Both the position numbers and the translations under genes were made by a program. From positions 1 through 37,034 of the forward strand of contig JAOUNK010000003.1 of the NCBI GenBank assembly GCA_029881015.1: a DNA stretch of 37,034 bases, written 5' to 3'. Position 1 is the stretch's first letter; every line of letters starts with the position of its first letter. This document shows positions 1 to 37,034 of this stretch, piece by piece. Under the pieces are notes generated by a model. That model searched no databases. It worked only from the letters and a program-made list of their open reading frames with translations, and was not told the origin of the DNA. This DNA comes from Gammaproteobacteria bacterium (GTDB lineage: Bacteria > Pseudomonadota > Gammaproteobacteria > Steroidobacterales > Woeseiaceae).

Positions 1-942
1 GTAGGACTCCCACGGGTCGCCATTGCGCTCGATTCCCAGGGCCGCGAGGTACGCCGCGATCTTGCGGTGAGTCCTGGTCAGGTCGCGGTAAGACCCAAGG
101 TGCCGGACGCGAATCACCGGCCCACCGTAGGTTGAGCCCAGTCGCACACCCGCATCCTCCTGCGGCGTCTCGTCGTTGGCGCCCCGAACCGGGATCGCCG
201 CATCAAACACCAGTACCGAGCCGCTGAATGTGCGCGTGATGGACATCGGTGCCCCGGCATCCTGCAGGCCGTGTTCGTCGATAAAGCTCAGGATCTGGAA
301 ATAGGCTTTTCCCATCGCCTCCGACATGGCGGCGGGCTCGGGTCGTGAGGTCGTCGGCAGGTAAGCGATAGCGGCGGGTTCGACCACCAGGTGCTCGATC
401 TCGATATCGCTGAAATCGGCGGCAGGCAGGCTTTCCGCGACTTCCTTGAGGTTCGCGAGCCCGGCCTCGTAATCGCGGGCGACGACGCCACCGAGCATCG
501 ACGCGAAATAGCGCCCGACAATGTTCATACCGTAGTCGGCCTCGAACCCCCAGTACACATGGGTCGTCCCGACACCGGGAACCAGTCGGAACCAGGACCT
601 GGCCTCGCCCGGCTCGCCGGGGTTCATCACGATACCGACGTACTCGAACGGCCGGCTCTCGGTGATCGTCTGGGTGCCGCTGCCGATCACGGTTCCGTCC
701 CAGGTCACTGTCGCGCCGGCACCGCGGCTGCTGCCCGAGTAGATGAAGCGTGCGTTGGGGTCTGTGTCCGCCCACGGCGCCCACAGCGTAAAGCGGCGGA
801 AATCGTTGACGAGTGCGAACACCGTCGCCTGGTGCGCATCGATCTCGGTCGTGACCTCCACGCGATGTTCGCGCGGCAAGGCGAAACCGATAAGTACCAG
901 CAGGATGACCGACCCGACTACGCCATAGAGGACTTTTTGCAC
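1..942 (-). CDS. SRPBCC domain + GyrI-like effector-binding domain protein (3' end truncated by window edge)
   Basis: Not in the ORF track (no stop in window, GTG start). Reverse-strand reading from GTG at 942: VQKVLYGVVGSVILLVLIGFALPREHRVEVTTEIDAHQATVFALVNDFRRFTLWAPWADTDPNARFIYSGSSRGAGATVTWDGTVIGSGTQTITESRPFEYVGIVM... N-terminal TM, SRPBCC-like core, then GyrI-like region (...LGSTYGGPVIRVRHLGSYRDLTRTHRKIAAYLAALGIERNGDPWES). Confidence 0.8.
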   Translation of the reverse strand, partial: MQKVLYGVVGSVILLVLIGFALPREHRVEVTTEIDAHQATVFALVNDFRRFTLWAPWADTDPNARFIYSGSSRGAGATVTWDGTVIGSGTQTITESRPFEYVGIVMNPGEPGEARSWFRLVPGVGTTHVYWGFEADYGMNIVGRYFASMLGGVVARDYEAGLANLKEVAESLPAADFSDIEIEHLVVEPAAIAYLPTTSRPEPAAMSEAMGKAYFQILSFIDEHGLQDAGAPMSITRTFSGSVLVFDAAIPVRGANDETPQEDAGVRLGSTYGGPVIRVRHLGSYRDLTRTHRKIAAYLAALGIERNGDPWESY

Positions 943-1015
943 GTCGCTTTCCCAATCGTCGAAAGATTCGGGCTGGATTATTCCACAGTTGAGCTTGCTT
1001 CGGCACAATGCGTGT

Positions 1016-1837
1016 ATGACGCACGACATACAGAGCGAACTGCCGATCGGTGTCTTCGATTCCGGTGTCGGCGGTTTGACCGTCCTTAAGGCGATCCGTG
1101 AAGCACTGCCCGCAGAAAACCTGATCTACCTCGGCGACACGGCACGCCTGCCGTACGGCACCAAGAGCCCGGCTTCGATCGAGCGGTACGCGACCCAGGC
1201 CGCGGCGAAGCTGCAGGCGCAAGGCATCAAATTGCTGGTCGTGGCCTGCAATACGGCATCGGCTGTCGCGCTCGACGCCTTGCGCGAGGCCATGGCGCCG
1301 CTGCGGGTAGTGGGCGTGGTCGAGCCCGGTGCCGCCGCCGCCGCCAGGGCGCAGCCTGGTGGCAGGCACCTGGTGCTCGCGACCGAGGCCACCGTTCGAC
1401 TCGGTGCGTACCGCAAAGCTATCGCCGCCTGCGATCCGCAGGCCGTGGTTCGCGAACATGCCTGCGAGATGCTGGTCTCGCTGGCCGAGGAGGGTTGGAG
1501 CCATGGCGACATTGCACGCGCAATCGTGCAGCGCTACCTGGACGAATCCGACGGTCACAATCCGGACACGATCATCCTGGGCTGCACCCACTTCCCGCTC
1601 CTCAGGGACACGATCCAGGATGTTGCCGACGAGGGCGTGATACTGGTCGATTCGGCGAGCACGACCGCCGACGTCGTGCGCGAAGCGCTGCGGGCCGACG
1701 GCATGCTGCGTGGTGGTGGCGAACCCGGGTCGCTGCGCTTGCTGGCGACCGACGGGGCCACCCGTTTTGCGCGGGTCGGAGGCCAGTTTCTCGGCCACGA
1801 CCTCAGCTACAGCGACGTGGAGCTCGTCGATCTCTGA
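1016..1837 (+). CDS. murI: glutamate racemase
   Basis: PIGVFDSGVGGLTVLKAI, YLGDTARLPYGTKS, VVACNTASA, ILGCTHFPLL motifs; ATG at 1016 (MTHDIQSELPIGVFDSG) preferred over track start 989. Confidence 0.95.
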   Translation: MTHDIQSELPIGVFDSGVGGLTVLKAIREALPAENLIYLGDTARLPYGTKSPASIERYATQAAAKLQAQGIKLLVVACNTASAVALDALREAMAPLRVVGVVEPGAAAAARAQPGGRHLVLATEATVRLGAYRKAIAACDPQAVVREHACEMLVSLAEEGWSHGDIARAIVQRYLDESDGHNPDTIILGCTHFPLLRDTIQDVADEGVILVDSASTTADVVREALRADGMLRGGGEPGSLRLLATDGATRFARVGGQFLGHDLSYSDVELVDL

Positions 1838-1889
1838 CCCGCAGAGTGTGAGACAATCTGCCTATCGAAACCGTTCCAGGGGGAACCCC

Positions 1890-3551
1890 GTGATCACTCG
1901 CCGTTTCATTCGCCCGTTGGCCATCCTGATTTCGTCACTGCTTGTTGTTTCCTGCGGCAAAGAGGTGGCGCCCGAAGTTTCCGTCACAACGCTGGAGACT
2001 GTTGAACCCCGACCGGAGATCTATGCCGACTTCGCGCTGACCGCCGACCTGGATCACCTGAGCGACGACCAGAAGCAAATGATCGTGCTGCTGATCGACG
2101 CTGCGCAGATCATGGATGACCTGTTCTGGCGGCAGTCCTTTGGCGACAACTATGAAGCGTGGCTTGATTCCATAGCCGACGAAAAAACGCGGCGATTCGC
2201 GGAGTTGAACTACGGGCCGTGGGATGTGCTCGATGACGACAAGCCCTTTATGAAAGGGTTCGGCCCCAAGCCGCTGGGTGCCCGGTTTTATCCTGAAGAC
2301 ATGAGCAAGGACGAGTTCGAAGCCGCGTACCTGCCCGGCAAGGCCGGCCTCTACTCGTTCGTCCGCCGGGACCGCGACGGCGGCCTGGTGCTGGTGCCTT
2401 ATCACGTTGAATACAGCGAAGAGCTCCACGCAGCGGCAACCCTGCTGCGCGAAGCCGCGAAACTGGCCGAGAGCCCGGACTTTGCCAACTACCTGAAGCT
2501 GCGTGCCGCCGCGTTGATCAGCGATGACTTCCAGCTTAGCGACGCCTACTGGATGGACGTCAAGGACAACAAGATCGATGTGGTCATCGGCCCGATAGAG
2601 ACCTACCTGGACCGCCTGTACGGTTATCGCGCCGCCTACGAAGCCTACGTCCTGGTCAAGGACCTGGAATGGAGCGAACGCCTGGGTCGCTTTGCCGCAT
2701 TTCTGCCGCAGCTACAGGAAGGCCTGCCGGTTCCCGACGAGTACAAGCAGGAGTCGCCCGGGTCGAACGCGGACCTGAACGCCTACGATGTCGTGTACTA
2801 CGCCGGCCACAGCAACGCGGGCGGCAAGACCATTGCCATCAACCTGCCGAACGACGAACAGGTGCAGCTCGAGAAAGGCTCGCGCCGCCTGCAGCTCAAG
2901 AATGCGATGGAAGCAAAGTACCGCAAGATCCTCGAGCCGATCGCCGACGTGCTGATCGACGAGACGCAACGCGAGCACATCACGTTTGACGCGTTCTTCT
3001 CGAACACGATGTTCCACGAGGTTGCGCACGGGCTGGGCATCAAGAATACGATCGATGGCACGGGCACGGTTCAAAACGCCATGCTCGACCTTGCCTCCAG
3101 CATGGAGGAGAACAAGGCGGACGTGCTTGGCCTGTACATGATCACCGAGTTGCACAAGGCCGGTGAACTGGCCGATGCGGATCTGCGCGATTTCTACGTC
3201 ACTTTCATGACCGGCATTTTCCGTTCGATTCGTTTTGGCGCGTCAAGCGCGCACGGCAAGGCCAACATGGTGCGCTTCAATTTCTTCCTGGACGAAGGCG
3301 CGTTCGTGCGTGATGCAGAAACGGGCCGCTACAGTGTCGATTTCGAGCGCATGGAAGTGGCCATGGAAAATCTCTCACGCTTGCTGCTGACGCTGCAGGG
3401 TGATGGCGACTATGAAGGCGCGAAGGAGCTCACCGAGACAAAGGGGGTAATTCTCCCGCAACTGCAGGCCGATCTCGACCGCCTGACGGATGCCTCGATC
3501 CCGGTCGATATCGTGTTTCAGCAAGGCGTCGCGGTGCTGGGCCTGGAATAG
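1890..3551 (+). CDS. M49-like (dipeptidyl-peptidase III-related) zinc hydrolase, predicted lipoprotein
   Basis: GTG start at 1890 in frame with track ORF gives VITRRFIRPLAILISSLLVVSCGKE (lipobox VVSC). Zn motif MFHEVAHGLGIKN and downstream SSMEENKADVLGLYMI, resembling the EEAKAD motif of M49-like proteins. Confidence 0.75.
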   Translation: MITRRFIRPLAILISSLLVVSCGKEVAPEVSVTTLETVEPRPEIYADFALTADLDHLSDDQKQMIVLLIDAAQIMDDLFWRQSFGDNYEAWLDSIADEKTRRFAELNYGPWDVLDDDKPFMKGFGPKPLGARFYPEDMSKDEFEAAYLPGKAGLYSFVRRDRDGGLVLVPYHVEYSEELHAAATLLREAAKLAESPDFANYLKLRAAALISDDFQLSDAYWMDVKDNKIDVVIGPIETYLDRLYGYRAAYEAYVLVKDLEWSERLGRFAAFLPQLQEGLPVPDEYKQESPGSNADLNAYDVVYYAGHSNAGGKTIAINLPNDEQVQLEKGSRRLQLKNAMEAKYRKILEPIADVLIDETQREHITFDAFFSNTMFHEVAHGLGIKNTIDGTGTVQNAMLDLASSMEENKADVLGLYMITELHKAGELADADLRDFYVTFMTGIFRSIRFGASSAHGKANMVRFNFFLDEGAFVRDAETGRYSVDFERMEVAMENLSRLLLTLQGDGDYEGAKELTETKGVILPQLQADLDRLTDASIPVDIVFQQGVAVLGLE

Positions 3552-3558
3552 TCGTTTT

Positions 3559-4641
3559 CTAGAGATCGCTTTTTGCGACAACGGGCAATTGCCCGCCGAA
3601 CAACGTGGTCAGGTATAGCGCCCGGTCGGTCTCCAGGACGCCGGTTAGCGTCGGGAAACGCGCGTTCGGTTCGTGCATGTTCATGAGAATGTCGCCTTGC
3701 CCATTGAAGGCAATAACGTGCGACGAAGGCACCGCTTTCGGCCGCACCGCCGCCGGCAGGCGCTGGATGACCTTGCGCAGCCATGGCTTGTCGCTCACAC
3801 GATCCAGCAGGGCGTTTCGCGGCGCCGCGAGTCCCAGCCAGAAACGGCCGTTGCGTCCCGTCTTGATGTTGTCCGGGAAGCCGGGCAGATTCTCGAGCAA
3901 GATCTCCGTCTCACCTCGGCGCGGGCCAGCCAGCCAGTGTTTGAGCACGCGATAGCTGCCGGTTTCCGCGACAACGATGAACTGGTTGTCATCGCTTATC
4001 GCAACGCCGTTCGCATAGTTCAGGCCATCGAGTATCATCGTTGCGATACCGCTGGCAGGATCGAACTCGATAACGCTGCCGTGGCCGCCGTGTTCCATGA
4101 TATCGAGTAGCGACGCGTCGTAGGTACCGCGATACTTTTCCGCACCAAACTTGCTGCTGGCCTCGGAGAAGTAGATCCTGCCGTCGTGAGCCAGCGCCAG
4201 GTTGTTCGGATAGACTGGCGTTGCGCCGTCGATGGAACCCAGCAGTGTGCTGATGTCGCCGCTGGCGTCGATACGCTGCAGTCCGGAATAGGCATTTGCG
4301 ATTACGAGGCTACCGTCTTTTGCCGCTTCGATGCCGAGCGGACGGCCGCCGACCAAAGCAAACTTTTCGACTTTCCGATTGCGTATGCGCAGAACGTGCC
4401 CGCTGGATGTCGTTACGTACACTGAGTTGTCGTGGCCGAGGGTCGCATCCTCGGGCCCCTCGAATGACTGCAGGTCAATAGTCGTTGCTGCCTGGAGCTG
4501 GTCGTTCGGCAGGAACGGGTCGACGAGTCCGCGGTCTTCGGGCGCATGCCACGCGACCGGCTCGATGGGGACCGGCCAAAAGAGCAGGTAAGAAAGCGCA
4601 ACGAGGAGGATTGCTCCAGTGACCTTAAGGAGCCTGTTCAT
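3559..4641 (-). CDS. SMP-30/strictosidine synthase-like beta-propeller protein with N-terminal membrane anchor
   Basis: N-terminal TM (LLKVTGAILLVALSYLLFWPVP); FEGPEDATLGHDNSVYVTTSSGHVLRI, GRPLGIEAAKDGSLVIANAYSGL, YFSEASSKF, NYANGVAISDDNQFIVVAETGSYRVLKHWL, GFPDNIKTGRNGRFWLGL typical of strictosidine synthase/APMAP-like proteins. Confidence 0.85.
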   Translation of the reverse strand: MNRLLKVTGAILLVALSYLLFWPVPIEPVAWHAPEDRGLVDPFLPNDQLQAATTIDLQSFEGPEDATLGHDNSVYVTTSSGHVLRIRNRKVEKFALVGGRPLGIEAAKDGSLVIANAYSGLQRIDASGDISTLLGSIDGATPVYPNNLALAHDGRIYFSEASSKFGAEKYRGTYDASLLDIMEHGGHGSVIEFDPASGIATMILDGLNYANGVAISDDNQFIVVAETGSYRVLKHWLAGPRRGETEILLENLPGFPDNIKTGRNGRFWLGLAAPRNALLDRVSDKPWLRKVIQRLPAAVRPKAVPSSHVIAFNGQGDILMNMHEPNARFPTLTGVLETDRALYLTTLFGGQLPVVAKSDL

Positions 4642-4653
4642 CGCGGCAGCGGC

Positions 4654-5259
4654 TTACCGGTTGGCGTCGATCATCTGCAGGAATTCGGCGCGCGTTCGCG
4701 CGTCCGTGCGAAAGCCACCGACCATCTGGCTCGTGACCATCGATACGCCGGGCTTGTGAACGCCGCGCGTTGTCATGCACTGGTGCTTGGCGTCGATGAC
4801 CACGGCGACACCCTTGGGCTGCAGGACTTCCTGGATGCAATTCGCGATCTGCGCCGTCAGTTTTTCCTGCACCTGGAAGCGACGCGCGTAGGCTTCGACA
4901 ACCCGGGCGAGTTTGCTGATGCCGACGACCTTGTTCCTCGGCAGGTAGCCCACGTGCGCTTTGCCGATAATCGGCGCCATGTGGTGTTCGCAATGGGATT
5001 CGAAGGTGATGTCGCGCAAGACAATCATCTCGTCATAGCCCTCGACTTCCTCAAAGGTCCGCTCGAGGAACTCATACGGATTGACGGCATAGCCGCTGAA
5101 CCAGTCCTCGTAGGCACGTGCGACACGTTTCGGTGTGTCGATCAGGCCTTCGCGGCGCGTGTCCTCGCCCGCCCACAGCAGCAAAGTGCGCACGGCCTCT
5201 TCGGCCTGGTTGCGACTGGGTCTGCGGGGTTTGGGTTGTTTCTTCCTGCTGGCCGCCAT
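4654..5259 (-). CDS. folE: GTP cyclohydrolase I
   Basis: [70 protein letters not shown] motifs. Confidence 0.95.
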
Positions 5260-5291
5260 GGCACGCGTCCCTGTTCGAATTCGGGGCTATC

Positions 5292-5921
5292 CTACGCAGA
5301 CTTCTGAGCGAGGTCGAGACCGACCGGGCAGGTTACTCCTGTACCGCCTATTCCGCAGTAGCCGCCCGGGTTTTTTGCAAGATACTGCTGGTGGTAGTCC
5401 TCGGCGTAGTAGAACGTATCGAGAGGTTCGATCTCTGTCGTGATGCTGCCGAGGCCTGCCGCGCGCAACTCATTCTGATAGGTGTCGCGAGAGCGTACGG
5501 CGATGTTCCCCTGCTTGTCGTCCAGTGTATAGATTGCCGAACGATACTGTGTGCCGATGTCGTTGCCCTGGCGCATGCCCTGCGTCGGATCATGGCTCTC
5601 CCAGAACACCTTGAGGACGTTGTCGAAGGCCACGATCCGGGGATCGAATACGACGAGCACGACCTCGGCGTGGCCGGTGCCGCCGGTGCACACCTCCTGG
5701 TAGGTCGGATTGGGTGTTGTGCCACCGGCGTAGCCGACAGCGGTGGTATACACGCCCTCTGTTTCCCAGAAACGACGCTCCGCGCCCCAAAAACAACCCA
5801 GGCCCAGCACGGCCTGTTGCAGGTGCGAGGGGAAGGGCGGCTGCAAGGGCTTGCCGTTTACGAAATGGCAGTCGGGCACGGGCAGGGGCGTGTCACGGCC
5901 TGGTAGCGTCGTGTCGTTCAT
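5292..5921 (-). CDS. msrA: peptide-methionine (S)-S-oxide reductase MsrA
   Basis: [55 protein letters not shown]. Start overlaps the stop of the upstream TPR gene by 4 bp. Confidence 0.95.
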
Positions 5922-7321
5922 TCTTCGCTGGTCTCCTGGTGGTTCGCCGTGGCCGCTTTCTTCTGCCGCAATTCCTCGAGTTCGGCCTCGGAGTAATAGA
6001 ATTCATGCCGAAAGACCTGGTTGCCCGATGCAACGGGGACGCCTTCCTCAAGTACCGGCCTGAAAATGCGCCGCCGGATTTCCCTGTGTACCATGCGTTG
6101 CATGTCCGTGAACTCGGCGGGCCTCGCTTCGGTGCGAATGTTCTTCACGCGGCCCCGTGCCGAAACCGTGTATTCGACCTCGATCACGCCGGTCAGGAGC
6201 CCTGCGCTCGACTGGCTGTTTGCGCCGCCGCCACTAAAGCGGGGAAGACCCTCTTCGCGGATCGGCACCGGTCGTTCGAGAAGCTCATGCCGCAACTCGA
6301 TGCGATCCTCGTCGCGGGACAGCTCGTTCCAGACCTCGAGGTAAATACTGTGCGCCCTGTTGTGGGTTTCGTTGGAGATGTAATAGTCGGCAAGCGCCAG
6401 GCGCGCCTGCGCGAGCTCCAGCCACGGGAAGTCCTCAACCGCTTCGGCAACGCGCACAGCACGCTTGAGATAGGTCTCACCGGTCAGCGCAAGCGAGGTG
6501 CGCGAGCCGTCCGTGATGGGCTCATTGTAATAAAACGACTTGCCGAGCCGGATGAGAGGGTCGACCAGCCTGGGGTCTTCTTTGCCAACCGTCGTCTCGA
6601 GGATGCGAATGGCCCGTCGATACGTGATCCGTTCGTCGTTGTAATATCCGGCTCGGTGTTGCCAGTCAGCGCGCCGCATCAGTGACGGCAGCAGGCCCAG
6701 TGCGTTGTCGGCGAAATGACGAACATTGAGCGCGTTGATCCTGTCCAGCGTGTCGCGCGCGGTCTCGAGGTCGCCGAGCCGAACCAGGGCTTCGGCCAGC
6801 GATTCCAGGATCTCGATCTGTTCGATATTGTGCGGGCCTTCGTTCACGTGCGTGATATGTGTCGCACGGCCGAAACTCTTGGCCGCCAGGTCGGGACGGC
6901 CTTCGCCGAGCTGGGCGGCGCCAAGGCCCCGGAGCGGATTGACGAGTTCCTCGTTCAGCCTGTCCCTGACGACCTCGAGAATCTCGATGGCCGACGTAAA
7001 GTTCTGGATAGCCGCCGCGTATTGCTGGTTGTTGTGTTGCACAATTGCGAGATTGTTCAACGCTTTCGCAGCTTCGAGGGATTGCGGGCCATGCACTCTC
7101 ATGGTCATTTCGACGACGCGTTTCGCCGAAATGTCGGCCTCGTCGTAATTCCGCTCGGCCAGCAGGTCCCTGAACCGCGCAAATTCGCGCAGCACATCGT
7201 CTTCGGTGATCGCTTGTGCCGGTTCGCTCTGCGGCATTGCGACCGGAGTCTCCTGGCCGATGGCCATCGAGGACAGGGAAAAGAGCAAAGCAGCGAAGCT
7301 TAGTGGTCTGATGGTTCTCAT
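5918..7321 (-). CDS. TPR-repeat periplasmic protein with TonB-like C-terminal domain
   Basis: Signal peptide ([18 protein letters not shown]); repeated helical TPR-like segments; C-terminus [66 protein letters not shown] resembles TonB_C. Confidence 0.8.
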
Positions 7322-7462
7322 CCGCTGGATCGGGTCTCCTGGCAGCTTTCTGCGGCGCCGTCTGAGTGTATGTGAGACACGCGGCGGTTGGATTAGTTCT
7401 CCACGGTGGCTCCCGGTCCACTATACCGGCTGCCCCTGCATGAAGGTAGATGCATCCCGGGC

Positions 7463-8527
7463 CTAGAAATCGAGGCCCAACTGCTGAACCCCGGGCCTCA
7501 TGAATTGCGTGCAATCCAGCGCGTGCTGGTAGGCGTCGGCCTCCAGGCCTAGCTTGCGGCTGGCCGTCCGGAAACGACTTGCAAGCATATCGGCATAGGC
7601 ACCTCGCCCGGTCTGGCGAACGCCGAAGCGGGCGTCGTAACTGCGACCGCCGCTGGCCTGCCTGACAAGGCTAAGGACTCGATCCTTGCGCTCCGGAAAG
7701 TGAGTGGCGAGCCATTCGGTAAAAATGTCGAGCAGCTCATGTGGCAGCCGCAGGAAGATATAGCTGGCCTGGTCTGCGCCGGCAGTGGCGACGGCTTCCA
7801 GGATTGCCTCTATCTCATGGTCATTAATCGCGGGGATGACCGGGGCGACCAGGGCGCTGACGGGGATGCCGTGCTCCGCCAACCGGGTCATCGCTTTCAG
7901 GCGCGCCGCGGCGGAGGGTACGCGTGGCTCCATGACCCGTTTCAGGTCACTGGACATGGTTGGTACGCTGATCGCGACGGAGCAGAGACGACGTTCCGCC
8001 AACGCGGCCAGCAGGCCGATATCGCGCGTGACCAGGTGACTCTTGGTGATCAGGTTGACGGGGTGCCTGTGCTCGAGAAAGAGCTCGAGCATCTGGCGCG
8101 TAATCCCCAGCGTTTTTTCGGCGGGCTGGTAGGGGTCGGTATTTGCGCCGATGGTTATCGGCTTGCACGTGTAGTTTTTCTTTTCCCATTCGTTGAGCAG
8201 CAGCGCGGCCGCATTGGGCTTGTAGAAGACCCGGGTCTCGAAGTCGAGTCCGGGCGAGAGGTCCAGGTAGCTGTGGCTGGGCCTCGCATAACAATAGACA
8301 CAGCCGTGCTCGCAACCCTGGTAAGGATTGATCGACTGGTCGAAGGGAATGTCGGGCGAGTTGTTGGTGCTGATAATCCGACTCGCCGGCATTGAGCGCA
8401 CAACGGTGGGTCGTGCCTCGAGTGCCTGTTCATAGGCAATATCGTCGTCGAGTTCGACGGGGCGTTTTTCGAACCGGCCAAGCGGCGCGGAAATCGCACC
8501 GCGGCCTTTGCGAGCTCGGGCTGTCAT
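7463..8527 (-). CDS. PA0069-family radical SAM protein (SplB/COG1533-like)
   Basis: Radical SAM CxxxCxxC in NPYQGCEHGCVYCYARPSHSYLDLSPGLDFETRVFYKPNAAALL; ITIGANTDPYQPAEKTLGITRQMLELF. Start placed at MTARARKGRG (8527) with AGGA-like RBS. Confidence 0.9.
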   Translation of the reverse strand: MTARARKGRGAISAPLGRFEKRPVELDDDIAYEQALEARPTVVRSMPASRIISTNNSPDIPFDQSINPYQGCEHGCVYCYARPSHSYLDLSPGLDFETRVFYKPNAAALLLNEWEKKNYTCKPITIGANTDPYQPAEKTLGITRQMLELFLEHRHPVNLITKSHLVTRDIGLLAALAERRLCSVAISVPTMSSDLKRVMEPRVPSAAARLKAMTRLAEHGIPVSALVAPVIPAINDHEIEAILEAVATAGADQASYIFLRLPHELLDIFTEWLATHFPERKDRVLSLVRQASGGRSYDARFGVRQTGRGAYADMLASRFRTASRKLGLEADAYQHALDCTQFMRPGVQQLGLDF

Positions 8528-8539
8528 GGCTATTCCTGA

Positions 8540-8559
8540 TGCTGTATGGATATACAGTA
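8540..8559 (-). promoter_or_regulatory. LexA (SOS) box upstream of the radical SAM gene
   Basis: Minus strand TACTGTATATCCATACAGCA: CTGT-N8-ACAG, 17/20 identity to the E. coli consensus TACTGTATATATATACAGTA, 12 nt upstream of the ATG at 8527. Confidence 0.85.
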
Positions 8560-8590
8560 TCACAGAATATCGTGTCCGGGCCCTCGCTGA

Positions 8591-8938
8591 CTAGCGGAAC
8601 AGGCGACGATAGAACTTGCGCAGCACGAGTATGCCGAGCGCAAGCGCGGCGGCGACGCTGTTGACTGGTGCCAGGAGCTGCTGCAGCCAGCCGGTCTCGA
8701 TGCTCACCAGCGAGGCCGGCAGTAACTCCGTCGCCATGGTCATCGCTGTGATCACCGGGGCCGCGAGCAGCGCGATGCAGGCAATGGCGACCAGCATGCC
8801 GGCCGACCACAACAGCATTGTCCGGCGGCGCTGCCTGTCGATCATGCGCATGACATCTTCTGCAAAGGCATTGTCGTCGAGACTGCTCTCGGCCTGAGCG
8901 AACAATGCCATCAACAGCGGGTCGCGTTCAGTGGTCAT
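8591..8938 (-). CDS. small membrane protein, putative anti-sigma-factor-like
   Basis: Two hydrophobic segments; 4-bp overlap with the ECF sigma gene upstream; N-terminal cytoplasmic helix. Confidence 0.6.
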   Translation of the reverse strand: MTTERDPLLMALFAQAESSLDDNAFAEDVMRMIDRQRRRTMLLWSAGMLVAIACIALLAAPVITAMTMATELLPASLVSIETGWLQQLLAPVNSVAAALALGILVLRKFYRRLFR

Positions 8939-9498
8939 CTCGTTTCCTCGGGTGTGGTCGCATAGGCGGCCAGTGTTTCCTGCAGCCGCTTCGTTCCGCG
9001 CCGGATATGTGACTTGATGGTCCCGAGCCGCATCCCGGTGAACGACTCGATTTCAGTATGGGTCATACGTTCGTGATAGCACAGCACAATGCAGAGCCGG
9101 ACGTCGTGCGGCAAGGTGGCAAGAGCAGCGTCCAGGTCCATGCCGACGCCGGTCTGATCGGTATGCGTGGAATCGGCGTCGGCGTGTTCGTCCGCCATGC
9201 GCAACGGGTCTTGCCGACGCGCATGCTGCAACCAGGTGTTGATCGCCAGCCGTTTTAGCCAGGGGCCGAAGCGTTCGATATCGTGTAGCTGCCGAATCGA
9301 CTTCCACGCCTGCATGAACGCCTGCTGCGACAGGTCGTCCGCGAGAGTCGCATCGCCGCTGCAACGCCGCATGAGATTGCGAATCCATGCCTGGCGGCGT
9401 TTCATCAGTTCGGCGAAGGCACCACGGTCCCCTGTGCGGGACAGACCGACAAGTACCGACTCCGGACTCCTGGCAAGAAGGTCCGTCGAGTAGCCCAA
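8935..9498 (-). CDS. ECF RNA polymerase sigma factor
   Basis: ATLADDLSQQAFMQAWKSIRQLHDIERFGPWLKRLAINTWL (sigma2), LPHDVRLCIVLCYHERMTHTEIESFTGMRLGTIKSHIRRGTKRLQETL (sigma4). TTG start at 9498. Confidence 0.92.
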   Translation of the reverse strand: MGYSTDLLARSPESVLVGLSRTGDRGAFAELMKRRQAWIRNLMRRCSGDATLADDLSQQAFMQAWKSIRQLHDIERFGPWLKRLAINTWLQHARRQDPLRMADEHADADSTHTDQTGVGMDLDAALATLPHDVRLCIVLCYHERMTHTEIESFTGMRLGTIKSHIRRGTKRLQETLAAYATTPEETR

Positions 9499-9499
9499 G

Positions 9500-9916
9500 C
9501 TATTGCCCGAAGATGTCCCGGTTCTTGGCCGCGTCGGCGTTGGTTGCCCGATCCAGGAAGCGTGCCGCGGTCAACAGGCCGATGCCGACGAAAGCGACGA
9601 GGCCGGCCACGCCAAACAGGGGCATGAGGGCGTCCGGTTTGCTGAGGCTGATAACCCACCCCATGAACGCCAGCCCGGGTGCCACGAAGATGACAATCAG
9701 GCCGGCGACCTTGAGGTCGCGCGCCGGGTCCTTCTTGTGCCCGAGCAGCTTGTCGACAAGGTCCTGGTCGGGCGTCTTGCCGCTCTCAATCATGCGCCGG
9801 AGCGTCTCGTGCTCCGCTTCGCGCTTACGCACGCCGTCCCAGATGCCACCGACCGATACGGCTGCTACGAACATCCAGAAGCCGAAGGCGGCAAGGCCGA
9901 AGATCCCACTTTCCAT
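9500..9916 (-). CDS. DUF6249-like membrane protein
   Basis: MESGIFGLAAFGFWMFVAAVSVGGIWDGVRKREAEHETLRRMIESGKTPDQDLVDKLL plus two C-terminal TM segments; directly upstream of the ECF sigma gene. Confidence 0.7.
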   Translation of the reverse strand: MESGIFGLAAFGFWMFVAAVSVGGIWDGVRKREAEHETLRRMIESGKTPDQDLVDKLLGHKKDPARDLKVAGLIVIFVAPGLAFMGWVISLSKPDALMPLFGVAGLVAFVGIGLLTAARFLDRATNADAAKNRDIFGQ

Positions 9917-10018
9917 ACTGCTCTCCCACGAAAATTGTGTGTCTTACTGTTGGAGATGCAAACTCTGTCGACCTGGATGCACCCGCACAGGCATTCAGCC
10001 TTTGGTGTGCTCGGTCTC

Positions 10019-10864
10019 TCAGTCGGTCTTATAGACGTGCACGTCCCGTTGCGGGAACGGGAACGAGATGCCTTCCTTGTCGAAGCGCTTCTTGATGGCC
10101 TCCGTCAGGTCGAACATGACGCCCCAGTAGTCTGGCGTCTTCACCCACGGCCGTACGACGAAGTTAACGCTGCTGTCCGCGAGTTCCGAGACGGCAATCG
10201 TGCATGCGGGCTCATCGAGAATCCGCTCTTCGGCTGCGACAAGGTCCTGGATCGTGGCGCGGACCTTGTCGAGGTCGTCGTCGTAACTGACGCCAACCAC
10301 CATATCGACGCGGCGCGTTTCATTGGCCGAGTAGTTCGTGATGATGCTGTCCATGATCTGGCCGTTCGGGACAGTGATCTGCTTGTTGTCACCGGTCTTC
10401 AGCACGGTTGTCAGGATCTGGACCTGCTCGACCACGCCGCTGATACCGGCTGCCTCGACGAAGTCACCGACACGATAGGGACGGAACAGTACGATCAGCA
10501 CGCCTGACGCGAAGTTGGACAGGGATCCCTGCAGGGCCAGGCCCACGGCGAGGCCGGCGGCGCCGAAGATGGCGATAAAGGAGGTCGTCTCGATGCCCAA
10601 CGCGCCGATTGCGGCGATTGCGACGACGACGAGAAGAACCATCCGGACGAGATTGCAGATGAAGGTCTCGAGCGTCTTGTCGACCTCCTGGCGTTGCATG
10701 AGTTTGTGCAACGCGCGCACGATCAGGCCGACGACCAGCTTACCGACGTAAAATATCAGGAGTGCGACGGCAACGTTGATCGCGAGGTCGACCCCTTTGG
10801 TCTGAATCAGCTCAATTACTTCGTTCCAGTCGAAGCCAAGGTCCGGGAGAGTGCCTGTGTCCAT
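10019..10864 (-). CDS. mscS: small-conductance mechanosensitive channel (MscS family)
   Basis: FGAAGLAVGLALQGSLSNFASGVLIVLFRPYRVGDFVEAAGISGVVEQVQILTTVLKTGDNKQITVPNGQIMDSIITNYS. Confidence 0.95.
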   Translation of the reverse strand: MDTGTLPDLGFDWNEVIELIQTKGVDLAINVAVALLIFYVGKLVVGLIVRALHKLMQRQEVDKTLETFICNLVRMVLLVVVAIAAIGALGIETTSFIAIFGAAGLAVGLALQGSLSNFASGVLIVLFRPYRVGDFVEAAGISGVVEQVQILTTVLKTGDNKQITVPNGQIMDSIITNYSANETRRVDMVVGVSYDDDLDKVRATIQDLVAAEERILDEPACTIAVSELADSSVNFVVRPWVKTPDYWGVMFDLTEAIKKRFDKEGISFPFPQRDVHVYKTD

Positions 10865-10879
10865 TATTAGGTCCTTCGA

Positions 10880-11998
10880 TTATTGTCCTGGAACGCCCTC
10901 GACACCGGGCTTGAACCGGAAAATCCGGTAGGGGCCCTGCGCCTCGACATGTTCCTTTGATTGCAGAATGAGTTCCGACAGCGCGCTATCGGCGAGGTAG
11001 AGGTAACCGTCGGGACCGAATGACAATGCATCGGCCCAGCGCACGTTGCGCGATTGCATGAGGGTACGGAGCTCACGGTCGGCGCCGACGACGAAGACGG
11101 AGCTGTGTTCCACGTCCGTGATATAGACATTGCCTTCGAGGTCGATACTCATACCATCACTCAAGGGTTTGTCACTGTAGCGTTCCACGCGATTCGCAAG
11201 CTGCCCGGGTGGGAGCTGGTCGTTACGCAGATCCTTGAGCTGGACGCGGTACAGACCGGAGCCGCTCAGGGCACCGTAGTAGAGCCACTTCGGCCCCAAC
11301 GCGATCCCGTCAACGCCGCCACGCAGCGCGGCGACGCCACCAAGGAACTTCATTACCCGGTCACCGTTGCGTATCAGGTACTTCTCTGCCGAGACCGACG
11401 CGTGCTTTTCGAGGACACGTCGCGCCTCGCCGGTCTCTACGTCGTAGACGATAATGGCCGGCGACTTGCGCCAGTAGCTGGCATCGGCGATGACGACCGT
11501 GTTGCCGTCGGCGGAGACTTGCAGGTCCTGCAGGAACGACCCTGCCGGAGCGATGTCGGGCGACAAGGACTGTTCGCGGATGACCGTATCGGTATTGAGG
11601 TCGATCGCGATGATACGGGCGGTTTGCATGCCGTGGTTGCCGTGGTCAATCGTCCAGAGGCGGTTGTAGCGGTCGATAGCGACCCCGAGAACGGTGTCGA
11701 ACAGCTCGGCCTGTGCCGAGCCCGACGGGTAGGGCACGGCGGCTCCTCGTACATACTCGAGCAGTTTGTTGCCGGTCGGACGCGATTCCGGGTGAACGGT
11801 GAAGAAGATGCGACCGTCGCGATTCACAGCGACGTTGCCCACGGGCTCGGCGTACTCGAGTACCTGCTCGAGCTCGGACGAATTCAATATCGGCGTCGTC
11901 GACAGGTTCGGGTAGGGCGCTCCGCCACCGTGCCGGACCCACAGAACCGTGGTCGCGATCAAAGCAAGCGCCAAAAGAATCAGCAGAATGTTTTTCAT
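10880..11998 (-). CDS. SMP-30/gluconolactonase-like beta-propeller protein, membrane anchored
   Basis: Start moved to ATG 11998 (MKNILLILLALALIATTVLWVRHGG); VAVNRDGRIFFTVHPES, GVAIDRYNRLWTIDHGNHG, DGIALGPKWLYYGALSGSGLYRV, GMSIDLEGNVYITDVEHSSVFV. Confidence 0.8.
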   Translation of the reverse strand: MKNILLILLALALIATTVLWVRHGGGAPYPNLSTTPILNSSELEQVLEYAEPVGNVAVNRDGRIFFTVHPESRPTGNKLLEYVRGAAVPYPSGSAQAELFDTVLGVAIDRYNRLWTIDHGNHGMQTARIIAIDLNTDTVIREQSLSPDIAPAGSFLQDLQVSADGNTVVIADASYWRKSPAIIVYDVETGEARRVLEKHASVSAEKYLIRNGDRVMKFLGGVAALRGGVDGIALGPKWLYYGALSGSGLYRVQLKDLRNDQLPPGQLANRVERYSDKPLSDGMSIDLEGNVYITDVEHSSVFVVGADRELRTLMQSRNVRWADALSFGPDGYLYLADSALSELILQSKEHVEAQGPYRIFRFKPGVEGVPGQ

Positions 11999-12060
11999 TG
12001 TTGCGGCTGCTGGAGCCCGTAGAAATCCCCGACGAAATTCTACATGAATGTGAGGGATTT

Positions 12061-12936
12061 TCAGCCCTGCAGCGCGACCAGCCAGGCAACGGCAACCAAT
12101 CCCAGCGCCAGTGCGCCCGCTGCGACCTGCACACGTGGCGGTGCGGGCATTTTGCCGATGACCGTCAGCAGCATGCCCATCCCGAATCCGCATATGAAAC
12201 CGAGCAAATGCGCACCGATGTCCGTGTTTTCGTCACCCGTGCCAGTGAACATGAGCAAGGCGAGGCCGCCGATAACCGGGCCGAAACGTGTCGACCACCG
12301 GTCCTGCGCCATTAGCTGGCCGCGCCAGACGTAGCCCGCGAGGAGACCGAGTGTCGCGAACACGGCTGTCGATGCGCCGATCGAGCGATGGGCCGAGTCG
12401 AGCAGAAGCGTATTGGCTGTATTGCCGAGGGCAGCGGCAACAACGATAGCCAGCCAGGCGACACCGGAGCCGAGCAGGCGTCCGGCGAAGATGCCAAAGA
12501 ACACGCCGAAGACGAGATTGCCGAGGAGGTGCCGAACGCCGGAATGCAGTGTAAGGGCAGTAATCGTGCGCCACCACTCGCCGTCACGAATCAGGCTGCC
12601 GTCGACGCGACCTGCCGCGAACCAGTTGTGTCCGAAAATAGAGTAACCGGCCAGCCAGGCGACCGCGCAAACGACGAAGACATAGCCGATCACCCCGGGG
12701 AGGGCGTCCTGGTAGACGATGCGCTTGCGCACCCTGGGCTTCGCGGGCGGGTTTTCATCCTCGTAAAGCTGCAGCTCTGCAACGGCCCTCGCCGAATGCT
12801 CGGCCGGTACCACGAGTGCGCAGCCCATGCCGTCGTCGATCAGTTGATACGGGATATGCACGGCTGCCAGCACGAGCGCCCGGTCGGAACAGCTCCGCCG
12901 GTTGGTGCTCTCAAATACGACACGCAGGTCTTCCAT
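12061..12936 (-). CDS. rhomboid-family intramembrane serine protease with N-terminal soluble domain
   Basis: Start MEDLRVVFESTNRRSCSDRALVL at 12936; GVRHLLGNLVFGVFFG, SIGASTAVFATLGLLAG (GxSx catalytic motif), GAHLLGFICGFGMG (His). Confidence 0.88.
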   Translation of the reverse strand: MEDLRVVFESTNRRSCSDRALVLAAVHIPYQLIDDGMGCALVVPAEHSARAVAELQLYEDENPPAKPRVRKRIVYQDALPGVIGYVFVVCAVAWLAGYSIFGHNWFAAGRVDGSLIRDGEWWRTITALTLHSGVRHLLGNLVFGVFFGIFAGRLLGSGVAWLAIVVAAALGNTANTLLLDSAHRSIGASTAVFATLGLLAGYVWRGQLMAQDRWSTRFGPVIGGLALLMFTGTGDENTDIGAHLLGFICGFGMGMLLTVIGKMPAPPRVQVAAGALALGLVAVAWLVALQG

Positions 12937-12990
12937 CGATGCAGGGTAGCAAGTTTGCGGTAAGCTAAGCGCCTGATTCCGGGGATAGGT

Positions 12991-13536
12991 ATGCGAAATA
13001 CAATGTTCATCGTATTGCTGATGCTTGCGGCACCCATGGCTGCCGCCGACGTAACCGATGCCGCGGCCGGCGGCTTCACCACCGTCAACGAAGTGATTAT
13101 CGCCGATGGTCGTGCCGAGTCCTGGGTGGCTGCGGTCGACCAGGTGGGGCACTGGTGGAGCTCGGATCACACCGTTTCCGGAGACGCCTCGCGCCTGAGT
13201 ATAAACGCCGAGATGCAGGGATGTTTCTGTGAGTCGCTCGGTGACCCGGCCGGCGTCGTGCACCTTGTTGTTACAATGGTCAATCCGACGCACCTGCTGC
13301 GCATGACCGGCGGGCTCGGCCCGCTGGGACTCATGGGCGTGGATGGCAACATGACATGGGAATTCGAAGACGTCGAGGGCGGCACGCGCGTGACCTTTAC
13401 CTACGCGGTTGGCGGTTACAGCAAAGACGGCCTCGACAAGATCGCACCCGCTGTCGATTTCGTCATCGGCGAAGCACTCGGACGCCTCAAAGCCTACGTT
13501 GAGACCGGCAACGCGGAGCCCGACCCCATTGACTGA
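12991..13536 (+). CDS. secreted SRPBCC-domain protein
   Basis: Signal peptide MRNTMFIVLLMLAAPMAAA; AESWVAAVDQVGHWWSSDHTVSGDASRLSINAEMQGCFCESL; WEFEDVEGGTRVTFTYAVGG. Confidence 0.8.
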   Translation: MRNTMFIVLLMLAAPMAAADVTDAAAGGFTTVNEVIIADGRAESWVAAVDQVGHWWSSDHTVSGDASRLSINAEMQGCFCESLGDPAGVVHLVVTMVNPTHLLRMTGGLGPLGLMGVDGNMTWEFEDVEGGTRVTFTYAVGGYSKDGLDKIAPAVDFVIGEALGRLKAYVETGNAEPDPID

Positions 13537-14299
13537 AATTGAGCACGCCCGACCGTCTGCGACCGTGGTCCTCGTACGGGGAACGAGCGGCGAGCCCGAG
13601 GTTTTTCTCGTGCAGCGCCACGAGGCCTCGTCGTTCGGCACCGCGTTCGCGTTTCCCGGCGGGGTTGTCGATCCGGAGGACGCCGCTGTGCACGATTTCT
13701 GCAAGGGCGTCAGCTCGAGAAAGGCCAATGCCAACCTGGGCGTGAAAGAAGGTGGGCTTGACTACTACAGCGCGGCGATCCGGGAGCTGTTCGAGGAGTC
13801 GGGCGTACTCCTCGCCAATCCGGACGACGTTGCCGAAGGCCCGGCAGCGGCGCGCGATGCACTGAACGACAACAGCGACAACTGGGCGGACTTCGTGATT
13901 CGCAACGAGCTCGAGCTGCAGTGCGACCAGCTGCACTACATCAGTCACTGGATAACGCCGCCACAGCAATCCAGGCGGTACTCGACTCGTTTCTTTCTTA
14001 CAGTGATGCCCGCGATGCAGGTCGCCGGGCACTGCGGCGGCGAGTTGACGGACTCATGCTGGATGACAGCGCACGACGCGCTTACGGCGGGCAGGGAAGG
14101 CGCGATCAGGTTGCATTTTCCGACGGTAAAGACGCTCGAGTCCATCGCCAGGCACAAAACGCTCGACGCGCTCGTCGACTGGGCAGCCTCCTGCGTCGAT
14201 TGGGGGATAACCAGCATGCTGCCAATTATCGTGATGCGCGACGGCGTCCGGGATATCGTGCTACCGGGCGAAAAGGACTATCCGGGTACGGAGTCGTGA
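13529..14299 (+). CDS. NUDIX hydrolase, NUDT19-like with insertion in the Nudix box
   Basis: TTG start at 13529 overlapping the upstream stop (13534-13536); RPSATVVLVRGTSGEPEVFLVQRHEASSFGTAFAFPGGVVDPED ... SAAIRELFEESGVLL. Confidence 0.82.
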   Translation: MTEIEHARPSATVVLVRGTSGEPEVFLVQRHEASSFGTAFAFPGGVVDPEDAAVHDFCKGVSSRKANANLGVKEGGLDYYSAAIRELFEESGVLLANPDDVAEGPAAARDALNDNSDNWADFVIRNELELQCDQLHYISHWITPPQQSRRYSTRFFLTVMPAMQVAGHCGGELTDSCWMTAHDALTAGREGAIRLHFPTVKTLESIARHKTLDALVDWAASCVDWGITSMLPIIVMRDGVRDIVLPGEKDYPGTES

Positions 14300-15126
14300 C
14301 CGCTTTCGGTCCGACGATGGACCCGCTCACCGAGTTGCGGCCCGGCCTGCTGCGCCTCGTCGCGCCGAACCCGTCGACGATGACGGGACCCGGGACCAAT
14401 ACTTACCTGTTTGGCGGCAACGAGATCGCGGTCCTCGATCCCGGCCCGGCCATTGACAGCCACCTCGATGCCATACAACACGCCGTGGATGCCCCGATTC
14501 GCTGGATACTCGTTACACATACGCATCCCGATCATTCGCCGGCTGCCATGCTGCTCGCCGCGCGTACGGGCGCTGAAGTCATCGGCCTGCCGGCACCGGA
14601 AGGTGCACATCAGGACGCGTCGTTCCGGCCGGACCTAAGTCTTGCAGACGGTGATGAACTGGTCTCGGACGACTTTGCGCTGCGGGCGATCCACACGCCG
14701 GGGCATGCCTCCAATCACGTGTGCTACCTGCATGTGGAGAGCGACTGGCTGTTCACGGGTGACCATGTGATCGACGGATCGACCGTCGTCATCGACCCGC
14801 CCGACGGCAACATGAAGCAATACATTGGCTCGCTGCGACGTGTGCGCGACCTGAACTGTGCGGCAATAGCACCGGGACACGGCGAGATCATTCACGATCC
14901 GGCACGCGCCGTTGACTGGATCTTGGAGCATCGTCTTGAGCGCGAGGCGAAGGTGCTCGCCGCACTCAAGGCGCACCCGAACCTGGCGACGCGCGAGCTG
15001 GTGCCGCACGTCTACAGGGATGTTAAAAAGCACCTCTACGCCCTTGCCGAACGCTCGCTGCTGGCGCACCTTCTGAAGCTGGAGGAAGACGGGCTGGCGA
15101 CGCGTTGCGACGATCGCTGGAGCTAG
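14296..15126 (+). CDS. MBL-fold metallo-hydrolase (LACTB2/RNase Z-like)
   Basis: GTG start overlaps the NUDIX stop (GTGA). GPGTNTYLFGGNEIAVLDPG, ILVTHTHPDHSPAAMLL, HTPGHASNHVCYLHVESDWLFTGDHV, APGHGEIIHDP; C-terminal winged-helix-like tail. Confidence 0.92.
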   Translation: MTAFGPTMDPLTELRPGLLRLVAPNPSTMTGPGTNTYLFGGNEIAVLDPGPAIDSHLDAIQHAVDAPIRWILVTHTHPDHSPAAMLLAARTGAEVIGLPAPEGAHQDASFRPDLSLADGDELVSDDFALRAIHTPGHASNHVCYLHVESDWLFTGDHVIDGSTVVIDPPDGNMKQYIGSLRRVRDLNCAAIAPGHGEIIHDPARAVDWILEHRLEREAKVLAALKAHPNLATRELVPHVYRDVKKHLYALAERSLLAHLLKLEEDGLATRCDDRWS

Positions 15127-16115
15127 TCCTTTGTGACCTTCCAGCTACTCGGGCCCTTGATGAAATCCCGGACGCGCCTGGTGCGTTGCATGCGCGATGG
15201 GTGGTGGGCGTAAAACGTATCTTCGAAGCTGATCGCCGGTTGCCGGTAGATGACGCCCATGGCGACCGGCATGTTCAGGTCGATAAGCAGTCTCGCGACG
15301 ATCGCGTTGCCTTCATCGTGTATGAGCACCTCATCCGGCGCCTCGGTCGCGTCGATGACTTCGAGTGACCAGGTGTCCTGGTTGAAGCGCATACCCTTAC
15401 CCTTGTTCTCGCCGAACAGCATGGGTTCGCCATGTTTGACGTGCAGCTGCGTGTTGGCGGCCGTCTTGCGTTCGGTGAAGCCCGCAAAGACGTCTTCGTT
15501 ATAAACGATGCAGTTCTGGAAGATCTCGATGAATGCCGTACCGGTAAACGCATGGGCCTGCTGCAGCACGTCGCTCATGCCGACCTTGTCGGTATCGACG
15601 CCGCGTGCAAAGAAGTGCGTGCCACAACCCATCGCGAACTGCCCCGGCGAGATCGGCGTGTCGACCGATCCCTTGGGACTGGACGGCGAGGTCGTACCCA
15701 CGCGGGACGTCGGGGAATACTGCCCTTTCGTCAGTCCGTAGATTTCGTTATTGAACAGCAACATCTTGAGGCCAACGTTGCGGCGCAATGCGTGCATCAG
15801 GTGATTGCCGCCAATCGACAGGCTGTCGCCGTCTCCGGTGACCACCCAGACGTCGAGTCCCGGGTTCGCGAGCTTCAGGCCGGTCGCGATCGCCGGAGCA
15901 CGACCGTGAATCGTGTGAAAGCCGTAGGTCTCGACATAGTAAGGGAATCGCGATGCGCAGCCGATGCCGGATACGAATGCCGTGTTCGCCGGATCCGCAC
16001 CCGCGTCGGCGAGCGCCTTCTGCACGGCCTTGAGTATCGCGTAGTCCCCGCAACCGGGACACCAGCGCACTTCCTGCGATGTCGCGAAGTCCCTGGCGGT
16101 CAGCTTGTCGTTCAT
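15123..16115 (-). CDS. korB: 2-oxoacid:ferredoxin oxidoreductase, beta subunit
   Basis: WCPGCGDYAILKAVQKAL, TYGFHTIHGRAPAIATGLKLANPGLDVWVVTGDGDSLSIGGNHLMHALRRN (TPP-binding). Confidence 0.92.
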   Translation of the reverse strand: MNDKLTARDFATSQEVRWCPGCGDYAILKAVQKALADAGADPANTAFVSGIGCASRFPYYVETYGFHTIHGRAPAIATGLKLANPGLDVWVVTGDGDSLSIGGNHLMHALRRNVGLKMLLFNNEIYGLTKGQYSPTSRVGTTSPSSPKGSVDTPISPGQFAMGCGTHFFARGVDTDKVGMSDVLQQAHAFTGTAFIEIFQNCIVYNEDVFAGFTERKTAANTQLHVKHGEPMLFGENKGKGMRFNQDTWSLEVIDATEAPDEVLIHDEGNAIVARLLIDLNMPVAMGVIYRQPAISFEDTFYAHHPSRMQRTRRVRDFIKGPSSWKVTKD

Positions 16116-17950
16116 GATGCCTCCCTGCGTACAGCTTCAATCTTGTCGACGAGCTCCCGGATCAAGAACGGCTGGCCGGTAACCTTGCTGAAAGGAATGG
16201 GCTCCACGCACAGGTTTGCCCGCAGCAGGGCAGTCAGCTGTCCCGCGTTCATCTCGGGAACCAGGACCTTGTCAAAACGGCTGAGCAATTCCCCGAGATT
16301 CCCCGGCAGGGGATTCAGGTGGCGCAGATGGATGTGGCTCACGCCCGTACGCCGCGTTGCCTGGTATATCGGACCGTAGGTCGATCCCCAGCCGACAACG
16401 ACAAGGTCTCCGCTGTCCGGGCCGTGCTCGATTTTCTGGTCGCCGATGAACGCCGCGACGGCATCGATCTTCGCTGCACGCAGGTCGGTCATGCGTTGGT
16501 GGTTCGCGGGATCGTAGGAGATATGCCCGGAGTCGATGTCTTTCTCGAGGCCGCCGATGCGATGCATCAGGCCCGGCATCCCGGGACTTACCCACGCGCG
16601 CCCCAGGCTTGCCGGGTCCCTCGTGAAGGCGCGGCGCTGCGGGCTGTCATCCGAATCCGGCACCGGGTTCGTCGCAATCGCTGCGAACGCCGAGAGCTCG
16701 GGAATCCGCCACGGCTCTGCAGCATTCGACAGGTAACCATCAGCAAGGAGAATCACCGGCGTCATGTGCCGCAGCGCGATACGCGTCGCTTCGATGGCCA
16801 TCTCGAAACACTCGCCGGATGTCGACGCAGACAGCACCGGGATCGGCGTGTCGCCATTGCGGCCGTACACGGCCTGGTAGAGATCCGACTGTTCGGTCTT
16901 GGTTGGCAGTCCCGTGGACGGTCCACCGCGTTGCCAGTTGATAATGAGTAGCGGCAGCTCCGCACTTACCGCCAGACCCATTGCCTCGGCCTTCAGCGCA
17001 AGACCGGGGCCGGAGCTCGACGTGACTCCGATCATGCCGCCATAGGATGCACCGATGGCCGCACAGATCGCGGCGATTTCGTCCTCGGCCTGGAACGTGC
17101 CCACGCCGAGCTCGGCGAGATGCGTGAGCCTGTGCAGCAGGGGAGACGCCGGCGTGATCGGGTAGGAGCAAAACAGAACCGCGCGATCCGAAAGTTCGCC
17201 CGCGGCGGCAATCCCGAGCGCCATGGCTTCGGCGCCGGTAATGCCGCGATAGTCGCCTGGCGCCATATCGGCCGACGGCAGTTTGACCTGGGACAGGTTG
17301 GCAGAAAGCTCCGCCGTTTCGCCAAAAGCATGGCCCGCGTGCAGCGCCTTGATATTGGCATCCCGCATGGTCGGTTGACCGGCCAGCCGGCGCCGGATCC
17401 ATTCCTCGACCGGCTGCAATTCCCGATCGAACATCCACAAGAGCATGCCGAGGGCATAGAAATTCTTGCAGCGCCCGCCCTCGGACTTGCTCAGGCCGAA
17501 TTCCTTGACGGACTCGAGATTCAGGTGACTGATGTCGGCCGCGACGACCTGGTAGTCATTCAGCGTGCCGTCGCCAAGCGGGTCGCTGTCGTAGCCCGCC
17601 TTGGCCAGGTTGCGGTCCGTGAAGGTGTCGGTATTGACGATAAGCAGCGCGCCTTTGTCGAGCATCGGCAGGCTGACTTTGAGGGCGGCCGGGTTGAACG
17701 CGACCAGCACTTCCGGGGCGTCGCCGGCCGTGGTTATCGGGCCGCCACCCAGGTTGATCTGGTAGGCCGAGACGCCGAACGTGGTACCCACGGGGGCCCG
17801 AATTTCCGCAGGGTAATCGGGGAACGTCGCGAAATCGGCGCCCGCCAGCGCGGTCGAGACCGCGAACTGCGATCCCATGAGTTGGATTCCGTCGCCCGAA
17901 TCGCCTGCAAGGCGAATAACGACCGACTCCAGATCATTGTTTTTATTCAC
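16112..17950 (-). CDS. korA: 2-oxoacid:acceptor oxidoreductase, fused gamma-alpha subunit
   Basis: GTG start at 17950 (VNKNNDLESVVIRLAGDSGDGIQLMGSQFA); gamma domain then CSYPITPASPLLHRLTHL, FQAEDEIAAICAAIGASYGGMIGVTSSSGPGLALKAEAMGLAVSAELPLLIINWQRGGPSTGLPTKTEQSDL. Confidence 0.92.
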   Translation of the reverse strand: MNKNNDLESVVIRLAGDSGDGIQLMGSQFAVSTALAGADFATFPDYPAEIRAPVGTTFGVSAYQINLGGGPITTAGDAPEVLVAFNPAALKVSLPMLDKGALLIVNTDTFTDRNLAKAGYDSDPLGDGTLNDYQVVAADISHLNLESVKEFGLSKSEGGRCKNFYALGMLLWMFDRELQPVEEWIRRRLAGQPTMRDANIKALHAGHAFGETAELSANLSQVKLPSADMAPGDYRGITGAEAMALGIAAAGELSDRAVLFCSYPITPASPLLHRLTHLAELGVGTFQAEDEIAAICAAIGASYGGMIGVTSSSGPGLALKAEAMGLAVSAELPLLIINWQRGGPSTGLPTKTEQSDLYQAVYGRNGDTPIPVLSASTSGECFEMAIEATRIALRHMTPVILLADGYLSNAAEPWRIPELSAFAAIATNPVPDSDDSPQRRAFTRDPASLGRAWVSPGMPGLMHRIGGLEKDIDSGHISYDPANHQRMTDLRAAKIDAVAAFIGDQKIEHGPDSGDLVVVGWGSTYGPIYQATRRTGVSHIHLRHLNPLPGNLGELLSRFDKVLVPEMNAGQLTALLRANLCVEPIPFSKVTGQPFLIRELVDKIEAVRREAS

Positions 17951-18110
17951 AAAAATGGATTCTTTTCGGTGCAGGGCTCTTGCCCCATTAAGCGTTTGAT
18001 CGAGAGTGTAGCGCAATCGGGTCGCCGGCTGGCATGTCCGACAATCCCGGCTTGATTGGCGGCCCGACTTCGCTTAGCTTACGCGCTCTGTCCAAAGGAA
18101 GGGTCCCACC

Positions 18111-18434
18111 ATGACGTTCGTTGTCACCGAAGCCTGTATCAAGTGCAAACTGACGGATTGCGTCGAGGTCTGCCCCGTGGATTGCTTTCACGAAGGGCCG
18201 AATTTCCTCGTCATCGATCCCGACGAGTGCATTGACTGCACGCTGTGTGAACCCGAGTGCCCGGTCGAGGCGATCTACTCGGAAGACGAGCTGCCGGCTG
18301 GCCAGGAGCAGTACCTGGCACTCAACGCCGAGCTGGCGCTGGAATGGCCCGTCATCACCGAGATGAAGGAGCCGCCCGCCGACGCCGACGAGTGGCGTGA
18401 GGTCAAGGATAAACTCAAGTATCTCGAGCGATAA
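18111..18434 (+). CDS. fdxA: 7Fe-type ferredoxin FdxA
   Basis: [56 protein letters not shown]. Confidence 0.97.
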
Positions 18435-18460
18435 CTGCGAGCTTTGGATAGAGTAGCGGC

Positions 18461-19369
18461 ATGAGCGTCAGTCGCCGCGCAAAGTTCGTTCGCTGGGTAA
18501 CAGGCCGGTACATAAAAGGCCTTGATGTCTCCAAACTTCCGGTTGCCACGGCGCGCAGACATTTCGAAAAGATTGCGCGAACGTTCCTGATTCGCGCCAG
18601 GGGCGTGGAGGTCGAAAAGACGCAGATTGCCGGCGTCGACGTTGACTGGCTGCGCCCCGAAAAGGCGCGCAAGGACAAGGTGATGCTCTACCTGCACGGC
18701 GGCGCCTACGTCATGGGCAGCCCGCGGACGCATCGTCAGCTTGCGAGCCACATCGCGCGAGCCGCGGGGGTCGTCGCCGTTCTGCCCGACTACCGGCTCG
18801 CACCGGAGCATCCGTTTCCCGCCGGGCTCGATGACGCCGTCGCGGTCTGCCGGGGCCTGCTCGAGGCCGGGTTCAAACCAGAGGACATCATCGTTGCCGG
18901 CGACTCGGCAGGAGGCGGTCTCTCCGTAGCGACGCTGCTGGCATTGCGCCATGCGGGCGATCCGTTGCCGGCGGCGGCAGTACTGCTATCGCCTTTCCTC
19001 GACGTCACGGGCAGCGGTGAGTCCATGACGACGCGCGCTGACCGGGACCCGTGGTTCGACGTTGGCGATCTGCATGTCGTTGCGCGTTACTACTGCCCGG
19101 ACGAGAGCGACTGGAAGAACCCGCTCGTGTCGCCCGTGTTCGCCAATGTTGCCGGCTTGCCGCCCATGCTGATTCAGGTCGGTGACGATGAAATCCTGTT
19201 GAGCGACGCGACACGGCTTGCCGACAAGCTCGAGGCCGAAGGCATCGACGTCGAGCTCGAGATCTGGCCGCACATGTGGCATGTGTTCCAGATGTTTATC
19301 GGCAAGATGCCGGAAAGCCGGGCGGCGGTGAAGAAGATCGGGCGGTACATCGACAAGTGCTTCTCCTGA
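18461..19369 (+). CDS. alpha/beta hydrolase, HSL-like esterase family
   Basis: MLYLHGGAYVMGSPRTHR (HGG), LPDYRLAPEHPFPAGLDD, IIVAGDSAGGGLSVA (GDSAGG), LPPMLIQVGDDEILLSDA, catalytic His in WPHMWHVFQMF. Confidence 0.95.
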   Translation: MSVSRRAKFVRWVTGRYIKGLDVSKLPVATARRHFEKIARTFLIRARGVEVEKTQIAGVDVDWLRPEKARKDKVMLYLHGGAYVMGSPRTHRQLASHIARAAGVVAVLPDYRLAPEHPFPAGLDDAVAVCRGLLEAGFKPEDIIVAGDSAGGGLSVATLLALRHAGDPLPAAAVLLSPFLDVTGSGESMTTRADRDPWFDVGDLHVVARYYCPDESDWKNPLVSPVFANVAGLPPMLIQVGDDEILLSDATRLADKLEAEGIDVELEIWPHMWHVFQMFIGKMPESRAAVKKIGRYIDKCFS

Positions 19370-19482
19370 CATGAGGATTGCCGCACCGTCACCGGTGCTG
19401 CCGGTGTCGGCGGCACTCGCCGATGCGGGTCCTTCCGGATTTTCGTGCGCCGGCCGGGATGGTCCGCCGATTAGCGTTCGGC

Positions 19483-20850
19483 TCAGAACCCCGCCTGTCT
19501 CTGCGAGTCGTCGTACATTTTTGTCAGGAAAGAACGGATGGCGGGTTCCGCCTCTTCTTTCGTCATCAGTTTCTGGCTCTCGAGGACCACGGCCATGTCC
19601 TTGATGGAGCGCCGGCCGTCGATCAGCGACATGATGAACGAGTAGATCTGCGTGGTCATGGCCTGCTGGCGGAAGGACGGCGACAGCGGGACCGGATCGT
19701 TGCCGGTCACTATCCAGTCAGGGAGGGCCTTGTGCCGCTCCGGCCTGCTCGCGTCGCGTTCCTTGTAGGCAGAGAACGTAAAGACGCGCTCCTGCCGTCC
19801 ATGGCGGCTCGCGGGAGAGCACATGTAAGGGATCGTCGCCTGCGACACGTAGGGGTCGGAGAAACCGCTTTCAGCGACGATTGCCTTGACCTCTTCGGGG
19901 CTGTAGTGCCGCGCCTTCTGCGGCGATGAAAACGCGAGCGAGCCGAAGTTCACCCAGCGACCGTCCGGCTTGAGCAGGCGATTGATTCGCGCCGCGAGTA
20001 CCGGCAGGTCTTCGGTGATGATGTCGATGAGCCACGGCGTGACGACGGTATCGAAGGACATCTCGGGAAACGGTGGCCGCAGCGCATCGCCGAGTACGAG
20101 GTGGAAGCCGTCGCCGACGACCTCGGGTGCCGCAAGCTTGCGCAGCACGGCGTCGTCCTCGAGCGCGCGCGGTGCGATCGGGAACTCGTAGAGGCTCAGC
20201 TTCTCGCCCTGTGTCACTGCCCTGGCAACCATCATAAGCAAAGGATTGAAGTCCATTGCAACCGTTGCCGCACATGCCATGGTCCTGTGGATATCGTAGG
20301 CCAGGCGACCGGCGCCCGCGCCGAGGACAAGGACGTTCCCGAGTTCGGCGTGATCGTGCAGGACCGCCTGTACCTGCTTCAACGAGGCTTGGTTTTCTTC
20401 GTCGCCCCAGGCCCAGTCTCGATGAATATTGGAATAGTAGGTATTGAGGCCCTGGTCGGTAGGCAGTCGTGTGCGGAGTGCAAGGTAACTCTCGAAGCTG
20501 CCTTGCATGGACTGCACTTCAAGTGGCCGCAGGAGCTTCTGTAATTTGCGCCGATGCGAATCCACGCATTTCTTGTACCTGTCCACGCGGCGACGCGCGA
20601 GCGACGTCATGTCGTCGCTCTTGAGTTCCCGCTCCAGCCCGGCAATCTCATGGCCAAGCTGCTGCAGCGCAAACTGCAATCTGCCGCGCCACTCGCCGAG
20701 CGTGGCCTGCGGCTCCGCAAACATCCACGGTATGCCGCCAACGGAGGGGAAATCGACCTTGCAGGCCTTGCAGTGCAGTCGCTCGCCGGTCGGTTCGAGG
20801 GGCGTCTTGTCACAACGCGGGCAGGCGAGCAAGGCGTTAAGTTCGGTCAT
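19483..20850 (-). CDS. class I SAM-dependent methyltransferase with N-terminal Trm112-like zinc ribbon
   Basis: N-terminus LLACPRCDKTPLEPTGERLHCKACKVDFPSVGGIPWMF (CxxC...CxxC); NVLVLGAGAGRLAYDIHR SAM-binding loop; LVLGDALRPPFPEMSFDTVVTPWLIDI. Confidence 0.85.
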   Translation of the reverse strand: MTELNALLACPRCDKTPLEPTGERLHCKACKVDFPSVGGIPWMFAEPQATLGEWRGRLQFALQQLGHEIAGLERELKSDDMTSLARRRVDRYKKCVDSHRRKLQKLLRPLEVQSMQGSFESYLALRTRLPTDQGLNTYYSNIHRDWAWGDEENQASLKQVQAVLHDHAELGNVLVLGAGAGRLAYDIHRTMACAATVAMDFNPLLMMVARAVTQGEKLSLYEFPIAPRALEDDAVLRKLAAPEVVGDGFHLVLGDALRPPFPEMSFDTVVTPWLIDIITEDLPVLAARINRLLKPDGRWVNFGSLAFSSPQKARHYSPEEVKAIVAESGFSDPYVSQATIPYMCSPASRHGRQERVFTFSAYKERDASRPERHKALPDWIVTGNDPVPLSPSFRQQAMTTQIYSFIMSLIDGRRSIKDMAVVLESQKLMTKEEAEPAIRSFLTKMYDDSQRQAGF

Positions 20851-20867
20851 GACTGGGGATTATGCAC

Positions 20868-20904
20868 AAAAAAACGGCCAGCCGAAGGGATGCGACTGGC
20901 CGTT
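20868..20904 (-). terminator. Rho-independent terminator of the minus-strand DUF1501/cytochrome operon
   Basis: Perfect 9-bp arms (plus-strand coordinates AACGGCCAG 20873-20881 and CTGGCCGTT 20896-20904); on the minus strand the stem is followed by a run of seven T (partly overlapping the stem). Lies just after the DUF1501 stop at 20974. Confidence 0.85.
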
Positions 20905-20973
20905 CCATTGCCGTGCTGTAGCGCGGCGGCGTAGCTCTCGCTATGCGGGGTTGGCAATTGTTGCCTGCACGAT

Positions 20974-22599
20974 CTACGCGACAGGTACCGTCCCGTTCAC
21001 GATCGGCTCAAAGGCCGTGAAGCGGTCGAGGTCGCTGCCGAGGCCATGGCCGATGCCAAGTCCCTGGTAGATCGCGGCGAAATCGCCCGTCGTCACCTGG
21101 CCATGCAGCGCCATGTAGTTCAGCACGATGGAGTTGACGAGCAGGTTAACGTTGTTCGCCATCGGCGTGGCTGCACGCTGTACCGAGCCGCCGGCATCCA
21201 TGTAACCGAGCTGCTGATGTCGCAATTGCTCGTCGAGCGTCGCGCCCTTGAGCACCGGCCGGCCACCCAGTCGCGGCGGGTTATAAACCAGGAAGAACGA
21301 ACCGGCCGTCGATGAGTTGTCGCTGGTCCACTCGCCCTTGCCGCGGCCATCGCCGGAGTTGTCGATCGCACCGTTCGATGAGAGCGAGCCGTCACTAAAG
21401 ACGTACAGCATGAGCGGCATGTCGAGCTTCGCGGCATACTCGAGGCAGGCGCCCATGCACTGACCGGCACGGAAGTCCTTGACCTCACCCTCGGCGCGTG
21501 CGCCGCCATGGTAGTCGTAGCCACCCATCTCGACGCAGCCGGCGCCGGCGAAACCGTTCATGACGAGCTTCATGACCGAAGCGGTCTTCTGGAACTCGCG
21601 CGAATCGCGATTGCCTGCAAAGAACTCGGTGTCCAGGAAGATACCGGAGCCGTCGGCGGCAACGATGTCCGTGTCGAGGCCCGGGTCGATCGGCGTACCG
21701 CCGAAGCGGTCCGCGATGTGCGCGGCCTTGAGATAGCCGCAGCGTACGGCCTTGTCGATATCGGCATCGCGTGCGACGAGTGTATCGACGTTGACCATCT
21801 TTTCGTCCGACAGCCTGTAAATCGACTCCATGACCTTCGTGGCATCGTCCTTGCTGAGAATGCCGACGAGGTCGCCCGTGTCGACGAGGTTGACGACGTC
21901 ACTGGGACGATCGACCTTGGTCGGGCGCAGTTCCGGGTTAAACAGCGGCAATGGCAATGTCGAGTTACCACCCGAGTCCGTGTTCTCCGAGCCGGCAAGG
22001 CCCAGGATGGAGCCCTTGGCACCAGCCAGCGCAATGCCGTACAGCGGGTTATGCGGGTTGTTGCCCGTGTCGTTATCCGAGCGCGCCGGTATGACCGCAC
22101 CGTTGATATTGGCGGCCGTTGCCGCGCTCACGCGTGACAGGATGCCGCGGCGAAATGCGCTGTCGAAGTGGAACCCCAGCCCCAGGTCGAAGTTTGCGTA
22201 CGGGTTGCCGTTCGGATCGTTGAGGCTTGGCACCATGTCGCCGGGCAGCCCCATCTTCTCGTAGCCATTGGCGGCGAGGAAGTCGCTCTGGCCGCCTTCC
22301 CGGCCGACCAGTACGTTCGAGCCGGCGATGTTGGCGCCGCCCGCAAGGTCGAAGCAGATAAACGGGATTTTGCCGGCGCCGTCAGTGATGTTGCACTGGG
22401 AAGGCGCGCGCAGCGCGTCCAGGTCCGCTGCCAGGTCGGCGTATGCGCGCGTACCCAGCAGGGGGGCAATGCCACCCACTGTGTAGGCCGCGCCCGTCAT
22501 GAATCCCTGCGACAGGAACTGGCGCCGCGTGACAGGACGCGGATGATCGGCGTGAAATTGCGGCAAGTCGAAGTTGCCTCTGTTGCGTTTCATGGTCAT
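20974..22599 (-). CDS. DUF1501-like Tat-exported protein
   Basis: MTMKRNRGNFDLPQFHADHPRPVTRRQFLSQGFMTGAAYTVGGIAPLLGTRAYA (Tat motif RRQFL); PFICFDLAGGANIAGSNVLVGREGGQSDFL, CLEYAAKLDMPLMLYVFSDGSLSSNGAIDNSGDGRGKGEWTSD. Confidence 0.75.
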   Translation of the reverse strand: MTMKRNRGNFDLPQFHADHPRPVTRRQFLSQGFMTGAAYTVGGIAPLLGTRAYADLAADLDALRAPSQCNITDGAGKIPFICFDLAGGANIAGSNVLVGREGGQSDFLAANGYEKMGLPGDMVPSLNDPNGNPYANFDLGLGFHFDSAFRRGILSRVSAATAANINGAVIPARSDNDTGNNPHNPLYGIALAGAKGSILGLAGSENTDSGGNSTLPLPLFNPELRPTKVDRPSDVVNLVDTGDLVGILSKDDATKVMESIYRLSDEKMVNVDTLVARDADIDKAVRCGYLKAAHIADRFGGTPIDPGLDTDIVAADGSGIFLDTEFFAGNRDSREFQKTASVMKLVMNGFAGAGCVEMGGYDYHGGARAEGEVKDFRAGQCMGACLEYAAKLDMPLMLYVFSDGSLSSNGAIDNSGDGRGKGEWTSDNSSTAGSFFLVYNPPRLGGRPVLKGATLDEQLRHQQLGYMDAGGSVQRAATPMANNVNLLVNSIVLNYMALHGQVTTGDFAAIYQGLGIGHGLGSDLDRFTAFEPIVNGTVPVA

Positions 22600-22625
22600 C
22601 TCAAATATTCCCTTTTGTCCTGTCT

Positions 22626-25208
22626 TTACTGAACCAGTGTGGCTGCGCTGCCGAGTACGGAGGCGCATACACCCTTGGCGATGGCACGTGTATCACTTGT
22701 GCCCGCAAGAAGCCTGTCCACCAGGTTCTCCGGGCGAGGACCCGTTGCCGGGAACGACGCGAGTTCGCCATGCACATCGGCATAACTTGGCTGCGACAGG
22801 ATCTGTGCGCTCGTCGACGAGTGGCCAACCGCACTCTGGATCAGCGGTTCGACGAATGCGTCGCGATTGCCGACGCTGAACGCGGTGGCCGGAGCGGCGT
22901 CGAAGTTGAAGCCCGGCCACAACGTGGCGTTCTCAACGGCGGCGTCACAGTACTGGATCGCGAGCTGTGCGATGGCGACCTGGTGCGATGACAGGAACGC
23001 TTCGGCAAATTCGACCGCCGGCAGCGACTGCCGGAGCTCCTGGTAGGTCTCGTCAACCATGAAGATGCCACCGCGCTGGTAGGTTACGCGGTCGATGCCC
23101 GTAATCGCTGCGTAGGTCGCATCGATCTCGTCAAACGTCTTCATGCCGATATCCGCACTGGCGGTCGCGGCGGTCGCAACGTAGTCAGCGACGGTGAGCA
23201 TCGGATCTTCCGGCCTGTCGTAAGTCGCGCCATTGAGATCGTCGAAAGTCAGGAAGAACTCGTCGAGATCCGGTCCTTTCTCGAGCGGCAAGACCGCACC
23301 GAGCGTGGCGTTGAGGACCATCAGCGGCTGACCGAGTTCATCGAGTACTGCCGGGTTGGACAAGTCGAGCGATTCGATCATGTTGGCGTAGCTCTGGCCG
23401 ACCGGCGCTTCCTGGCCGTTCATCGCGATACGCATGCCCTCGAGTCCAATACCTTGCGGCGTGGAGCCATCGAGCGTGACGAAGTGCGGCTTGTCGAACA
23501 GGTACGCGTACGAGTCGTATTGCTGTGCCTCGAACAGGACGTACGACGTCTGTATGGGCGCACCGATCAGGTGCGAGATGTCGAACAACAGGTAGAAGCG
23601 TTCGCCAACTCCCGCGTCGTAGTTCTGGTTGATCTGCTCCTGGGTCAGTGCACGGCGGTGGATAGCCGCGAGGCGGAAGGTGCCTTCCCACAATCCGTCG
23701 CTGGATGCTTCGTTGCCGAGGATCAGCGCGAAGTTGTTCTGCCACGGCACTAGCGTGCCACCCGGTACCGGATCGGTCTGGGTAACCAGCGTGCCGTTCA
23801 CGAAGATCTTGCGACCCTCGATCGGGCTGTACGTCGCAACCACGTGCTGCAGCGTTGCCTGGAGTACCTCGGCAGCATCCGGCGTCGAGAGCTGCGGATC
23901 GCCGTTGAGCGTGGTCAGCGGGTTGCCATTGGCATCCTCGGCGTTCGTGCGCAGCAGGAAGTCGTAGTTATACAGGGTTTGCTGCAGCGTGAAGTTGCGC
24001 GCTGCCTGGCCGGCCGAGTAGCTGACGATGCGCGACATTTCCTGCGTCACGTTCGCCGGCACAACCCATGCCTCGATCGAGAATTCGCCCGAATCGACCA
24101 GGATGTCATGCAGCTTGCGGCTTGCGACCGTCGAGCCCTGGGCCTTGCCCGGGCCGACCGCCATGTCGGCACCAATCGTGATGCCCCAGCCGCCATACCA
24201 GGTAACGTCGCCCGAGAAGTTCAGGTCAATGGCCGGGTCGACGCCGCTGGTATCAAAGGCCGTCGAGCCGGTGCCCGTCTTGAACTCCCAAAGCGCAATC
24301 TGGTCGTTTTCGTAACGGTTACCGCCCGAGGCGACCGTACCGTCAACGAGGCGGACAGCTTTACTGTATACAAGGGCGGGATCGACAACAGTGGGCTGGA
24401 TAGCGTTGACGAAGCCGGTCACCGCGGCGAGCATTTCAGCGCCCGAGCTCACGCAGTCACTGTTGTTCCAGCAGTTGTGGAACTCGTCGCGAACGCGAAC
24501 GACGAAGCGCGAGTTGCCTACCGTGTCAGGGTCAAGATTGATCTTCGACTTCGCGGCTTCGTACGCCACATTGACGTCGGGGTCGGCGAAGTAGGGTTGT
24601 TGTGCCGTGGCCGACTCCGAGCTATGGCAGCGCTGGCAGTACGGCACGAGAATATCGTCGTACAGCCACTGCTCGAACAGTGCGGTGTCTTCCGGGAAGT
24701 TCCGGCTGTTGCTCGGATCGCGATCAGGCGGGGCCGTAAGCGATACCTGGCGACCGCCACCTGAGGTGGTGCCGAGCCAGTTCTCGATCCAGGTCGTCAT
24801 GATCGTTCCGCAGGTGGCGGGATCGTCGACCCAGCAATTGTGACCCAGGGGCGGTGAGCTGACCTTGGTGACAAACTCCGACAACGAAGGCTGGGTTGCG
24901 TCGATATGGTCCACGGCCTCGTCGTAGGCCATGTTGACATCGTCCGAACGAACGAACGGCTTCTGACCGCCGGTCTCGCTGTGACAGTTGCCGCAGCGGT
25001 CTGGTGTCCGCGCCTTCGACCAGAATTCCTGCTGGAATCTCAGTACTTCGGCGTCGCGCGCGACGGGACCAGTATAAGGGTTGCTGCCGGTGTTGTTGTT
25101 GCCGTTTGGGGCGGCCGGGTTCAGTTCCGTTTGTGCGCCACCGCCGCAGGCTGCGAGTACAAGGCTCGCGAGCAGGGTGGCAATTCGTGATGCGTGATTC
25201 ATCGTCAT
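22626..25208 (-). CDS. c-type cytochrome lipoprotein with two CXXCH domains and a LamG-like domain
   Basis: Lipobox LVLAACGGG; CGNCH and CQRCH; LamG/concanavalin-like region (ILVDSGEFSIEAWVVPANVTQEMSRIVSYS ... LQHVVATYSPIEGRKIFVNGTLV). Confidence 0.8.
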   Translation of the reverse strand: MTMNHASRIATLLASLVLAACGGGAQTELNPAAPNGNNNTGSNPYTGPVARDAEVLRFQQEFWSKARTPDRCGNCHSETGGQKPFVRSDDVNMAYDEAVDHIDATQPSLSEFVTKVSSPPLGHNCWVDDPATCGTIMTTWIENWLGTTSGGGRQVSLTAPPDRDPSNSRNFPEDTALFEQWLYDDILVPYCQRCHSSESATAQQPYFADPDVNVAYEAAKSKINLDPDTVGNSRFVVRVRDEFHNCWNNSDCVSSGAEMLAAVTGFVNAIQPTVVDPALVYSKAVRLVDGTVASGGNRYENDQIALWEFKTGTGSTAFDTSGVDPAIDLNFSGDVTWYGGWGITIGADMAVGPGKAQGSTVASRKLHDILVDSGEFSIEAWVVPANVTQEMSRIVSYSAGQAARNFTLQQTLYNYDFLLRTNAEDANGNPLTTLNGDPQLSTPDAAEVLQATLQHVVATYSPIEGRKIFVNGTLVTQTDPVPGGTLVPWQNNFALILGNEASSDGLWEGTFRLAAIHRRALTQEQINQNYDAGVGERFYLLFDISHLIGAPIQTSYVLFEAQQYDSYAYLFDKPHFVTLDGSTPQGIGLEGMRIAMNGQEAPVGQSYANMIESLDLSNPAVLDELGQPLMVLNATLGAVLPLEKGPDLDEFFLTFDDLNGATYDRPEDPMLTVADYVATAATASADIGMKTFDEIDATYAAITGIDRVTYQRGGIFMVDETYQELRQSLPAVEFAEAFLSSHQVAIAQLAIQYCDAAVENATLWPGFNFDAAPATAFSVGNRDAFVEPLIQSAVGHSSTSAQILSQPSYADVHGELASFPATGPRPENLVDRLLAGTSDTRAIAKGVCASVLGSAATLVQ

Positions 25209-25214
25209 GTCTCC

Positions 25215-26438
25215 CTACTGGCCTTTGCAGTGATCCGCGGCGTCCGCGAATACCCGTTTCATCTGGAAACCGCTCGCAGCGAAACTGCCCATGATCTCGT
25301 CAACCCTGGTGTGATCCGCGGGTGACTCGGGTTCACGCAAGCAGACGGCCTGGAATACTTTCTTCACCTGGCAACTGGCAAATGCGTCACTGTTGGAAAG
25401 TTCGACGCCCAGTGACTTGGCGCCGTTGTCGTCGCCGTTACCCGGGCCGTTAAAGCCCAGGTAACGGTTCTGGCCTTCACGCCAGTAGTTGGTCCAGTGA
25501 TCGTCCGGTGTGCGAAAGCCCTGCGGGAAATTGAGGTCGTTGTTGAAGTACTTCGGCTGCACAACGCCGGCGGTGTACTCGATCGATCCGGCCGCTTCGT
25601 CGTAGTTGTAGTACGCGAAGGCCTGGGCCATCGGGTCCATACCGGTATGGCAGCCCACACAGTTATTAAGGAACAGGCGGCTGTCGCCACCCGGGCTGCG
25701 GCTCACGTCCTGACGGATTCGATCCGGCGACAGGCGAGGGTCATGCAGCTGTTCCATGTCAGCGCAGAAGTGGTTCACCATCGTAAAGCGGAACATCGCG
25801 CGGTTGGTACCCGCGATGAAAAAGGCTTCCGCCGCTGCTCGAGACGTCATGACGCCGGCAGTCGCGGCCGGTGGCAGGTTGTTGATACTCGATTGCGTGG
25901 TCGGTTCCAGCACGGCTTTCAGGTCGTGATTGCCTGCCTCAAGCTGCTGGTAATGGTCGTTGTTGTTGCCGGCGGGTGCGGTAGCCACCGTGCCGGCACG
26001 GCCGATGTATTGCAGGTCAGCCGACAAAACGGTCCGGAAATCGACGTCGTCGCGAATCATGCCGATGACGGTTGCGACATAGTCGTTCAGCGGTACGAAT
26101 ACCGAGCGGTCGCGGTTCGTCCATGGCGCGGCGAAGTTCTTCAGCGTCACGTTATAGAAGCTGCTGTTCTCCATCGCGATGTAGGCGGCGCATCGTGCGC
26201 CCACCACGCCATACTGTGCGCATGCAGGATCGGAACTCGCGATCGCGTTCTCCATCTGCAACAAAACTGCATCGGTCGGCGGTACGCCGGCAATGCGCTC
26301 ATGAATGCGCTTCGCCTGTTCCCTGGGACCTGCGTTCGCCGGCATCGACAATACTGTTAACAGTATTGCTGCCAGCGTGGCACGCAGGACTCCGCCGAGT
26401 CGGCCGTCCTTGTGTCCTGTCCACATGCTGTTTCTCAT
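25215..26438 (-). CDS. periplasmic CXXCH-containing protein resembling DUF1588/DUF1585-type cytochromes
   Basis: Signal peptide LRATLAAILLTVLSMPANA; single heme motif NNCVGCHTGMDPMAQAFAYYNYDEAAGSIEY; C-terminus FASCQVKKVFQAVCLREPESPADHTRVDEIMGSFAASGFQMKRVFAD. A start at 26426 (MWTGHK) is also possible. Confidence 0.65.
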   Translation of the reverse strand: MRNSMWTGHKDGRLGGVLRATLAAILLTVLSMPANAGPREQAKRIHERIAGVPPTDAVLLQMENAIASSDPACAQYGVVGARCAAYIAMENSSFYNVTLKNFAAPWTNRDRSVFVPLNDYVATVIGMIRDDVDFRTVLSADLQYIGRAGTVATAPAGNNNDHYQQLEAGNHDLKAVLEPTTQSSINNLPPAATAGVMTSRAAAEAFFIAGTNRAMFRFTMVNHFCADMEQLHDPRLSPDRIRQDVSRSPGGDSRLFLNNCVGCHTGMDPMAQAFAYYNYDEAAGSIEYTAGVVQPKYFNNDLNFPQGFRTPDDHWTNYWREGQNRYLGFNGPGNGDDNGAKSLGVELSNSDAFASCQVKKVFQAVCLREPESPADHTRVDEIMGSFAASGFQMKRVFADAADHCKGQ

Positions 26439-26654
26439 ATCGTTTTGCTCGTCATTCGTTATTTACGCAAAGCGTGGCCGGAAGATGTTGCCAGAGCCCC
26501 TCGCCCCTCGCCGTGAAAGCATTCACAGTCCTTGGGAGATCCCCTGCGACACTGCGGCCGCAACAAAAAGCGGATCTGCAATCTTTAAAGCAAGTGCTGT
26601 GCCAGACTTGTGTCCAACCCGGAAATAAGGACATTTATCCTTTAAAAACAGCGC

Positions 26655-26683
26655 ACTATAGGTCCGGTACAGGGGGCTGCTAA
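26655..26683 (-). promoter_or_regulatory. putative sigma70-like promoter for the minus-strand operon
   Basis: Minus strand TTAGCA (26678-26683), 17-nt spacer, TATAGT (26655-26660). By eye only. Confidence 0.35.
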
Positions 26684-26792
26684 AAGACGCTTATGTAAGG
26701 TCACTGTCGGTACTTGGGCACAACGATTATGACCAGGGGGCATAAGCTCCTGATAAAGCAAGGCCTTAGACCTGTCGCCGAAGGGAGACACA

Positions 26793-26810
26793 GTGTCACC
26801 CCTGTGACAC
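26793..26810. promoter_or_regulatory. inverted repeat GTGTCAC-N4-GTGACAC, candidate operator
   Basis: Perfect 7-bp arms GTGTCAC/GTGACAC separated by CCCT in the divergent intergenic region; an extra GACAC half-site immediately upstream (26787-26791). Confidence 0.5.
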
Positions 26811-26892
26811 CGCAAACAGCCGTCAAGCAGTGCCTGCGCTCACGGTTCCATGTCGTGCTTTTGAGACATTACATCCACTTACGAGGGTCTCC

Positions 26893-26898
26893 TATAAT
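26893..26898 (+). promoter_or_regulatory. putative -10 element (TATAAT) for the HzsA-related operon
   Basis: Perfect TATAAT in GC-rich DNA 82 bp before ATG 26980; the -35 match is weak (TTACAT 26869-26874). Confidence 0.45.
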
Positions 26899-26979
26899 CC
26901 GGCGTCGGGTTTGTGACTGCGTTAACGGTATACGGCGCGTGGCACAACGTACCCTGCCCAATCACTAGAGGTGAGCGCT

Positions 26980-29766
26980 ATGACAAGGCTATCGCGGCAA
27001 TTTGCGAAAGGAATCAACGGTACAGTGACCAGGACGGTCGCGTTGTCGCTGGCGTGCGTGGCTATTGCCGCTTGCAGCAAGGGTGACGGTGTCCAGATTG
27101 GCACCGGCCAGAATCCGGACCCCGTGGTGATCGATTTTCCGATTGCCTATATCAAATCTCCGCTTCCTGTCGACGACAATGGCGTGTTCGCGCAACAGGA
27201 TCTGCGCGAACAGATTACCTTCGACTTCGGTGCGGATCTTTATTTTCGGGATAGGGCAGCCGTTGGCGCAGAGCCGATCAACATAACCGGCGATATTACG
27301 CAAGGCATGGGCGCTGTTCGCGATGTCGAGATCGACTACGACGGAAGCCGCCTGCTGTTCTCGATGCGTACGCCATTCGACCCGAATGTCGACGAAGACG
27401 ACCAGGTGGCGACCTGGAACATTTGGCAGTACACGTTCGAAACGGCTGAGTTGATCCGGGTTATCCCGGACAACCTGACGTCGGAGATCGGGCACGACAT
27501 CATGCCGAAGTACCTGCCTGACGGGCGCATCGTCTTCTCGTCGACGCGGCAGACACAGTCGCAAGCCCTGTTGCTCGATGAGAACAAGGGTGCGTTCCCG
27601 GCGATGGACGAGGATGAGAACGAATTCGCGTTCAACATCCATGTAATGAACGACGATGGTTCGGGACTGAAGCAGATCACCTTCAACCAGAGTCACGACC
27701 TGGACCCCTCCGTCATGGCCGATGGCAAGATCGTCTTCAGCCGCTGGGACCACAACATGTCCAACGACCAGGTCAACCTGTACCGGATGAACCCGGACGG
27801 TTCGGCCATTGAGTTGCTTTACGGTCAGTGGAGTCACGACACGGGAACCAACGGCGCGACGATTCAGTTCATGCAGCCGCGGCAAACCGAAGACGGCCTC
27901 ATCATGGTCGTTGCGCGCCCATTCACCGATACCGATGGCGGTGGCAATCTTATTGTTATCGACACAGCGCAGTATGTTGAGAATACGCAGCCGACGAGGG
28001 ACAACATAGGTGTCCTGACCGGCCCTGCGCAGGCAGATGCGACCGTCAACGACGTCGTCACAGAGCCGGGCCAGCCGTCTCCGGGCGGCCGCTACTACTC
28101 GGTTTTCCCGATCCAGGACGGTACGGGGCGCCTGATGGTCAGCTGGAGCCAGTGCCGGCTCATCGAAGGCCTCGCGGATGACGGGGACCCGAATACCGAC
28201 GATTCCCGGATCGTGCCGTGTACCGCCGCGAACCTTGTCAGCGTTGTGGCCGGCAATCCCGCCGACCCGGTCGCACCGGCGCCTGGCGAATTCGTGGTTG
28301 CGCCCCCGCTGTACGGCGTCTGGATCTACGATCCGCGTGACCAGACGCAGCTGCCCATCGTCGCAGGCGAAGAGGGCTTCATGTTTACCGAGGTGGTTTC
28401 TGCGGATCCCCGCCCGGCGCCGGTGGTCATTCCTGACAACCTCAATTACTACTTGCAGGATCCGTCGTTGCCCGATTCCGGTGAAGCGGTTCTGAATATT
28501 CGCAATGTGTACGACTTCGACGGTGCCATACTCCCGGGCATCGATCCGTACGTGTTGGCCGACCCGGCCCGGTCGCTGGCCGCCGACCGGCCGGCGCGTT
28601 TCCTGCGTATCGAGAAAGCCGTCTCGTTGCCGGATGAAGACCTGCTCGATATCGATGACACGGCATTCGGGGTTACGACAAATTTCGGCATGAAGGAAAT
28701 CGTGGGCTATGCGCCGATCGAGCCCGACGGTTCGGTCGTGGTCAAAGTACCGGCAAACGCAGCGCTCATGATCAGTGTGCTCGATGAGAACGGCATGAGC
28801 ATCACCCAACGCCACGCGAACTGGATAGCAGTCCCGGAGGGCCAGGAGCTCAAGTGCAATGGCTGTCACGATGCGAACAGCGGCGTCTCGCACGGTCGCT
28901 ACGATGCCTTTGAAAGCGCCTATGCCGGTGCGCCGACAGCCGGCGTCGCATTCAATCCGAATACGGATCCGCAGTGGTTTGTCGGTGAGGTCGGCGAAAC
29001 GATGGCCGAGGTGCGCGCACGCATAACGTGCGCAGGGGACAATTGCTCATCCATCGAGCCGTCGATGAATCTCATTTATCGGGATGTCTGGAGCGCCAAC
29101 CCGGTCGACATCAACGGCGTGCCTTTCAATCCCGATATCGATTACCGCTATACGGACCTGACCACGCCGCCGCCCACGTCGCCGGCCTGTCAATCGGACT
29201 GGCGCTGGAACTGCCGCAGCATCATCAACTACATCACGGTGATTCATCCGCTCTGGAGTCAGCCGCGCATCCAGATGGTTGACGATGACAACGACCCGGC
29301 GACACCCGACGTACCCTTGCTGGATGCGAACGGCAACCCGGTCAACGACAATTGCCTCAACTGCCATACACCGCTCGATGTTGTGAATAACGTTGCGCGG
29401 GTACCGGCCGGTCAACTCGAGCTGCAGGATGGCTTGTCGGTCGACGAGCCCGATCACTATCACGCCTATCGCGAGCTGTTACTTACTGATAACCTTCAGG
29501 TATTAGACGCCAATGGCACATTGGTGGATGCGACGCAGGTGATCGGTCAGGACGCAGACGGAAATGACATCCTGGCCCCGATCCCTACACCGCCGCCGGC
29601 GTCGGCTGGCAGCGCGAGGGCCTCGAGCGATTTCTTTGACCGTTTCAACGATCCTAACGATCTTCATTTCAATATTTTATCGCAGGCGGAACGACGCCTC
29701 ATTGCGGAATGGTTGGATGTCGGAGCCCAGTACTACAACAATCCCTTCGACGCTCCAGCCAATTAA
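26980..29766 (+). CDS. HzsA-related lipoprotein, PD40/TolB-like propeller with two CXXCH motifs
   Basis: ATG 26980 with AGAGGTGA RBS; CVAIAACSKG lipobox; propeller-like repeats LPDGRIVFSSTRQ and MADGKIVFSRWDHNMSNDQVNLYRMNPDGSAIELLYG; heme motifs CNGCH (28855-28869) and CLNCH (29353-29367). Confidence 0.8.
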   Translation: MTRLSRQFAKGINGTVTRTVALSLACVAIAACSKGDGVQIGTGQNPDPVVIDFPIAYIKSPLPVDDNGVFAQQDLREQITFDFGADLYFRDRAAVGAEPINITGDITQGMGAVRDVEIDYDGSRLLFSMRTPFDPNVDEDDQVATWNIWQYTFETAELIRVIPDNLTSEIGHDIMPKYLPDGRIVFSSTRQTQSQALLLDENKGAFPAMDEDENEFAFNIHVMNDDGSGLKQITFNQSHDLDPSVMADGKIVFSRWDHNMSNDQVNLYRMNPDGSAIELLYGQWSHDTGTNGATIQFMQPRQTEDGLIMVVARPFTDTDGGGNLIVIDTAQYVENTQPTRDNIGVLTGPAQADATVNDVVTEPGQPSPGGRYYSVFPIQDGTGRLMVSWSQCRLIEGLADDGDPNTDDSRIVPCTAANLVSVVAGNPADPVAPAPGEFVVAPPLYGVWIYDPRDQTQLPIVAGEEGFMFTEVVSADPRPAPVVIPDNLNYYLQDPSLPDSGEAVLNIRNVYDFDGAILPGIDPYVLADPARSLAADRPARFLRIEKAVSLPDEDLLDIDDTAFGVTTNFGMKEIVGYAPIEPDGSVVVKVPANAALMISVLDENGMSITQRHANWIAVPEGQELKCNGCHDANSGVSHGRYDAFESAYAGAPTAGVAFNPNTDPQWFVGEVGETMAEVRARITCAGDNCSSIEPSMNLIYRDVWSANPVDINGVPFNPDIDYRYTDLTTPPPTSPACQSDWRWNCRSIINYITVIHPLWSQPRIQMVDDDNDPATPDVPLLDANGNPVNDNCLNCHTPLDVVNNVARVPAGQLELQDGLSVDEPDHYHAYRELLLTDNLQVLDANGTLVDATQVIGQDADGNDILAPIPTPPPASAGSARASSDFFDRFNDPNDLHFNILSQAERRLIAEWLDVGAQYYNNPFDAPAN

Positions 29767-30511
29767 GGCCTTCATCGCCTATTGCCTGTGTGCCGTCGTA
29801 CTGCAGAGTTTTCTGTCGGCACCGGCCTTCGCTGCCGATGAGCTTCGTTCTGTCGTGGTTGCCGACCCGTATCTCGAAATGCGCACGGGTCCCGGCAACG
29901 GCTATCCGGTCTTTCACGTGGTCGACCGAGGCGAGTCGGTGCAGATCGTCATGCAACGCACAAGCTGGTACCTGGTGCGCTCCGCTCGTGGCCAGGAAGG
30001 CTGGGTCGAGCGGGCCCAGATGGAGAAGACGCTGCAACCTGATGGGCAGCAGGTCAGTTTCGCCGCCGCGACACTTGAAGACTTCACCAATGCCAAGTGG
30101 GAGACAGGTGTGCTGGCCGGTGACTTCGGTGGCGCGAACATCGTTTCCCTGTACGGCAGCTATTCATTGAATCCTAACGTAGCCGTGGAGTTCTGGGGTT
30201 CGCAGATTCTGGGCAACTTTTCGAACGGCTGGATGGCGAGTTTCAATATAGTGCACGAGGCCTTTCCGGAGTGGCGTGTCTCGCCGTACTTCAAGCTCGG
30301 TGCCGGCGCAATCTACACCAAGCCCAAGTCAACGATCATCCTCGGAGAGGACCGCACGGACCAGATCGGTCATGTCGGTGCCGGGTTCCGGGTCTATACC
30401 GCGCGACGTTTCCTGTTGCGCGCCGAATACAACAGCTACGTGGTCTTCACGAGCCGTGATGAAAATGAGGAAATAGAAGAATGGAAAGTCGGTTTCGCGT
30501 TCTTTTTCTGA
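29717..30511 (+). CDS. bacterial SH3-domain + outer-membrane beta-barrel protein
   Basis: ATG 29717 (MSEPSTTTIPSTLQPIKAFIAYCLCAVVLQSFLSAPAFAADE); SH3b-like LEMRTGPGNGYPVFHVVDRGESVQIVMQRTSWYLVRSARGQEGWV; barrel C-terminus ending GFAFFF. Confidence 0.78.
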   Translation: MSEPSTTTIPSTLQPIKAFIAYCLCAVVLQSFLSAPAFAADELRSVVVADPYLEMRTGPGNGYPVFHVVDRGESVQIVMQRTSWYLVRSARGQEGWVERAQMEKTLQPDGQQVSFAAATLEDFTNAKWETGVLAGDFGGANIVSLYGSYSLNPNVAVEFWGSQILGNFSNGWMASFNIVHEAFPEWRVSPYFKLGAGAIYTKPKSTIILGEDRTDQIGHVGAGFRVYTARRFLLRAEYNSYVVFTSRDENEEIEEWKVGFAFFF

Positions 30512-31161
30512 TCGTTGCGATGATCAGCCTGTCGGGCTGCGCCGCGACGAAAAACCTGTTCGGTTTCGGCAACCGGGAGGCGCCGCCGCCTGCTGCTGAG
30601 GCACCGGGCCAGGTTATCGACCCCCAGGTCGAACGTCGTGAGATAAAGGAACCAAAGATCGATCGCGAGGACTTCGAGGTTGGTGCCTACGCGGGCATCA
30701 TGAGTATCGAGGACTTCGGCAGCAACGTCGTTTACGGTGCGCGAATTGCCTACCACATTACCGACGGGTTTTTCATGGAAGCCACGGTAGGGCAGACGGA
30801 AGGGGGGCTGACCAGTTTCGAGGTTCTGTCCGGTGGCGCCCGCCTGATCACCGACAGCGAACGCACGATGACGTATTACAACCTGAGTGTGGGCTACAAC
30901 ATCCTGCCCGGCGAAGTCTTTCTCGGCGAGGGACGCGCCTTCAACACCAACCTGTATCTGATCGCGGGACTTGGCTCGACGACGTTCGCAGGCGATGACC
31001 GGTTTACGGTGAATGTGGGTGCCGGCTACCGCTTCCTGCTGACGGACTCGGTTGCACTGCATCTCGATTTCCGTGATCACCTGTTTGATATTGACCTTCT
31101 CGGTGAAGAGAAGACAGCTCACAATCTCGAAGGCCACCTTGGCGTTACGGTGTTCTTCTGA
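30481..31161 (+). CDS. outer-membrane beta-barrel lipoprotein (same barrel type as upstream gene)
   Basis: Lipobox MISLSGCAATK; DFEVGAYAGIMSIEDFGSNVVYGARIAYHITDGFFMEATVG ... ending GHLGVTVFF. Start lies 31 bp inside the upstream gene. Confidence 0.78.
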   Translation: MESRFRVLFLIVAMISLSGCAATKNLFGFGNREAPPPAAEAPGQVIDPQVERREIKEPKIDREDFEVGAYAGIMSIEDFGSNVVYGARIAYHITDGFFMEATVGQTEGGLTSFEVLSGGARLITDSERTMTYYNLSVGYNILPGEVFLGEGRAFNTNLYLIAGLGSTTFAGDDRFTVNVGAGYRFLLTDSVALHLDFRDHLFDIDLLGEEKTAHNLEGHLGVTVFF

Positions 31162-31208
31162 GGCAGGGGTCACACTCCGGGCGGGTTTCCTTGGGATAAG
31201 GTACTGAT

Positions 31209-31451
31209 ATGAAGAAAACAGTTTCACTCACAGGCAGACTGCTGTTGCCATTGCTCGCAATGGCGGCCCTGTCCGGTTGCAGCGGCATCGAGCCCTGGGT
31301 CAAGCCCTACGAGCGCGACAAGCTGGCCGATCCGATCATGGCGCTCGATGGTGATCCCGTATCAACCGCGTATATCCAGCATGTCTTTGAAGCACGTGAA
31401 GGTGCACGCGGCGGTGAAGGCGCCGCCGGCGGCGGCTGCGGCTGTAACTAG
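31209..31451 (+). CDS. DUF4266-like small lipoprotein with Gly/Cys C-terminal tail
   Basis: Lipobox LSGCSG; EPWVKPYERDKLADPIMALDGDPVSTAYIQHVFEAREGARGGEGAAGGGCGCN. Confidence 0.82.
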   Translation: MKKTVSLTGRLLLPLLAMAALSGCSGIEPWVKPYERDKLADPIMALDGDPVSTAYIQHVFEAREGARGGEGAAGGGCGCN

Positions 31452-31463
31452 CGGATAGTATCG

Positions 31464-32600
31464 ATGATCCGTCGCGGACTGACATTTGCAACACTGCTGT
31501 TGGCGTTCGGCGTCGTGCACGCGGGCGTTTTGCCCGACGATCGCGCCGATGTCCTGTACCACCTGTACGACGGTGGTGGTGTAACGATTGACGGCCCGTC
31601 CGTACTTGTCCGCAAGAAAGCGGGCAAGAGTCTTTCCTTCGTCGGCAACTACTACGTCGACATGGTCAGCTCGGCATCGATCGACGTAATCACGACGGCC
31701 AGCCCCTATACGGAAGAGCGCAAGCAGTGGTCGCTGGGTATGGATTACCTGCACGGCAATACGACGATGCGCGTCAACTATACAAGCAGTGTGGAGTCTG
31801 ACTTCGATGGTGAAACCGTCAGCTTCTCGGTAAGCCAGGACATGTTCGGCGACCTGACGACGCTGACGCTGAGTTACGCGCTCGGCGACGATCTCGTGCG
31901 CATGTCGACGGATACGACGTTTGAAGAACCGCTGGACCGGCAGATCTACGGCGTGGGTATCACGCAGATTCTGACCAAGAATCTCATATCGTCGCTGAAT
32001 GTAGAAACGGTCACGGAAGAGGGTTACCTGAATAATCCCTACCGTTCCGTGCGCTATTTCGATGCGGCAACAGGCGGCTACGACTTCGAGAGAGAGCTTT
32101 ATCCCAATACGCGAACCAGCAATGCGGTCGGCCTGCGCATGAGATATTTCCTGCCGTACAGGGCGGCGGTGGAAGGCGAGTACCGCTTCTTTACCGACAC
32201 CTGGGACATCGAAGGTCATACGGTGTCATTGTCTTACATACATCCGTGGAAGGACTTTACGTTTACCGGCAAGCTCCGCTACCACGACCAGACCGGCGCG
32301 CATTTCTACAGGGACCTGTTTCCCGGGCCCCAGGCAACCAATTTCCGTGGTCGGGACAAAGAGCTCAGCCCGCTGACGAGTTACACGTTCAAGCTGCAGG
32401 CCGCGTATGAGTTCCTGAACGATGACGGCAACGACACTTTCGGCTTTATCAAGCGAGCGAAAGTCACCGCATCGCTCAACATGCTGAGCGTCGACTACCA
32501 CGATTTCTCGGACCTGACTGCACAGGAAGTCATCGGCAACGAGCCGCTCTATCAGCTGGACGCCAATATCTTCCAGTTCTACTTCTCGTTCTTCTACTAG
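31464..32600 (+). CDS. DUF3570-like outer-membrane beta-barrel protein
   Basis: Signal peptide; ADVLYHLYDGGGVTIDGPSVLVRKKAGKSLSFVGNYYVDMVSSASIDVITTASPYTEERKQWSLG; ends FYFSFFY; follows DUF4266. Confidence 0.85.
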   Translation: MIRRGLTFATLLLAFGVVHAGVLPDDRADVLYHLYDGGGVTIDGPSVLVRKKAGKSLSFVGNYYVDMVSSASIDVITTASPYTEERKQWSLGMDYLHGNTTMRVNYTSSVESDFDGETVSFSVSQDMFGDLTTLTLSYALGDDLVRMSTDTTFEEPLDRQIYGVGITQILTKNLISSLNVETVTEEGYLNNPYRSVRYFDAATGGYDFERELYPNTRTSNAVGLRMRYFLPYRAAVEGEYRFFTDTWDIEGHTVSLSYIHPWKDFTFTGKLRYHDQTGAHFYRDLFPGPQATNFRGRDKELSPLTSYTFKLQAAYEFLNDDGNDTFGFIKRAKVTASLNMLSVDYHDFSDLTAQEVIGNEPLYQLDANIFQFYFSFFY

Positions 32601-32611
32601 CAGATGATACG

Positions 32612-32644
32612 ATGTGCGGCATCCTGATACCGGATACCGCACAT
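32612..32644 (+). other. long hairpin overlapping the lemA start codon
   Basis: ATGTGCGG-C-ATCC-TGATACC-GGAT-A-CCGCACAT: 8 bp + one mismatch + 4 bp with a 7-nt loop; ATG of lemA is 32643-32645. Confidence 0.7.
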
Positions 32645-33203
32645 GCCCACTGCCATCATTGTTGTTCTGATTCTGATTGCCGTAGCCGGCGTCGTTCTCT
32701 ACAACCGCCTCATTCGCAGTCGTAATCGCGTCGACACGTCGTGGAGCGACATCGACGTCCAGCTGCAACGTCGCCATGACCTGATTCCAAGACTCGTCGC
32801 CGCGGTCGACCAGTATGCGAAATACGAACGCGCAACGCTCGAAGCCGTGACGGCGTTGCGGGCCGAGGCCATGCAGCAGGCGAGCGTGCAGGCGCGCGGC
32901 CAGGTGGAAGAAAAGCTCAGCGCCGGCATCGAGCGGCTGATCGCGCTGGCCGAGAATTACCCCGACCTCAAGGCGAACGAAAACTTTCTCAGCCTGCAGA
33001 ATGAACTCGTCGAGACTGAGGATTATCTGCAGTTTGCCCGCCGCTATTACAATGGCTCCGTTCGTGACTACAACACGATGACCGAAATGGTGCCAAGCAA
33101 CATCGTTGCGAGCATCTTCGGTTTCGGACCGAAGGACTTTTTCCAGAAGTCCTCCGATGAGGCAGCCAACGTGCCGTTGGCGAAATTTGGGACCGTCGAA
33201 TGA
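32643..33203 (+). CDS. lemA: LemA family protein
   Basis: [99 protein letters not shown]. Confidence 0.95.
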
Positions 33204-34900
33204 AGAAAACGATTGCACTTCTGCTGTTGTGTTTGCCGGTGGCGGCCATCGCCGACGAGCGCATCCTCAGCTTTCATAGCGACATCCGTGTCTTTACCGA
33301 TGGCATGCTCGAAGTTACGGAGACGATAACGGTGCGCGCCGAGGGTCAACAGATTCGGCGCGGAATCTACCGTGATTTCCCCGTCGACTACGAAGATCGG
33401 CTGGGCAATCACTACAGGATCAAGCTCCAGCCCCAGGGCCTGTTGCGCAACGGGAAAGGCGAGTCTTTTCACTCTGTCCGCAGCAGGCGCGATGTTCGAA
33501 CCTACTTCGGGCGCTCGAACTATTTCCTGGACGTCGGCGAGCATACCTACGTTTTTCGTTACCGCGTCAACCGTATGCTGGGCTTCTTCGACGAGCACGA
33601 CGAACTGTACTGGAACGTGACGGGGAACACATGGGCCTTTCCGATCGACAAGGCGACGGCAACCGTGCGACTGGAATTCGACGCGCCACGGGATCAACTC
33701 ATGGTCGATGGCTACACCGGTCGTATGGGGTCCAGAGCACAGGACTACGGTCGATTCCTCGACGATGACGGCAATGTACATTTCCAGGCGAACAACCCGC
33801 TCCCGGCCGCGCACGGTCTGACTATCGTCGTGGGCTGGCCGAAGGGGCTGGTCGATGAGCCGACGATGGGCGACCGTATCGGCTGGATGCTGAAGGACAA
33901 CAGCAACCTGCTCGCCGCGGTCATCGGTCTCCTGCTGCTGTTCCTGTACTACGTGCCGCTCTGGCTGAAATACGGAAAAGACCCTGCGGAAGGCGTCATC
34001 GTAACGCGCTATGAACCGCCGAAAGGTTTTTCCCCGGCATCGTTGCGATACATCCACCAGATGTACTATGACGACAAGGTGATGACCGCCGCGATTGTGA
34101 ACCTGGCCGTCAAGGGGTATCTCGAGATCAAGAAAAAGGGCTCGACACACTCGCTCAGGAAGCTCAAGACCGAGACGCTCAAGCCCGCGATGGCGCCCGG
34201 AGAGAAGGAGCTGTTCACTGCGATTTTCGCGCAGGGCGACGTCGTTACGCTCAAGAATTCGAACCATGAAGTCCTTGGCAAGGCACGGGCCGAGCACAAC
34301 GAGTCGCTAGGAAAGGACTACAAGGATCACTACTTCAAGACCAACTACCTGATGAGTCTCCCCGGCGTCTTCATCGTCATAGCGACAACGATCATCAGCC
34401 TGAATGTCGGGAACGGGCCGACGGCCTTTGTCATTGCGACGATCGTCCTGTCCATCCTGACCCTGGTGTTCTTCGCTATCATCATGAAGCGACCGACGAT
34501 GCGCGGCCGCGAGTTGCTGGACGAGATGCTCGGTTTCAAGGACTTTCTCGAAATCGCGGAGAAGGATGAGTTGAACCTGCGCAACCCGCCGCAGAAAACG
34601 CCGGAGCTGTTCGAGTCCATGCTGCCGTATGCGCTCGCGCTGGGTGTGGAGCAACAGTGGTCGGAGCGCTTCGCGGATGTCCTGGCCGCGATTCGCGGTC
34701 CGGACGGCGCGGCCTATAGACCGTCCTGGTACGACGGGCGCTGGAATACATCCAATCTGTCGAAGGCAACCAGCGGTCTGTCGAGTGGCCTGAGCTCTGC
34801 TGTGAGTTCATCCGTCTCGCCGCCGGGCTCGTCCTCGGGTGGCGGAGGCGGCGGGTCGTCCGGCGGAGGCGGCGGTGGCGGTGGCGGGGGAGGCTGGTGA
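33200..34900 (+). CDS. DUF2207 domain membrane protein with Gly-rich C-terminus
   Basis: Signal peptide; [44 protein letters not shown] segments; C-terminus [26 protein letters not shown] overlap with lemA. Confidence 0.93.
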
Positions 34901-35017
34901 TACGCCGTTTTGGATTGCCGTATCGTCGGCGTCGGAGATTAGCGATGCTGAAGTCCTGATGACGATCTTCGATGGTCGGACGGTCTACGAGTCAGCCAAT
35001 TAAAGTATGATGGCGTG

Positions 35018-35686
35018 ATGCAAAATCTGACACTTGTCCAGTCGGTCCTGTTGTTTGCAGTTCCGGCAATCTTCGCAATCACGGTCCACGAGGCCGCTCA
35101 CGGCTTTGCGGCGCGGCATTTTGGCGATCGCACGGCCGAGGTCCTCGGGCGCCTGACGCTGAATCCGCTCAAGCACATAGACCCAATCGGTACCGTACTC
35201 GTGCCGCTGGGCCTGCTCGTCATGTCGAAGACAACCGGCGCTCCGCTCGTCCTGTTCGGCTGGGCCAAGCCAGTACCGGTCGGCACGCGCAACCTGCGTA
35301 ACCCGCAACGTGACATGGCGATCGTCGCGGCTGCCGGCCCGGCGTCCAACCTGGCAATGGCCGCCGGGTGGACGGCGATTCTCGCGGCGGCGAGCGCATT
35401 CGGCGGCACACTGCAGACGGCGGAATTACTTGCCTATATGGCGTATTTCGGCATCTTCTTCAATGTCATTCTCGCCGTCTTCAACATGATGCCGATCCCG
35501 CCGCTGGATGGCGGGCGTGTCGTCAGTGGATTGCTGCCGCCGCGTGCCGCCATGAGTTTCGATCGCATCGAGCCCTTCGGCATGATGATCATCATCGCAC
35601 TGCTCGTGTCAGGAGTGTTGTGGCAGATCGTCGGGCCTGTCGTGGGCGTGGTGCTGGGCTTCTTTCTTGCGTTAGTGGGTATGTAA
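35018..35686 (+). CDS. site-2 protease family zinc metalloprotease (M50)
   Basis: TVHEAAHGFAARHFGDRTAEVLGRLTLNPLKHIDPIGTVLVPL (HExxH) and NMMPIPPLDGGRVVSGLLP. Confidence 0.95.
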   Translation: MQNLTLVQSVLLFAVPAIFAITVHEAAHGFAARHFGDRTAEVLGRLTLNPLKHIDPIGTVLVPLGLLVMSKTTGAPLVLFGWAKPVPVGTRNLRNPQRDMAIVAAAGPASNLAMAAGWTAILAAASAFGGTLQTAELLAYMAYFGIFFNVILAVFNMMPIPPLDGGRVVSGLLPPRAAMSFDRIEPFGMMIIIALLVSGVLWQIVGPVVGVVLGFFLALVGM

Positions 35687-35687
35687 T

Positions 35688-35729
35688 CAGCCTCGTCGCG
35701 CTCGCCGGTCTTCCTGCCTGGCGAGGCTG
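35688..35729. other. nested inverted repeats downstream of the site-2 protease gene
   Basis: CAGCCTCG (35688-35695)/CGAGGCTG (35722-35729) enclosing the alternative pair CTCGCC (35701-35706)/GGCGAG (35720-35725); no T-run. Confidence 0.45.
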
Positions 35730-35796
35730 CGCCGCCCGAAATGCAACGTATTGTGCTCTCAGTGCATCTAATATCTAAATTCGACTGGGGAAAAAA

Positions 35797-37034
35797 ATGA
35801 CGATCAAACGCAGAGAATTTCTTGGCCACATGGCTGTCGGGAGCGCGATTCTGACGATGCCGGCTTTCCTGCAGGGTTGTGGCGTTCAGTCTGCAACGGC
35901 AGTACGCAGCGCGACACCGGAAAACCCGTTCATGTCATGGTTTGGCGTGGATCAGGCCACGGCCTCGAGGGTCATGTCCGAGCTGACGGCGCGTGGCGCC
36001 GACGCGGCCGACCTCTACTTCCAGCACACGCGCTCCAACACCCTCACCCTGGAAGACGGCATTGTCAGTGCCGCAAACTCCAGCATCGACCAGGGTGTCG
36101 GCTTGCGCGTCGTTGTCGGCGAACAGACCGGCTACGCGTTCACGGAAGACCTCACCCTGCCGTCCATGCTGGCCGCCGCGCGCACCGCGTCGGCGATAGC
36201 GTCCGGCAGTGGCGAAGTCGCCCCGCAGTCTTTCGATGCGCTCGGGGCGGGCAAGCTTTACCAGACGAGCGTGCCCTGGAGTGACGTCGGCATAGATCAG
36301 AAGCTGCCGGTCCTCAAGTTCGTGGAGGAGAAGGCAAGGTCCATGGACCCGTCTGTCGACAAGGTCGCCGTGTACTGGGCCGATAGCGACGAACGGGTCA
36401 TGATGGCGACGCTCGGCGGGAAACTTGTCACGGATCACCGGCCCATGACGCGGGTTACCGTGGTCGTGACGGCGAAGAAAGGCGATGAAGTTCAGACCGG
36501 TTACTCGAATATCGCCGCGCGAGAAGAGTTCGCCTGGTACACCGAGGAGCGCCTGACCACGATGGCGAGAGAAGCTGTCGATCGCACCATGATCCAGTTC
36601 GAAGCGCGCCGTCCACCGGCGGGCGAAATGCCTGTCATCCTTGCCGCCGGCGCCAGCGGCATCCTGCTGCACGAGGCCATCGGCCATGGTATGGAAGCCG
36701 ACTTCAATCGCAAGGGAACGAGCATCTACTCCGACATGATCGGCAAGAAGGTCGCGGAGCCGTTCGTGACAGTCGTCGACCAGGCAACGATCCCGCGTGA
36801 GCGCGGTGCGCTGAACTACGACGACGAAGGCAACAAGGCGGGTCGCACCGTCATGGTCGAGAACGGTATTCTCAAGTCATACCTGCATGACGAGATCAGT
36901 GCGAAACAATACGGGCTGAAACCGACAGGTTCCGGCCGTCGAGAGTCGTACAAGTTTGCGCCGATGCCGCGCATGAGCTGCACGTTCATGGAGGACGGTC
37001 CGCACACCAGGGATGAGATCGTCGCTGCGGTCGA
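35797..37034 (+). CDS. TldD/PmbA-family metalloprotease with Tat signal and lipobox (truncated by window edge)
   Basis: Not in the ORF track on this frame (no stop). MTIKRREFLGHMAVGSAILTMPAFLQGCGVQ; ADLYFQHTRSNTLTLEDGIVSAANSSIDQGVGLRVVVGEQTGYAFTEDL; ILLHEAIGHGMEADFNRKGTSIYSDMIGKKVAEPFVTVVDQATIPRERGALNYDDEG (HExxxH). Confidence 0.92.
   Translation, partial: MTIKRREFLGHMAVGSAILTMPAFLQGCGVQSATAVRSATPENPFMSWFGVDQATASRVMSELTARGADAADLYFQHTRSNTLTLEDGIVSAANSSIDQGVGLRVVVGEQTGYAFTEDLTLPSMLAAARTASAIASGSGEVAPQSFDALGAGKLYQTSVPWSDVGIDQKLPVLKFVEEKARSMDPSVDKVAVYWADSDERVMMATLGGKLVTDHRPMTRVTVVVTAKKGDEVQTGYSNIAAREEFAWYTEERLTTMAREAVDRTMIQFEARRPPAGEMPVILAAGASGILLHEAIGHGMEADFNRKGTSIYSDMIGKKVAEPFVTVVDQATIPRERGALNYDDEGNKAGRTVMVENGILKSYLHDEISAKQYGLKPTGSGRRESYKFAPMPRMSCTFMEDGPHTRDEIVAAV

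Follow-up and report, generated by a model that had tools for sequence, protein, structure and literature searches.

Two published gene sets, both widespread but of no explained function, bear on the locus reported here. Luciano et al. (2011, PLoS Genet; PMC3169522) described a gammaproteobacterial core of the Glt/Agl type with no function assigned; the motility-specific group A genes of Glt are not reported outside Deltaproteobacteria, and that study speaks of neither cytochromes nor thioredoxin. Meheust et al. (2021, eLife; PMC8238504) catalogued a flavinylation cluster composed of ApbE, DUF3570, DUF4266 and thioredoxin, and DUF3570 has been shown experimentally to be a family of ApbE substrates. 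The main text of the latter paper has no mention of TPR, ExbB, hydrazine-synthase or beta-barrel proteins. In a search covering largely open-access journal papers, it was the only work naming DUF3570 or DUF4266, and no text was found joining ApbE, TolQ, TPR proteins and cytochromes.

The DNA analyzed here is a stretch of 37,034 nucleotides ("the window") from a Woeseiaceae member from marine sediment (Gammaproteobacteria; assembly GCA_029881015.1, contig JAOUNK010000003.1). It exhibits a block of genes that is half of a larger system. Comparison of gene content and order indicates that this block and a Glt/Agl-type core, with ApbE and thioredoxin, very probably constitute one conserved gammaproteobacterial envelope system. 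The further reading, in which the block supplies this system's outer-membrane redox module and works by the mechanism proposed below, is one on which we are evenly divided.

The divergent block in the window

The ORF map and translations place eight neighbouring genes in two divergent sets (Table 1). A preliminary description had reported two such sets with five CXXCH motifs, lipoproteins and three barrels, all of which are borne out by the ORF map, motif counts and Pfam/NCBIfam searches. The motifs are distributed as one in the PSD2-like protein, two in the LamG protein and two in the HzsA-like protein, and these counts are kept in 122 of 122, 108 of 108 and 130 of 138 relatives, respectively. 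Pfam searches matched HZS_alpha, Laminin_G_3, DUF4266, DUF3570 and SH3_3, and left DUF1501 unmatched.

Table 1. Features of the block (positions in the window)
Feature	Position	Strand	Basis
Hairpin + T7 resembling an intrinsic terminator, at the end of the minus arm	20868..20897	-	seen by eye
Tat-exported protein (previously called "DUF1501-like")	20974..22668	-	RR motif TRRQFL
LamG-domain diheme c lipoprotein	22626..25208	-	Laminin_G_3 E=5e-18, two CXXCH
Exported monoheme protein with a faint likeness to PSD2/DUF1585 and DUF1588	25215..26438	-	sub-threshold Pfam, one CXXCH
Shared divergent intergenic control region, 532 bp	26439..26970		ORF map
HzsA-related beta-propeller diheme c lipoprotein	26971..29766	+	HZS_alpha E=3.9e-15; PD40 6e-7
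SH3 domain + small outer-membrane beta-barrel	29717..30511	+	SH3_3 E=6e-10, OMP_b-brl E=8e-6
Outer-membrane beta-barrel, family TIGR04565 (OMP_myx_plus)	30481..31161	+	E=1.4e-49, 168 bits vs cut-off 60
DUF4266 small lipoprotein, conserved CGCN (CxC) end	31209..31451	+	PF14086 E=5e-23
DUF3570 16-strand beta-barrel, two ApbE-type motif sites (SSAS, TTAS)	31464..32600	+	PF12094 E=4e-34

The Tat-exported protein, about 53-69% identical across the class, finds no support as the DUF1501-like protein that had been proposed. None of 44 family members matches the Pfam DUF1501 models, a PDB sequence search gives no support, and the predicted structure (AlphaFold and Foldseek) provides a weak superfamily hint, a likeness to alkaline phosphatase/sulfatase that is not significant (E=5e-3). 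The DUF1588/1585 assignment of the CXXCH protein survives as faint matches, both under the Pfam cut-offs (DUF1585, 17.8 bits against 25.8; DUF1588, 13.3 bits against 27). The predicted terminator of the minus arm (GGCCAG, a 14-nt loop, CTGGCC and T7) is visible by eye, but the terminator scanner reports none after this arm, because the loop is too long for it. The earlier figure of 541 bp for the control region holds from the ATG at 26980; the length given in Table 1 is counted from the GTG at 26971. A promoter scan of this region found one sub-consensus site, on the minus strand, which is fewer than in shuffles and no more than chance.

On the plus arm, the best start of the SH3-barrel gene is the ATG at 29717 (chosen from the reading frame), which gives a 50-bp overlap with hzsA; the overlap with the next barrel gene is 31 bp. 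A lipobox on the second (TIGR04565) barrel is not conserved, being present in 41 of 142 relatives. The C-terminal CGC of DUF4266 is also found in relatives. In the model of the DUF3570 protein (pLDDT 88.5) the motif residues 69-80 lie in the loop between strands beta3 and beta4 of the barrel; its Foldseek matches are generic porins and alginate/Pel exporters, uninformative beyond "outer-membrane barrel".

DUF3570 and DUF4266 are adjacent in the window, as in the flavinylation cluster. Thioredoxin and ApbE are absent from the window and occur together in trans at a second locus of the same genome (C407). In other Gammaproteobacteria a TlpA-type thioredoxin forms part of the plus arm, ApbE frequently lies close by, and the full cluster is found in cis in genome G011 and at many class loci. 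The C407 ApbE falls within the clade of ApbEs from HzsA loci, apart from the Nqr-linked and canonical-DUF3570-linked copies. The published [ST]GA[ST] motif pair is replaced in the window's DUF3570 by SSAS and TTAS; among relatives, site 1 is SGAS in only 10 of 132, and 130 of the 132 retain D..[ST]xA[ST]. A loss of flavinylation in this protein (a motif without G, no local ApbE) was considered and dropped, because clusters with an adjacent ApbE share the [ST]SAS variant and a matching ApbE is present at C407. Since DUF3570 and DUF4266 belong to an ApbE-dependent flavinylation cluster, the system probably uses flavin as well as heme as a cofactor.

Conservation and linkage to a Glt/Agl-type core

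Both arms are syntenic in every Woeseiaceae locus checked (11 genera), and in the class sample their synteny extends over 23 families or more. Among the 69 class loci with full flanks, the plus arm is complete in 66 and the minus arm in 57, thioredoxin is present in 59 and ApbE in 21, the position of ApbE varying between the ends of either arm. At 39 loci, DUF4266 lies 2.6-4.6 kb after HZS_alpha and in the same orientation. The earlier proposal of an exported, heme-containing envelope redox system is thus supported, with both arms forming one unit by synteny in Woeseiaceae and in wider Gammaproteobacteria.

The core operon contains X185, three TPR proteins, TolQ, two TolR and a GltG-like protein. 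At C407, ApbE, thioredoxin, X185 and TPR genes reach the contig end. An operon of the same type in another genome (G006, locus L198) runs on into TolQ, two TolR and a GltG tail (NF033768, E=1e-17), and TolQ, both TolR, the GltG-like protein and the TPR proteins are encoded there in one operon. Compared with GltC, GltD and GltE, the TPR proteins exhibit only weak matches to GltE, far below the cut-off. In most Woeseiaceae the system is split in two loci, with ApbE and thioredoxin sitting beside the core; in many other families the core is contiguous with the block (38 of the 69 loci). Among 339 genomes, HzsA occurs in 47, the core protein X185 in 44 and both in 41 (p=1e-42, phylogeny ignored), and two of the three core-only cases are contig-edge fragments bearing the rest of the block. 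One relative (G036) has a clean empty site, where the MTase directly adjoins LemA and the whole block is gone; this genome also has no core, though the core is unlinked to the block in that family.

In its full form, as derived from comparative genomics, the system comprises the PSD2-like monoheme, LamG diheme and Tat proteins on the minus arm, the HzsA-like diheme protein, SH3-barrel, TIGR04565 barrel, TlpA thioredoxin, DUF4266 and DUF3570 on the plus arm, and ApbE and the core besides. Variants exist. One genome (G077) keeps the core, barrels, thioredoxin and a DUF4266/DUF3570 fusion with no cytochrome at the locus, and therefore the hemes are not indispensable. A second subtype (L072-L079) has the plus arm and core with no minus arm, and some Glt-type core copies (L203-L207) have no adjoining redox module. 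The carriers include Ca. Thiodiazotropha (chemosynthetic symbionts), relatives of Thiogranum and Thiohalobacter, Woeseiaceae that are abundant in sediment and some isolates in culture, among them Aliiglaciecola sp. M165 (L178) and Aliikangiella coralliicola M105 (L170). The system is also found in relatives from Kangiellaceae and Alteromonadales, such as Aliikangiella and Aliiglaciecola, which are aerobes.

Proposed mechanism and alternatives

We tentatively propose a proton-motive-force-coupled envelope complex with an outer-membrane flavin/heme chain. The TolQ-TolR proton channel and the GltG-like protein would span the inner membrane, and the TPR proteins and the SH3 barrel, probably peptidoglycan-binding, would couple the proton motive force to the outer-membrane complex. 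ApbE would attach FMN to the DUF3570 barrel, on a loop predicted to face outward by the loop-length rule alone. Together with the hemes carried by the two lipoproteins, HzsA-like and LamG, this FMN would form a short electron chain, to which thioredoxin and the DUF4266 CxC pair may give thiol electrons, or in which they may hold cysteines reduced. Such a complex would likely act on a substrate outside the cell or attached to its surface, perhaps a polymer bound via LamG, either by modifying it through redox chemistry or by exchanging electrons with it. With some reserve, we suggest that this could be a new kind of envelope machine, in which a motor-like core of the Glt/Tol type, driven by the proton motive force, physically operates a surface flavin/heme redox complex. 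If true, one function would be shared by two orphan sets, the Glt core of Gammaproteobacteria and the DUF3570 flavinylation cluster.

A rather unlikely alternative is a Glt/Nfs-like machine assembling or remodelling a surface polysaccharide or envelope layer, in which the heme and flavin proteins would cross-link by oxidation and handling of the glycan would fall to the LamG protein and the one with the alkaline-phosphatase-like fold. Glt has its closest homologue in the Nfs system of Myxococcus, which is required for spore maturation (PMC3169522), PSCyt cassettes of the PVC phyla have LamG and lie near sulfatases (PMC5615132), and a LamG domain and the weak fold likeness of the Tat protein would suit such a role. 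Against this, no glycosyltransferase or polysaccharide gene is conserved in the block or core, and the fold match falls short of significance.

We regard it as improbable that the block is simply a conduit of flavin and cytochromes for extracellular electron transfer with a metal oxide or electrode, and that the core is a mere maintenance partner: the block has only five hemes (by CXXCH) and no multiheme wire-like cytochrome, the system occurs in aerobic relatives, and the co-occurrence with the core is near-perfect. Diheme lipoproteins, barrels and DUF3570 would nevertheless fit such a conduit, and MtrCAB genes have been reported in sediment Woeseiaceae, so the niche exists (PMC12175321).

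Redox-assisted, TonB-like uptake of a metal or metal complex via one of the barrels is quite improbable. The C-terminus of GltG is TonB-like, TolQ/TolR are energisers, and 25 DUF3570 clusters of Meheust et al. include a VIT1 iron transporter (PMC8238504), but Pfam/NCBIfam searches find no TonB-dependent receptor plug domain in the block's barrels, and no transporter is a conserved neighbour.

That two unrelated operons merely share a promoter region is scarcely credible. The subtype having the plus arm and core alone would agree with it; the complete minus arm in most class loci, its conservation in the checked Woeseiaceae, its absence as a block in G036 and the occurrence of ApbE at the end of either arm all contradict it.

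Hydrazine synthesis or another anammox-like nitrogen activity, which the preliminary description had likewise not implied, is rejected with near certainty and its canonical active site refuted, despite the HZS_alpha domain and a family-profile match to PDB 5c2v (E=7e-17), on the score against the HzsA equivalog NF052339 (74.6 bits, cut-off 800), on the position of Tyr591, the described heme alpha-I ligand four residues past the CXXCH His (PMC12607021), which is Tyr in none of 138 homologues, and on the absence of HzsB and HzsC (beta, gamma) genes from the block, where every gene is otherwise accounted for. Many gammaproteobacterial "hydrazine synthase alpha" annotations would thereby be placed in a non-anammox context.

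Comparison with known systems

The view that these genes belong to no described pathway stands as far as function is concerned, neither half having a published one, but both halves had already been described separately, in 2011 and 2021. Our results point to much of each of these function-less sets, the Glt-like core and DUF3570/DUF4266/ApbE, belonging in Gammaproteobacteria to the same system. Two open questions would become one, open to gene deletion in isolates.

The core resembles that of Luciano et al. in being a single operon of TolQ, two TolR, a GltG-like protein with an AgmX/PglI tail and TPR proteins in Gammaproteobacteria; the copy here differs in its genetic tie to an outer-membrane module with flavin and heme. 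The cluster of Meheust et al. shares the DUF3570 barrel, DUF4266 with its C-terminal CxC, the thioredoxin-like protein and ApbE, which occupy two loci in the window's genome. In contrast to that cluster, the system here exhibits the additional HzsA-like and LamG diheme lipoproteins, monoheme protein, Tat protein, two barrels and Glt-type core, and its motif is [ST]SAS/TTAS instead of [ST]GA[ST]. With hydrazine synthase alpha (PDB 5c2v), the HzsA-like protein shares the beta-propeller, the HZS_alpha middle domain, the C-terminal heme region and a similar two-CXXCH layout, whereas it is a lipoprotein lacking the heme alpha-I Tyr and the beta/gamma partners. The minus arm recalls the PSCyt/PSD cassettes of Planctomycetes and Verrucomicrobia, where cytochrome domains with LamG lie beside a conserved protein without known function; here, however, the PSD2/PSCyt3 matches are under the cut-off, and the partner protein has no DUF1501 match.

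The divergent block and its relatives

The assembly containing the window comprises 3.45 Mb in 483 contigs, the window being contig C220. All eight genes listed in the preliminary description were found in its ORF map. About 30 bp (30481-30511) are shared between the SH3-barrel and TIGR04565 barrel genes, and the preservation of this overlap in most Woeseiaceae loci suggests that they are translationally coupled. Elsewhere in the window (15123-18434), a 2-oxoacid:ferredoxin oxidoreductase (POR_N/POR and TPP subunits) adjoins a ferredoxin with a DUF3470 tail.

Genes of the divergent block, with window coordinates
Gene product	Position	Arm
Tat protein	20974-22668	minus
LamG diheme lipoprotein	22626-25208	minus
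Monoheme protein	25215-26438	minus
HzsA-like diheme lipoprotein	26971-29766	plus
SH3-barrel	29717-30511	plus
TIGR04565 barrel	30481-31161	plus
DUF4266	31209-31451	plus
DUF3570	31464-32600	plus

The order and orientation of both arms are identical across the Woeseiaceae loci compared (tblastn, some 30 loci, 11 genera; a few Tat-protein rows lost to an overlap filter were recovered in a later locus comparison). One neighbour of the block is a methyltransferase common to these loci; the other is usually LemA/DUF2207. In the 97% complete genome G036 the whole block is missing, and the methyltransferase lies 0.5 kb from LemA. Being syntenic in relatives and absent as a whole in G036, the two arms constitute one unit; the refuting outcome named in the preliminary description, a lack of synteny in relatives, thus did not occur. 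The methyltransferase (CARME-like, 19483-20850) adjoins the minus arm, and roughly ten loci of other lineages also have it beside the Tat-protein gene (L131, L134, L150, L152, L156, L161, L168, L173, L176, L187, L190). It may thus be a functional neighbour, yet G036 keeps it while lacking the block.

Among 339 gammaproteobacterial genomes, 47 exhibit an HZS_alpha match, 78 a DUF4266 match and 42 both; at 39 loci the HZS_alpha domain is followed 2.6-4.6 kb downstream by DUF4266, both on one strand. We read 40 loci of this class, together with 80 named loci that a genome-wide scan yielded. Sufficient flank on both sides was available at 69 class loci; of these, 66 have a complete plus arm and 57 a complete minus arm, and thioredoxin is present in 59 and ApbE in 21. 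Depending on the lineage, ApbE either closes the plus arm or follows the Tat protein in the minus arm, which ties both arms to it. In a second subtype (L072-L079, with exceptions), HzsA carries three hemes and the minus arm is absent. A longer HZS_alpha class (open frames of 1267-1459 aa), unlinked to DUF4266, occurs in G269:C96, G273:C14 and C63, G145:C40 and G127:C19.

The label "DUF1501-like", previously attached to the Tat protein, was backed by none of 44 homologues. Its predicted structure (pLDDT 76) best matches alkaline-phosphatase-superfamily proteins in Foldseek (E=5e-3, low TM-score), a mere hint of a related fold.

Predicted flavinylation and cofactor sites

The plus arm of G011, from a divergent genus, reads HzsA, SH3-barrel, TIGR04565 barrel, TlpA-type thioredoxin, DUF4266, DUF3570, ApbE. 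It thus contains the same DUF3570, DUF4266, thioredoxin and ApbE as the flavinylation cluster of Meheust et al. 2021, in which ApbE was demonstrated by experiment to flavinylate DUF3570, and attention was drawn to the C-terminal CxC of DUF4266 (PMC8238504). The main text of that paper makes no mention of hydrazine, beta-barrels, TPR or ExbB.

Proven ApbE sites carry [ST]GA[ST] twice (PMC8238504), in place of which the window DUF3570 exhibits SSAS and TTAS. At site 1, D..[ST]xA[ST] is kept in 130 of 132 relatives, and SGAS occurs in only 10 of the 132. Since loci with a directly adjacent ApbE carry the same G-less substitution, the window motif is more likely a variant ApbE site than a dead one. 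In the AlphaFold model of DUF3570 (pLDDT 88.5, 16 strands), motif residues 69-80 lie in the loop that joins strands 3 and 4. Barrels usually have a periplasmic N-terminus and long loops outside, by which rule the motif loop would face outward.

The HzsA-like protein and 5c2v have a common propeller/HZS_alpha/C-terminal layout. In contrast to hydrazine synthase, whose Tyr591 lies four residues after the first CXXCH histidine (PMC12607021), none of 138 homologues exhibits a tyrosine at this position.

Association with a Glt/Agl-type core

The genome of the window possesses three ApbE genes: one within an nqr-like operon (C146), one adjoining a canonical DUF3570 (C454), and one followed by TlpA-type thioredoxin and TPR genes (C407). 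At the second (L064, G000:C454, 63-4958), the DUF3570-ApbE pair precedes MbnP (PF20243, E=2e-36) and an MbnH-like diheme CCP_MauG protein, which together are known from copper-related tryptophan oxidation. In other families, the C407-type operon directly adjoins the HzsA block: in 38 of the 69 full-flank loci it follows either DUF3570/ApbE on the plus side or the Tat protein on the minus side. In G006, a single-contig genome, it comprises ApbE, thioredoxin, X185 (185 aa), TPR619, TPR938, a TPR214 lipoprotein, a 143-aa protein, TolQ, two TolR and a GltG-like protein. The latter ends in an AgmX/PglI tail that scores above cut-off (NF033768, E=1.4e-17), and it also matches GltG, more weakly. Such a composition is that of the Glt/Agl core reported as clustered in Gammaproteobacteria by Luciano et al. 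2011, who called it a functional complex but could assign it no function (PMC3169522). In a protein tree, the C407 and G006 ApbEs group within the clade formed by ApbEs encoded at HzsA blocks (95/97), with those of G011, L134 and L171 as sister (92/92), and apart from canonical DUF3570-linked and nqr copies, the nqr row being long-branched.

Scores of the X185 profile (A4) are bimodal, and the core was called at 230 bits or more. It was called in 44 of the 339 class genomes, 41 of which also have HzsA (Fisher p=1.0e-42, each genome being counted as independent of kinship). In two of the three core-only cases the contig ends inside the block. The third, G077, carries a pared-down form that lacks HzsA and comprises the core, SH3-barrel, TIGR04565 barrel, thioredoxin and a DUF3570 protein whose N-terminus resembles DUF4266. 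This minimal locus (L208, 600-13941) is devoid of cytochrome genes. Of the genomes sampled from the family, 43 of the 45 with HzsA also have the core, and 43 of the 44 with the core also have HzsA; the two are unlinked in most Woeseiaceae, yet co-occur, and G036 lacks both. X185 paralogues with lower scores (about 50-190 bits) are for the most part components of additional core copies, none of which, among those read (L201, G000:C36; L202, G000:C111; L203-L207), has a redox module beside it.

A probable single system and its known counterparts

It is well supported that the block, ApbE, thioredoxin and the core form one system. Proton-driven coupling, FMN at the cell surface, the electron path and the substrate are predictions from family knowledge. 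Alternatively, the components might assemble a surface polymer, which we consider rather unlikely; that they serve plain extracellular electron transfer is more doubtful, and redox-assisted uptake is improbable. As to the single system itself, both halves were catalogued earlier and neither was explained. Their union with the HzsA-like, LamG, monoheme and Tat parts was not found in the literature searched, a scope without preprints and most subscription journals. Since each half has been catalogued before, the system is not called categorically new: it combines known kinds.
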